Source: Gammaproteobacteria bacterium
GTDB lineage: Bacteria; Pseudomonadota; Gammaproteobacteria; SZUA-152
Direction of reading: 5' to 3'
DNA length: 44,428 bases
Assembly: GCA_021647705.1 (NCBI GenBank)
Contig: JAKIUF010000037.1
Coordinates: 1 to 44,428, forward strand
Below the pieces are notes generated by a model that saw only the letters and a program-made list of their open reading frames with translations, was not told where the DNA came from and searched no databases. Shown piece by piece: positions 1 to 44,428 of this stretch (position 1 is its first letter; every line of letters begins with the position of its first letter). Position numbers and translations under genes: made by a program.

Positions 1-309
1 CAGCCATGCCAATACCCGTACACCCTTGTTGCGCCCCGCCCGCAATGCCACCACGCCCAGACCGATATACACCAGCAGCGCCACGATTTTTGCCAAAAGC
101 CACGGCAACTGCAACGCCGCCCAACCCCACTGGGATGCCAAAGCGATGGCGCTGACCAATAACACCGTGTCCACCACATGCGGGACAACCTTCACCATGC
201 GCGCCTGCAACCAAACCGACTCGCGCATCATCAAAATACCACGGATAAAAAACCCGCCACCGCTCAGCACCGCACAAGCCACATGCAACCATTTGATAGT
301 TTCCATCAT
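1..309 (-). CDS. SirB2-family membrane protein, 3' end cut by window edge
   Basis: This is a partial inner-membrane protein of the SirB (SirB2/YchQ) family, with about 103 codons visible before the gene runs off the left edge. The protein is hydrophobic, with roughly three membrane segments near residues 5-25, 42-58 and 64-85. The stretch ARMVKVVPHVVDT matches the conserved arginine-rich, PHVVDT core of SirB2. The biochemical role of the family is not established. The ATG at 309-307 shares a base with the TGA of the upstream CWC gene (TGATG), which points to translational coupling. A second ATG follows at 306, so the exact start is open. Family assignment comes from sequence recognition only. 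Confidence 0.8.
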   Translation of the reverse strand, partial: MMETIKWLHVACAVLSGGGFFIRGILMMRESVWLQARMVKVVPHVVDTVLLVSAIALASQWGWAALQLPWLLAKIVALLVYIGLGVVALRAGRNKGVRVLAWL

Positions 310-545
310 CAGTGCCGCAACCGGTATATCTGCCACTGATGCTGCCGGCAATTGTATTCACTGCGTAAAGCCTGCAAGCAGGTTACGCACAAACAGCCAT
401 CAAACTGTGTGCTCACGTACTCTGTTTGCTCCGGGGACAGATAAACCGTTTGACATTGGCACAATAAAATTGAACCTGCCTTGCATTCAAATTCTGTATT
501 GCAACGAGGGCAATGTCTGGTTTCGTGTTTGTGAGTTGTTGGCAT
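309..545 (-). CDS. Cysteine-rich CWC family protein
   Basis: This 78-residue soluble protein has eight cysteines. They are arranged as CPRC near residue 12, FEC, CQC and CLCVTC near residue 52, the pattern of the cysteine-rich CWC family. Paired CxxC/CxC motifs suggest metal (probably zinc) binding. The family's role is unknown. It has no signal peptide or membrane segment. Its stop codon overlaps the start of the SirB2-like gene, so the two are probably one transcript. The start was chosen as the first ATG before the first CxxC. Its size is usual for the family. Confidence 0.75.
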   Translation of the reverse strand: MPTTHKHETRHCPRCNTEFECKAGSILLCQCQTVYLSPEQTEYVSTQFDGCLCVTCLQALRSEYNCRQHQWQIYRLRH

Positions 546-685
546 GATGCGTATTGTATGTCGTAGAGTGAATCAGTGGTAGCAGGCTCCAGCATGGAAT
601 TTACACACATTTCGGGCTGCATGCACATGAAAAACCTTGCGGGTGGCTTACCCAAAGAGTGTTACCCCAGGCACATCACAAGTGA

Positions 686-1159
686 TTATGTGTTTTTCCT
701 GTCCAGACGCTCAACAACCCTTTCCATGACATCTACAGGCGGCACCACACCAGACTTACTGACAATAACACCCAGAGAAGTCCCTTCTGCGACAACCCTG
801 TCTCCCACGATAAACGTATGCACCATTTGAAACGACCGCTCATCCCAGCCGGTTATTTCCATTTTAATTTCGTACTTTTGAAATAATGTTAATGCCTTTT
901 TATATTTCATTGTGTGCTCGGAAATCACCGGCATCCATTTTTCAACAATCATTGTTTTGGCCAACCCGGTTCTGATAAACATATCGACCCGGGTTAAATC
1001 GCATATTGTCAAATACCGTCCATTGTTCATATGCAGATTAATATCAATATCATTGGGAAGGACTCTCAGGCTCAGCGCATTTTTGGGCCTTTCTACCGGA
1101 AGGTCTGACTTGAAAAATGAACCCACCAAAAGGGCAATCATGCGTAAAACCAGGTTCAT
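686..1159 (-). CDS. Hot-dog-fold acyl-CoA thioesterase-like protein (THEM6/4HBT type)
   Basis: This 157-residue protein probably hydrolyses acyl-CoA or acyl-ACP thioesters. It has the THEM6-like version of the 4-hydroxybenzoyl-CoA thioesterase fold. The diagnostic segment DINLHMNNGRYL at residues 38-49 carries the aspartate, histidine and double asparagine typical of this family. A short hydrophobic N-terminus (residues 3-16) may be a membrane-contacting helix, as in THEM6-type proteins. The substrate cannot be read from sequence. It is divergent from the cytochrome c gene at 1339, across a 180-base AT-rich gap, and does not appear to be in an operon. Confidence 0.75.
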   Translation of the reverse strand: MNLVLRMIALLVGSFFKSDLPVERPKNALSLRVLPNDIDINLHMNNGRYLTICDLTRVDMFIRTGLAKTMIVEKWMPVISEHTMKYKKALTLFQKYEIKMEITGWDERSFQMVHTFIVGDRVVAEGTSLGVIVSKSGVVPPVDVMERVVERLDRKNT

Positions 1160-1338
1160 AGCAAGCTCCCATCGCCTTTTTTACATATAATTACCCTATA
1201 GAACGGGCGTGTTTTTCCCCTATTTCTGGCTTTGCTGCCAGTGATGAAAAAACCACCCGTTACATTATAATTCCTGATAAAATTAGTAACCATTAGTCAA
1301 TCATTAAACTCACAAAATATATGGATGGGCAGAAGAAA

Positions 1339-1650
1339 ATGAAAAAGATATTATGCGTTGCGGCGGCGGCTGTTGTTTTAAGTGGTTGTTCCGGCTCCAA
1401 GGACTACACACCAGCAGCGGGAGCAACAGGCAAAGACATCTTCGCACAAGCCTGTGTAGGCTGCCATACATCGATCAACGAGACCGAGCTAACCACTTTT
1501 TGGGAAATGACGGCTGAAAATACAAATGCCGCTTATGTCTCAGCAAAAATAACCCAAGGCAGTATGAGAATGCCCTCCTTTCCAAATATCAAGGGTGCAG
1601 ATTTAGAGGCAATCACCACCTTCGTATTGGAACACAACAAAAGCAAATAG
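1339..1650 (+). CDS. Small monoheme cytochrome c lipoprotein
   Basis: This is a small periplasmic electron-transfer protein. The start at 1339 gives a lysine-led signal peptide ending in the lipobox LSGC, so the mature protein should be lipid-anchored. An in-frame ATG at 1321 is less likely because it lacks a ribosome site, whereas AGAAG precedes 1339. One heme-attachment motif, CVGCH, lies near residue 40 of the mature-start numbering. The MRMPSF segment near the C-terminus offers a methionine as sixth heme ligand. Length (about 103 residues) and layout fit class I cytochrome c. The redox partner is unknown, since neighbours give no pathway context. Confidence 0.85.
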   Translation: MKKILCVAAAAVVLSGCSGSKDYTPAAGATGKDIFAQACVGCHTSINETELTTFWEMTAENTNAAYVSAKITQGSMRMPSFPNIKGADLEAITTFVLEHNKSK

Positions 1651-1801
1651 ATTTTCTTTGGCTGTTACATCAAGCAAACCATAATGCTGATATCAGCCAT
1701 ACAGGGCGTGCCCGCAGGACATCATTTCATACCCGCGCGGGCATCACTCTCTACAGCTCAATCCTTCAAAACCTAACAAGAGTCAGTCAAAATACCGTTC
1801 A

Positions 1802-2023
1802 TTATGATTCCCGTGTAAGGCTCATAATTTCATCAGTAGACATTTTGGCTGAAGCTATCCCTCTAAATTTCCGAAATTTTCTTGTCATTTTAGGTTCGCC
1901 AATTTTTACTATATAGAACCTACCGCTATCCTCAACAAAGTCAATTTCTGTTTCGGGTGATATTCCTAAAGCCTCTCTTACACTTCTAGGAAGTGTGACT
2001 TGACCTTTTGTGGTAACCCGCAT
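1802..2023 (-). CDS. AbrB/MazE-type antitoxin, apparently without its toxin
   Basis: This 73-residue protein begins with the swapped-hairpin AbrB DNA-binding domain: TTKGQVTLPRSVREALGI at residues 4-21 is the family's hallmark. VapB/MazE-class antitoxins pair this domain with a short toxin-binding tail, here residues 45-73 (MTRKFRKFRG to the end). Normally a PIN or MazF toxin gene follows within a few bases. Downstream (below 1802) only about 150 bases separate it from the cytochrome gene on the other strand, and no toxin is visible. It is probably a solitary survivor or a self-standing regulator. A perfect palindrome just upstream is its likely operator. Confidence 0.8.
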   Translation of the reverse strand: MRVTTKGQVTLPRSVREALGISPETEIDFVEDSGRFYIVKIGEPKMTRKFRKFRGIASAKMSTDEIMSLTRES

Positions 2024-2040
2024 AATTTCTCACCCCAAAA

Positions 2041-2069
2041 AAATGTAATACCAGCCTAGTATTACATTT
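2041..2069. promoter_or_regulatory. Perfect 11-bp inverted repeat, likely AbrB-antitoxin operator
   Basis: The arms AAATGTAATAC (2041-2051) and GTATTACATTT (2059-2069) are exact reverse complements around a 7-base spacer. The site ends 18 bases upstream of the antitoxin start at 2023. Antitoxins of this class commonly repress their own promoter through such palindromes, so autoregulation is inferred. Confidence 0.6.
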
Positions 2070-2224
2070 AAGGATTTTCAAGTTCTGAATAGCCTTTTAA
2101 AGACCCAAACAACCCATCAGACTACTGTTCAAAGATATAACAACTCACACATAACATTCTTCTTTTTATACTCCCAAGATTTTTTTGTCGTGCAAAAAAA
2201 AATAAAAATAACTGTGGATATTGG

Positions 2225-2354
2225 CATTAAGTTAACAAAAAACGGCATACCGTAGGTTGGTGGTGAGCTTGCGAACCCCAACATCGTCGATTCCGTTGGG
2301 GTTCGCAAGCTCACCACCAACCTACACTAGGCAGGAATTTTGGCTTAACTTAAT
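2225..2354. repeat. Long hairpin intergenic repeat (31-bp perfect arms)
   Basis: Two perfect 31-base arms at 2252-2282 and 2295-2325 face each other across 12 bases. A shorter outer inverted pair (CATTAAGTTAA at 2225-2235, TTAACTTAATG near 2344-2354) brackets them, giving a nested palindrome like a small non-autonomous element. One arm recurs at 44015-44045 with a related flank. Apparent reading frames through it are artefacts. The rest of 2070-2471 holds no recognisable gene. Bases 2381-2420 resemble the left end of the inverted-repeat element at 6721-6930. Confidence 0.75.
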
Positions 2355-2471
2355 GACATTGGATTCTCTCCTATAAAAAACGAAAGGGGTTCAAATATCA
2401 TATTGATAATTTATTTTAGAAAAATTAACTTCAGCTTTTATACACAACTTCTATTTTAGGTGGCTTAAAGC

Positions 2472-2720
2472 GTGTCTGAAAGGATAATTTCCTACCAATT
2501 AACTGCCACCCTTTCTTTGATAGGTAATATTAAAAATGCAATAACAGGCACTTATCATGTAATTAACCCAAAGCACTTGCCTCGTTATCTTGCCGAATTT
2601 TGCTATCGTCATAACAGACGGTTTCAGCTTGAGGAGATGATACCTCGCTTTGCCTATATCGCCCTCAAAACTCCCCCTATGCCGAACAGACTTTTGAAGT
2701 TGGCGAAAGCTTATGGGTAA
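2472..2720 (+). pseudogene. C-terminal remnant of an IS1595-family transposase
   Basis: About 60 codons encode the typical C-terminal end of an IS1595 (ISXO2-like) DDE transposase: NIKNAITGTYHVINPKHL, then YLAEFCYRHNRR and a short tail. The helix-turn-helix/zinc N-terminus and the first catalytic residues are absent. The first 20 or so codons of the open frame do not look like transposase, so only the part from about 2535 is original coding sequence. No inverted repeats or target duplication bound it. It is a dead fragment in a repeat-rich stretch. Confidence 0.75.
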
Positions 2721-2728
2721 TCAGGTAA

Positions 2729-3286
2729 TTATTTCCAACTAAATTCGCCACTAAATATAGTGCAGCTAGCGAGCGACATAGAGGCATTATCAATATAAAT
2801 TTGCTGTTTATCTGAGACCTGATAAGTTAAGTACTCCGAACATTCAGCACTTTGTCCAGTGCCTACAACAACTTTTACCTCTGGTTTAAGTATGCAACTC
2901 ACTAATTTATCTAGAGGGGACCACTGGTAACATATTTCATATTCTGATCGGTATGTGGAAATTTTACCGGTGGGTTTTTGAAAGGCCCACCATTTGCCGA
3001 ATTTACTATTGGGGTTAGTACTATTCCAAGCACGGAATATCGTGATTTGGGTGTCTGCCTTGCTTTTATAAACCTGTCCCTGACATAGTTTACCTTTATT
3101 GGGAAGACCCAAAGCCTCATTTAAAAGCTCCTTATCTTCAATCTTCTCAAACTTGTTTGCCAAATTTTCAGGTAGATTAGAACTACCCGAACATGACTGG
3201 GCAGTGTTTTGAGTTTCTCTCTCAATCGGATAGCTCGAGCAACCATATAGAGTGAGCATTAATATAATAGCCAATATGTTTTTCAT
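2729..3286 (-). CDS. Hypothetical lipoprotein
   Basis: I do not recognise this 185-residue protein. It starts with a short signal peptide ending in a lipobox (LYGC, Cys16), so it should be a lipid-anchored envelope protein. The mature part has six further cysteines (for example SCSG, LCQG, ICYQW, SCIL and SCTIF), suggesting disulfide bonds in the periplasm. GGAG lies just before the ATG. It stands alone between an IS1595 remnant and a palindromic repeat. The AT-rich composition matches the surrounding accessory region. Being single and unassigned, it could be a former cassette gene, but no attC-like site was seen beside it. Confidence 0.65.
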   Translation of the reverse strand: MKNILAIILMLTLYGCSSYPIERETQNTAQSCSGSSNLPENLANKFEKIEDKELLNEALGLPNKGKLCQGQVYKSKADTQITIFRAWNSTNPNSKFGKWWAFQKPTGKISTYRSEYEICYQWSPLDKLVSCILKPEVKVVVGTGQSAECSEYLTYQVSDKQQIYIDNASMSLASCTIFSGEFSWK

Positions 3287-3426
3287 TACATACTCCGTTT
3301 TTGATTTAGGGTATTTTTTAGTGTGAATTTATTTTTTTATGCACTTTGTTTTTTCGTGTTTTTGAATGTCAATTACATCCAATAAGGTAAGTGATGTATC
3401 CAAGAAATTTTTCCCTACGAAATATT

Positions 3427-3512
3427 GAAAGGAGAAAAGGAGTCAGGTTTATTGCATAATGGACAAAGTCGTTATTTTGATAATTATACAATTAACCTGA
3501 CCCCTTAAGGCC
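3427..3512. repeat. Palindromic repeat family A, copy 1
   Basis: This 86-base unit is nearly identical to 6312-6397. Its ends are imperfect inverted repeats: GTCAGGTTTATTGCATAAT on the left and the reverse complement of TATACAATTAACCTGACCCC on the right. Sequence of this GGGGTCAGGT...ACCTGACCCC type is common around REP-associated (RAYT) transposases, so it may be a non-autonomous RAYT substrate. Nothing else was recognised in 3287-3646. Confidence 0.7.
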
Positions 3513-3646
3513 TCATTTTAAAGTATCAATGGGGTGTAACTCTCTGCGCTCGATTTCACACCCAAAAACCCAGGTTTTTCTGCTTGATTTTGAACCCCGA
3601 AACTTGAGTTAAACAAAATACCTTGACAAAGCAGAGTGATGAAAAT

Positions 3647-3814
3647 TTATTTATCTTCTAAATCCAAGTGTTCTGGTCCACCAGCCAGTTTTCCTGTTGG
3701 CTCTTCCTCGTCCACTGGCGGTACAATATTTCTTTCCTTGAGTTCTTTTGACTTTTTCTTTAGCCTCTTTAAAGCTTCGGTGTAGTCTGGTTCTTTTTCC
3801 TGTCCGTTATTCAT
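3647..3814 (-). CDS. Small charged protein with EPTGK motif (55 aa)
   Basis: This 55-codon gene is too short for usual gene calling. It has an ATG at 3814 preceded by AGAGG about ten bases upstream. The product is highly charged: a lysine/glutamate-rich helix (residues 11-29), then PPVDEEEPTGKLAGG and an acidic tail. The segment P-V-D-x-x-EPTGK recurs in the 47-residue protein encoded just upstream (3834-3977), which suggests the two are related. It lies third in a minus-strand run with the GNAT-like gene at 3990. The function is unknown. The shared motif and ribosome site are the grounds for calling it real. Confidence 0.5.
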   Translation of the reverse strand: MNNGQEKEPDYTEALKRLKKKSKELKERNIVPPVDEEEPTGKLAGGPEHLDLEDK

Positions 3815-3833
3815 AATTGATTAACCTCTAAAT

Positions 3834-3977
3834 TTAATAATCTTTCTTCGATTTATTAATCTTTCCCGTGGGCTCATTAGGGTCTAAAACAGGTTTTTTT
3901 CTCTTAAGCTTATCGGAATATTTTTTCAATTTTTCAGCTTGCGCTGTCTTTTCTTTGAAATCGTTATTTATTTTCAT
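3834..3977 (-). CDS. Small lysine-rich protein with EPTGK motif (47 aa)
   Basis: This 47-codon gene has an ATG at 3977 with GGAAGG a few bases upstream. It lies 12 bases after the GNAT-like gene and 19 bases before the 55-codon gene. The protein is basic, with a K/E-rich predicted helix (residues 8-28) followed by PVLDPNEPTGKI and a basic end. The EPTGK core is shared with its downstream neighbour while the flanks differ, which is more than two random short frames would be expected to show. It could be a nucleic-acid-binding peptide or a small partner of the GNAT-like protein. Neither role can be shown here. Confidence 0.5.
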   Translation of the reverse strand: MKINNDFKEKTAQAEKLKKYSDKLKRKKPVLDPNEPTGKINKSKKDY

Positions 3978-3989
3978 TTCCCTTCCTCA

Positions 3990-4526
3990 CTAAAGTGTTT
4001 TAGCCAAGTAACGTGGTTGATCGTTTGAGGATGGAAAGAGCACATATCCCAATTTTTTGTAACTATTTACAGCCCCATCTACAGGATCAATAACTCGTGA
4101 TTCTTTTGCTCCAAGGATGTACCCAAACATTTCTATTGAGGACAGCGAAATATAAGCTATTCGACCTTTTAATGGATGATTAATATCCGTAGAACCTTCA
4201 AGCACTTCCAATCGAACATGAATATTTTTTCCAGACATTCTCCCTAACAATAAACCACACAAATTACCGCCAAACCATATTGCAGCTTCAAATCTCTTGG
4301 GATGCTTTTTACGATAATGTTTAACCCAGCTAGACCAGTCCCAGCCCCCATTTGGTGGAAACCTGTTGTTATTGGGCCATCGCAAATACGCCGCTAGCGC
4401 CAAACTGTTGATAGGGGTGAGCTTAACTCCTGGCATATTAATAGCTTTTGGTATTTCGGCATACACTTGATTTCGCAGATCGTTATATTTTTCAATATGT
4501 TCTTTAAAATCATTTCTATCTTCCAC
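3990..4526 (-). CDS. Hypothetical protein, possible GNAT-fold acetyltransferase
   Basis: The 178-residue product starts at a GTG with AAGGAG seven bases upstream. The second half looks like a degenerate GNAT fold: a strand with GLLLGRMSGKN in place of the usual acetyl-CoA loop, then HPLKGRIAYISLSSIEMFG, and a terminal VDGAVNSYKKLGYVLF resembling the last GNAT helix and strand (Y-x-KLGY). The canonical Q/R-x-x-G-x-G/A motif is not clear, so activity is uncertain. It leads a likely three-gene unit with two tiny EPTGK proteins. GNAT toxins of TacT type are similar in size but usually follow a ribbon-helix-helix antitoxin, which is absent. Confidence 0.5.
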   Translation of the reverse strand: MEDRNDFKEHIEKYNDLRNQVYAEIPKAINMPGVKLTPINSLALAAYLRWPNNNRFPPNGGWDWSSWVKHYRKKHPKRFEAAIWFGGNLCGLLLGRMSGKNIHVRLEVLEGSTDINHPLKGRIAYISLSSIEMFGYILGAKESRVIDPVDGAVNSYKKLGYVLFPSSNDQPRYLAKTL

Positions 4527-4654
4527 TTAGATTCTCCTTAATTATTGCGTGAAATTCCTCATATCCTGTAGCTTTCATTATCTCAAGTTTCGAGATTCAA
4601 AATAAAGCAGAAATATGACGCAACTAATTGATAGATAAAGCGTGAAGGGTCTGA

Positions 4655-4760
4655 AGGGGTCAAGCCTATTGTATAATGACATTAGCCACCCATACCTCTC
4701 CCAACAAAAATTGAGTACGAAAATATTTTTTGATATTATACAATAAGCTTGACCCCTATT
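4655..4760. repeat. Palindromic repeat family B, copy 1
   Basis: This 106-base unit is almost identical to 6200-6305. Its termini are inverted: AGGGGTCAAGCCTATTGTAT on the left and TACAATAAGCTTGACCCCT on the right. The centre is not conserved with family A, but the GGGGTCA ends are, so both may be mobilised by the same transposase. It lies inside the apparent cassette between the attC-like site at 4784 and the GNAT-like gene. Confidence 0.7.
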
Positions 4761-4783
4761 ACTCTTCTCCAGCCACCGGGCTT

Positions 4784-4845
4784 GTCCAACAAACCGGTTC
4801 AGATCGTGGTTCGTTCCTCACACGATCTAACCTAATTCGTTATAT
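4784..4845 (-). other. attC-like integron recombination site
   Basis: Read on the minus strand, an imperfect core ATATAAC (4845-4839) begins the site and a consensus GTTRRRY core, GTTGGAC (4790-4784), ends it. Between them GGTTAGATCGTG and CACGATCTGAACC pair as a stem with one unpaired base, the extrahelical feature of attC sites. It overlaps the 3' end of the lipoprotein gene, as attC sites often do. Length (62 bases) is within the attC range. It was called by eye, and no covariance search was possible. Confidence 0.55.
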
Positions 4846-5194
4846 GGCAATCTAATATTTTATCGTCAACTATTAGCTTCCATAACCCATTTGTCTTTAT
4901 TTTTTTTTCGATGTCGCCCCGAGGTATATGTGTTATACAGCTTTTGTTATCTAGTATTATTTTATTTAATCCCATACTTAATAAATCGTTAGAGCGGCTA
5001 TCAACATCATACATTAATACATCATCAGAGTTACCTGAAACAATAAAGTTAATCGGTGAAATATCTGAATTGCTAAAAATAATTGTTACTTCAATTGGCT
5101 GATCAGTAGTGTTTACTACGGCCATGCCTTTTGTATAAGTGCATGAAGTTATTATTAATGTAATCATAACAAATAACACATTTACTTTGTCCAT
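4832..5194 (-). CDS. Small lipoprotein, candidate partner of the upstream metallopeptidase
   Basis: I do not recognise the family. The 120-residue product has a signal peptide ending in a lipobox (ITSC), so it should be a periplasm-facing lipoprotein with a small beta-rich mature domain containing two cysteines (KSC and DCH near the C-terminus). The ATG at 5194 is preceded by a G-run about ten bases away. Any start further upstream would have to be TTG. The gene overlaps the end of the metallopeptidase gene by 13 bases, so the two are translated together. An overlapping peptidase and periplasmic lipoprotein suggests enzyme and inhibitor (immunity), but this is inference. Confidence 0.6.
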   Translation of the reverse strand: MDKVNVLFVMITLIITSCTYTKGMAVVNTTDQPIEVTIIFSNSDISPINFIVSGNSDDVLMYDVDSRSNDLLSMGLNKIILDNKSCITHIPRGDIEKKIKTNGLWKLIVDDKILDCHITN

Positions 5195-5955
5195 TTTATA
5201 TTTGCCCCCCAAATAAGCCTTTTCACATCTATTTCCATGGCTATACTATCTGTAACTCTCCTTTGAAGTGTGGCAAAATTCTTTTTCCAGTCGTAATATT
5301 TCATTACATCAATGCTGCCTGACTTTGGATATCCTGGTGTGGATGACTTCCCAGCTTGACTTAAAATGCCTGTACTGCCTTTGTGCCCCCATGACAAAGC
5401 CATACCTCCCGCATACATTAATACTGAGTGACCAAATTCATGCGCAGATACAAGTTGAAAATCAGAGTCTGCATTTGCGGTATTGTTATGCCATCCCTTA
5501 TTGTAAATAAAACTAGCGTCTATTCCCAAAGTTGCAGGATTCATTGATCTAGCATAATTGTCTTTGTCTGTTTCCACATAAAGATCCACTGGAATTGCAT
5601 TTACATAATTATGCTGTGCTTTCACCCAAACCATAAAGCTATTGCCAGCCACAGTAATGCGGCGCGACCAATATTTGTCAATCCCAGTGCGCGCAAGATA
5701 TTTTAGTTTTTCATAATCAGCATCGGAAAGACTGTTTTTCTTGAAGTTCAAATTAACGTGTACGATTATTATTTTTTTATTCAAGGATACAGTTGCTTTG
5801 GCCCATGCAGCTTTATGTGCTCCTGTATGCACTTTAATATGTCGACGATGAGCCTGATTCCACTTTTTTCGAAAATCTTTGACTGGCTTATCAATATCTT
5901 TATGCAATGCTTCATGGAATTTTTCAAGAGTTAAAATTTCTTGATTTTCAGGCAT
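5182..5955 (-). CDS. Zincin-like metallopeptidase (HEFGH), possible toxin or effector
   Basis: This 257-residue protein has the zinc-metallopeptidase signature SAHEFGHSVLMYAGG near residue 175: two histidines and the catalytic glutamate of HExxH. A third possible ligand is the histidine of LSWGHKGST about ten residues later. The N-terminal third is a charged helical region rich in KKW and HRRHIK. There is no signal peptide or membrane segment, so it acts in the cytoplasm or is exported by another route. The ATG at 5955 was chosen because GGAG sits six bases before it. The next gene encodes a small lipoprotein and overlaps it, and an attC-like site follows. Antibacterial peptidase effectors with periplasmic immunity lipoproteins share this arrangement, but no secretion marker domain is visible. 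Confidence 0.6.
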   Translation of the reverse strand: MPENQEILTLEKFHEALHKDIDKPVKDFRKKWNQAHRRHIKVHTGAHKAAWAKATVSLNKKIIIVHVNLNFKKNSLSDADYEKLKYLARTGIDKYWSRRITVAGNSFMVWVKAQHNYVNAIPVDLYVETDKDNYARSMNPATLGIDASFIYNKGWHNNTANADSDFQLVSAHEFGHSVLMYAGGMALSWGHKGSTGILSQAGKSSTPGYPKSGSIDVMKYYDWKKNFATLQRRVTDSIAMEIDVKRLIWGANIKWTK

Positions 5956-6199
5956 GTGAATCTCCATAATTTTGATAACATTTTACATATAATCGGGATA
6001 GGGGGATGCCTCACGACATCCCTCCTCCCACACCACCTTTCTATTACCCATAAGTTTACGCGAATAAATTAGTTGCGACTACTTTCCTTGAATATTCTGA
6101 TGTTAAGATTAAAAATCATTTCTGTAATATCTCGATACTTTCTATAGTTTAAAATCAATCTTCTCATCTCTTTTACCCTGCTGTCTGGTACATAAGTGA
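5956..6199. other. Gap with GC-rich hairpin and short reading-frame fragment
   Basis: No complete gene is visible. On the minus strand, GGGATG and CATCCC near 6002-6021 form a hairpin inside an unusually GC-rich block (6000-6040) that resembles the 3'-terminal hairpin of bacterial group II introns. A domain V was not found. A 32-codon minus-strand frame (6069-6167, MRRLILNYRKYRDI...) reads like the tail of a longer protein but cannot be assigned. Confidence 0.25.
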
Positions 6200-6305
6200 A
6201 GGGGTCAAGCCTATTATATAATGACATTAGCTACCCATACCCCTCCCAACAAAAATTGAGTACGAAAATATTTTTTGATATTATACAATAAGCTTGACCC
6301 CTATT
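6200..6305. repeat. Palindromic repeat family B, copy 2
   Basis: This second 106-base copy of the unit at 4655-4760 is in the same orientation and differs at only a few positions. The GGGGTCAAGC and GCTTGACCCC termini are intact. It sits six bases before family A copy 2, so the two families are adjacent here but about 1.1 kb apart at their first copies. Confidence 0.7.
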
Positions 6306-6311
6306 TTTTTT

Positions 6312-6397
6312 GAAAGGAGAAAAGGAGTCAGGTTTATTGCATAATGGACAAAGTCGTTATTTTGATAAATATACAATTAACCTGACCCCTTAAGGCC
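6312..6397. repeat. Palindromic repeat family A, copy 2
   Basis: This 86-base unit matches 3427-3512 almost base for base, including the flanking GAAAGGAGAAAAGG on the left and TTAAGGCC on the right. The near-identity of two copies separated by 2.8 kb points to recent transposition or gene conversion. Confidence 0.7.
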
Positions 6398-6553
6398 TTT
6401 GCCTTCGCGGAACTTACAGCACATAATTACTTATGCACTACTCCGCTGTACTACCGGGGTGAATGAGCAATTCCCCGGACGGGACTTTAACCCGCTAGAT
6501 TAATCGCCGATGACGGCGTGCGACCTGACCCCGCTCTTTCTCGAGAATCATGC
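6398..6553. other. Structured GC-rich gap
   Basis: No coding sequence is supported. The block contains a stem CCGGGG/CCCCGG (6454-6459 and 6473-6478) followed by a GGG...CCC stem, and ends with a GACCTGACCCC motif like the repeat termini nearby. It looks like decayed structured DNA, either a repeat or an intron relic. No function can be assigned. Confidence 0.3.
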
Positions 6554-6658
6554 CTATCGTTTATTCGCCTTTTTTTCCTTTTTCTCGGCGCGCTTTTCTT
6601 TCAACGTTTTTTCAGGTTTCTTTTTAACTGCCTTTTTTGAATCTTGGCCTTTAGCCAT
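6554..6658 (-). CDS. Tiny lysine-rich protein (34 aa)
   Basis: This 34-codon gene starts at 6658 with a strong AGGAGA ribosome site six bases upstream. The product begins MAKGQDSKK and is about 40 percent lysine, with PEKTLKEKRAEKKEKK in the centre. Very similar 30-40 residue basic proteins starting MAKGQ are familiar as small hypothetical proteins in proteobacteria. Their role is unknown, and the charge suggests nucleic-acid or ribosome contact. It stands alone between a structured gap and the inverted-repeat element at 6721. The strong ribosome site and clean short frame support it as a real gene. Confidence 0.6.
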   Translation of the reverse strand: MAKGQDSKKAVKKKPEKTLKEKRAEKKEKKANKR

Positions 6659-6720
6659 AAATCTCTCCTTTAACTTTATTGATAAGACACTAAATGTCTA
6701 CTAATTGTGGGTAACTCGTA

Positions 6721-6930
6721 AAAAAAGGGGGCAAGTATCATATTGACGCTTTATTTTAGCAACCAGCTTAGCGAGAAAGTATCTTTTCCGTGGATATGTG
6801 TTGCCGCCCTCTCTTGCGACACATTACATGATAGATAGGCATTTTCATATTCGATTCTGAGCGTTCCAGGCATAAACGAGAAGATAACCTACCATTAGCT
6901 AAGCGTGAATATGATACTTGACCCTTTTTT
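6721..6930. repeat. Inverted-repeat element carrying a transposase fragment (family C)
   Basis: This 210-base element is bounded by about 29-base inverted ends. AAAAAAGGG, CAAGTATCATATT and ACGCT appear in order from 6721 and again inverted to 6930, with two or three mismatches. The interior holds the truncated RAYT gene at 6751-6873. It appears to be an internally deleted transposon, comparable to a MITE. Bases 2381-2420 look like a decayed left end of the same family. The remaining gap to 7019 has a small palindrome around a GTCTGACCCC motif (6975-6997) but no gene. Confidence 0.65.
6751..6873 (-). pseudogene. Truncated, frameshifted RAYT (Y1 transposase) N-terminus
   Basis: The frame opens with MPGTLRIEYENAY, which matches the start of REP-associated tyrosine transposases (M-x-RPLRIEYxNAYYHVMSRG). 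After the second tyrosine the expected continuation moves to another frame (YHVMCRKRGRQHI), so a single-base frameshift follows codon 13. The 40-codon frame then ends. The catalytic His-hydrophobic-His and tyrosine are missing, so it cannot be active. It explains the origin of the surrounding inverted-repeat element and supports the view that the GGGGTCA-ended repeats nearby are RAYT-related. Confidence 0.65.
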
Positions 6931-7019
6931 CCACCAGTTTTTTAACACTATTTCGTAACAATTCATAACTTTTTCAAAATCAATCGAGTCTGACCCCATC
7001 GATTTTCCAGTCCGGTGTA

Positions 7020-7604
7020 TTATATGACATTGGCCAGATGCTCATTAACGGGCTTTGAAGGCATGCCTTGAGTATGTTTAGCAAACGACCTACTTGTCGG
7101 TGGCTGTGCATTAATACACGATTCATTATGATCATAGAAAAACTGATGTTGCCATTTTTTGGCTATGAACCTTTCTTTAAATAAGTTAAGTCTCTGATCG
7201 TGACCACCCCAGCCATACCAAACAATAGGTGTTCCTTCATTTTCGGTGCTGCATATTGGAAGGTTTTTATAACCGCTTGCTTTGTGAATTGCTGAATCAA
7301 GGTTTGGATCGCAGACATAGAATAGATTCCAGACACGGACAAAGGAGTTGATGGGGATCTGTTTTTTAGCCAGTTTATATCCATCAATAAAACGGTTTCT
7401 CACTGTAGGAAGCATTTTGTCACCATTTAGCTCAAGAGGAACCAATTCATTTAAAGCCTTAGGAATAGCTGACCCTGGATTCTTTCCTACGATTGCACCA
7501 ACACAATTGCTATTCTTTGATTGGTCGTAGCCGTTTAGATAGATTCTTGTATCGAATCTGAATAACTCACCATCAACTTCTTCAAATCTTGCTAAATATT
7601 CCAT
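7020..7604 (-). CDS. DUF1643-like protein on an integron-type cassette
   Basis: This 194-residue protein resembles the DUF1643 family. VGAIVGKNPGSA near residue 40 corresponds to the family's LxxxxNPSxA element, PTVRNRFIDGYKLAKK to the conserved middle helix, and VRVWNLFYVCDPN to the V-x-NLF-x-x-x-x-DP motif. The family is often carried on mobile DNA and its activity is not established. The ATG at 7604 follows AGGGAAAC and lies just after the GTTAGCT core of the attC-like site at 7617, as in cassette genes. A TTG further upstream would fall inside that site. The cassette's own downstream attC is not seen and may have been lost to the repeat insertions next to it. Confidence 0.65.
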   Translation of the reverse strand: MEYLARFEEVDGELFRFDTRIYLNGYDQSKNSNCVGAIVGKNPGSAIPKALNELVPLELNGDKMLPTVRNRFIDGYKLAKKQIPINSFVRVWNLFYVCDPNLDSAIHKASGYKNLPICSTENEGTPIVWYGWGGHDQRLNLFKERFIAKKWQHQFFYDHNESCINAQPPTSRSFAKHTQGMPSKPVNEHLANVI

Positions 7605-7616
7605 AGTTTCCCTGAC

Positions 7617-7728
7617 AGCTAACGCCAGCAATAACCGGAATTTTGTAGCGGCGAGAGGCTTGTGCTAGGTTCTTTTAGCACAAACGAACACTGCGGAAAA
7701 ATGTCCGGGTTGTTTGCTTTTGTTATGC
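7617..7728 (-). other. attC-like integron recombination site
   Basis: On the minus strand it runs from GCATAAC (7728-7722) to GTTAGCT (7623-7617). The inner arms AGCAAACAACCCGGA and TCCGGTTATTGCT (read inward) pair with unpaired extra bases, as attC arms do. GCATAAC is the exact reverse complement of GTTATGC, which opens the same cassette at 8500-8494. Such matching ends are expected for a circularised cassette. Confidence 0.65.
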
Positions 7729-7729
7729 A

Positions 7730-8473
7730 TTATTTTCCTCTTAACTTAGTTCTAACTTTATGAACTCCATCACTAAACTTTTCTGGGAGACCATTTAAAA
7801 ATCCAGAAACTTCAGAGGATTCACTGGGGTCAAACTCCGCACCGTCACAAAGAAGCTTATACATCTCCTCAAGCCCCTCAGAAACTTGCCAATCCCAGTG
7901 TGGACCTTTAAGCTTCCTAGATTCACGAGAAAGCTCAAAATATTTTCTCAAAACATTAGCTTTAACTCCCGTTCTTTTAGTGTTTTCGATATTAAGCTTA
8001 ATAATGTCAACTCTAGAATTCTGGATATCGTTACTTAAACTGCTAACCTTACTTTCCATTCCTGAAACTGATTTCTTGAGATTTTCACTAATATGCCTGC
8101 TTACTTCACTTTTTAATCCATCAACCTTAGATTCAATTAGATCGCAGCTACTTTCAATAATTTTCTTACTCTCAGCATCAATTTTCTGTAAGAGGTATTC
8201 TTTATCATCCTTATACCTATTTCTAAAAAAATAAACATTAACACCTAGAAATAAAAGCAGGAATGTTGCTGCAAAGCTTAAAGACCAATAGTAGGATGCA
8301 CGTAAATCATTCAAAGAACTTTTCAATAATTTATTCTGTTCTTCTAACTTAATTTTATTAATTTTTAGCTCAATAACGTAATCAGATTCCTGTTTATTAT
8401 TCGCTACTTCATCCACAGCTATAACTGGAAAACAGAATGAAATTAGTAACATTAGGCTTATAACTCTAATCAT
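7730..8473 (-). CDS. Membrane-anchored coiled-coil protein on an integron-type cassette
   Basis: This 247-residue protein is not recognised as a family. It has a signal peptide or first membrane helix (residues 1-19), a short periplasmic coiled segment, a second membrane helix (about 65-83, ATFLLLFLGVNVYFF), and then a long coiled coil (about 90-165) rich in K, E and S. The C-terminal 80 residues look globular and carry the aromatic WDWQVSEGLEEMY. It probably spans the membrane with the coiled coil inside. The start lies about 20 bases after the attC core at 8494 and the stop touches the next attC, so it is a complete one-gene cassette. Confidence 0.65.
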   Translation of the reverse strand: MIRVISLMLLISFCFPVIAVDEVANNKQESDYVIELKINKIKLEEQNKLLKSSLNDLRASYYWSLSFAATFLLLFLGVNVYFFRNRYKDDKEYLLQKIDAESKKIIESSCDLIESKVDGLKSEVSRHISENLKKSVSGMESKVSSLSNDIQNSRVDIIKLNIENTKRTGVKANVLRKYFELSRESRKLKGPHWDWQVSEGLEEMYKLLCDGAEFDPSESSEVSGFLNGLPEKFSDGVHKVRTKLRGK

Positions 8474-8493
8474 ATTCCCTGACTTTCCTTAAT

Positions 8494-8579
8494 GCATAAC
8501 GTTTTAGCTCAGCCGACCTGTGCCGCAGAGCGATGAAGGAGCGGTGCGGTACCGGGTCGGCTGAAGCGTATGGTTAGGC
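8494..8579 (-). other. attC-like integron recombination site (clearest of three)
   Basis: Minus-strand reading starts at GCCTAAC (8579-8573) and ends at GTTATGC (8500-8494). The arms GCTTCAGCCGACC and GGTCGGCTGAGC pair perfectly except for one bulged base. An internal hairpin region lies between them. GCCTAAC is the exact reverse complement of the GTTAGGC that opens the upstream cassette at 9090-9084. Core consensus, bulge and matching cassette ends together make this a strong visual attC. Confidence 0.75.
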
Positions 8580-8585
8580 GAGACC

Positions 8586-9077
8586 TTATTCAAACTCTCT
8601 TTTTTCATAATCGAGGGCAACCGTTAACTTGTTTAATGCTTTACCAAGCATCTCAACGTTCATATCAAACCATTCATCATTCATATCTTGAGCTAGTTCG
8701 ACAACCACTTTTCCGTTATCTTGCTTGCGTTGAAACTTTAATAATCGTAGGTGCTTCATATCACCAAAACCGAATGTCCTTCCGTGAGCAAGTGCATCGC
8801 GCAAGTTCACAATAGAATTGATATGTACCTTACACTCTAATGGTGCATGTTTATTGTATTTTTCTAACGCCTGTCTCAGATCATTAGAGTTTGTAAATGC
8901 ATTCCATTCTACTCGCTCCCCTTCTTTAACTTGAGGAAGTTGTGTAGCTACTTTTGAAGCTGAGTATTCATCATGTTTGACAATTGCTAGTCGAGCAGCC
9001 ATTTCTATAGTTTGTAGATTGCCCACTATTTTACCGAGCTTCAGCGCATGATTTTCAAAGTGATCTTTTTGGCTCAT
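8586..9077 (-). CDS. HEPN-like protein on an integron-type cassette
   Basis: The 163-residue product is mostly helical. It contains NLRDALAHGRTFG near residue 92, an R-x4-H motif like the catalytic site of HEPN ribonucleases, in which a helix carries the paired arginine and histidine. No nucleotidyltransferase (MNT) partner gene follows, although HEPN domains in toxin-antitoxin and defence systems often have one. Classification is therefore tentative. The ATG lies seven bases inside the cassette boundary at 9084-9090 and the stop is seven bases before the attC at 8579, giving a minimal cassette. It could act as a stand-alone RNA-targeting or abortive-infection protein. Confidence 0.55.
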   Translation of the reverse strand: MSQKDHFENHALKLGKIVGNLQTIEMAARLAIVKHDEYSASKVATQLPQVKEGERVEWNAFTNSNDLRQALEKYNKHAPLECKVHINSIVNLRDALAHGRTFGFGDMKHLRLLKFQRKQDNGKVVVELAQDMNDEWFDMNVEMLGKALNKLTVALDYEKREFE

Positions 9078-9083
9078 TGATTC

Positions 9084-9117
9084 GCCTAACAGTGATTAAT
9101 AGCCCCCAATGTGGGGG
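9084..9117 (-). other. Integron core site GTTAGGC at the array edge
   Basis: GTTAGGC on the minus strand (9090-9084) fits GTTRRRY and matches the inverse core in the attC at 8573-8579, so it marks the start of the HEPN-like cassette. A CCCCCA/TGGGGG hairpin (9103-9117) is adjacent, but no second paired core is visible. It may be a decayed attC or an attI-like simple site. Confidence 0.45.
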
Positions 9118-9624
9118 ATAACTCCGCGCAAAAATCCCGCGATTTATTTGCCGATGATTCCTAGCTCCGCCAAATACTCCAACAAACCCACCAAATAATC
9201 AATGACTTATCACCGGAATCATTTTCACTGCGAATGCCCCATCGACCATAACCTGCTGGATATTGAGATGGGCAAATAAGACATTTTGGGGATATCACAC
9301 AGGATGTTTTTCCGTGTGAATTTGTTTATTTTTTGTACGTTTTATTTTTTGTGACTATTGGAAACCCATTGTATTCAACAGGATACATATGTTTTCCGAG
9401 ACATTTTACCCTGTGAAATATTGGAGTGTGGCCGGGATATTGAATGTGGAAACACCCAAAAATGGGAAAATATTCCATGTGTAATTACCAGTTTTAAGGA
9501 TGCTGTGCAAAATACCAGTTCAAATATTGAGCACATTTTATGTTCCCATGAAAAACCTGAAACTAATGGCGAGCATAAACAGTACCTTTTTTAGCCCTAA
9601 CGTCTAAGCATTTATTTTAACAAG
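9118..9624. other. Gap at the array edge with one doubtful reading frame
   Basis: No integrase gene is present where one would be expected upstream of the cassettes. A 78-codon plus-strand frame (9358-9594, METHCIQQDTYVFRDI...) is cysteine-rich and matches nothing I recognise. It lacks a clear ribosome site and is probably not a gene. The rest looks non-coding. Confidence 0.3.
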
Positions 9625-9843
9625 CTACTCAACGTCTTCGTATAACTCAGAAATCTCAACTTTTAATGCCTCAGCCATTAATGCAACTTCAGAATCTGTT
9701 ACACGTCTGACCTGAGACTCGATTTTTGCCAAAGTGCCGCGACTGATATTCCAACCAAAGAGATGACACCGAGCGGTCAACTCTTCCTGGGTCATATGGT
9801 TTTGTTCACGCAGCCGCCTGATTTGTGGGCCAATTACATTCAT
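9625..9843 (-). CDS. Small XRE-family transcriptional regulator
   Basis: The 72-residue protein is little more than a Cro/C1-type helix-turn-helix. RRLREQNHMTQEELTARC (about 9-26) supplies the first two helices, and SRGTLAKIESQVRRVTDSEV the recognition helix and the following one. The tail ALMAEALKVEISELYEDV is typical of single-domain XRE proteins. It probably acts as a dimeric repressor of its own promoter. Two similar palindromes lie directly upstream at 9854 and 9900. There is no partner gene downstream that would make it an antitoxin. Confidence 0.85.
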   Translation of the reverse strand: MNVIGPQIRRLREQNHMTQEELTARCHLFGWNISRGTLAKIESQVRRVTDSEVALMAEALKVEISELYEDVE

Positions 9844-9853
9844 AAGTCAAATT

Positions 9854-9869
9854 GCTCCGATATCGGAGC
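9854..9869. promoter_or_regulatory. Perfect 16-bp palindrome, proximal XRE operator
   Basis: GCTCCGATATCGGAGC is an exact palindrome 10 bases upstream of the XRE gene start. With the near-identical site at 9900 it forms a pair spaced 46 bases centre to centre, on the promoter side of a helix-turn-helix gene. Operator function is inferred from position and symmetry. Confidence 0.6.
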
Positions 9870-9899
9870 TTGATTCTGACAAAGAATACTGCCATTATT

Positions 9900-9915
9900 G
9901 CTCCGCTATCGGAGC
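9900..9915. promoter_or_regulatory. 16-bp inverted repeat, distal XRE operator
   Basis: GCTCCGCTATCGGAGC keeps the GCTCCG/CGGAGC arms of the proximal site and differs from it at a single central base. It sits between the XRE gene and the response-regulator gene, so it could also influence the latter's promoter. Confidence 0.55.
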
Positions 9916-10058
9916 AACCGTGTTATTTATTTATGCATAACCTGAAAATGGTAAACACACATCGATATATCGAATACCTCAAATCGCTGATAAACTCATA
10001 ATTGATGAGCATCAGGGAATTAAAGAGTATGTAAAGGACGACAATAGGAACAGAGAAA

Positions 10059-10769
10059 ATGAAGATTCTCATCGCCGAAGATAATCCCGTTACCCGCAAA
10101 ATCCACCAGGAACAGTTGACCACCTGGGGGTACGATTTTGATCTGGCGGTTAATGGCGAAGAGGCTGTTGATTACGCCCGAAAAAATGTGGGGGGTTATG
10201 ATCTCTGTCTGACGGATGTGAATATGCCGGTGATGAGTGGCATTGAGGCTATCAGGGCAATTCGGCAAGGTGCTTATTATCTGCCCATTATCGCCTGTAG
10301 CTCAAACCCGGATTATAAAACATGTTGTCTGGAAGCAGGTGCCGATGCGTTTTTGGTGAAGCCTTTTAGCTCTGCGGTCCTAAAGGAGAAGCTGGAGACG
10401 TTTTCTGTAAAACAGATTGTCCTGTATCAGGAAGGTGAGAGTTTGTCGTTGCACAGGGTTGGCCCTGCTGACAGCAGAGAGTTAAATGAGTTGATCATGC
10501 TGGATAAAAAGGAAGTGACGAAGTTTACGGTGGTTGATGTTTCTTTCCGTTTTCTTGCGCATCAGTGTGCGCGGGATAAATTGCTGGGTGATTTTTCTCG
10601 GGGTGACTCGGTGTTTACTGAAGTGCTTGATCGTACCCGGCGAGAGCCCGGAATAGTGCAGATTCATGCTTCGAAAATATGGCTGCGAAAATCGAGCCTT
10701 ACTCCGGAGGCGTTTGCGGAATTGGTCAAGGTGGAGGATGAGATGATGAAAAAACACAAGGAACCTTGA
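10059..10769 (+). CDS. Response regulator with uncharacterised output domain
   Basis: The first 120 of 236 residues form a complete receiver domain. It has the acidic pair E7/D8, phospho-acceptor D53 (LTDVNMP), and K101 before P102 (LVKPF), with a serine at the usual T/S switch position (ACSSN). The remaining 115 residues match no output domain I know: no DNA-binding helix-turn-helix, GGDEF, EAL or HD-GYP. They are mixed alpha/beta with a conserved-looking arginine-rich centre. A purine-rich ribosome site (AGGAACAGAGA) precedes the ATG. No histidine kinase is encoded nearby, so the phosphodonor is elsewhere. It could act by protein-protein contact. Confidence 0.8.
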   Translation: MKILIAEDNPVTRKIHQEQLTTWGYDFDLAVNGEEAVDYARKNVGGYDLCLTDVNMPVMSGIEAIRAIRQGAYYLPIIACSSNPDYKTCCLEAGADAFLVKPFSSAVLKEKLETFSVKQIVLYQEGESLSLHRVGPADSRELNELIMLDKKEVTKFTVVDVSFRFLAHQCARDKLLGDFSRGDSVFTEVLDRTRREPGIVQIHASKIWLRKSSLTPEAFAELVKVEDEMMKKHKEP

Positions 10770-10770
10770 G

Positions 10771-11072
10771 TGTGAATTAAACACTAAAAAATCCTTATTC
10801 AGAAAATTAATGAGTACTTAATAGGGTTTTAATTTTTTTGTCAGCGGTCGTGAGCACAGAGACGATTTATTGTTTCTTATAGCCTGTTGGTGGAACCGCT
10901 GCGCTTGTTCCACCCTACCGTTTTACGCTGTGTTGAACAGAGCGGAACAAAAAAAATCGATAAACTCCCCAACTCCACCCTCTTCCCGGGTAGGGCTTCA
11001 AGGAGAGAAGGGGCAAAAACATGGTAATTTACGAAAAACTGAACCCTCGGTAATTAATCTGTCCATCTTTTT
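10771..11072. repeat. Non-coding gap with two intergenic repeat motifs
   Basis: The gap starts with TGTGAATTAA (10771-10780), a motif that also follows other genes here. It contains one 31-base TGGTGGAACCGC...CCACCCTAC unit at 10888-10918. The segment 10845-10960 closely resembles 15595-15715, including the flanking TTTACGCTGTGTTGAA, so a larger composite unit was copied. No gene is seen. Confidence 0.6.
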
Positions 11073-11987
11073 TTATAAGCCAATAATCTGACTCAGTGTG
11101 TGTGTTTCGCCGGGTGCGAGATGACGTACGTCGTCTACAGCATTTGCCGTTTCTATACACACCATTTGCTGATAACCATCATCGGGAAAATCTGTCATGG
11201 CTCTGGCTTTATCCTTCCAGGGGTTCCATACCACTGTGGAATGGCTGCCGTTTCTTTTAATGTAAATCTGTCGCAGCAGTTGCGCATCAAAAATGGCACA
11301 GATTCCTTCTGTACAAGTATCTTCGGTATCAAAATAAATGCGGTCCACTTCTTCTCTGATATACACGGCATCGCTTTGTTGTTTTATCCGGTTGCCGTCC
11401 AGCTGGTCGATATAGTGACGCCCGAGCAAACCGTCAATGTGTATTTTTCTGACATCACCAACAGCAAAATAACTATGCAGGGCACCTCCAGCAGTGAAGG
11501 TTTTTTCACCTGTGTTGCGACTCGTCAGTTCGATGTTTAATTCTGTACCCACGGTAATGCTCAAACTCAGCTCAAAGGCATGCGGCCACAATGCGTGGGT
11601 GACAGGGGTATCGTTCAGCTGCAACTGTAATTGGGTGCTGCCATCGGGCAATGCCTTTGTTGCGCTCACCCGCCATTCCATGGTGCGAGCAAAGCCGTGT
11701 TGCGGTTTGTGTTTGTCGATGGCGTGCGGCCCGAACCAGGGCCAGATTATCGGTACACCACCTCGAATGGCTTTGTCGTGTTGAAATTGTGCCAGCGGAC
11801 TCATCCATAGCACCGGTTCGCTGCCCTGGGGCTGAAATGCGGTAATGTGGCCACCGTGCAAGTAGACTTCTGCTGTCGCCAGCCTATTGGTGATTTGCAC
11901 TCTGGGCAGCCCGTTTTCACCGGTCTGAAACCGCAGCTGGTCTGCCAATGCAAACTGCGCATTCAATGCTTCAATTTGATTTGCCAT
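11073..11987 (-). CDS. D-hexose-6-phosphate mutarotase (YeaD-like)
   Basis: This protein probably interconverts the alpha and beta anomers of hexose-6-phosphates in the cytoplasm. It belongs to the aldose-1-epimerase superfamily, glucose-6-phosphate mutarotase branch. Characteristic segments are YLHGGHITAFQP, VLWMSP, AIRGGVPIIWPWFGPH, QHGFART and HSYFAVGD (carrying a catalytic-type histidine). A terminal VCIETANA supplies the glutamate expected as general base. The ATG at 11987 was chosen because GGAGG lies just upstream, giving about 304 residues, near the family norm. It is divergent from valS. No sugar-pathway genes are adjacent. Confidence 0.9.
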   Translation of the reverse strand: MANQIEALNAQFALADQLRFQTGENGLPRVQITNRLATAEVYLHGGHITAFQPQGSEPVLWMSPLAQFQHDKAIRGGVPIIWPWFGPHAIDKHKPQHGFARTMEWRVSATKALPDGSTQLQLQLNDTPVTHALWPHAFELSLSITVGTELNIELTSRNTGEKTFTAGGALHSYFAVGDVRKIHIDGLLGRHYIDQLDGNRIKQQSDAVYIREEVDRIYFDTEDTCTEGICAIFDAQLLRQIYIKRNGSHSTVVWNPWKDKARAMTDFPDDGYQQMVCIETANAVDDVRHLAPGETHTLSQIIGL

Positions 11988-12144
11988 TTTTGCCTCCACG
12001 TCGTTTGCGGGTCGCGCCATGAACATAGCGGCACGCCCACTTTCTTGTTGATCAAACTCTCATTGGCAGGCTATGCCCACCCCGTCGCCGTTCTTCGGTA
12101 TAATGCGTCCCTTTTTACGCAGCCTTATCGGCGGTCAACAATCC

Positions 12145-14973
12145 ATGGAAAAAACGTACAACCCCCACGCCATCGAACAAAAATGGTACGAGACCTGGGA
12201 AAAAGAAGGCCATTTCGCCCCTGCTGGCGAGGGCAACCCTTACAGCATCATGATTCCACCCCCCAATGTCACCGGCAGTCTGCACATGGGCCACGGTTTC
12301 AACAATACGGTGATGGATACCCTGACCCGCTACCATCGCATGCGGGGGGATAACACCTTGTGGCAACCGGGAACAGATCACGCTGGCATCGCGACACAAA
12401 TGGTGGTGGAGCGCCAGCTCAACGCTGAGGGTAAAACCCGTCACGATCTGGGCCGCGATGATTTTATCAAACGCATCTGGGATTGGCGCGAGGAATCGGG
12501 GGGGAATATTACCCGCCAACTGCGCCGTATGGGGTCTTCGCTGGATTGGTCCCGCGAGCGATTCACCATGGATGATGGCATGTCCGACGCGGTGCAGGAG
12601 GTGTTTGTTCGCCTGCACGAGGAGGGGCTGATTTACCGTGGCAAACGTCTGGTGAACTGGGATCCGGTGCTGCATACCGCGGTTTCTGACCTCGAAGTAT
12701 TATCTGAGGAAGAAAACGGCCACATGTGGCATATGCGTTATCCGCTGGCCGACCCACAAGGAAAAGGCACCGGGTATTTGATTGTTGCCACGACCCGCCC
12801 GGAGACCATGCTCGGCGATGCGGCGGTGGCGGTACACCCGGATGACGAACGTTACAGCCACCTCGTGGGGCAGTTAATAGAGCTGCCGATCACCGGTCGC
12901 AAAATCCCTATTATTGCTGATGATTATGTGGACCCGGAATTTGGCACGGGCTGCCTGAAAATCACTCCGGCACATGATTTCAACGATTACGGCGTGTGGC
13001 AGAAGCACCGTGATGAGAAGGCTATCAATGAGTTGCCCAACGGGGGGCTGATCAATATTTTCACCCTTGATGCCGCCATTATTGGCAGTGACGATGAGTA
13101 CGGTAAACTGATTCCTGCCGCTTATCATGGGCTGGATCGTTACAAAGCCCGCAAACAGGTTATCGCCGATCTCGATGCACAGGGTTTGCTGGAAAAAACC
13201 GAAAAACACACATTAATGGTGCCGCGCGGTGACCGCTCTGGAGCGGTGATCGAGCCTTTGCTCACGGATCAGTGGTATGTGAAAGTGGGACCACTGGCGG
13301 AACCGGCCATCAAGGCGGTGGAAAACGGCGACATCCGGTTTGTGCCTGACAACTGGAAAAACACCTATTACGAGTGGATGCGCAATATCGAGGACTGGTG
13401 TATTTCTCGACAGATCTGGTGGGGCCATCGCATTCCTGCATGGTACGACGCCCAGGGTGATGTGTACGTGGGTCGCAACGAGGCCGAGGTGCGCGAAAAA
13501 CACGGCCTCGGCCCTGAAATAACACTGAGCCAGGATGAAGATGTGCTGGATACCTGGTTTTCTTCTGCGCTGTGGCCCTTTTCCACTCTCGGCTGGCCGG
13601 AAAAAACCCCGGAGCTGGACACTTTTTACCCTTCTTCTGTATTGGTCACAGGCTTCGACATCATTTTTTTCTGGGTCGCGCGCATGATCATGATGGGCCT
13701 GAAATTCACCGGCGAGGTACCTTTTCACGATATTTACATCCACGGGCTGGTGCTTGACTCTCATGGCAAGAAAATGTCCAAGTCAAAGGGTAATGTGCTG
13801 GACCCCATTGATCTCATCGATGGCATTAACCTGGAATCACTGGTGGCTAAACGCACTACAGGTCTGATGAAACCCAAAGATGCGCCCAAAATAGAGAAAC
13901 AAACCCGCAAGGATTTCCCCGAGGGTATTCCGTCCTTTGGCACCGATGCCTTGCGCTTCACCTTTGCCACACTGGCTTCCACTGGGCGCGACATCAATTT
14001 CGACCTTGGCCGCGTGGAGGGTTATCGCAATTTCTGCAACAAATTGTGGAATGCAGCTAACTACGTGTTGATGAACACCGAGGGCAAAGATTGTGGTCAG
14101 AACGGTGGAGATGTTGCGTTGTCTGCTGCCGATAAGTGGATTGATGCGCGTCTGCAACATACCCAGCAACAGGTTATTGAAGCCTTACAGAATTATCGCC
14201 TCGACCATGCTGCGCAGGCTATTTACGATTTCACCTGGAATGAATATTGTGCCTGGTATCTGGAGCTTTCCAAGCCTGTGCTCTCAAGCGATGACAGCTC
14301 TGAAGCACAATTACGCGGCACGCGCCAAACGCTGGTGCGTGTATTGGAGTCCCTGTTACGCACGGTACACCCGCTGATGCCCTTCATCACTGAAGAAATC
14401 TGGCAAAAGATTTCACCGCTTGCCGGATGCAAGGGCGCAACCATTATGCGCCAGCCCTATCCGCAACCAGACACCGGGAATGTGGACGAAACTGCTGCTC
14501 GTGAAATAGAATGGGTCAAGGAGTTTATCGTCGGCGTACGACAAATTCGCTCTGGCATGGACATTAAGCCCAGTAAACCACTGCCGGTACTGTTGCAAAA
14601 TGCCAGTGATATGGACATCAGCAACCTGGAACGCAATCGGCACACGATTGATTTTCTAGCCCGCACTGAGTCCATTAGCGTACTAAACGCAGATGACGAA
14701 GCACCGGAATCTGCTACCGCGCTGTTGGGTGAAATGAAGTTGCTCATTCCCATGGCAGGGCTTATCGATAAGGATGCTGAAATTGCGCGATTAGGCAAAG
14801 AGATCGAAAAGAAAAAACAGGATGTAATGCGTATTGAAGGGAAGCTGTCTAACCCGAAATTTGTCGAACGCGCCCCCGAGGCGGTGGTGGCAAAAGAGCG
14901 GGAAAAAATTGCGGTTATACAAACTGCATTAAAAAACTTTGAAGACCAACTGCGACGTATTAAGAAAATATGA
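12145..14973 (+). CDS. valS: Valyl-tRNA synthetase
   Basis: ValS charges tRNA-Val with valine. The 942-residue protein is full length. It has the HIGH-type motif (HMGH at 47-50, after PPPNVTGSL), the editing (CP1) domain with [10 protein letters not shown], the [15 protein letters not shown] segment, the KMSKS loop (near residue 541, [13 protein letters not shown]), and a C-terminal coiled-coil arm rich in K and E. The ATG at 12145 begins the conserved [15 protein letters not shown]. Any upstream in-frame start would only add non-conserved residues. A TATAAT at 12099 may be its -10 box. It is not in an operon with holC or pepA here. Confidence 0.97.
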
Positions 14974-15012
14974 ATCGCTTAAAAACACTCACCATTTAAA
15001 GGAGCATGGAAA

Positions 15013-15369
15013 ATGAAAAAACTACTGAGCACTATCGCACTGGGTCTGTTCATCAGCACATCCGCATTCGCAGCGAAAATGACCGTTGAAGAAGTTAATT
15101 CGCAAATGGCTACGCTGAAAGGAAAAGAAGTCACGGTGACCGGCAACGTTGTGAAAGTGAACAACGGCATCATGAAACGTAACTTTATTCACGTACAGGA
15201 TGGCACAGGTGGCAAAAACACCAACAACCTCATTATCACCAGCAAACAAACTGCCACCGTTGGTAACAACATCACTGCCACTGGCATCGTTGTACTGGGC
15301 ACCGATTTTGGTATGGGATATACATACCCGTTACTCGTTGAACAGTCTGTTATTAAAGTCAACAAATAA
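15013..15369 (+). CDS. Periplasmic OB-fold (nucleic-acid-binding-like) protein
   Basis: This 118-residue exported protein has a clear cleavable signal peptide (residues 1-20, ending AFA). The mature part resembles the small OB-fold domain found in many proteobacterial exported proteins: GKEVTVTGNVVKVNNGIM, NFIHVQDGTGG, then VGNNITATGIVVLGTDFGMGY. The ligand is unknown. Despite the 'nucleic-acid-binding' label of the fold, periplasmic members may bind other molecules or proteins. AAAGGAG precedes the ATG. It begins 39 bases after valS and may be cotranscribed. A strong hairpin follows. Confidence 0.8.
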   Translation: MKKLLSTIALGLFISTSAFAAKMTVEEVNSQMATLKGKEVTVTGNVVKVNNGIMKRNFIHVQDGTGGKNTNNLIITSKQTATVGNNITATGIVVLGTDFGMGYTYPLLVEQSVIKVNK

Positions 15370-15380
15370 GTTATCGAATG

Positions 15381-15421
15381 TGTGCAGTGCAGAGTGTGCT
15401 GTAACTACTCTGCACTGCACA
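15381..15421. terminator. 15-bp perfect stem-loop after the OB-fold gene
   Basis: The arms TGTGCAGTGCAGAGT (15381-15395) and ACTCTGCACTGCACA (15407-15421) pair fully around an 11-base loop, 11 bases after the stop codon. The sequence after it (TAAAATATT) is A/T-rich rather than a T-run, so it may end transcription weakly or stabilise the 3' end of the mRNA. Confidence 0.5.
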
Positions 15422-15444
15422 TAAAATATTACAATTTGAGCCGG

Positions 15445-15674
15445 GTAGGGTGGAACAAGCGTAGCGGTTCCACCAAACGGGAAAGGGACATATTCAACGT
15501 TCGGTCAGCTATCGTCGCTTGTCGATGAATCGTTGTTGCATGAGGGCTTTTTTCTCCTGTTTCAGGCAATCGGTTTTTTGTTACAAGGTGCTTTTATCAA
15601 CGGTTGTGAGCGCAGAGGCGATTTGTTGTTTCTTATAGCCTGTTGGTGGAACCGCTGCGCTTGTTCCACCCTAC
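15445..15674. repeat. Intergenic element bounded by 31-bp inverted repeats
   Basis: GTAGGGTGGAACAAGCG... (15445-15475) and its inverse (15644-15674, one mismatch) bracket 230 bases. Related single arms occur at 10888 and 19666, and a 148-base element with the same ends lies at 36680. The following stretch to 15874 contains a GGCAATC/GATTGCC hairpin near 15826-15843 and no gene. Confidence 0.7.
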
Positions 15675-15874
15675 AATTTTACGCTGTGTTGAATAAAGTG
15701 AAACAAAAAAACGATAGCAGTCCAGCTCTGCCATCTTCCTGGGCAGGGCTTAGCCTGACGGCTATGCCCTTGCTGATGCCCGGAACGTGAGGCAATCCCA
15801 AAACCCAGAACAACTCGCAAGGACAGGGCAATCGCAAGGGATTGCCCCTACGATTGGCGAGATTATTGATGCAT

Positions 15875-16738
15875 TTAAATCGATAGCCACAATACTTCGG
15901 GCAGCTTAAACTGTTTTTCCTGCTGCGTAATCGGGCAGATAAAGGTTAAGCTGCTGGCCGTTAATTGCAGATTTTCTTCACCCGCTTCCTGCTGGCCCTC
16001 TCCAGCATACAAACGATCCCCTACTACCGGAAAACCAATACTCAACAGGTGCTTGCGTATTTGATGTTTGCGCCCGGTATCAATGCGCACGTCCAGCAAA
16101 GAGCAGTCTTTTTTCTCATTATATTCCAGCAGGCTTGCATAACTGCGCGCAGAACGGTCATCAATATCCGTATCTATTTTTTTCGGCCAGCCGCTTTCAG
16201 GAAACCGGCCATGCACAATCACTTGATAACGTTTTTCCATTTCACGTTGCGCAAATAATTTGGCAAGCTTGGAAGCCATGCGTTTTTGATGGGCGATAAT
16301 AATTAAACCAGTAGCCGCACGATCCAGGCGATGCACCACAAAAGCCGGGCGCTGTGGTGTCAGGTTTTGCTCAACCCAGCGTTGGATCGTGCAATGATCT
16401 CCCCATTTTGAGCCCTGCGAAAGCAAGCCATAAGGCTTGTACCAAATACTGTATTCACCCTGATCCGCAATGAGCTGCGGCGGTGTAGGAATGGACTCCA
16501 AGACACGACGATCATAATAAAGATGTAACTCATCACCCACCTCAGGTGTTTTGCTGGCACGTCGCAACCTGCGTGGCTTGCCCGTTTTTTTCTCCTCCAG
16601 CCATACTGCGCCTTTTTGCATAACCTGTTTGATCTGTTGTTTGGACAAGCCAGTGGCTTCCGCCAGTAAATCCACGGCACTGGAATCCGTATTTTCAACC
16701 GTGAGGTGAATGTCAAAAGGCGATGTAAATTCAGGCAT
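15875..16738 (-). CDS. RluA-family RNA pseudouridine synthase
   Basis: This enzyme isomerises uridine to pseudouridine in ribosomal or transfer RNA. The catalytic motif HRLDRAATGL places the essential aspartate at about residue 139 of this start. It follows an N-terminal S4-like RNA-binding region (LSKQQIKQVMQKGAVWLEE) and the RluA segment YSIWYKPYGLLSQGSKWGD. RIDTGRKHQIRKHL and FPVVGDRLY complete the family pattern. The target base is not predictable from this alone. The ATG at 16738 keeps the conserved part. Longer starts to 16810 are in frame but overlap the divergent promoter region. The family normally works alone. Confidence 0.88.
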   Translation of the reverse strand: MPEFTSPFDIHLTVENTDSSAVDLLAEATGLSKQQIKQVMQKGAVWLEEKKTGKPRRLRRASKTPEVGDELHLYYDRRVLESIPTPPQLIADQGEYSIWYKPYGLLSQGSKWGDHCTIQRWVEQNLTPQRPAFVVHRLDRAATGLIIIAHQKRMASKLAKLFAQREMEKRYQVIVHGRFPESGWPKKIDTDIDDRSARSYASLLEYNEKKDCSLLDVRIDTGRKHQIRKHLLSIGFPVVGDRLYAGEGQQEAGEENLQLTASSLTFICPITQQEKQFKLPEVLWLSI

Positions 16739-16822
16739 AATAGTGACCATTTTAAAGCTTGCGCACATTGTAGCCGAATAAGGTGATGCAAACCGCAAGA
16801 CATCATTCACAATAGATATTCC

Positions 16823-17470
16823 ATGACCTTATTAGAATCATTATTTCATCCGAAACTGTTGTTTGCCCTGGCACTCTTTGCCGTTGTCTCAGTATTTGTC
16901 GAAGTCGCCGCTTATAAATTGCTGAATGCCATCGCTGACGTTGCACCTTCGCACTGGCTGATGGAGCACATCATCATCCCAGCGGCACGCGCACTGGCAT
17001 TGGTCAGTTTTATTTTGGTGGCCTATCCGGTGTTATTTGGCGTGGAATCAGCACGGCCTGTGGATGAATTACTGGCCGCCGGGCAGTTACGGCTGAGTAA
17101 TCTCGTGAATGTGGTTTTTCTATTATCGTTACTGTTGCCGTTGATTCCAGTCTTCAGCCGCTGGCCGGCTTTTGTATTACCCATACAAGGCATTGCCGCC
17201 GCCACCATGGTATTTCGCTGGTGGGCGGAAACCCAACCGCAAATAGATATCCATTTCTGGCCCGGTGCAATAACCGTGCTGGGCTTGCTGGTGTTTGCTT
17301 TTATCACCCATGAAATTGCCAAACAGCTTTCTCATCAATTAGAAAAAAAAGTTGATAGCCTTATTAACCATGAAGGTTCCGGCCGGTTGATTTATCGTAC
17401 AGTGGTGATGATCATGCAAGTGCCCGTCGTCCTGCTATACACATTATCTCTGGGACAACAATTGCACTGA
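16823..17470 (+). CDS. Multi-pass inner-membrane protein, unknown function
   Basis: I do not recognise this 215-residue protein. It has about six hydrophobic segments (roughly 11-31, 50-70, 92-112, 115-132, 146-165 and 190-210). A charged loop (THEIAKQLSHQLEKKVDSLINHEG) lies before the last one. Charged or polar residues within the membrane are few, so no transport mechanism is suggested. Its start is 84 bases from the RluA-type gene, transcribed the other way. Housekeeping-like composition and lack of nearby repeats at its 5' end suggest a stable chromosomal gene. Confidence 0.7.
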   Translation: MTLLESLFHPKLLFALALFAVVSVFVEVAAYKLLNAIADVAPSHWLMEHIIIPAARALALVSFILVAYPVLFGVESARPVDELLAAGQLRLSNLVNVVFLLSLLLPLIPVFSRWPAFVLPIQGIAAATMVFRWWAETQPQIDIHFWPGAITVLGLLVFAFITHEIAKQLSHQLEKKVDSLINHEGSGRLIYRTVVMIMQVPVVLLYTLSLGQQLH

Positions 17471-17480
17471 CATTATCGGC

Positions 17481-17602
17481 GTAGGGTGGGCATGTTTTTT
17501 TGCCCACGCGGATACAGAACATGAAGACCTAACGCAAAGACGCTGTGATGCGTGATCGAGCGACAGAACACCGCGTGGGCACAAACTACGTGCCCACCCT
17601 AC
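17481..17602. repeat. GTAGGGTGGGC...GCCCACCCTAC intergenic element, copy 1
   Basis: The ends GTAGGGTGGGCA and TGCCCACCCTAC are inverted, with inner inverted pairs (GCCCACGCGG/CCGCGTGGGC). The second copy is at 17699-17909 and a shorter one at 25410-25484. Together with the gene fragment that follows it, this copy forms the first half of a tandem duplication. Confidence 0.7.
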
Positions 17603-17614
17603 CGAATTACCGAA

Positions 17615-17698
17615 CTAAATAAGTCGTAGTGTTTCCATCCACACAGCCGCTGAACCTGCCACAAAAAACAGGCCAGACAGCCTCCTGCTTTCAGCGGC
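17615..17698 (-). pseudogene. Duplicated 3' end of the GIDE/EF-hand gene
   Basis: About 27 codons match the last codons of the gene at 17922. The encoded tail (LFFVAGSAAVWMETLRLI then stop) is nearly the same as the intact gene's GFFVAGSAAVWMATLRLI. The fragment is preceded by a repeat copy just as the intact 3' end is, so the unit of duplication was repeat plus gene end. It has no start codon of its own and is not expected to be expressed. Confidence 0.75.
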
Positions 17699-17909
17699 GT
17701 AGGGTGGGCATGTTTTTTTGCCCACGCGGATACAGAACATGGAAATCTAACGCAAAGATGCAGAGCGCGCAAAGGATTGGAGGATAATAAGCAAAAGATA
17801 ATCTCTGCGTCCTCTGCGCCTTCGCGCCTCTGCGTTGGGTTTTATGATACTGCGATGCGTGATCGAGCGACAAAACACCGCGTGGGCACAAACTACGTGC
17901 CCACCCTAC
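17699..17909. repeat. GTAGGGTGGGC...GCCCACCCTAC intergenic element, copy 2
   Basis: It has the same inverted ends as copy 1, but the interior is longer. It contains a second palindromic repeat, of the AACGCAAAG...CTCTGCGTT kind (about 17750-17840), also found at 23931-24120, 43020-43108 and 44126. The nested arrangement suggests one repeat inserted into the other. Confidence 0.65.
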
Positions 17910-17921
17910 CGAATGACCGAA

Positions 17922-18848
17922 CTAAATAAGTCGCAGTGTTGCCATCCACACAGCCGCTGAGCCCGCCACAAAAAAACCTGCCAAACAGCCCCCTGCTTTC
18001 AGCTTATAACGCTTAATCAACTCATACTGGGGATGCACAGATAACAAATAAGGACGGTTGTCGTGTTGTGGTTTTTTCATAAGGTGAGTGGGTGGCTCCA
18101 CACTGCGTTTCGATTGTTCACGACGCACTCGGTCATAGGCCGCTTTGCGCACCGCTTCCCATTCCTGTACATCAAGCTCACCATCCCCATTGCTATCAAA
18201 ATGTTTTAAAAGCGCGGTTGGATTTTTTTTCCATAGTGCCAGTACGTCACGCACTTCAGCATCGGTATTAAAGGATTCTGCGCCACCACCCACCGATAGA
18301 AACATACCAATGGCATACAAGGGCTCACCCGGGTGCATACGTTCCTCCGTGTACCGGTAATGGCCACTCAGCCGCCCCAACAAACTGCCGCTTTTATATG
18401 AGTTACGTCGCGAGGGGTAACTGGATTCATACCACACTTTTTTGGTTTTACAACTAACGACAGCATCTTCCGGGTCAATCACGCAGCGCCCTGTACGCCC
18501 CACCAATACAAACAATTCATCACTGGTACCGGATGCGACAACACTGCTGTCGTGCCGGCCATGCATTTCCTCGACTTTATAGCGATACCAGGTGCAGGGT
18601 ATGGTGGTCAATGGTGCAATGATGGGCTCCCCTTCCATGAGTTCACCACGTCCCGCCAACTCAACATACCCTTGTGCCGCAGAGCGGATTTTCGAGGTGG
18701 GCGTATCTTCGATAATGCGTGCGCGCCGGAAGAAAATGAAGGCAAAAACAAAACCGGCTACAGAGGCAATAATACAAACAAGCAGATAAAGATAAAATTT
18801 ACCCTGTGGGAGATTAAGCACCCAGGTTTGCAATGAGTCAGCGGACAT
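17922..18848 (-). CDS. GIDE-domain membrane protein with EF-hand
   Basis: The 308-residue protein has an N-terminal membrane helix (18-40), a GIDE domain (about 50-195) as in mitochondrial MULAN/MAPL and its bacterial relatives, and a C-terminal membrane helix (about 287-305). The GIDE part shows RSAAQGYVELAGRGE, PCTWYRYKVEE and FVLVGRTGRCVIDPEDA. Between the domains lies a canonical calcium-binding EF-hand loop, DSNGDGELDVQEW (about residues 217-229). No RING finger is present, so ubiquitin ligase activity is not implied. LemA is encoded 24 bases upstream, and LemA-GIDE pairing is common in bacteria. The EF-hand insert is less usual and suggests calcium sensing. Confidence 0.8.
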   Translation of the reverse strand: MSADSLQTWVLNLPQGKFYLYLLVCIIASVAGFVFAFIFFRRARIIEDTPTSKIRSAAQGYVELAGRGELMEGEPIIAPLTTIPCTWYRYKVEEMHGRHDSSVVASGTSDELFVLVGRTGRCVIDPEDAVVSCKTKKVWYESSYPSRRNSYKSGSLLGRLSGHYRYTEERMHPGEPLYAIGMFLSVGGGAESFNTDAEVRDVLALWKKNPTALLKHFDSNGDGELDVQEWEAVRKAAYDRVRREQSKRSVEPPTHLMKKPQHDNRPYLLSVHPQYELIKRYKLKAGGCLAGFFVAGSAAVWMATLRLI

Positions 18849-18872
18849 CAGTTAAAAACAGCGTGTGCGAAA

Positions 18873-19445
18873 CTAACCAAACAATGCTTTGACATTGACG
18901 TCTTTAAGTTCTTCTTCATCAAACTCCAGCAATTCAGCAGGCTTGAAATTGAATTTACTGGCAATGATCACATCCGGGAATTGTTCGATACGGACATTAT
19001 TGAGATTAACCGCCTCGTTATAAAACTCACGCCGGTCGGCAATGGCATTTTCCAAGCCGGTGATGCGCGTTTGTAAATGCTGGAAAGATTGATCGGCTTT
19101 AAGATCGGGATAGGCTTCCGCCAGTGCAAACAGGCCACCCAGCCCCATGCGCAGCTGGGTTTCCGCCGCTCCGAGAGCACCGATATCGCCACTTTGCTGG
19201 GCGCTGGCCACTGCGGAACGGGCTTGCATCACTTTTTCCATGGTTTCCTGCTCATAGCCCATGTATTGCTTGCAGACCTCAATAAGTTTCGGCAATTCAT
19301 CATGGCGCTGCTTCAACAGCACATCAATATTCGCCCAGGACTTGCTGACATTATGCTTCAGCGACACCAGATTGTTGTAAATCATGATGGCGTACAGCAC
19401 GATTGCGGCAATCAAGCCAAGAATAATGAAAGTTGAAATATCCAC
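18873..19445 (-). CDS. lemA: LemA family protein
   Basis: LemA proteins have one N-terminal membrane helix and a periplasmic or cytoplasmic helical bundle. Their role is uncertain but linked to envelope function. This 190-residue copy has the helix at 4-24, the family motif YNNLVSLKHNVSKSWANIDVLLKQRHDELPKLIE split across 23-56, and the conserved LENAIADRREFYNEAV and FPDVIIASKFNF near the C-terminus. Length is typical. It precedes the GIDE/EF-hand gene by 24 bases and the two should share a transcript. Confidence 0.92.
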   Translation of the reverse strand: MDISTFIILGLIAAIVLYAIMIYNNLVSLKHNVSKSWANIDVLLKQRHDELPKLIEVCKQYMGYEQETMEKVMQARSAVASAQQSGDIGALGAAETQLRMGLGGLFALAEAYPDLKADQSFQHLQTRITGLENAIADRREFYNEAVNLNNVRIEQFPDVIIASKFNFKPAELLEFDEEELKDVNVKALFG

Positions 19446-19823
19446 TGCGACTCCCGGGTTGTGATTAATTGATTAGACTGACATGGTGATTTTTATCAGT
19501 ATCGGCAACAATTGTAACGAATTGAGCCAAATGAAAAACAACAGAATCATTACGCATGATATTCAAAAGAGCAAGAAAACAGCTTTTCCTGTTTAAGAAG
19601 AGCGCACATTGGAACGGGGTATGGGTCATAGCCGTCAGGTTAAGCCCTGCCCGGGTAGAGTAACCTGGTGGAACCGCTGCGCTTGTTCCACCATAACCTT
19701 GCATACACCGACAAACTCGATAGCCTGGGGGCAGGATCCATTCTGCCGGAGCCAGAACTCATTCAAAAAAGATATTCAAACTTCACTGTTCATTTTATTC
19801 CATTAAAACTGATCGATAAATAA
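19446..19823. repeat. Repeat-bearing gap upstream of lemA
   Basis: One 31-base TGGTGGAACCGC-type unit lies at 19666-19696, next to a segment (about 19627-19660, AGCCGTCAGGTTAAGCCCTG) that recurs inverted near 15740-15770. No gene is supported. The lemA promoter should be near 19450-19560, but no clear -35/-10 pair stands out. Confidence 0.5.
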
Positions 19824-19991
19824 GCATGCAATAACTCCCCCGCCTGGTATCTCGGCTTTACTTCCTGAGTCACCCTACCGTCCTCATCCATGAGGTCGTC
19901 GTATTCAGTTCCTTCTCGTTCGTTTCTTGAGCACAAAAAACGAACGAATGCGAACCCAATCTGAACACCAAACAGGGAAGTTATTGCATGC
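19824..19991. repeat. 168-bp element with 13-bp inverted ends
   Basis: GCATGCAATAACT (19824-19836) and AGTTATTGCATGC (19979-19991) are exact inverted repeats bounding a non-coding block. Inside is a second 10-bp stem TCGTTCGTTT/AAACGAACGA (19916-19925, 19938-19947). It may be a small non-autonomous mobile element. Only one copy is present in this window. Confidence 0.45.
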
Positions 19992-20108
19992 CTATTCCAA
20001 CTGGATATTGATATCTGGCTGTAGCCATGTCAGATCGGCATTTCAACCTAATCTGCACACGTTATGTCCACAACGCTGATTTTTTCGAGGCGGCATTTAT
20101 CATTAATG

Positions 20109-20828
20109 TCAATTGATCGCCATTTTCAGTTGTGCGCCCTCACGCTGTCGGGGGGATGAAAGACGCACATCGCGCACCCGCTGTTTCCGTTTTGTCGCAC
20201 GAAACAGCACACCCCAGGCATTACCCGCTTCAGCGGCCTGACGCAGACAATCCAGCGTTTGTGCATCACCTTTTTCCAGCCAGGCCAGTACAGCACCACA
20301 GGTTCCCGAGCGCAGAGTCTGCTCCAGAACATCAAAACCGTTCGTGCTATCGGAATGCACCAGCAACACACGGGCCGGGTCAATGCCTGCTTTTTTTAAC
20401 TCATCAATACTGGGTAAACAGGGTGGTGCTACCAGTACCAGCCAACGTTGCTGGCAAAAACTGGCCAGGGCAGGCAGCATTTGTTTCAGGTTCCGCTGTA
20501 GATTATGCGATTGCACTTCCGTACGACATTGTTCACCTAGCGAAATACTGCGGATCTCGGTCAATGCTCCAATCGGCAGGGTTTCCTCTGCTGCAATGCT
20601 GGGTTTATCGACTGTCTGGCTTTTGCTGGCATGGGTTACGGGTGCGTGACTGATTCTCTGTTCGTACCGCGCCTGACTTTTCCCTTTACCTTTTTTACCG
20701 GGCCTTAGATACCCTGCGAGTGAACGGGCACTCAAGTGCCAGATCGCTTGCGCATAAATGCTAAAAGAATCACTGATCACGTTGTAACCGACTGCTTTTA
20801 ACCCAAAGTATTCCGTTGCCCGTTTCAT
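20109..20828 (-). CDS. sulA: SulA-like SOS cell-division inhibitor
   Basis: SulA blocks FtsZ during DNA damage. This 239-residue protein is longer than E. coli SulA (169). The conserved domain lies in the C-terminal half: RWLVLVAPPCLPSIDELKKAG, RVLLVHSD, and DVLEQTLRSGTCGAVLAWLE. The basic N-terminal 100 residues (for example RPGKKGKGKSQ) are non-conserved. The ATG at 20828 shares its A with the TAA of lexA (TAATG), so it is translated with lexA as in the Pseudomonas lexA-sulA operon. It is controlled by the two SOS boxes before lexA. The related ImuA/RecA-like fold is an alternative assignment. Confidence 0.8.
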   Translation of the reverse strand: MKRATEYFGLKAVGYNVISDSFSIYAQAIWHLSARSLAGYLRPGKKGKGKSQARYEQRISHAPVTHASKSQTVDKPSIAAEETLPIGALTEIRSISLGEQCRTEVQSHNLQRNLKQMLPALASFCQQRWLVLVAPPCLPSIDELKKAGIDPARVLLVHSDSTNGFDVLEQTLRSGTCGAVLAWLEKGDAQTLDCLRQAAEAGNAWGVLFRATKRKQRVRDVRLSSPRQREGAQLKMAIN

Positions 20829-21433
20829 TATTTCACCTCGCCTCGAATCACACCGACAGCCAGACCTTCAATGGTCAAATCTTCATCACGCAAATCCACT
20901 TCGATGGGTTTGAAGCTGGGGTTTTCTGGCATCAGGCGCACTTTGTTACCCCGGCGACGAAAACGTTTGACGGTCACTTCGTCCCCCAGACGTGCTACTA
21001 CAATCTGGCCACTACGCACGTCCTGTGTACGATGCACTGCCAGCAGATCACCATTAAGGATGCCCACATCACGCATGCTCATACCCTTTACCCGCAGTAA
21101 ATAGTCCGCCGCAGGGTAAAAAATGGCGGCATCCATTTGATAATGCTCTTCGATATTCTCTTCTGCCAGAATCGGGTTTCCAGCAGCCACCCGCCCAATC
21201 ACGGGTAAACCCTGCTCTTTGTTGTCCACAATGCGAATTCCTCGCGAGGAACCGGCATACATTTCGATGGCTCCCTTGTTCAACAAGGCTTTGAGGTGAT
21301 CCTCCGCCGCATTGGCGGAGCGAAAGCCCATGGCATCGGCTATTTCCACCCGGGTAGGCGGCATATTGTATTCTTCGATGAAGTCACGAATCATCTCCAG
21401 CACTTCTTGCTGTCGATTGGTTAACCCTTTCAT
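20828..21433 (-). CDS. lexA: LexA SOS repressor
   Basis: LexA represses the SOS regulon and self-cleaves when RecA filaments form. All key parts are present in 201 residues. The N-terminal winged helix-turn-helix includes [15 protein letters not shown]. The cleavage site is Ala84-Gly85 (RVAAGNP), the catalytic Ser119 lies in GMSMRDVGI, and Lys156 in VTVKRF. Length matches E. coli LexA (202). Two consensus SOS boxes lie upstream, one containing the -10 box, so it regulates itself. sulA follows with overlapping stop and start. Confidence 0.97.
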
Positions 21434-21486
21434 ATTAATATCCTCCTGATCATATTAACGTTCTCCTGAAGTTTTCCTTCGATTTG

Positions 21487-21502
21487 CTGTCAATTCATAC
21501 AG
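21487..21502 (-). promoter_or_regulatory. SOS (LexA) box 2
   Basis: CTGTCAATTCATACAG fits the gammaproteobacterial LexA consensus CTGT-N8-ACAG exactly. It lies about 55 bases before the lexA start, downstream of the -10 box, and so would block elongation or promoter clearance when bound. Confidence 0.85.
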
Positions 21503-21517
21503 CAATTAATTGATTTT

Positions 21518-21550
21518 CTGTCATTATATACAGTAATTTGCATTCTGCAA
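21518..21550 (-). promoter_or_regulatory. lexA promoter with SOS box 1 covering the -10 element
   Basis: SOS box 1 is at 21518-21533 (CTGTATATAATGACAG on the minus strand). It contains a perfect TATAAT (21528-21523). A -35-like TTGCAG lies at 21550-21545, 16 bases further upstream. LexA bound here would occlude the polymerase directly. Confidence 0.85.
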
Positions 21551-21822
21551 GCCCTACTGCACACAAAATAATGAGGCGTCAAATCGACGCTACCCGTATG
21601 TGTAAAATCGGCACACGTATGCTCCTCTCTCCTCAACCCGCAATACGGTACAACTGCAACAAAAACCGAGATTATTGGTAAGTTATTCTCCAGATCCAGC
21701 AATTAATCGCTCCTAAACGGGTACTGAATTCCCATAAATGCCAAAAATTGCATGACAGCCTCGCGCCACATCCGTTAGCATGCAAAATACCAAACCCTGT
21801 AGACATTAATGAGAGGTGCAAC

Positions 21823-22575
21823 ATGCTCAGCGAAATATCACTCATGGCCTGGATGAGCGGAGCCATTGTATTTGCCATCGGCGCTGGTGTGGGATTTTAT
21901 ATCGCCCGACAAGTAAAGGATAAACACACGCTGGGATTGGAAAAACAACTGGAAACGACGCAGAATCAGCTGAGTGGATATCAGGGTGAGGTCAACCGTC
22001 ACTTCCTCAAAACTTCCCTGTTGTTCAACAAACTCACCGATGACTACCGCGAAGTGTATGAACACCTTGCCACTGGCGCACAAAAACTCTGCAACGATAA
22101 ACCACTCGCCGCCACGCTGGATCTGCCGGAGACAAAAATTCTCACCGCCGCAGGTGCCGGTGCCACAATCGCCAGTGAGGAAAAGCCAGCCGTCGAGGCT
22201 ATTACCCCGGCATCTTCCGATACCGAGCATGACGACACAACACGACCTGATGCCGAAGCCATGGCAAGCGCTGAAACAGCGACCGAAACGCTGTCCATTG
22301 AAGATGCAGACCTGCCAAAAGAAGCTGCTGAGGAACAGGTAGAAACAGCGCAAACGCACGCAAAGTCTTCCAGCACTGAGCCTTCAGTCACAGAAAAAAC
22401 AACACCCGCTGTTGCGGAAGCTGCTGACGTTATCCCTGCCATTACCGAGGAAGAATTGAAAACGCTGGAAGCCAACGAGCAGAAAAAGAACGAGGAAGAA
22501 GATGTTCCCCTTGGTGCCGAATCCACTCCCAGCGTGAAACCGGAGCATCACAAAATCCACCCGTCAATTCACTGA
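21823..22575 (+). CDS. zapG: YhcB/ZapG-like cell-division and envelope protein
   Basis: YhcB (ZapG, DUF1043) is an inner-membrane protein linked to divisome and cell-envelope growth. The N-terminus has one membrane helix (about 7-28) followed by the family coiled coil: ARQVKDKHTLGLEKQLE, LSGYQGEVNRHF, LLFNKLTDDYREVYEHLA and CNDKPL. The last 140 residues are an acidic, alanine- and threonine-rich disordered tail, longer than in E. coli (132 residues in total). GAGAGG six bases before the ATG at 21823 fixes the start. It is unlinked to the divergent lexA. A GC-rich hairpin follows the stop. Confidence 0.85.
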   Translation: MLSEISLMAWMSGAIVFAIGAGVGFYIARQVKDKHTLGLEKQLETTQNQLSGYQGEVNRHFLKTSLLFNKLTDDYREVYEHLATGAQKLCNDKPLAATLDLPETKILTAAGAGATIASEEKPAVEAITPASSDTEHDDTTRPDAEAMASAETATETLSIEDADLPKEAAEEQVETAQTHAKSSSTEPSVTEKTTPAVAEAADVIPAITEEELKTLEANEQKKNEEEDVPLGAESTPSVKPEHHKIHPSIH

Positions 22576-22605
22576 GTTTTTCATTCAAAACAAAGCTTTC
22601 CTCTA

Positions 22606-22635
22606 TTCCGGAGGGCAATCACCAGCCCTCCGGAA
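22606..22635. terminator. 11-bp GC-rich stem-loop after zapG
   Basis: TTCCGGAGGGC (22606-22616) and GCCCTCCGGAA (22625-22635) form a perfect stem with an 8-base loop, 30 bases past the zapG stop. The downstream bases ATCTGG are not a T-run, so intrinsic termination would be incomplete unless aided by Rho. Confidence 0.55.
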
Positions 22636-22682
22636 TCTGGCGGACTCGCACACCTTGTCCGGGTTATGCCTTTACCCTTTTG

Positions 22683-22724
22683 TTGCATATACATCATTCT
22701 GTTCTATAATGTGAATATGTAACT
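22683..22724 (+). promoter_or_regulatory. Promoter and operator of the RES-Xre toxin-antitoxin operon
   Basis: TTGCAT (22684-22689) and TATAAT (22706-22711) are spaced by 16 bases. The inverted arms GTTGCATAT (22683-22691) and ATATGTAAC (22716-22724), with one mismatch, flank them: one covers the -35 and one follows the -10. This placement suits autorepression by the antitoxin complex. Confidence 0.6.
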
Positions 22725-22741
22725 CTCAAAGAGGCTGGCTT

Positions 22742-23098
22742 ATGGCGCTTTTACACGCTCAACCTATTGATAATAATGCTGTTCTTTCTGAGGCATTGCT
22801 AAATACGGGAAAGGCACTCGGTATGACGCAGGTTCAGGTGGGCAATGTTATTGGTAAAGACCGTACTACGCTCAGTCGCGGTCTTTCACCCGCCAGCAAG
22901 GCAGGTGAACTGGCGCTGCTGTTTATCCGTTGTTATCGCAGCCTTTACGTTCTGATTGGCGGGAAACCTGACGATATGAAGCACTGGATGCATACCGAAA
23001 ATCGTCATACCGGCGGCACCCCGGCCAAGCAGGTTCAGACGGTACAGGGGCTAAACCATGTTCTTGAATACCTGGATGCCATGCGCGGAAAAATTTGA
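22742..23098 (+). CDS. Xre/MbcA/ParS-type antitoxin
   Basis: This 118-residue antitoxin is of the class paired with RES toxins. Residues 13-60 form a helix-turn-helix (ALGMTQVQVGNVIGKDRTTLSR). The C-terminal half, LLFIRCYRSLYVLIGGKPDDMKHWMHTEN, is the DUF2384 toxin-binding domain, followed by a helix with LNHVLEYLDAMRGKI. It should neutralise the toxin and repress the operon through the operator at 22683. AGAGG lies before the ATG. The stop overlaps the toxin start as TGATG, ensuring the antitoxin is made first. Confidence 0.88.
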   Translation: MALLHAQPIDNNAVLSEALLNTGKALGMTQVQVGNVIGKDRTTLSRGLSPASKAGELALLFIRCYRSLYVLIGGKPDDMKHWMHTENRHTGGTPAKQVQTVQGLNHVLEYLDAMRGKI

Positions 23099-23850
23099 TG
23101 GGAATATGGGCAGCGGTCAGGGACAAGATCACTCCCGAGCCTCTCAATAATCATTTATTGAGAATTGTTGAAAGCCAGGAACAAATCGCCACCAACAGTC
23201 TTGTCGATAATCTCGAAAAACAGGCTGTCTTGGAAGAAATGCTGGACAGCTCAAAACCACCCGCGCCATCCGTCAATGGTGCGCTACATTATTTGTTGGC
23301 AACCCCCTTTCGTTACCCTCCTCTTCCCTATGGTTCCCGGTTTGGCGCAAAACATGAACCAAGCCTGCTGTACGGCTCCCTGACGGAGGAAACCGCGTTT
23401 GCAGAAACCGGGTATTACCGCTTTCTGTTCTGGTCTGGAATGAGTACACCGCCACCCTCCGACAAGCTCATTACCCAGCACACTATTTTTTCTGTCCCGT
23501 ACGCAACGAATGCCGGGCTTAAGCTTCAGAATTTTCCTTTTAATGACTACCCGGACCAATTATTAAACCCTGTCAGCTACGAAGATACACAAAGCCTGGG
23601 TCGCGCAATGCGTGAACACGGTATTGATGCCTTTGAATATTTATCCGCACGGGATTGTAATCACGGCATTAATGCTGCACTTTTCAATGCAGGCGCATTG
23701 GCCGCCACAACCCCAAAAAACCAGCGTCAGTGGATTTGTGAAACTACACACGACACTGTGCGCTTTTATTCAGTGGCGGATAAAACAGGGTATCGTTATT
23801 CCCTCGATACTTACCTTGTCGAAGGGGTATTTCCTGACCCGGCGGTGTAA
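23098..23850 (+). CDS. RES-domain toxin
   Basis: RES toxins degrade NAD+ and stop growth. This 250-residue protein has an N-terminal helical extension (1-55) and then the RES core: PFRYPPLPYGSRFG with the conserved arginine, SLLYGSLTEETAFAE with the conserved glutamate, and downstream IDAFEYLSAR with the serine region. The ATG at 23098 overlaps the antitoxin stop. A TTG three bases earlier is not needed. The order antitoxin-toxin and the coupling are standard for RES-Xre modules. It lies between zapG and repeat DNA, consistent with insertion into a housekeeping region. Confidence 0.88.
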   Translation: MGIWAAVRDKITPEPLNNHLLRIVESQEQIATNSLVDNLEKQAVLEEMLDSSKPPAPSVNGALHYLLATPFRYPPLPYGSRFGAKHEPSLLYGSLTEETAFAETGYYRFLFWSGMSTPPPSDKLITQHTIFSVPYATNAGLKLQNFPFNDYPDQLLNPVSYEDTQSLGRAMREHGIDAFEYLSARDCNHGINAALFNAGALAATTPKNQRQWICETTHDTVRFYSVADKTGYRYSLDTYLVEGVFPDPAV

Positions 23851-23870
23851 TCCGCTAAAAATGTCGCTAA

Positions 23871-24120
23871 TGTGAATTAAGGGCTAAATTGCCCTGTTTT
23901 CATGCACATACTGGCCGGGGCTGACTAATGAAAATCCAACGCAAAGGCGCGAAGACGCAGAGGGCGCAAAGGATTTGGAGGGTAACGGGCAAAAGATAAT
24001 ATACCCGTAGCCATTAAGGTTTTGGTTTTATTGCGTGCAAATTCCGTAAACACCTGAATCCCACATTCTGTGGATATCTCTCTGCGCTCTCTGCCTCTTT
24101 GCGCCTTTGCGTTAGATTTT
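23871..24120. repeat. Composite palindromic repeat (TGTGAATTAA plus AACGCAAAG...CTTTGCGTT)
   Basis: TGTGAATTAA at 23871 follows the toxin gene. The main element 23931-24120 has inverted ends AAAATC-C-AACGCAAAGGCGC and GCGCCTTTGCGTT-A-GATTTT. Similar right ends occur at 43080-43108 and about 17827. Apart from this, 23851-24215 contains no gene. Confidence 0.65.
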
Positions 24121-24215
24121 ATAATTCTGTGATTTGGGGCAAAGAACAGCTTGTTCCATCGAATGTAAACCCATGATTTTATTCGATTGAATGCTTTTAG
24201 CGCTTAACTCACGCT

Positions 24216-25337
24216 CTACTCCTGAGGCTCTTTTAAATCCAGGTGTTGATAATCACCACTGATTTGCAGCGTGATGACAACGGGGAATGCAATGTTGTTT
24301 TTCCAGTACCAGCCATGTGTGCCTGCAAATGGCGTGATTAAAGAACCGCTGGCTTGGCCCTTTGTACCTTTTTTGAACGTCTTGAAATAATCGCTTGTAT
24401 CACCTGCGGGCTCGCCGTGAAAATCAAAAAACACGTCGGGACCGTCGGTTTGCCACGCGTATTCCAATGTTGCACCTTCGGCAAGCTGCAATTTATATTC
24501 CTTGCTGTCTCTGGCAGGAATAGTGATGGTGATGGTGTCTCGCCATTGGAGGGGTGCTTGCTTGTCAATACTATTGTTTATCGCAACAGGCACATTATTT
24601 GTCACGCTATGAGAGACTTCCGCACTGGCAATAAATTCTTCGGGATGACTGGTGTGCTCGTAACCATGCATTTGCATGAGAAATAAATAGGCACCTGTCA
24701 GAATCAAACCATAATTCGCCACCAGACTGAAGGTTTGAAAAGCGTGGCTTTTTCGCCAAGCGGCGATGAGCAATAACATTAATGCCAGGGCACTGATCTG
24801 CCCCAGCTCAATACCAATATTGAATGAAATAATATTCAGCAGCAAGTTGTCTGCGCTCAGCGGCAGTTCCTGCAAGCGTGTCGATAAACCAAAGCCGTGG
24901 ATCAGCCCTAAACCAATAATCATCAACATCATGTTAGGCGGGTTAATGTTGAGATATTTGCGGAAACCGTCAATATTGGCAAAGGCGATATAAGCGACAC
25001 TCAGCCCAATCACCGCATCAATAAGAAAATAATTGAACTGGATGCCGTTAAACGTGGCAAAAACCAGCGTTACGCTATGGCCCAGGGTAAACGCGGTGAC
25101 ATATTTAACGATATCGCGAAAACTGGTAAGGAAAAATATAATGCCAAAAACAAATGCTAGGTGATCGTAGCCTGACAACATATGCGTTGCGCCTAACCAC
25201 ATATAACGTAAATTGCCGCCTTCGATAATGGCCAGTTTGTCGGCCTCGGACATGCCGTGCGCCCAGGCAAGCTGTGATAGCAGTGTTAAGAGCAACAGCA
25301 CGGTCAGCAGGGAGAATAGTTTAAATGTCGATAGCAT
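24216..25337 (-). CDS. HupE/UreJ-like membrane protein with extra periplasmic domain
   Basis: HupE/UreJ proteins are small nickel or cobalt permeases. This 373-residue protein starts with a signal peptide (cleavage near AWA-HG). It then carries a HupE/UreJ-like core with about seven membrane helices and histidine motifs HMLSGYDHLAFVFGI, TLGHSVTLVFA and LIHGFGLS. From about residue 235 it continues as a soluble region. This region contains a His-rich linker (HGYEHTSHPEE) and a beta-rich domain with YAWQTDGPDVFFDFHGEP and GTHGWYWKN. That tail roughly doubles the usual size. It is transcribed in the same direction as, and downstream of, the RND efflux operon, so a metal-handling role is likely. 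Confidence 0.75.
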   Translation of the reverse strand: MLSTFKLFSLLTVLLLLTLLSQLAWAHGMSEADKLAIIEGGNLRYMWLGATHMLSGYDHLAFVFGIIFFLTSFRDIVKYVTAFTLGHSVTLVFATFNGIQFNYFLIDAVIGLSVAYIAFANIDGFRKYLNINPPNMMLMIIGLGLIHGFGLSTRLQELPLSADNLLLNIISFNIGIELGQISALALMLLLIAAWRKSHAFQTFSLVANYGLILTGAYLFLMQMHGYEHTSHPEEFIASAEVSHSVTNNVPVAINNSIDKQAPLQWRDTITITIPARDSKEYKLQLAEGATLEYAWQTDGPDVFFDFHGEPAGDTSDYFKTFKKGTKGQASGSLITPFAGTHGWYWKNNIAFPVVITLQISGDYQHLDLKEPQE

Positions 25338-25409
25338 CTTTTTTTATGTTCTCTATGCTCGTTTCTGGTTTAGTTTGCTGCTACCACAAAACAATCCGTT
25401 TCCTCATTG

Positions 25410-25484
25410 GTAGGGTGGGCACGTAGTTTGTGCCCACGGGGTGATTCCACATCCGCGTGGGCAAAAAAACGTGCCCGCCCTACC
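25410..25484. repeat. GTAGGGTGGGC-type palindromic element, short copy
   Basis: The unit starts GTAGGGTGGGCACG and ends CGTGCCCGCCCTAC, with inner inverted pairs, in the gap between the DUF3240 gene and the HupE-like gene. As an RNA it would fold into a long hairpin and could limit read-through between the two genes. Confidence 0.65.
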
Positions 25485-25485
25485 G

Positions 25486-25794
25486 TTATAAACGCCCATT
25501 CTGTTCAACAGCGGTCACCCAGTAAATTCCATGCTCAGCCACACCCAGCCTTGCACTGCGTAACGTTTCGAGCAGCGAATCCACGTCACCGTCTTGCAAC
25601 AGGATTTCCACCCGGACTCGCGGTGTATAACCAACCACTTTGTCCCGTGCCGAAAGAAATGGATCATCTTCAACCTGTACACCATGCCCTTCCACGTGGC
25701 TAAAAGTAAACCCGGACACCACGTCCATGTTACGCAATTGATCGGCCAGTTCCTGTTGCACATTGGTGTGAATAATGAGCGTCAAAAGTTTCAT
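25486..25794 (-). CDS. DUF3240 family protein of the metal-efflux operon
   Basis: This 102-residue cytoplasmic protein belongs to DUF3240, a small PII-like ferredoxin-fold family found next to CusA/CzcA pumps. Typical parts are LIIHTNVQQELADQLR, GFTFSHVEGHG, and VRVEILLQDGDVDSLLETLR. The ending, GIYWVTAVEQNGRL, is also usual. It may sense or regulate the pump, but no activity is proven for the family. The start overlaps the stop of the pump gene by four bases (ATGA), so it is translationally coupled as the last gene of the efflux operon. Confidence 0.8.
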   Translation of the reverse strand: MKLLTLIIHTNVQQELADQLRNMDVVSGFTFSHVEGHGVQVEDDPFLSARDKVVGYTPRVRVEILLQDGDVDSLLETLRSARLGVAEHGIYWVTAVEQNGRL

Positions 25795-28700
25795 GTCCGT
25801 TTCTCCCGGGATTGATGTTCCGACCCGCCTTCCAGCCAGGCGTACAAGGTGGGTAATAAAATCAACGTCAATAACGTGGAGGTAAATAATCCACCAATCA
25901 CCACCACAGCCAAAGGCCGCTGCAATTCAGAACCCGGACCGCTGGCAAACAGCAGGGGCATGAGGCCCAGACTGGCAATCAGTGCGGTCATCAGCACCGG
26001 TCTCAATCGTCGTTCAGCACCTTCCTGCACGGCCTGCAATACATTGCGCCCAGCTTCCCGCAGCTGGTTAAAGTAGCTTACCATCACTACGCCGTTAAGT
26101 ACGGCTACACCGAACAGGGTGATAAACCCCACTGAGGCGGGCACCGACAGGTATAAGCCTGATAGATACAGGCTGACCACGCCACCAATCATGGCGAAGG
26201 GAATATTGAGAATGATCAGCCCGGCCTGCCGCAGAGAACGGAAGGTGGTAAACAGCATCACAAAAATCAGCGCGATGGAAATCGGTACCACCAGACCCAG
26301 ACGTGCAGCAGCACGCTGCTGGTTTTCAAATTGGCCGCCGTAAGTAATGTAATACGATGGTGGCAGTTGCAGCTCACGGCTAATCGTTGCTCGCACGTCA
26401 TCGACAAAACCCACCACGTCACGACCTTCAACATTCGCCTGAATAACAATCTGACGTTTGGCAGACTCACGGTCAATCGATACCGGGCCATCCACTTCAC
26501 GAATGTCAGCCAGACTGCTGAGCGGTATTTTTTCCCCGTCCGGGGTTTCCACCCACAGTGCGCCGATGGCCGCAGGCGAGCTGCGGGCCTGTTCTGGATA
26601 ACGCAGTTGCACACCAATGCGCTGATTGCCCTGAATCACTTCAGTGACCACGCGACCGCCAACAGCGACTTCCACCAGCCGGTTGATATCTTCGATATTG
26701 ATACCAAAACGTGCAATGGCCTGTGGCCGGATTTCTATTTGCAGATAGATCTGGCCGGACAGCTGGCCACGAAATACATCCACAGCACCGGGCACCTGGT
26801 TTACTAACGCTTCGATCTGTTTGGATTTTTCTTCCAGTACGTCAAGATCATCACCGTAAAGCTTAATCGCCATGGCTGCACGCACACCCGTGAGCATTTC
26901 TGACACACGCATGTCGATGGGCTGGGTAAAGGCGTAATCAATGCCGATAAATTCATCCAGTTTTGCGCGCAGGTTTTCCTGGAACTCTTCCAGGCTTACC
27001 GTCCATTGGTCCCGTGGTTTGGTAATAATAAAATTGTCCGTCTGATGCAGTCCCATAGGGTCAAGACGCAATTCATCAGCACCGGTACGTGACACCACAC
27101 CAATCACCTCGGGCAACTCCATCATTGCCTTTTGATAGGGCGCATCCAGTTCCAATGAACGTTCCAGTGAAATACTAGGCAGTTTTTCGATAATCACTAC
27201 GGTAGTGCCTTCATCCATCACCGGCATAAATTCTTTGCCAATCAGAGGAAACAATGCAATGGCTACCGCCAATGCAACCAGCGCACCGCCCACCGCTGTT
27301 TTGCGCCGGGCCAGCGCCCAATGCATGACCGGCAAATAAGCACGTTTTAGTGTAGCCAACACCCAGCCATCATCTTCATGACCGCCGCGCATCAGTAAAC
27401 TGGCCAGTACCGGAATCACCGTGAATGACAAAATCAATGAGCCGATAAGCGCAAACGAAATGGTCACCGCCAGCGGGGTAAACATTTTCCCTTCTAGCCC
27501 CGTGAGACTGAATAACGGCAGAAATACCACGATGATAATCAGCACACCGCTGATCACCGGTGTGGCAACTTCCAGTGCTGCCCGATAGACCAGATGCAGG
27601 CGATTAACACCTTTGGGCGCACGGTTTAGCTGGGTATGAATATTTTCCACCACCACCACTGCCGCATCCACCAAAATACCGATGGCGATCGCCAGTCCAC
27701 CCAGTGACATGAGGTTGGCACTGATGCCAAATATGCGCATCATGATGAAGGTAAACAACACCGACAGCGGTAAAATCAGCGCCACAGTCAATGCAGCGCG
27801 CAGATTGCCCAGCATGACTATCAATACCAGCAGCACCAGCAAAACAGCTTCGCCCAGTGCCTTTTCCACTGTCCATACAGCGGCCGATACCAATTCGGTA
27901 CGATCATAAAAAGGTACAGTGCGTACGCCTTCGGGCAGTGCCGATTTCAGCGCTTCCAGCTCTGCTTTAACACCTTCCACCGTACTGCGACTATTGGCCC
28001 CCAAGCGCAACAAAGCCAGACCGGTAACCACCTCGCCCTGTCCATCAGCCGTCACCGCGCCGTAACGAGTCAGTGAGTTAATACGCACTTCGGCGACATC
28101 ACTGATATGTATCGGTATGCCGTTGCGGCTGGCAACAGTAATACTGCGAATATCCGCCAGACCGTTTAGCTGCCCGGTGGTACGCACCAGCAACACTTCG
28201 TTGTTGCGGTTGATGCGGTCTCCCCCCGCATTGCGGTTGTTGTTTTTCAGCGCGGTTTCCAGGTCATTCAGATTCAGTCCGTGCGCCAACAGGGCTTCGG
28301 GATTGGCTACTACTTCAAAAACCTTGACCTCACCCCCCAGGGAGTTGACATCGGCCACTCCGTCTACGGTGCGCAAACGCGGACGAATCACCCAGTCCTG
28401 AATGCGACGCAATTCCTGATTGCTATATCCCTCGCCTTCGACGCGATACATGAAGCCTTCACCTAATGGTGTGGTGATGGGACCGAGTCCCCCTTCCACG
28501 CCGTCGGGTAACTCACTCCATACTTGGTTAAGACGTTCGTTCACCTGTTGGCGCGCCCAGTAAATATCGGTGCCATCTTCGAAGTCGATGATGATAATGC
28601 TGAGTGCGTATTTGGTGGTAGAGCGCAACACTGTTTGTCGCGGCAAGCCCTGCATTTCTATCTCAATAGGAAATGTAATACGGCTCTCCACCTCGGTGGG

Positions 28701-28871
28701 CGACAGCCCCGGGGCTTTGACAATAACCTGCACCTGCGGCGCAGCAATATCGGGAAACGCGTCGATGGGCAGGCTTTTGAAGGCCCACACACCGGCGGCG
28801 GTCAGTACCGTCGCCAGCAATAAAACCATCAATCGCTGGATCAGGGAAAAACGAATCAGGGAGGCAATCAT
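25791..28871 (-). CDS. Heavy-metal efflux RND pump (CusA/CzcA family)
   Basis: This is the inner-membrane proton-driven pump of a tripartite metal exporter. The 1026-residue protein is full length, with 12 predicted helices and two large periplasmic loops. The N-terminus has the family's FPDIAAPQVQV and GLSPTEVESRITFPIE. The fourth helix carries AIGILVDAAVVVVEN (near residue 400), with the proton-relay aspartate and glutamate. The DAA form resembles CusA-like (monovalent) more than the DGA of CzcA-type zinc/cobalt pumps, so the substrate is unsettled. Adaptor and outer-membrane genes precede it and DUF3240 follows. Confidence 0.92.
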   Translation of the reverse strand: MIASLIRFSLIQRLMVLLLATVLTAAGVWAFKSLPIDAFPDIAAPQVQVIVKAPGLSPTEVESRITFPIEIEMQGLPRQTVLRSTTKYALSIIIIDFEDGTDIYWARQQVNERLNQVWSELPDGVEGGLGPITTPLGEGFMYRVEGEGYSNQELRRIQDWVIRPRLRTVDGVADVNSLGGEVKVFEVVANPEALLAHGLNLNDLETALKNNNRNAGGDRINRNNEVLLVRTTGQLNGLADIRSITVASRNGIPIHISDVAEVRINSLTRYGAVTADGQGEVVTGLALLRLGANSRSTVEGVKAELEALKSALPEGVRTVPFYDRTELVSAAVWTVEKALGEAVLLVLLVLIVMLGNLRAALTVALILPLSVLFTFIMMRIFGISANLMSLGGLAIAIGILVDAAVVVVENIHTQLNRAPKGVNRLHLVYRAALEVATPVISGVLIIIVVFLPLFSLTGLEGKMFTPLAVTISFALIGSLILSFTVIPVLASLLMRGGHEDDGWVLATLKRAYLPVMHWALARRKTAVGGALVALAVAIALFPLIGKEFMPVMDEGTTVVIIEKLPSISLERSLELDAPYQKAMMELPEVIGVVSRTGADELRLDPMGLHQTDNFIITKPRDQWTVSLEEFQENLRAKLDEFIGIDYAFTQPIDMRVSEMLTGVRAAMAIKLYGDDLDVLEEKSKQIEALVNQVPGAVDVFRGQLSGQIYLQIEIRPQAIARFGINIEDINRLVEVAVGGRVVTEVIQGNQRIGVQLRYPEQARSSPAAIGALWVETPDGEKIPLSSLADIREVDGPVSIDRESAKRQIVIQANVEGRDVVGFVDDVRATISRELQLPPSYYITYGGQFENQQRAAARLGLVVPISIALIFVMLFTTFRSLRQAGLIILNIPFAMIGGVVSLYLSGLYLSVPASVGFITLFGVAVLNGVVMVSYFNQLREAGRNVLQAVQEGAERRLRPVLMTALIASLGLMPLLFASGPGSELQRPLAVVVIGGLFTSTLLTLILLPTLYAWLEGGSEHQSREKRT

Positions 28872-28874
28872 AGG

Positions 28875-29990
28875 TTATTCGCTCCCTGCGCCGTACTGCC
28901 AATGGGACTTGAGTTCAGCGACGCCACTACTGACAACATTTGTGTCAGCCGTGATACCACTGACAACCGGTACCCAGCCTACCGCTTCGGCACCGGTTTC
29001 AATCGCTATCGGCTCAAACCTGCCATTACCCAGCGCCTTGAAAACATAATTCTGGTCACCAAGCCGAAATACCGCTGAAGCTGGCACCATCAATCCCTGG
29101 CTGGCCATGCCACTGAGAGTGACTTCGGCATACATACCCGGCAGCAAGCGTCCGTCCGGGTTGGCCAGCACAATGCGACCACTCACGGTCTGACTCAAGG
29201 TCTTTACCGCACCTCCCAAAGATTCCAGTGTCCCACGATAGATTTGTCTCGGGCTGGCTTGCACACGAATTTGTGCTGCAACACCTGCGCTGACTTGCGA
29301 CAGACTGGCCACCGGAATTTGTACCATAGCCCACAGGGTACTGAGATCATCAACATGAAAAGCCACCTGCCCAACGCCGAGCAACTGGCCGGACTCAATC
29401 TCTACTCCCGTCACCAAACCATCAATGGGACTGATCAAATCAAACACCGCCAGTCGATCGGGCTGTTTGGCCAGTTGTCTGATTTGTCGATCCGAAAGCC
29501 CGGCCAAAGACAGCAGGCGGCGGCGCGCCTCCAGTGTGGCACGAGCACTTTTATATTCACTGTCTACTTTTAACCAACGACTTTCCGCTACCACCCCATC
29601 TTTCCACAAACCTTCGATGCGAGTGCGTTCGGCTTCGGCCAGTTCAAAACGTGCCAACGCCTCCAGATAACCCGCCTGTGCCTGACCCAGGCTATGACTG
29701 CGCAACTGCGCCAACACCTGCCCTTTGTGTACTTTTTCATTAGCAACAACCCGCAACGTTGTCACCAAACCATCCACGATGGGGGCAACACGGTGGGTTT
29801 TTCGCCGGTCAGCGGTAAGAACGCCGTTCAGTTTCAACTGTGTGAGACTTTCTCGACTACTCACAACGGTAGTCTCCAGATTGGCATTCGCCAATTGTGC
29901 TGGAGTGAGCTGTAACTCCACCGCAAAAACGGATACCGGAGTAACGAGAAAAAGTAATACAAAAGCCAAAATAATTATTGCTTTATTCAT
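28875..29990 (-). CDS. RND efflux periplasmic adaptor (CzcB/CusB family)
   Basis: This membrane-fusion protein links pump and outer-membrane channel. The start MNKAIIIL at 29990 gives a signal peptide (1-23) and 371 residues. Any longer frame would extend into the preceding gene. The adaptor body shows the barrel-sandwich halves HRVAPIVDGLVTTLRVVANE and DLISPIDGLVTGVEIESG around an alpha-hairpin (LEALARFELAEAERTR). It continues through a beta-barrel (GTLESLGGAVKTL...GRIVLANPDGRL) and the LLPGMYAEVTL motif. It overlaps the outer-membrane gene by eight bases and ends four bases before the pump gene. Confidence 0.88.
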   Translation of the reverse strand: MNKAIIILAFVLLFLVTPVSVFAVELQLTPAQLANANLETTVVSSRESLTQLKLNGVLTADRRKTHRVAPIVDGLVTTLRVVANEKVHKGQVLAQLRSHSLGQAQAGYLEALARFELAEAERTRIEGLWKDGVVAESRWLKVDSEYKSARATLEARRRLLSLAGLSDRQIRQLAKQPDRLAVFDLISPIDGLVTGVEIESGQLLGVGQVAFHVDDLSTLWAMVQIPVASLSQVSAGVAAQIRVQASPRQIYRGTLESLGGAVKTLSQTVSGRIVLANPDGRLLPGMYAEVTLSGMASQGLMVPASAVFRLGDQNYVFKALGNGRFEPIAIETGAEAVGWVPVVSGITADTNVVSSGVAELKSHWQYGAGSE

Positions 29991-31350
29991 GATGAGTATC
30001 CTGTACGGCAATCGTCTGTGCGTTAGTTTTTTCTTCTGTCCGTTCCCGGACCTGTTTGTCATCAACAAAACGATGACCAGCAGCCAAACGCAATTCTGCT
30101 GACTCCTGCCAAGCTTCCTGTAATAACTCCAGATAACGTTCACGGGCATCAAAATAAGTATTGTTGGCATCGATAAGAGAAAGAATTTCCACCTCGCCAT
30201 TGGCATAAGCCTTACGAGTCAAATCAAAAACCTGTTGCGCAGGCTCAAACACTCGGTTGCGATAATGTTTGCCTTGCTGCACCAAATGGCCAAGATGCAA
30301 ATAACTCTGTTGCAGGCGACTCCCCAGATCCCGCTCCAGAGCCTGAAGTTCTGACTGTATCTGAACCACTTGCGCACGGGCTGCACTGATACGTCCATTG
30401 CTGCGATTCCAGAGCGGAAGTGTGAAACCAATGCCAATACCATTCACGTCCTGACGGCGTCCGTTAAGCGAGTCCCGTTCACGAAACAGACTCAGTGTCG
30501 GATCCGGCATCCGCTCCGCGCGTACCAGCTTGACCTCTGCCTGTGCCGCCGCAAGACGCTGTTTTACCGCCAGCATGGCTGGATGTTGTGACAACCTTTC
30601 CTGTAACTGCACCAGCGTGGGAATGGCATCAAAAGGCTTCAGTGGCGTCAATTGCAACCTTGCCTCTGCCATCCCGGGGCTAAAACCCAGATAGGCACGG
30701 AACCGGCTGAGTGCTTCGTTGGCTTTACCTTCGGATTTATCAAGAATTTGTTGTGCCGACTCACGGATAAGATCAAGGCGCAAACGCTCCAGCCGGGAAA
30801 GCTCTCCGGCCTGCTCCCGCTGGTGCCCGGCAGCCTGCAATGCATTCGCCAACTGTAAACGTAACTCCGCCAGACGCAAACGCTCCGCCGCTAACTGCAA
30901 ATTGTGATAACGTTGTGCCACCTGCGCTTCCAGGCGTACCTGCTGATATTGACGCTGACTGCGGGCTGCCTCCAGCTGCGCTTCGGCAACGTTACGTTGA
31001 TGCCCAAGACGACCGCCAATGGGCAACGGCTGGCTAAATGCAAACTGGGTAAAATCAGTACCACTGCCCCCCTCATCCTTGCTCATTGAATCGTCAGCAC
31101 GCAACTCAATCTCCGGGTTCGGCCATGCGCCTGCTTGTTTCAGCGCGCCCTCACGAGCACGAATCAGCGCCTCCGCACCGCGAGTTTCCGGTGCAATTTC
31201 CACCGCACGTTGAATACTGTCTTCCAGCGTCCACAGCGTCTGTGCTAGAACCGGCATCGGTGTCACAGAAAACAACACAAGCACAAACATCATGACTTGG
31301 TTATTTTTTCGACAGCCTTTTTGACCCAACCAATAAAAACCATTCAACAT
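29983..31350 (-). CDS. Outer-membrane channel of metal efflux (CzcC/TolC family)
   Basis: This is the outer-membrane channel of the tripartite exporter. The ATG at 31350 has a GGAGT ribosome site and gives about 455 residues with an N-terminal signal sequence ending near VLA-QT. Two outer-membrane-efflux repeats follow. They include GAWPNPEIELRADD and PLPIGGRLGHQRN, then long coiled helices (LEAARSQRQYQQVRLEAQVAQ split at 165-185) and GFTLPLWNRSNGRIS. KAYANGEVEILSLIDA closes the second repeat. It is the first intact gene of the operon. A decayed gene precedes it. Confidence 0.88.
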   Translation of the reverse strand: MLNGFYWLGQKGCRKNNQVMMFVLVLFSVTPMPVLAQTLWTLEDSIQRAVEIAPETRGAEALIRAREGALKQAGAWPNPEIELRADDSMSKDEGGSGTDFTQFAFSQPLPIGGRLGHQRNVAEAQLEAARSQRQYQQVRLEAQVAQRYHNLQLAAERLRLAELRLQLANALQAAGHQREQAGELSRLERLRLDLIRESAQQILDKSEGKANEALSRFRAYLGFSPGMAEARLQLTPLKPFDAIPTLVQLQERLSQHPAMLAVKQRLAAAQAEVKLVRAERMPDPTLSLFRERDSLNGRRQDVNGIGIGFTLPLWNRSNGRISAARAQVVQIQSELQALERDLGSRLQQSYLHLGHLVQQGKHYRNRVFEPAQQVFDLTRKAYANGEVEILSLIDANNTYFDARERYLELLQEAWQESAELRLAAGHRFVDDKQVRERTEEKTNAQTIAVQDTHHE

Positions 31351-31483
31351 GAGTAACTCCTGGCGTAATACTCCGTTCACGACAACACAATACGAGAAAT
31401 GTTCAGCAACAAAACATGTAGCAGTGCGTCGCACAGACCCAAGCCCGCGCACGAGACAGTACCTGCGGATAATTAAACAAAAC

Positions 31484-31883
31484 TTAAATTGGTGGGACGC
31501 TCAGCGGAGGAGAAAATAAATATCACCTGGGAAAAGCAGCACGTCTGTCACAATGGCGATGGAATAACCATTGATAAAATCCCGGGAAAAGCAAAGCCAG
31601 TATGAGAGCCAATAAAGCCAACGTCAGCACACTACCGGAAATTTTTTTCAGCAACACACCCGGGCTCACATCCGCCTCTGACACCAACTCATTATGATAT
31701 TCCCCATGGGAAACGTCAGTAGTAAAGATGAACTTCACTCAAATGTTCGGACAGCACCCCGGAAGAAGCATGTGCATGTTACTGGTCATGACCCAGACTA
31801 TGTACATGCAATGTGACACCTTGCGCACACAAAAGCGTCACCGAAAGCACCAATGCCCACAGAGATAATCCGCATGCTTTCAT
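31484..31883 (-). pseudogene. Decayed metal-operon protein with three lesions
   Basis: The reading starts MKACGLSLWALVLSVTLL, a signal peptide, then TLHVHSLGHDQ. A TAA at 31781-31779 interrupts it. The same frame continues HAHASSGVLSEHLSEVHLYY to a TGA at 31718-31716. After a one-base frameshift (between about 31738 and 31716) VSHGEYHNELVSEADVS, a membrane helix, and HRHCDRRAAFPR follow. A third stop, TGA at 31525-31523, is followed in frame by YLFSPPLSVPPI and TAA. The whole matches the small His-rich, one-helix protein often found ahead of CzcC/CusC genes, ending in a PPL-x-x-PP tail. I infer loss of function. Confidence 0.65.
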
Positions 31884-32401
31884 TTGACGGGAAACCATCG
31901 CAGCAGTCTAAACGAATAATTTCGCTAAAATCAAGTTTCGCTAATATTCATCCAAAGTAATGACACATCAATCAGCGGTGATTGGGTCACAAATGAGCCA
32001 AAATAATTTTTCAGGGGTTTGTTTAGATATTATTAATTTTAACCCTTCTTTCCGATTCAATTTATCAGGCTGAGTTTTCTTCACCAATTCAAAACCCAAC
32101 CAATGGCTTTATTAACAAAAAATTCGTTCAAACATCACGGATGTATCAAGCCATTTTTACACCACTTCCACGCAAGCCTAAATTCAGAAACACACGAATA
32201 AGTGTTAATTCTGAATTCAATGTTTAATATATCTTGCAATAGATATAATATGAGCCAGGAGTTAAATCATAACATTATAAAATCAATAGGTTAGCGTGTT
32301 TTCGCATCAGCGATCCAGCATAATTCATTGATTCTACTGAGTGGAAAAATATTTTAGCTCCTAATTCAGGTTATAAACAAAGTTACTAAATGGAGATAGT
32401 G
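31884..32401. other. AT-rich gap with a 9-bp inverted repeat
   Basis: No gene is seen. AATTCAGAA (32181-32189) and TTCTGAATT (32209-32217) form an inverted repeat with a 19-base spacer, about 190 bases before the rhodanese gene. It could be a regulator site or a weak hairpin. The metal-efflux operon's promoter should lie near 31890-31960, but no clear motif stands out. Confidence 0.35.
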
Positions 32402-33262
32402 ATGTCTGAAAAAATACTATATACGTCAGCTGAGATAGAATCCATAAATGATAGAGATGTGGTTTTTATTGACATTCGAGACAAAGAAGACTTTGAAAAA
32501 GGCCATATTCCTGGCGCAACAAACATCCCGGAGATTTTTTATTTTCTTAGCACCAGCACAGATGATGGTTTAGATGAACTTAAATCTGTATATACCGAGC
32601 TATTTTCAGCAGCAGGTATTTCTTCTGACAAGATGGTCATAATTTATGAAGATAATCTCAACACACGCTATGGCGCATCCTGTCGCGGGTTCTGGCTGCT
32701 GAAATACCTGGGTCATCAGCATATTGGGATTCTTGAGGGGGGCTATTCACAATGGAAAAAGGCAGGCAACCCAACCACAACCGACACTGAAAAAACCAAC
32801 CAATGCAATTTTATTGTCAATATTAATAACTCTATTATGGCGACCAAAGATACTGTTTTGAAGGCAATAGACAGTGATGAGATTGTTTTGCTGGATAATA
32901 GAGATGAAGTTGAATGGACAGGAAAAAGCTCATCACCTTATGGCATAGACTTTGCGCCACGTAAGGGACGTATACCTAGTGCGGTATGGATAGAATGGTA
33001 TGACTTTATGGATGATAACGATAACATTGCCTCTTTTAAATCAAGTGAAGAAATAAAAGAGCTATGCGCACAAAAAGGTATTTATACTGACAGTGAAGTT
33101 ATTATTTATTGCTTTAAAGGGGCCAGAGCATCAAATACCTACGTGGCAATGCATCAGGCTGGTTTTCATAACCTCAAGGTTTATTTTGGCTCATGGAATG
33201 AATGGTCAAGAAATGCTGACCTTCCCATCGACAGTGAAGAAATAGAATTTTCTATGCCATAG
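32402..33262 (+). CDS. Two-domain rhodanese (thiosulfate/3-mercaptopyruvate sulfurtransferase-like)
   Basis: This enzyme transfers sulfane sulfur from thiosulfate or a related donor to a thiophilic acceptor. The protein (about 286 residues from the ATG at 32402, which follows GGAGAT) has two tandem rhodanese domains. The first shows VVFIDIRDKEDFEKGHIPGA and lacks a catalytic cysteine at its loop (YEDNLNTRYG). The second has LLDNRDEVEWTG and the active loop YCFKGARASN, with Cys237 as the persulfide carrier. An inactive N-terminal and active C-terminal domain is the usual arrangement. There is no signal peptide, so it is cytoplasmic. It stands alone with a hairpin after it. Confidence 0.9.
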   Translation: MSEKILYTSAEIESINDRDVVFIDIRDKEDFEKGHIPGATNIPEIFYFLSTSTDDGLDELKSVYTELFSAAGISSDKMVIIYEDNLNTRYGASCRGFWLLKYLGHQHIGILEGGYSQWKKAGNPTTTDTEKTNQCNFIVNINNSIMATKDTVLKAIDSDEIVLLDNRDEVEWTGKSSSPYGIDFAPRKGRIPSAVWIEWYDFMDDNDNIASFKSSEEIKELCAQKGIYTDSEVIIYCFKGARASNTYVAMHQAGFHNLKVYFGSWNEWSRNADLPIDSEEIEFSMP

Positions 33263-33327
33263 CCAACGATAAAGAGTAAAGAAAGACTAGCATCGTTCAG
33301 GCTACCTTATTGAAAGAAAACATGGCA

Positions 33328-33368
33328 TGCCAATACATCGCCGAAATTATTTTGACGGTGTATTGGCA
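33328..33368. terminator. Stem-loop after the rhodanese gene
   Basis: TGCCAATACA (33328-33337) and TGTATTGGCA (33359-33368) pair exactly around a 21-base loop with extra CGCC/GG pairing. ATTTTTT lies 11 bases after the stem. It is a plausible but imperfect terminator, about 65 bases past the stop. Confidence 0.4.
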
Positions 33369-33482
33369 ATGGAAAGAAATTTTTTAGATAGAGTCTGTCA
33401 AGCATTTACCGCGTCTAATCCAGGCTTTTATTCTCCACAAAGACAATAACACGCAATAATCTCCTTCATCCTGGCAAGCTTC

Positions 33483-33589
33483 AATGTGAATTAAGCGTCA
33501 AAAATTCTGCTGGTCCGCTGAAAACATTCCGGAATAACAGCATTTTCAGCAAGCAAATGCCAACGAACAACTTAATCCTCAATTCACAC
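33483..33589. repeat. Palindromic repeat with TGTGAATT/AATTCACA ends
   Basis: TGTGAATT (33485-33492) and AATTCACA (33581-33588) bound this block. Inside is a GCTGAAAA/TTTTCAGC stem (33517-33524, 33543-33550) over an ATTCCGGAAT palindrome. The left end TGTGAATTAAG is the same motif seen after genes at 10771, 23871, 42992 (variant) and, inverted, at 44221. Confidence 0.55.
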
Positions 33590-33636
33590 TTCAGCTTAAA
33601 CAATATTATTTGACATATCGACAATTTTTCACTAAG

Positions 33637-33652
33637 TTCTGTAATAACAGAA
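33637..33652. promoter_or_regulatory. GbsR/MarR operator, copy 1 (regulator promoter)
   Basis: TTCTGTAATAACAGAA has 6-bp inverted arms TTCTGT/ACAGAA and lies 20 bases before the regulator's ATG. The same arms and spacing recur in front of the SDR operon at 34219, so the pair marks the likely target of the regulator encoded between them. Confidence 0.65.
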
Positions 33653-33671
33653 ATAACTGAAGAGAAAGACA

Positions 33672-34199
33672 ATGAAACTGACGCCCGTTATGGAAAAATA
33701 TATCCTGCATTGGGGAGAGATGGGCACTCGCTGGGGAGTTAACCGCACTGTGGCACAAATACACGCCCTGCTTTTCCTGGCTTCTGACCCCTTAAATGCT
33801 GAGGACATCACCGAAACACTGGGGGTAGCACGCTCGAATGTCAGCACCAGCATCAAGGAATTACAGTCATGGAAACTGGTTAAAACGGTACATTTGCTGG
33901 GCGACCGCCGTGACCACTTTGAAACCATGAAAGACCCCTGGGAACTGTTTTACACCATTATGGAAGGACGTAAACAGCGGGAACTGGACCCCACAATGTC
34001 AGTACTGCGGGAATGCGTACTGGACAGTGAAAATGACAAAAAAACACCTGCTGAAGTAAAACAACGCATTAAAGATGTACTGGAATTTATGGAAAGCCTG
34101 GATACCTGGCATAGCCAGATTAAGGGATTGTCAAAATCAACCCTGCTGAAACTCATCAAGCTGGGTGCCAAAGTGCAAGGTTTTTTGGGCTCAAAATAG
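33672..34199 (+). CDS. GbsR/MarR-family transcriptional regulator
   Basis: The 175-residue protein has a winged helix-turn-helix of the GbsR/MarR type. WGVNRTVAQIHALLFLASDPL and AEDITETLGVARSNVSTSIKEL (residues about 22-60) are the N-terminal and recognition helices, and VHLLGDRRDHF the wing. A helical C-terminal half (EVKQRIKDVLEFMESLDTW) should dimerise. AGAGAAAG precedes the start. Palindromes on both sides (33637 and 34219) suggest it represses its own gene and the SDR-DUF2269-DUF4166 operon. The effector ligand is unknown. Confidence 0.85.
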   Translation: MKLTPVMEKYILHWGEMGTRWGVNRTVAQIHALLFLASDPLNAEDITETLGVARSNVSTSIKELQSWKLVKTVHLLGDRRDHFETMKDPWELFYTIMEGRKQRELDPTMSVLRECVLDSENDKKTPAEVKQRIKDVLEFMESLDTWHSQIKGLSKSTLLKLIKLGAKVQGFLGSK

Positions 34200-34212
34200 C
34201 CCTTATTTCGCT

Positions 34213-34242
34213 CACTTATTTCTGTTATTACAGAAACAAGTG
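34213..34242. promoter_or_regulatory. GbsR/MarR operator, copy 2 (SDR operon)
   Basis: The core TTTCTGTTATTACAGAAA (34219-34236) is a 7-bp-arm palindrome. Symmetry extends to CACTT/AAGTG at 34213 and 34242 with one mismatch. It lies between the regulator stop and the SDR gene start, overlapping any promoter there. Confidence 0.65.
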
Positions 34243-34274
34243 AAACCAGTGGACTGTCAAAGAGGCTAACTAAA

Positions 34275-35561
34275 ATGAACATTCTGGTAACCGGGGCAAG
34301 TGGTTTTATCGGTAGCCACATTGTGCAAGCATTGAATAATGCAGGTCACATTGTGACGGTATGTTTACGTGATACCCAAACAGCACAACAACGCTGGCCT
34401 GGACTGAACATTGTGCAGGCGGATTTCAGCAAAGATCACACTGAGTCTGATTGGCTCCCGCACCTCGCTGACATTGATATTGTCATCAATGCCGTTGGTA
34501 TTATCAGCGAAAGCGGTCAACAAACTTTCGATGCTTTGCATACGCAAGCACCCTGCGCCCTCTTCCGTGCCTGTAAAAAAGCGGGTGTGAAACGTGTGAT
34601 TCAAATATCCGCGCTGGGGGCAGACAAAACGGCATTTAGCCAATACCACTTGAGCAAACGGGCTGCTGATGAATATTTAGCTTCGTTAAACCTGGAATGG
34701 GCTATCGTAATGCCGTCAATCGTTTATGGACCCGGAGCCAAAAGCATGGCCCTGTTTAAAGCAATTGCCGCTTTACCGGTTATCCCACTCATTGATTCAG
34801 GTAACCAAGCGATTCAGCCTATTCACATAGATGACTTAAGCAAGGCCATTTTACAACTCAGTGAAGCAGAGATATGCCACAAACTGCGTATTGAGGCGGT
34901 GGGACCACAGTCAATAACCATGAAAGAACTCTATAGCCAGCTCAGAACCTGGCTTGGAATGGGCAAACCCAGATTTATATCCATCCCTTATTCGATGGCA
35001 TTACTGGGGGGTCGTCTCGGTGATTTTCTGGGAAACACACCAATGACCCGAGAAGCCATTCAAATGTTACGCAAAGGAAATACAGGAGATGTCACGCCTT
35101 TTGTCAATCAATTTGGTTTTAGACCAAAGCACTTTTCAGAGAGTTTAAAACAGGCCCCGGCACAACAAGCTGATTATTGGCACGGAGGTTTGCTCTTCCT
35201 GAAACCATTATTGAGATTTTCAATCGCCTTTTTATGGATCTTCACAGGAATCATTTCTGCTTTTGTTTTTCCCATCACACAAAGCTACGCCATGTTAGCC
35301 GAGGCGGGAATATCAGGGATATGGGCTCCCATTATGCTCTATGGTGCAGCAACTATAAATATTGCTCTGGGCATCGCCACTCTGTTCGCCTATCGAATAT
35401 CTTTAACGGGATTTATTCAGGTTTCGGTAATAATTATTTATACGATTATTATTACATTTTCGCAACTCGAGCAATGGATTCATCCTTTCGGTCCAGTGAG
35501 TAAAAATATCCCCTTGATAATAGCTACCATGATAATGATTGTTTTGGAAAAGAAACATTGA
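34275..35561 (+). CDS. NAD(P)-dependent SDR/epimerase fused to DoxX-like membrane domain
   Basis: Residues 1-300 form an extended or atypical short-chain dehydrogenase: the nucleotide-binding GASGFIGSHIVQAL (7-20), an NAVGIISE strand, and the RVIQISALGAD and YHLSKRAADEYL active-site region, with Tyr and Lys in YxxxK spacing. Residues about 300-425 add four membrane helices of a DoxX-like domain (RFSIAFLWIFTGIISAF...). The fusion tethers the enzyme to the membrane. It heads a coupled operon with DUF2269 and DUF4166 genes under the palindrome at 34219. The substrate is unknown. This gene set recurs in bacteria as I recall it, but without a known pathway. Confidence 0.85.
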   Translation: MNILVTGASGFIGSHIVQALNNAGHIVTVCLRDTQTAQQRWPGLNIVQADFSKDHTESDWLPHLADIDIVINAVGIISESGQQTFDALHTQAPCALFRACKKAGVKRVIQISALGADKTAFSQYHLSKRAADEYLASLNLEWAIVMPSIVYGPGAKSMALFKAIAALPVIPLIDSGNQAIQPIHIDDLSKAILQLSEAEICHKLRIEAVGPQSITMKELYSQLRTWLGMGKPRFISIPYSMALLGGRLGDFLGNTPMTREAIQMLRKGNTGDVTPFVNQFGFRPKHFSESLKQAPAQQADYWHGGLLFLKPLLRFSIAFLWIFTGIISAFVFPITQSYAMLAEAGISGIWAPIMLYGAATINIALGIATLFAYRISLTGFIQVSVIIIYTIIITFSQLEQWIHPFGPVSKNIPLIIATMIMIVLEKKH

Positions 35562-36034
35562 TGGAATACGAATTACTCAAATGGGCCCACTTGTTAAGCG
35601 CCACAATTTTATTTGGCACAGGTTTGGGCAGTGCATTTTATAAATGGTGCGCTGACCGAAGTGGAAATCTGCAAACTATTGCCCACACCAATAAAACTGT
35701 CGTCATTGCAGACTGGGTATTCACCACACCTGCAATAATCATTCAACCCATTACCGGTATTTGGCTTGCCCATGTATTGGGAGTTTCATTATATGAATTT
35801 TGGATCATCGCAGCATTTGGTTTGTATTTTATTGCAGGTGCCTGCTGGCTACCGGTGGTCTGGTTACAAATACAAATGCGTAATATATCCAGACAGGCTG
35901 TTAGAGAAAAAACCTGTTTGAATACAACTTATCATCGCTATGCAAAAATCTGGTTCTGGCTGGGTATTCCCGCATTTTTATCAATGATTACGGTATATTT
36001 TTTAATGGTCTTTAAACCTGTTATTACCTTGTAG
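35561..36034 (+). CDS. DUF2269 family membrane protein
   Basis: The 157-residue protein has four membrane helices and the DUF2269 start YELLKWAHLLSATILFGTGLGSA, here split over residues 3-25, with its conserved histidine. A second conserved patch is TPAIIIQPITGIWLA. Histidines and aromatic residues in the membrane suggest a cofactor or ion site, but no role is known. The ATG at 35561 shares a base with the SDR-DoxX stop (TGATG). It probably works with the DoxX-like domain encoded just upstream. Confidence 0.82.
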   Translation: MEYELLKWAHLLSATILFGTGLGSAFYKWCADRSGNLQTIAHTNKTVVIADWVFTTPAIIIQPITGIWLAHVLGVSLYEFWIIAAFGLYFIAGACWLPVVWLQIQMRNISRQAVREKTCLNTTYHRYAKIWFWLGIPAFLSMITVYFLMVFKPVITL

Positions 36035-36045
36035 AGGAACTCAAT

Positions 36046-36660
36046 ATGTTAGAAGAAAAACAACAACCTGTAATCAAAAAAGCCCTAGGTGAAAACTGGG
36101 AAAAACTCGCAGATATCATTAAACAGCACTACGATATAACGCCAGGAAAACCATCAAACATGCTCATAAAAGGTGTTATGGATGAAGTTTATCATTCAGC
36201 GATAGCCAAACTCTTTATATTGCCGGGAAGAATATTTGGCGCTCTAGTGCCGTATAAAGGAAAAAATATACCCACCGAAGTGCGTAACTGGACGACAAGC
36301 GACAATCGTAAGGCCATGTTTTGGCATCGAACTCTGGCATTTCCGGGAAAACCACCAGTAATCTTTGAATCACGCATGGAGCATATAAAAGATGATGAAA
36401 TCATTGAGTATGTACGTTACGGAATGGGTATTCGCATGAGAATATCGGTGAAAGACAGCGCCTTAATATTCAACAGTATTGGCTATGTATGGCAACTCGG
36501 TAAAATCAAAATACCAATTCCGACCTGGGCTATTCTGGGCAATGCTGAAATTATAGAAAAAGCTATTTCTGATGATCAGTTTTTTATTGACTTTCAGATA
36601 ACTCACCCTTTATTCGGGAGAACTTTTGCATACTCAGGGGTGTATAGCTGTAGTGATTGA
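36046..36660 (+). CDS. DUF4166 domain protein
   Basis: The 204-residue soluble protein matches DUF4166. Supporting parts are LGENWEKLADIIKQHYD at the N-terminus, GVMDEVYHS, and a beta-rich centre with WHRTLAFPGKPPVIFES. The C-terminal half has MGIRMRISVKDSALIFNS and the ending THPLFGRTFAYSG. The fold may be a lipid- or ligand-binding barrel, but function is not established. GAGG lies a few bases before the ATG, 12 bases after the DUF2269 stop. It is the last gene of the operon, and an inverted-repeat element follows. Confidence 0.8.
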   Translation: MLEEKQQPVIKKALGENWEKLADIIKQHYDITPGKPSNMLIKGVMDEVYHSAIAKLFILPGRIFGALVPYKGKNIPTEVRNWTTSDNRKAMFWHRTLAFPGKPPVIFESRMEHIKDDEIIEYVRYGMGIRMRISVKDSALIFNSIGYVWQLGKIKIPIPTWAILGNAEIIEKAISDDQFFIDFQITHPLFGRTFAYSGVYSCSD

Positions 36661-36679
36661 AGTATATTCCTTTCTCGTT

Positions 36680-36827
36680 TGGTGGAACCGCTGCGCTTGT
36701 TCCACCCTACCCAGGCAGATGATAGCGTCCCAGATAGAGGGAGAGCTGGGGCGTTCACGGTTTTTTATTCCACTCTATTCAACACAGCGTAAAATCGTAG
36801 GGTGGAACAAGCGCAGCGGTTCCACCA
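36680..36827. repeat. 148-bp element with 31-bp perfect inverted ends
   Basis: TGGTGGAACCGCTGCG... (36680-36710) and its exact inverse (36797-36827) bound a short unique interior. It is the tightest copy of the family seen also at 10888, 15445-15674 and 19666. It lies between convergent genes. Nothing else is seen in 36661-36963. Confidence 0.75.
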
Positions 36828-36963
36828 TGACTTTGTACGCACCCCACAAACTCCATTGCCTGAAGAAAAATAAACTCACATCACTCGAATAATTAATGTC
36901 GATACTCATTATAAATAATGAACAAATTTTTTTAACCTGACCGCAACACCATGAAGCCTACAA

Positions 36964-38499
36964 TTAAAGCAATGGCTTAATCGGCATAAACTGCCAAAAG
37001 AAAACCCGCCATTGCTTCCATGTCGAGGCAAATGAATCCGGCTCGTCATACAAGGCGTTCCAACTGTTAGTTGGCCCCATATCAGTTTGGATAAGTTGTT
37101 CTACTTTTTTTGCAATTTGTTTATTGTGAACAATAACACCCACTTCTGTATTAAGGTTTTCAGAACGCGGGTCCAAATTATAAGTGCCGATATAAACAGT
37201 TTCTGAATCAATCACCATCGTTTTGGCATGCAGGGCAAAAATGGGGCGTGACTTTTTTATATCATCGTAACGATGTAAGAGTTGCTCCTGAGTCACGGGA
37301 TTTGGTTTATATTCGAATATCTGCAAACCCATATTCAATAACTTTTTACGCTGATTCTTATAACCACTGAAGGCTTGTATATTATCGGTTGAAGCAAGAG
37401 AATTGGTGCTGATTTGTATGGAGACGCCTCTCTTTCGTGTTCGCCGAAATAATGATTCCGCTTTTTTACTTAAAACCAGATAAGGCGACTGTATTACAAT
37501 TTTATGCTTTGACTTTTCAACCAGTGCTGCCAATTCTACCGTTGTAATACCGCCTCCGCCCAATGAAAATCGTCGGTTGTTTTTCCCAGGCGTATCACTG
37601 ATAAATCTGGCATCAGTCCATATCACTTCCTTTGTCAGCACCTGAAAGGCGGCAGGCACATTCTCAATAGCTTTTCGTACTTCAAGTTCAAAATTATCCG
37701 GCGATTGTGCGTATTCATGTAACTCTTGATAAATTTTCTGCACTTCTGCATCATTAATTGATACATTTTTTTGTAAAATTCCCAGGCCATCAAATAAATC
37801 ATTTACTTCAACGCTTAATTCACTTCGCCAGAATTGGTCAAAACTCCATACCATTTTTTCAGCGACATTACCCAGCACCAATATATCCCGATCACGAAAA
37901 TTATATTCATTGTTATAGTCAAAATATTCATCAGCCATGTTGCGACCACCTGTGATGGCAACTTTTCCGTCAACAATAAATGTTTTGTCATGCATGCGCT
38001 GATTAACACCCCGAAAATCAGTCACCACATTCAAAATACGTTTACGAACCGGTGTCCCTACAGAATGTTGAGGATTATAAATTCTAATGGATACATTTGG
38101 ATGCAAAGCAAGGGCGAGTAATGTCTTATCAGGTGCATCAATCAATAGATCATCAACAATAACCCGTACTTTTACTCCACGCTTTGCAGCACGCAACAGC
38201 GCTTCTGTCGCTAAAATACCAATATTATCGGTACTCCAGATAAAATATTGGACTTCAATACTTTGCTGAGCATGATCTGCCAACCATGCCCGCGCCAAAA
38301 GAGCTTCTTCGCCTTTATCCAGAATAAGTACACCTGTCAAACCATCATGAATCTTGATCTGCTCATCAATATAAGAAAAATTCAATGGCTCAGCTTGTAC
38401 ATATTTTTGAGTGAACATAAGAAATAATAGCAGGATTGCTAAATTCAGTAGAATGAAAATACGGTTTTTTGAAGCATTAAAATCAGAAAAATAATACAT
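36964..38499 (-). CDS. Phospholipase D-family protein (cardiolipin synthase-like)
   Basis: This enzyme cleaves or transfers phosphatidyl groups. The 511-residue protein has both HKD motifs. The first is HDKTFIVDGKVAITGG (His170, Lys172, Asp177) and the second HAKTMVIDSETVYIG (His424, Lys426, Asp431). An N-terminal hydrophobic segment (14-36, ending YVQA-EP) looks like a signal peptide or anchor, placing it in the periplasm. Length and the QYFIWSTDN and RSENLNTE motifs fit the ClsC/YmdC-type branch. It starts one base after the ceramidase stop and is the last gene of the lipid operon. Confidence 0.88.
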   Translation of the reverse strand: MYYFSDFNASKNRIFILLNLAILLLFLMFTQKYVQAEPLNFSYIDEQIKIHDGLTGVLILDKGEEALLARAWLADHAQQSIEVQYFIWSTDNIGILATEALLRAAKRGVKVRVIVDDLLIDAPDKTLLALALHPNVSIRIYNPQHSVGTPVRKRILNVVTDFRGVNQRMHDKTFIVDGKVAITGGRNMADEYFDYNNEYNFRDRDILVLGNVAEKMVWSFDQFWRSELSVEVNDLFDGLGILQKNVSINDAEVQKIYQELHEYAQSPDNFELEVRKAIENVPAAFQVLTKEVIWTDARFISDTPGKNNRRFSLGGGGITTVELAALVEKSKHKIVIQSPYLVLSKKAESLFRRTRKRGVSIQISTNSLASTDNIQAFSGYKNQRKKLLNMGLQIFEYKPNPVTQEQLLHRYDDIKKSRPIFALHAKTMVIDSETVYIGTYNLDPRSENLNTEVGVIVHNKQIAKKVEQLIQTDMGPTNSWNALYDEPDSFASTWKQWRVFFWQFMPIKPLL

Positions 38500-38500
38500 A

Positions 38501-39286
38501 TTATTTTATGCCATGGTTTATCGTACCGTCATCATAGCGGCTAATACTCCAGACCGCCAACAGGAAAAAAACCCCGGAAAAAGCCGCGACAATATGTTTT
38601 ATTGTATGGCCACTGATATTCAAAATATGATAAATATCAGCATCAAAATTTTCCATCAGTTTAGCGGCAAGATATAGGCCCAGGATCAACCAGACATATT
38701 TCTGCTGATAGTTCGACACCGGAAATAACAACAATATGAGGGGTATCAATATTATGGGTAAAAATTGCACAATTGCATAAAAACGAAGATCTCCAAACCC
38801 CATGGCTTCTGTATATGACCAATAAAATACCGATAACGCCCCAATGAATACAAGCGGCCACAACGCGGCTCTCCCCAACCTTTGATTAAGATGAAACGAT
38901 AGAATAAATGAAAAAAAGGCCATAAATGATACTGTCATTGGCAGCCGGTCCCACAATAATGTTTCGTTAGTGGGTAAAAAGTGGTAATAAGCGGAGCCAA
39001 AGCCGGTTAATATCAAGCCAATAAAAAATATCATAATCGGCATTTTATGAACTGCAAGCGATTTTTCTGACAGATACTTTCTGGCAATAACGAAACCCAA
39101 AATGCCGATGATGATAAAAGGGATATTTGATAAAACATTCCAAGCATTGGGAATGCCCATTTTTGTATATCCATCAGCGAACTGATGATAACCAGCATCC
39201 TGAGGAATTGGTTCAACAAAAAAAACAGTGACCAGTATTACTATCGTTAGCACTTGCAATATTATTAATCTTGTATTAAAAACCAT
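38501..39286 (-). CDS. Ceramidase-family (CREST) membrane hydrolase
   Basis: This 261-residue protein has seven membrane helices and all three CREST superfamily motifs: S98-x3-H102 (GSAYYH), D113 (LLWDRLP), and H227-x3-H231 (GHTIKH), which bind the catalytic zinc. The N-terminal YHQFADGYTKMGIPNAWNVL is typical of the ceramidase family. Eukaryotic members cleave the amide bond of ceramides. The substrate in a gammaproteobacterium is unknown, and sphingolipids are not usual there. It lies between a lipase-like and a phospholipase D gene, which supports a lipid amide or ester substrate. Confidence 0.85.
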   Translation of the reverse strand: MVFNTRLIILQVLTIVILVTVFFVEPIPQDAGYHQFADGYTKMGIPNAWNVLSNIPFIIIGILGFVIARKYLSEKSLAVHKMPIMIFFIGLILTGFGSAYYHFLPTNETLLWDRLPMTVSFMAFFSFILSFHLNQRLGRAALWPLVFIGALSVFYWSYTEAMGFGDLRFYAIVQFLPIILIPLILLLFPVSNYQQKYVWLILGLYLAAKLMENFDADIYHILNISGHTIKHIVAAFSGVFFLLAVWSISRYDDGTINHGIK

Positions 39287-39298
39287 GACCTATACTCT

Positions 39299-40138
39299 TT
39301 ATTGAATAGCATTTTTTCGATAAAACTTTCCATTCTGTAAATACCCTATCGTCTGGCGTATAACCTCTTTACTCGACATAATCATCGGGTGCGTATGCGG
39401 CACAACCAAATAATCTGACATACCCTCTACTTTAGCCCGTTCAATCGATACCTTGCCATCATCGTCTCCGGGAATGATGGTAGATAAGATAAGATTAATG
39501 CTTTTATTACCCGTTATCACACCAACAGAATAATCAACGGGCCCCAGTGTGTTTGGCAGGCTTTTTTCCAATGTTCCCAATTGTTGCCCTGCGGGTCCAT
39601 TAAGTGCGTAAAAACCTGGGAAATCACCCAATTTATCAACAACCTCACTACCTTGATTCGGCGGGCTCAACATCACGACATGCCCTAAATTATCCAACGA
39701 ATGATTCGCCAGATAATAACGAACCAGAATTCCTCCCATGGAATGAGTAACAAAATGTATTTTTTCTGCCTGTACAGATCGACATTCTGCTATTGCTTTT
39801 GTCACATAATCTTCTGCCAAAACTTCGATAACATGTTTTCTTGAGGGGTAATCAATATTAATGACATGATACCCTGCTTCACTCAATGCATTTTTCATCG
39901 CCGAGAATGAGCGGCTACTCCTGGCCAGCCCATGAAGCAATACAACACATTCGTTTCTTTTTTTACTCATTTCTGTCTCAGTATAGTTCGTCATCGAAAA
40001 AGTGTAATTTGTTATTCCTGACGTGATAAAACACACCAAAATAATGAATATTATCCTTCCCAAAAAGAACAGGTCAGAACTTTCATTCTGACCTGCATTT
40101 CCGGTTATTTCTCCCATTGTGCCAGTTTTGTTTTCCAC
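39299..40138 (-). CDS. Alpha/beta hydrolase (lipase/PGAP1-like), start uncertain
   Basis: This is an esterase or lipase of the alpha/beta fold. VVLLHGLARSS forms the oxyanion region, THSMGGI the nucleophile elbow (Ser133 of the longest form), GDDDGKVS a likely acid, and HTHPMIM the catalytic histidine. A hydrophobic stretch (26-45) could anchor it to the inner membrane. The longest form starts at a GTG at 40138, inside the preceding gene. A terminator-like hairpin lies within its first codons, so translation may begin later (for example the ATG encoding MTNYTETEM). The ceramidase gene follows 12 bases after its stop. Confidence 0.75.
   Translation of the reverse strand: MENKTGTMGEITGNAGQNESSDLFFLGRIIFIILVCFITSGITNYTFSMTNYTETEMSKKRNECVVLLHGLARSSRSFSAMKNALSEAGYHVINIDYPSRKHVIEVLAEDYVTKAIAECRSVQAEKIHFVTHSMGGILVRYYLANHSLDNLGHVVMLSPPNQGSEVVDKLGDFPGFYALNGPAGQQLGTLEKSLPNTLGPVDYSVGVITGNKSINLILSTIIPGDDDGKVSIERAKVEGMSDYLVVPHTHPMIMSSKEVIRQTIGYLQNGKFYRKNAIQ
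40060..40095 (-). terminator. Intrinsic-terminator-like hairpin inside the lipid operon
   Basis: On the minus strand CAGGTCAGAA and TTCTGACCTG (40095-40086 and 40079-40070) form a 10-bp stem with a 6-base loop, followed at once by TTCTTTTT. It lies 10 bases after the stop of the many-pass membrane protein gene. It should end many transcripts there or act as an attenuator for the three enzymes downstream. Confidence 0.65.
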
Positions 40139-41451
40139 GCTACAAAACGTAGTTTTATATTTCCGCCCTGTGATTCCATCATTGAAGCAATGACAATGGA
40201 AACAACACCTAAAACAGCTAGGCCCGCCCAGTTTCCAAGATCAAAATGCCATACTAGTTCATAAAGCTGTTGTGCAATGCCCAGTAACATCAAAATAATA
40301 CCACCGGAAAACAGATTTTTCTGTTGCATTTTATAGCCTGTCAAACTCGCCCCCATGCCAATAATCACCGTCATCAGTGAGATAGTAAAACTGGCATGAC
40401 TCAACAAATTAACAGCGATACCAATAACCAGCCCCGCCACGGCAATACGCCTGTACAGGCCTGCTCTGTAATGATCACAATGACGGCGAAATGAAATTTC
40501 ATAAACCATTGCCATTGATGCCACCACACCAAATGGAAACAATATTCCATAGGCAAAACTGGTCACTGCCTGCAAAACATCGATCAGTAAAAGGCCAAAT
40601 AATATCGCCGATAAAACGGAGAATCCCCCCAGAACATCTTTCACTCTGGATTTTCCTCCCAGGTAAAAAGAAACCTGGCGCAGAATAAAAAATACGGAGA
40701 AGGATAGCACTGCTAACAGAAACAAGTCCGCCGAATAAAGCCACAAACTACGCCCCATAAGTACCGCCAAAGGCAAAAGCTGTAACCCAAGAGCAATAAT
40801 GCCTTCGCTCGTTTTAGCCGCGGCATTATGATTCGAGGTTTTCCGGCTTAAGGCAATAACAACAAACGCAAGTACCAAAACCATAATACCCACCAACTGT
40901 GGATCACGTAACGGCAATAAAAGTGCAGCATTACTCAATAAAAACAATATTGATAATTTTTTCGACATGCTTCTTGCCAGCACGGTAAACCCGAGAAATG
41001 TCACAGGAATCAGCACTAATAAGGCAATACCGTTACTTAACACTGCTGAGTTCAGGCTGTCCACAGACCAGGCAACATAGTGCGGATAAGTGCTGACATC
41101 TATCGCTGCGGTTTGAGAAAAAATGAATGCTCCCAGAATGGCAAAGTTTGCGGGCACGGAAATCAGTGACAAGGTCAATAACAAGCGTGCGCCTTTGCTT
41201 TCTTTCAGCCAATAACCACTGGCAATACCGATGGCCGCCAATGCTCCGGTATGGCCCAGCATTAAAAAATACCGAAACATGTCATCACTACTGTCCCAGC
41301 CTCGAATCAGAAAACTGTACATGGCAATCAGTACTGCACCTGCGCCCAGAATGCGCAAAATTGCAGGCAGGTTTTTCATCAAATCAAAATCCGGTTTTTG
41401 TGGGCTCGGAGGAATTCTCTCTTCAGTCCATGAGTCTTTTTGAGTATTCAT
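40105..41451 (-). CDS. Polytopic membrane protein of the lipid operon
   Basis: I do not recognise this 448-residue protein by name. It has a soluble N-terminal 30 residues rich in proline and charge, then about 12 hydrophobic segments separated by short loops, and a basic C-terminal tail (KLRFVAWKTKLAQWEK). No transporter signature is visible. Its ATG overlaps the stop of the PspA-like gene by four bases (ATGA), so it is coupled to it and a physical partnership is likely. A terminator-like hairpin follows. Confidence 0.75.
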   Translation of the reverse strand: MNTQKDSWTEERIPPSPQKPDFDLMKNLPAILRILGAGAVLIAMYSFLIRGWDSSDDMFRYFLMLGHTGALAAIGIASGYWLKESKGARLLLTLSLISVPANFAILGAFIFSQTAAIDVSTYPHYVAWSVDSLNSAVLSNGIALLVLIPVTFLGFTVLARSMSKKLSILFLLSNAALLLPLRDPQLVGIMVLVLAFVVIALSRKTSNHNAAAKTSEGIIALGLQLLPLAVLMGRSLWLYSADLFLLAVLSFSVFFILRQVSFYLGGKSRVKDVLGGFSVLSAILFGLLLIDVLQAVTSFAYGILFPFGVVASMAMVYEISFRRHCDHYRAGLYRRIAVAGLVIGIAVNLLSHASFTISLMTVIIGMGASLTGYKMQQKNLFSGGIILMLLGIAQQLYELVWHFDLGNWAGLAVLGVVSIVIASMMESQGGNIKLRFVAWKTKLAQWEK

Positions 41452-42107
41452 TTTTGTTCCTTTTTGGCAAGCAATTGAGTCAGTTCCTTGCGTAAATCCC
41501 CTTTCTTTTCTTTGGCGAGGAAATCACGCTCCAATACATCTGTTGGCTCAAGTGGATCAACAAGCATTTCAGTCTGGCTGATATTTATTTCCCAACGCCC
41601 AAACGTTTCATCCAGTTGATTTTCTACATTATTATTCATTTCACTGGTGGCGCTAATGGCTGAAGTTGTAGATTGCCTCGCTCTCATAAGGGTCAGTTTT
41701 TGCTTCATTTCACCCAGATGTTGTTCGCTGGATTCAATGTCCTGCCCAAGCTTGTCAGCCGTCTGCGCATATTCATTAATCGCTTGTCGCAATCTGGCAT
41801 TTTTTTGTTCACAAAAACGACTGCGGCTCACACATTCCAGTGCTTTCTCTTCATCAGCATCAGCATCAGCACAGTCAACCGCACGCTGCTGCCAACGCCG
41901 GGCATTTTTCTGCATTTCCTGACTTTGCTGTTCTAACTGTTCTTTTTCACGATGCACCTGGCCCAGGCGAACCTTTGCCTCGGCAACTTTTTTTCGCATG
42001 TCATTCAGACTTGCTTGAATAACCGCATCGTGATTTTCGATTTCACCCACAACCTGGTCTATGCGTGAAAACAACGTCGTGAAAAGCCGTTTGAATAAGG
42101 ACATCAT
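41448..42107 (-). CDS. PspA/IM30-like coiled-coil membrane-protection protein
   Basis: PspA/IM30 proteins bind and stabilise stressed membranes. The 219-residue protein begins MMSLFKRLFTTLFSRIDQVV, an amphipathic helix followed by a long coiled coil (about 20-155: NDMRKKVAEAKVRLGQV, EKEQLEQQSQEMQKNARRW). This matches PspA in its first two-thirds. The C-terminal part is non-standard and acidic (EMLVDPLEPTDVLERDF). GGAGG lies just before two adjacent ATGs (42107, 42104). It leads the lipid operon, and the ATG of the next gene overlaps its stop. A divergent XRE-type gene lies 143 bases away. Confidence 0.8.
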   Translation of the reverse strand: MMSLFKRLFTTLFSRIDQVVGEIENHDAVIQASLNDMRKKVAEAKVRLGQVHREKEQLEQQSQEMQKNARRWQQRAVDCADADADEEKALECVSRSRFCEQKNARLRQAINEYAQTADKLGQDIESSEQHLGEMKQKLTLMRARQSTTSAISATSEMNNNVENQLDETFGRWEINISQTEMLVDPLEPTDVLERDFLAKEKKGDLRKELTQLLAKKEQK

Positions 42108-42249
42108 AAATACCTCCGTTTTGTCATTAGTGAGGTAATTGTTATCCCTGGAAGCCAATAAATAAACCACTTCAATATTTGTAGTTAAAAATGCTCTTTT
42201 GGTCTATTATTGATATACTTTAAAGCAGATTAACACTGAGGGAAAAGGC

Positions 42250-42990
42250 ATGGCACAAACCGCAGCATTGATAGACACACTGAAACAGGCGCTGAAAAGT
42301 CACCGCCTGACCTACGCTCACGTCGCGCAAAAGCTGGAGATGAGCGAGGCCAATATCAAACGCATGTTTGCATCAAAACGTTTTACGCTGGAACGATTGG
42401 AGGATATCTGCCAATTAATGCAAATGGAATTAAGTGATCTTTTTCAACTCTATGACGAATCACGCCAACACATTACCCAGCTCACCCTGGAACAGGAAAA
42501 AGGTCTGGTAAACGATGCCAAGCTTTTATTGGTGGCGGTAAGCGTACGCAACCGGCTCAGCTTTGCTGACATTATTAACAATTATCAGATTTCCAAGACA
42601 GAGTGTATTCGTTGTCTTGCGATGCTGGACAAACTCAAAATCATCGACCTGTTGCCCAATAACCGAATCAAGCTGCGAATAGATGACGATTTTCGCTGGC
42701 TGCCGAATGGCCCTATTGACCGTTTTTTTGAGCAACAGATTAAAAACCAGTTTTTAAAATCACGATTCAAGGGTGAACAGGAGGAGCGTCTCTTCCTGTT
42801 CGGCCTGCTGAGTGAATCCTCTACCCAAGTGATGATGAACAAGATGCAGTCTTTGGCCAAGGAATTTACTGACCTGCATCGCCAGGATGCCAAATTACCG
42901 CTTGATAAGCGTCACAATATCGGTGTCATGCTTGCCATCAGACCGTGGGATCTGGCGTTTTTCCAGCCATTGCAAAACACTAACACTTGA
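42250..42990 (+). CDS. XRE-type transcriptional regulator divergent from the lipid operon
   Basis: The 246-residue protein has an N-terminal Cro/C1 helix-turn-helix (LTYAHVAQKLEMSEANIKRM, about 19-38) followed by FTLERLEDICQLMQMELSDLF. The remaining 170 residues include a second winged-helix-like segment (FADIINNYQISKTECIRCLAML) and a helical region, but match no sensor domain I know. GAGGG lies before the ATG. Its divergence from the PspA-like gene, with only 143 bases between them, suggests it controls that operon, its own gene, or both. Confidence 0.8.
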   Translation: MAQTAALIDTLKQALKSHRLTYAHVAQKLEMSEANIKRMFASKRFTLERLEDICQLMQMELSDLFQLYDESRQHITQLTLEQEKGLVNDAKLLLVAVSVRNRLSFADIINNYQISKTECIRCLAMLDKLKIIDLLPNNRIKLRIDDDFRWLPNGPIDRFFEQQIKNQFLKSRFKGEQEERLFLFGLLSESSTQVMMNKMQSLAKEFTDLHRQDAKLPLDKRHNIGVMLAIRPWDLAFFQPLQNTNT

Positions 42991-42991
42991 G

Positions 42992-43108
42992 TGTGGATTA
43001 AGTTGCCAAATCCGGTGCTTATAAACACAGAGGTCACAGAGACGCAAAGACACAGAGAAAAACACTCAAAACTCTGTTTCTTCGCGCCTTTGCGTTAGAT
43101 TTTATGAC
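42992..43108. repeat. Composite repeat after the XRE-type regulator
   Basis: It begins with a TGTGGATTAAG variant just after the stop codon. It then carries ACACAGAGGTCACAGAGACG and, at the right, CGCCTTTGCGTTAGATTTTA, the same end as the element at 23931-24120. This repeat type lies directly downstream of several genes here. Confidence 0.6.
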
Positions 43109-43165
43109 ACGCTGATTCGTCGTCGAGGAGCCGAATGTAAGCCTATGTTGCTATCTGCGTCATGA

Positions 43166-43774
43166 TCAAAACCTGAACTTGATACTGGCACTCATTGAGT
43201 CTGCTTCTTGCAGGGCGACACCACTAAAATTGTAGCGCTCCCACTCAATTAACAATGTACGTTCGTCACTGCCATAGAGGTCGATATTCATTCCCACGCC
43301 ATAGGTCAATCCCTGGCCGGACTCAATTTCATTATCGTCATTATCCATGAGTGACCAAAAAGACATGCCGAACTTGGCCTGTAGATCAATATTTTTCAGC
43401 ACCGGCTGAGTGATAACCGCATTGAGGTATAGCGCATTTGCTGTAAACACATTGCGCTGACTTAAATCAGTATCCATTACAATTTCACCAAAGCTGGTTA
43501 CACCCAGCTCTATGCCCAAAAGCGGATCAAATTGATACCCGGCAAATAACTTAAATGTATCTCCGCCTTGCCGAAATGATGCATCTGAACCATCTGAATA
43601 CATAGCAGATAAATTGGCTTCATTGAATGTCAGGTCAGATGCACTCACACCAACACCCGCGTACCAGCGTTTTTCATCTCCAAAACTGGGGGCCGCAAAC
43701 ACTGGTGAAACATATCCACCAACCAAAAACACCATGGCCACCAACAGCGACCTTTTTGAATAACAACGTTTCAT
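43166..43774 (-). CDS. Outer-membrane beta-barrel protein
   Basis: The 202-residue protein has a signal peptide (about 1-27, cleaved near VFA-AP). It then has alternating polar and hydrophobic strands typical of a small barrel of OmpA/OmpW size: RWYAGVGVSASDLTF, GDTFKLFAGYQFDPLLGIEL and LTYGVGMNIDLYG. It ends SIKFRF with the terminal phenylalanine needed for barrel assembly. No functional motif points to a substrate. GGAG lies before the ATG. It is not linked to the lipid operon, from which it is separated by the regulator and a repeat. Confidence 0.85.
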   Translation of the reverse strand: MKRCYSKRSLLVAMVFLVGGYVSPVFAAPSFGDEKRWYAGVGVSASDLTFNEANLSAMYSDGSDASFRQGGDTFKLFAGYQFDPLLGIELGVTSFGEIVMDTDLSQRNVFTANALYLNAVITQPVLKNIDLQAKFGMSFWSLMDNDDNEIESGQGLTYGVGMNIDLYGSDERTLLIEWERYNFSGVALQEADSMSASIKFRF

Positions 43775-43987
43775 TTCATTTCTCCTTTATTTTTGAATTG
43801 CGCCTTTGTGAATTTAAAAGACAGGGAGAAATTAGCGGAAAGCTATTTTTTCGCAACGTTTTTGGTGAAAATATTGATTATCTATACGAATAGTATCGCA
43901 TATCAATACTGCCTTTTCTTTTACAGTCGCTACTCGGGCAATGTGACCGGGCGCTGTACAGCGTTAATGGATGCTCCCGCAATGCCT

Positions 43988-44045
43988 GTTAAGTTAACAA
44001 GTCAGCAGTATGCCGTAGGTTGGTGGTGAGCTTGCGAACCCCAAC
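43988..44045. repeat. Half copy of the 31-base hairpin repeat
   Basis: Bases 44015-44045 match one arm of the hairpin at 2252-2282. Upstream GTTAAGTTAACAA and TATGCCG resemble the flank of that copy. The opposite arm is missing, so this is a broken unit. The gap 43775-43987 is otherwise featureless. Confidence 0.65.
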
Positions 44046-44125
44046 GCCTCGCCTAATATTACACACTTGAACAATGAATCATTGGGAGGCTATGTTGCCG
44101 TGGTACTGACAAATAATGTGTTATT

Positions 44126-44230
44126 AACACAGAGACACAGAGTTTTTAATGTTTTTCTTTGCGTCTCTGCGACCTCTGCGTTAAATACCCGGTGATGCTT
44201 AAAACAGATATTTTTTGCGCTTAATTCACA
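44126..44230. repeat. Composite repeat, inverted copy at the right edge
   Basis: Read on the minus strand it starts TGTGAATTAAGCGC and continues through ACGCAGAGGTCGCAGAGACG to CTCTGTGTCTCTGTG, the same order as at 42992-43108. Beyond it, to 44428, the DNA is AT-rich with no recognisable gene. Confidence 0.55.
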
Positions 44231-44428
44231 TTTAAGACCTGCGTAACATCCGTTAGTAATATTGAATACTCCGAGTGGACTCCTCTAGTCAGCCATTCCT
44301 GATATACCCATAGCGATTGAGAATTAGGCTTAAACCACATTCCATTTTCTTGAAAAATAAAGTGTTATTGATTATCCTTCATGACCATGAAAGATTTTTT
44401 ACTAAAAAATGATGAGCTTGTTGTATTG

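Follow-up and report, generated by a model that had tools for sequence, protein, structure and literature searches.

The question raised by this locus is whether five minus-strand genes divergent from a regulator, three of them encoding lipid enzymes, form a single membrane-lipid stress operon, as the earlier note held. The five ORFs (A to E) and the divergent regulator (R) were confirmed in the window, the whole stretch of 44,428 nucleotides that was analysed, and lie with their associated sites as follows.

42250-42990, plus strand: R, HTH_26 (Cro/C1-type) regulator, divergent from A (HTH_26 36.0, cut-off 22).
41448-42107, minus strand: A, divergent PspA/IM30 protein (PspA_IM30, PF04012, 55.2 bits, cut-off 33.9).
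40105-41451, minus strand: B, polytopic membrane protein with weak DUF2157 similarity, the usual partner of A.
39299-40066, minus strand: C, alpha/beta serine hydrolase with an N-terminal hydrophobic segment (Abhydrolase_1 43.0, cut-off 25.8).
38501-39286, minus strand: D, CREST hydrolase of the alkaline-ceramidase type (Ceramidase, PF05875, 39.4, cut-off 32.5).
36964-38499, minus strand: E, two-HKD phospholipase-D family protein with an N-terminal hydrophobic segment (PLDc_2 136, cut-off 27).
43166-43774, minus strand: OmpA-like outer-membrane beta-barrel gene (OMP) beyond R, followed in the relative G016 by aas-lplT.
40069-40096, minus strand: terminator-like hairpin and T-run after B; relatives keep the hairpin with changed arms.
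42201-42219, no strand: putative R operator between R and A (8/10 against AGTAT-N9-ATACT; shuffle p 0.10 for the single site).
42150-42168, minus strand: promoter-region motif, of which 17 of 19 bases recur upstream of aas in the same genome.
43892-43910, no strand: AGTATCGCATATCAATACT, which matches the R palindrome exactly and lies upstream of the OmpA-like gene.

The A and B genes overlapped by 4 bases, and gaps of 12 bases and 1 base separated C from D and D from E, as had been reported. The assignment of the first gene to a membrane-protecting family also held, since A passed the PspA_IM30 cut-off. A matched Vipp1/PspA structures in the PDB at 1e-5, and scored far under the PspA equivalog cut-off (TIGR02977, 34.9 versus 242.95 bits) and under that of LiaH (26.7 versus 380). 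No Pfam family was above the cut-off for the B protein of the window, DUF2157 being the best (15.8 versus 32.4), and no PspB or PspC match was found in it with Pfam. No DUF2339 match was detected among 16 B homologues, and a profile-profile comparison of B with Arc3A, a DUF2339 protein, by hhalign gave a probability of 16% (E 0.0016); the identity of B as a short Arc3A/DUF2339 protein was not established. A comparison of B with the R-adjacent L212 protein, which looked DUF2157-like by eye and had no Pfam match, was not significant. The A gene was located directly upstream of B in 16 of the 19 B loci in Gammaproteobacteria; shown from sequence, as are the gene families and the active-site motifs, A-B is a conserved pair that is stable across families.

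The family assignments of C, D, and E were borne out by scores above the cut-off for all three. Two HxKxxxxD motifs were readable in E and PLDc_2 matched two stretches of it, with a score below the cardiolipin synthase equivalog cut-off (TIGR04265, 105.2 versus 290). The D protein, predicted to be integral to the membrane, contained all of the SxxxH, D, and HxxxH motifs of the CREST and alkaline ceramidase families, and the residues S98, H102, D113, H227, and H231 were invariant in 28 aligned family members. This Ser-His-Asp and His-His catalytic set follows the spacing of ACER3 within each motif, and ACER3 was found by the D profile at E 0.22 when built from 6 close sequences and at 0.0088 when built from 28. 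The AlphaFold2 model of D, made with six close sequences, had a mean pLDDT of 48, too low to use.

A hairpin of 12 pairs followed by a T-run begins 8 bases past the B stop codon and falls inside the called start of C (ORF 39299-40138, GTG at 40138). It was the longest terminator-like site of the region, where such sites were barely above shuffled sequence in number (9 found versus 5.9 +/- 2.3 expected). The hairpin was found at the same position in G019, G021, G017, and G016 and in imperfect form in G020, and the T-run after it was weak in G017 and G016. The true start of C therefore most likely follows it, and the ORF from GTG 40138 is probably too long. The 34-base overlap of B and C previously described would accordingly be a miscalled start, since the terminator-like hairpin comes after B. 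The hairpin is also evidence against C-D-E simply being co-transcribed with A-B, and the genes appear to form two units, A-B and C-D-E, rather than one five-gene operon. The GC content of C-D-E was lower, at about 0.39 versus 0.44.

The distribution of the genes was consistent with this division. In the 24 genomes of the order that were searched, the window was the only place with the complete row A-B-C-D-E. Two relatives agreed with the window order up to the contig ends that cut them, G019 with R-A-B-C and G021 with the tail of A followed by B-C-D-E; decayed pieces of the locus were detected in G017 and G020. In G016, R-C-D-E occupied one contig and an R piece with A-B another, and on the former, where A-B is missing, a promoter region resembling that of A immediately preceded C-D-E next to R. 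In another genus, G008 contained C-D at 88-89% identity without A, B, or E. None of A, B, C, or E was found in the stretch fetched around any of 39 distant ceramidase genes, and D-like genes outside R loci had no recognisable recurrent partner, the neighbours of solitary ceramidase genes giving none that was convincing. The five-gene row was complete in the window, C-D-E being split or decaying in some members of the genus, and the co-occurrence on which the single operon proposed earlier was to be judged was confined to one genus of the order. A five-gene operon conserved across genomes was rejected, the conserved units being A-B, which R often accompanies, and the combination of R and Aas/LplT. 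The C-D-E cassette appears to be a lineage add-on, found together with A-B in the genus of the window only.

R homologues were present in 56 of 369 Gammaproteobacteria. Within two genes of R, lysophospholipid-repair genes of the Aas/LplT/PlsC type were found at 17 of 51 distant loci, A at eight, a ceramidase-like gene at two, and a C homologue at one; 29 loci had none of A, C, D, or Aas/LplT/PlsC at this distance, including four (L218, L227, L239, and L247) that end at a contig edge with no upstream gene. Other R loci lacking these genes had RuvB, RtcB, VIT/vWA, or sulfate-assimilation genes beside R, and the family therefore extends beyond lipid repair. At L151 and L240, R had as neighbours a ceramidase-like gene, which is truncated in L240, and behind it an LplT-PlsC fusion; at L150, a ceramidase-like gene without the C-terminal motif lay slightly farther away; and L219 combined R with a fused LplT-Aas gene and a homologue of C (9e-74). 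As a control, an Aas/LplT/PlsC-like gene was found within two genes in 0/37 non-R ceramidase neighbourhoods by hand count (Fisher p 4e-5, a value that applies to 0/37), with L138 and L145 borderline in having such a gene as the third and L145 counting (1/37) if the ORF overlapping D is spurious. The R family is repeatedly associated with LplT/Aas repair genes, in the genus of the window as elsewhere.

The palindrome AGTAT-N9-ATACT accompanied R. At least 9 of its 10 bases were matched at 25 of 48 R loci versus 0.59 expected from shuffles, and at least 8 at 36 of 48 versus 7.0 expected; among the 26 loci whose upstream DNA was unread when the pattern was written, 10 reached at least 9/10 by hand count. 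Upstream of the OmpA-like gene the match was 10/10 in the window and 10/10 at the corresponding place in G016. The aas site of the window's genome matched at 8/10 (shuffle p 0.11), and six other aas upstream regions at 9/10 (three), 8/10 (two), and 7/10 (one). With up to two mismatches the palindrome was not enriched across the whole window (15 found versus 15.3 expected), and the argument from it rests on its positions beside R, OMP, and aas. The sequence GGTTTATTTATTNGCYTCC was common to the A and aas upstream regions of the window's genome; the motif pattern was written from these two sites, and its exact match is no independent test. As with the palindrome and the hairpin after B, this common promoter DNA and the link of R to A-B and Aas/LplT were read from the DNA itself.

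In the window's genome, aas-lplT was located at the start of contig C63, with LplT above its NCBIfam cut-off (383 versus 297) and Aas, 96% identical to that of G016, just under its own (822 versus 886). R, OMP, aas, and lplT were contiguous in G016. Contig C51, which carries the window, and C63 did not overlap, and the last ~510 bases of the window had no match to the short R-OMP-aas spacer of G016; adjacency to aas in the window's genome is therefore unproven. LplT and Aas are described as re-acylating lysophospholipid and protecting cells from phospholipase attack (PMC11416262, PMC8926400).

The earlier statement that the organism is not expected to make sphingolipids agreed with the genome, which is 96% complete and in which a BioF-family search gave no serine palmitoyltransferase (SPT) candidate, only BioF, over the cut-off, and a GlyA-type enzyme. 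A BioF/SPT-like protein (L278 to L282; about 450-530 aa) that scored under the BioF cut-off was present in each of the five relatives searched. The three covered by an NCBIfam scan, L278 (G020), L279 (G008), and L280 (G016), were below every cut-off shown. Because no SPT candidate was found in the window's genome, endogenous ceramide is unlikely there.

Taken together, we consider it probable that the locus represents an R-governed response to envelope phospholipid damage and its repair, into which lipid hydrolases were recruited. R would bind the 19-bp palindrome beside its own start and control aas-lplT, the OmpA-like gene, and the A-B transcript that diverges from R. A, as a PspA-like protein, would assemble on the inner membrane where it is damaged, with B as the partner embedded in that membrane, while lysophospholipids would be flipped inward by LplT and then re-acylated by Aas. 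In the genus of the window, the cassette of lipase C, PLD-family E, and the integral CREST acyl/amide hydrolase D would have joined downstream of B, C and E each carrying an N-terminal hydrophobic segment; at the membrane surface, the three would cut back lipids that are damaged or foreign and so supply LplT/Aas. In this scheme we infer the binding of the palindrome by R, the direction of control, the signal, and the substrates of C, D, and E; transcription of C-D-E may rely on read-through or on a promoter of the cassette itself. Of the membrane-lipid stress system first proposed, the membrane-lipid stress function was supported by the palindrome and the link of R to LplT/Aas, and the five families as one conserved system were not; that reading appears right in kind and wrong in architecture, its function being presumptive.

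Two neighbours without a shared function, a PspA-type stress module R-A-B and an independent, perhaps laterally acquired C-D-E with its own promoter, would account for the hairpin kept after B with changed arms, the lower GC content, C-D of G008 without A, B, and E, and the absence of A, B, C, and E from the stretches fetched around 39 distant D genes. This explanation appears unlikely, given that C (L219) and D (L151, L240) separately adjoin R and LplT/Aas-type genes, and that in G016, with A-B missing next to R, C-D-E follows a promoter region like that of A.

It is quite improbable that the locus is an island defending against membrane attackers, such as phage or the phospholipase effectors of rival bacteria. 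Aas and Arc3 are described as protecting Pseudomonas aeruginosa from such effectors (PMC8926400, PMC12663445), and C-D-E is patchy and decaying in its distribution, as would suit conflict genes; however, A-B is a stable pair across families and not island-like, and B was not shown to be Arc3A-like. PADLOC gave no specific match, only generic coiled-coil, PLD-family, and HTH matches for A, E, and R and none for B, C, and D, and an anti-phage identity was rejected. In the accessible text of PMC8926400, Arc3 prevents lysophospholipid build-up, is likewise a polytopic membrane protein, and has genes neighbouring aas in many bacteria; Arc3A is DUF2339, which B is not detectably, and control there is by Gac/Rsm.

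That the lipase, ceramidase, and PLD degrade environmental lipids as food, with PspA countering self-damage only, is hardly credible. In its favour are the N-terminal hydrophobic segments of C and E and the absence of a recognised sphingolipid synthesis gene from the genome, which would make any ceramide substrate an external one. Against it, D is a predicted integral membrane protein, no gene for uptake or beta-oxidation was recognised next to the locus, and the genes linked to R are repair genes.

The R-governed damage and repair response resembles known PspA systems in that a PspA/IM30 protein is encoded with a membrane partner and a dedicated regulator, here divergent. Unlike PspF, a sigma-54 activator, or LiaRS, R is an HTH_26 regulator, and unlike in PSP systems it is linked to aas-lplT. 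The weak DUF2157 likeness of B recalls LiaH with LiaF, which is described as carrying DUF2157 helices (PMC11237479); the words XRE, acyltransferase, and ceramidase are absent from the main text of that PSP survey. The known repair system, in the accessible text of PMC11416262, consists of LplT and Aas alone. Both genes occur in the window's genome, stand beside the same regulator in G016, and flank R in fused form elsewhere; the additions here are the PspA-like pair, the ceramidase-like gene, and R. Pei et al. (2011) reported, in the accessible text, no substantial gene association for bacterial CREST groups (PMC3146951), whereas a link to R and LplT/PlsC was found here in a few genomes; D also differs from the known alkaline ceramidases in that no sphingolipid synthesis was found in the window's genome. 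Full-text searches, which covered few subscription papers, found no literature describing R, the gene set, or A-B in combination with aas-lplT.

A bolder proposal, which we offer tentatively, is that R might be the lipid-sensing switch of an undescribed lipid-damage regulon of Gammaproteobacteria that couples PspA/ESCRT-III-like sealing by A with B to re-acylation by Aas/LplT, and that bacterial CREST 'ceramidases' might serve in this repair cycle as acyl hydrolases whose substrates are phospholipids or acyl-amide lipids and not ceramide. If so, PspA-type sealing and LplT/Aas re-acylation, known but separate, would be joined under one regulator, and bacterial ceramidase-like CREST proteins would gain a genomic setting that points to a role. 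The recent proposal that lysophospholipids act as signals in E. coli (PMC13170283, in its accessible part) adds interest to a candidate lipid-responsive regulator. With the palindrome, the regulon could be predicted and tested in Gammaproteobacteria possessing R, A-B, and aas.

The gene calls in the window showed the five minus-strand genes and the divergent regulator as the earlier note had described them, on contig C51 of a genome of 4.4 Mb (82 contigs, 96% complete). The Pfam analysis assigned A to PspA/IM30, C to the alpha/beta hydrolases, D to the ceramidases, E to phospholipase D (PLD) with two HKD motifs, and R to HTH_26. No Pfam family was above cut-off for B; of 16 homologues of B, 5 showed weak similarity to DUF2157, with a best E of 2e-4. 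The features are as follows.

36964-38499 (-), E, two-HKD PLD
38501-39286 (-), D, ceramidase-type CREST hydrolase
39299-40138 (-), C, alpha/beta serine hydrolase, as called
40105-41451 (-), B, polytopic membrane protein
41448-42107 (-), A, PspA/IM30-like protein
42250-42990 (+), R, divergent regulator
43166-43774 (-), OMP, OmpA-like gene beyond R
43892-43910, exact match (10/10) to the palindrome of R loci, upstream of the OmpA-like gene, from the pattern scan

Elsewhere in the window, an SDR-DoxX_3/DUF2269/DUF4166 cassette (34275-36660, +) lies convergent with E; it adjoins E in the relative G017 as well, where the SDR gene runs off the contig, and only DUF4166 fragments of it were found in G020 and G021. 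An RND efflux operon (25791-31452, -) encodes an AcrB-type pump, an HlyD-type adaptor, and an OEP outer-membrane factor. The GC content is low between 2000 and 10000 (about 0.37-0.39 versus about 0.5 mid-window), and two ORFs scanned there gave no Pfam match at 1e-5.

A 12-pair hairpin followed by a T-run was found 8 bases past the stop codon of B, within the called start of C; the 34-base B/C overlap claimed earlier is therefore best seen as a miscalled start, and the five genes are two units separated by the hairpin between B and C, rather than the single operon proposed. The hairpin occupies the same place in G019, G021, G017, and G016 and is imperfect in G020, and in G021 C starts with ATG immediately past it. 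The arms in G021, G017, and G016 are very different from those of the window with pairing retained; G017 and G016 each contain a mismatched or G-U position. On reading of the sites, a good T-run is present in the window, G019, and G021, and a weaker one in G020, G017, and G016. In six distant loci inspected, a hairpin with T followed B in three (L210, L242, and L235), and no hairpin with a T-run was seen after B in the other three (L204, L201, and L202).

Conservation of all five families in the same order, suggested as a check in the earlier note, was not borne out, as the complete row was seen only in the window among the 24 genomes of the order searched for A to E. D was present in six of these, B in six (two being remnants), and A in three, plus a 23-residue A tail where a contig of G021 ends; close orthologues were found in seven for C and in four for E, plus pieces in one. 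G019 and G021 match the gene row of the window as far as their contig ends. G017 carries B pieces and a broken C next to intact D and E, and G020 carries B and E pieces next to C and D. In G016, R-C-D-E lie together on a contig, and A-B lie with a 5' piece of R on a different one. G008, which belongs to another genus, has just C-D. The most parsimonious history is that R-A-B-C-D-E formed one row ancestrally in the genus and is now breaking up. Six MAG records, labelled either Gammaproteobacteria or Chromatiales, make up the named relatives retrieved via D, and their isolate names suggest a deep-sea vent or sediment origin.

Among 369 genomes of the class Gammaproteobacteria, D was found in 42, B in 19, and R in 56, fragments or weak matches of R among them. 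A stood directly upstream of B at 16 of 19 B loci, the exceptions being G330 (remnant), G235, and G259 (doubtful frame), and R was divergent from A-B at 10 of the 19, once as an R piece. None of A, B, C, or E was present in the distant ceramidase neighbourhoods, of which 39 out of 40 were covered (G026 omitted as a weak match; up to 8 kb per side, several truncated at contig ends), and R was present in two. By eye, the third gene after A-B in two distant genomes (L250, 9242-10192; L202, 4693-5673) is lipoprotein-like, with a C-terminus that is glycine-rich and then hydrophobic, and has no Pfam match.

The neighbourhoods of R point to a link with phospholipid repair, as judged from gene order. 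Distant R loci were mapped at 51 of 54 genomes, G273, G279, and G381 being omitted as weak matches. Within two genes of R, a gene for Aas (re-acylation), LplT (flipping), or a PlsC-family protein occurred at 17 of the 51 loci, A at 8, D at 2, and C at 1; at least one of these occurred at 22 loci and none at 29. Of the 29, four are truncated by a contig end, and several flank unrelated genes, for example ruvB, rtcB, and genes of sulfate assimilation. At seven loci, a large protein of the LplT-Aas type is divergent from R; Pfam scans of three of these showed fusions of MFS, acyltransferase, and AMP-binding domains, and the one of the three scanned by NCBIfam was narrowly above the acyl-[ACP]-phospholipid O-acyltransferase cut-off (1223.8 versus 1221). 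Directly after R in L201-L204 and L206 come aas and the beginning of an lplT-like gene; in L201, L202, and L204, A-B flank R on the side opposite aas. The genes divergent from R in L151 and L240 encode a ceramidase-like protein (truncated in L240) and an LplT-PlsC fusion, and those in L219 encode an LplT-Aas fusion and a homologue of C. Among the other R loci, L230 carries a different PspA protein, L238 a Toastrack DUF4097 protein, L222 a DUF2157-like protein that scored below cut-off, and L237 a cytidylyltransferase of the CdsA type together with an acyltransferase-like gene. Divergent from R are also DUF2145 genes (L212, L213, L217, and L233; Pfam identified two of them and phmmer the other two), in three of these loci alongside a small secreted-looking protein placed first, and VIT/vWA proteins (L206, 9396-11438; L207, 9223-11292; L209, 2076-4151; two of the three Pfam-scanned). 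The VIT/vWA translations end, by eye, in a glycine-rich and then hydrophobic, sorting-signal-like tail.

The palindrome AGTAT-N9-ATACT was found upstream of R with at least 9 of 10 bases at 25 of 48 loci (0.59 expected) and with at least 8 of 10 at 36 (7.0 expected), after exclusion of two loci whose upstream DNA was too short and of four R fragments shorter than 180 aa. The pattern was written after reading the regions of 22 of the 48 loci; in the other 26, unread at that time, at least 9 bases matched in 10. The R/A site of the window matches at 8 of 10 bases. The exact match upstream of the OmpA-like gene compares with 0.07 exact matches predicted for the window from base composition, and the corresponding site in G016 also matches 10/10. 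The aas site matches at 8/10 in C63, another contig of the window's genome, and at 9/10 in G016. In the window's genome, 17 of the 19 bases of GGTTTATTTATTNGCYTCC, a putative promoter motif, are common to the upstream DNA of A and aas, and the palindrome lies upstream of this motif at both, a placement that would resemble an activator site.

In the window's genome, C63 opens with aas and lplT, from base 387, and the encoded Aas is 96% identical to that of G016, in which R, OMP, aas, and lplT follow one another without interruption. The window ends 654 bases beyond the OMP gene, and short repeats are common to C51 and C63. It is probable rather than proven that aas-lplT adjoin OMP, because no exact overlap of at least 15 bases was found between the two contig ends and roughly the final 510 bases of the window did not match the G016 spacer.

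D keeps all five residues corresponding to those mutated in human ACER3, as given in excerpts of PMC9436119, with identical spacing within each motif, and a 28-sequence D profile matched ACER3 at E 0.0088. Ceramide is an unlikely native substrate of D, because the BioF-family search gave no serine palmitoyltransferase (SPT) candidate in the window's genome. Unassigned BioF/SPT-like proteins, for which the window's genome yielded no counterpart, are encoded in D-bearing relatives (L278 of G020, 1246-2601; L279 of G008, 1471-3060; L280 of G016, 1237-2601), and none of the three reached any of the NCBIfam cut-offs shown. The N-terminal hydrophobic segments of C and E, from simple hydropathy, suggest that both may act at the periplasmic side.

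The known systems were compared using a survey of PSP systems (PMC11237479) and papers on CREST proteins (PMC3146951), Pseudomonas systems (PMC8926400 and PMC12663445), and LplT/Aas (PMC11416262 and PMC13170283). A carries the PspA/IM30 domain, as in PSP systems, but is below the classical equivalog score, and the regulator is not the classical PSP one. Most likely, the locus acts in the manner of a PSP system coupled to LplT/Aas. Membrane or phospholipid damage would alter R, which would adjust A-B, the OmpA-like protein, and aas-lplT in one direction or the other; A with B would shield the inner membrane, LplT and Aas would restore diacyl phospholipid, and C, D, and E, where present, may cleave damaged lipids or lipid-linked acyl groups.
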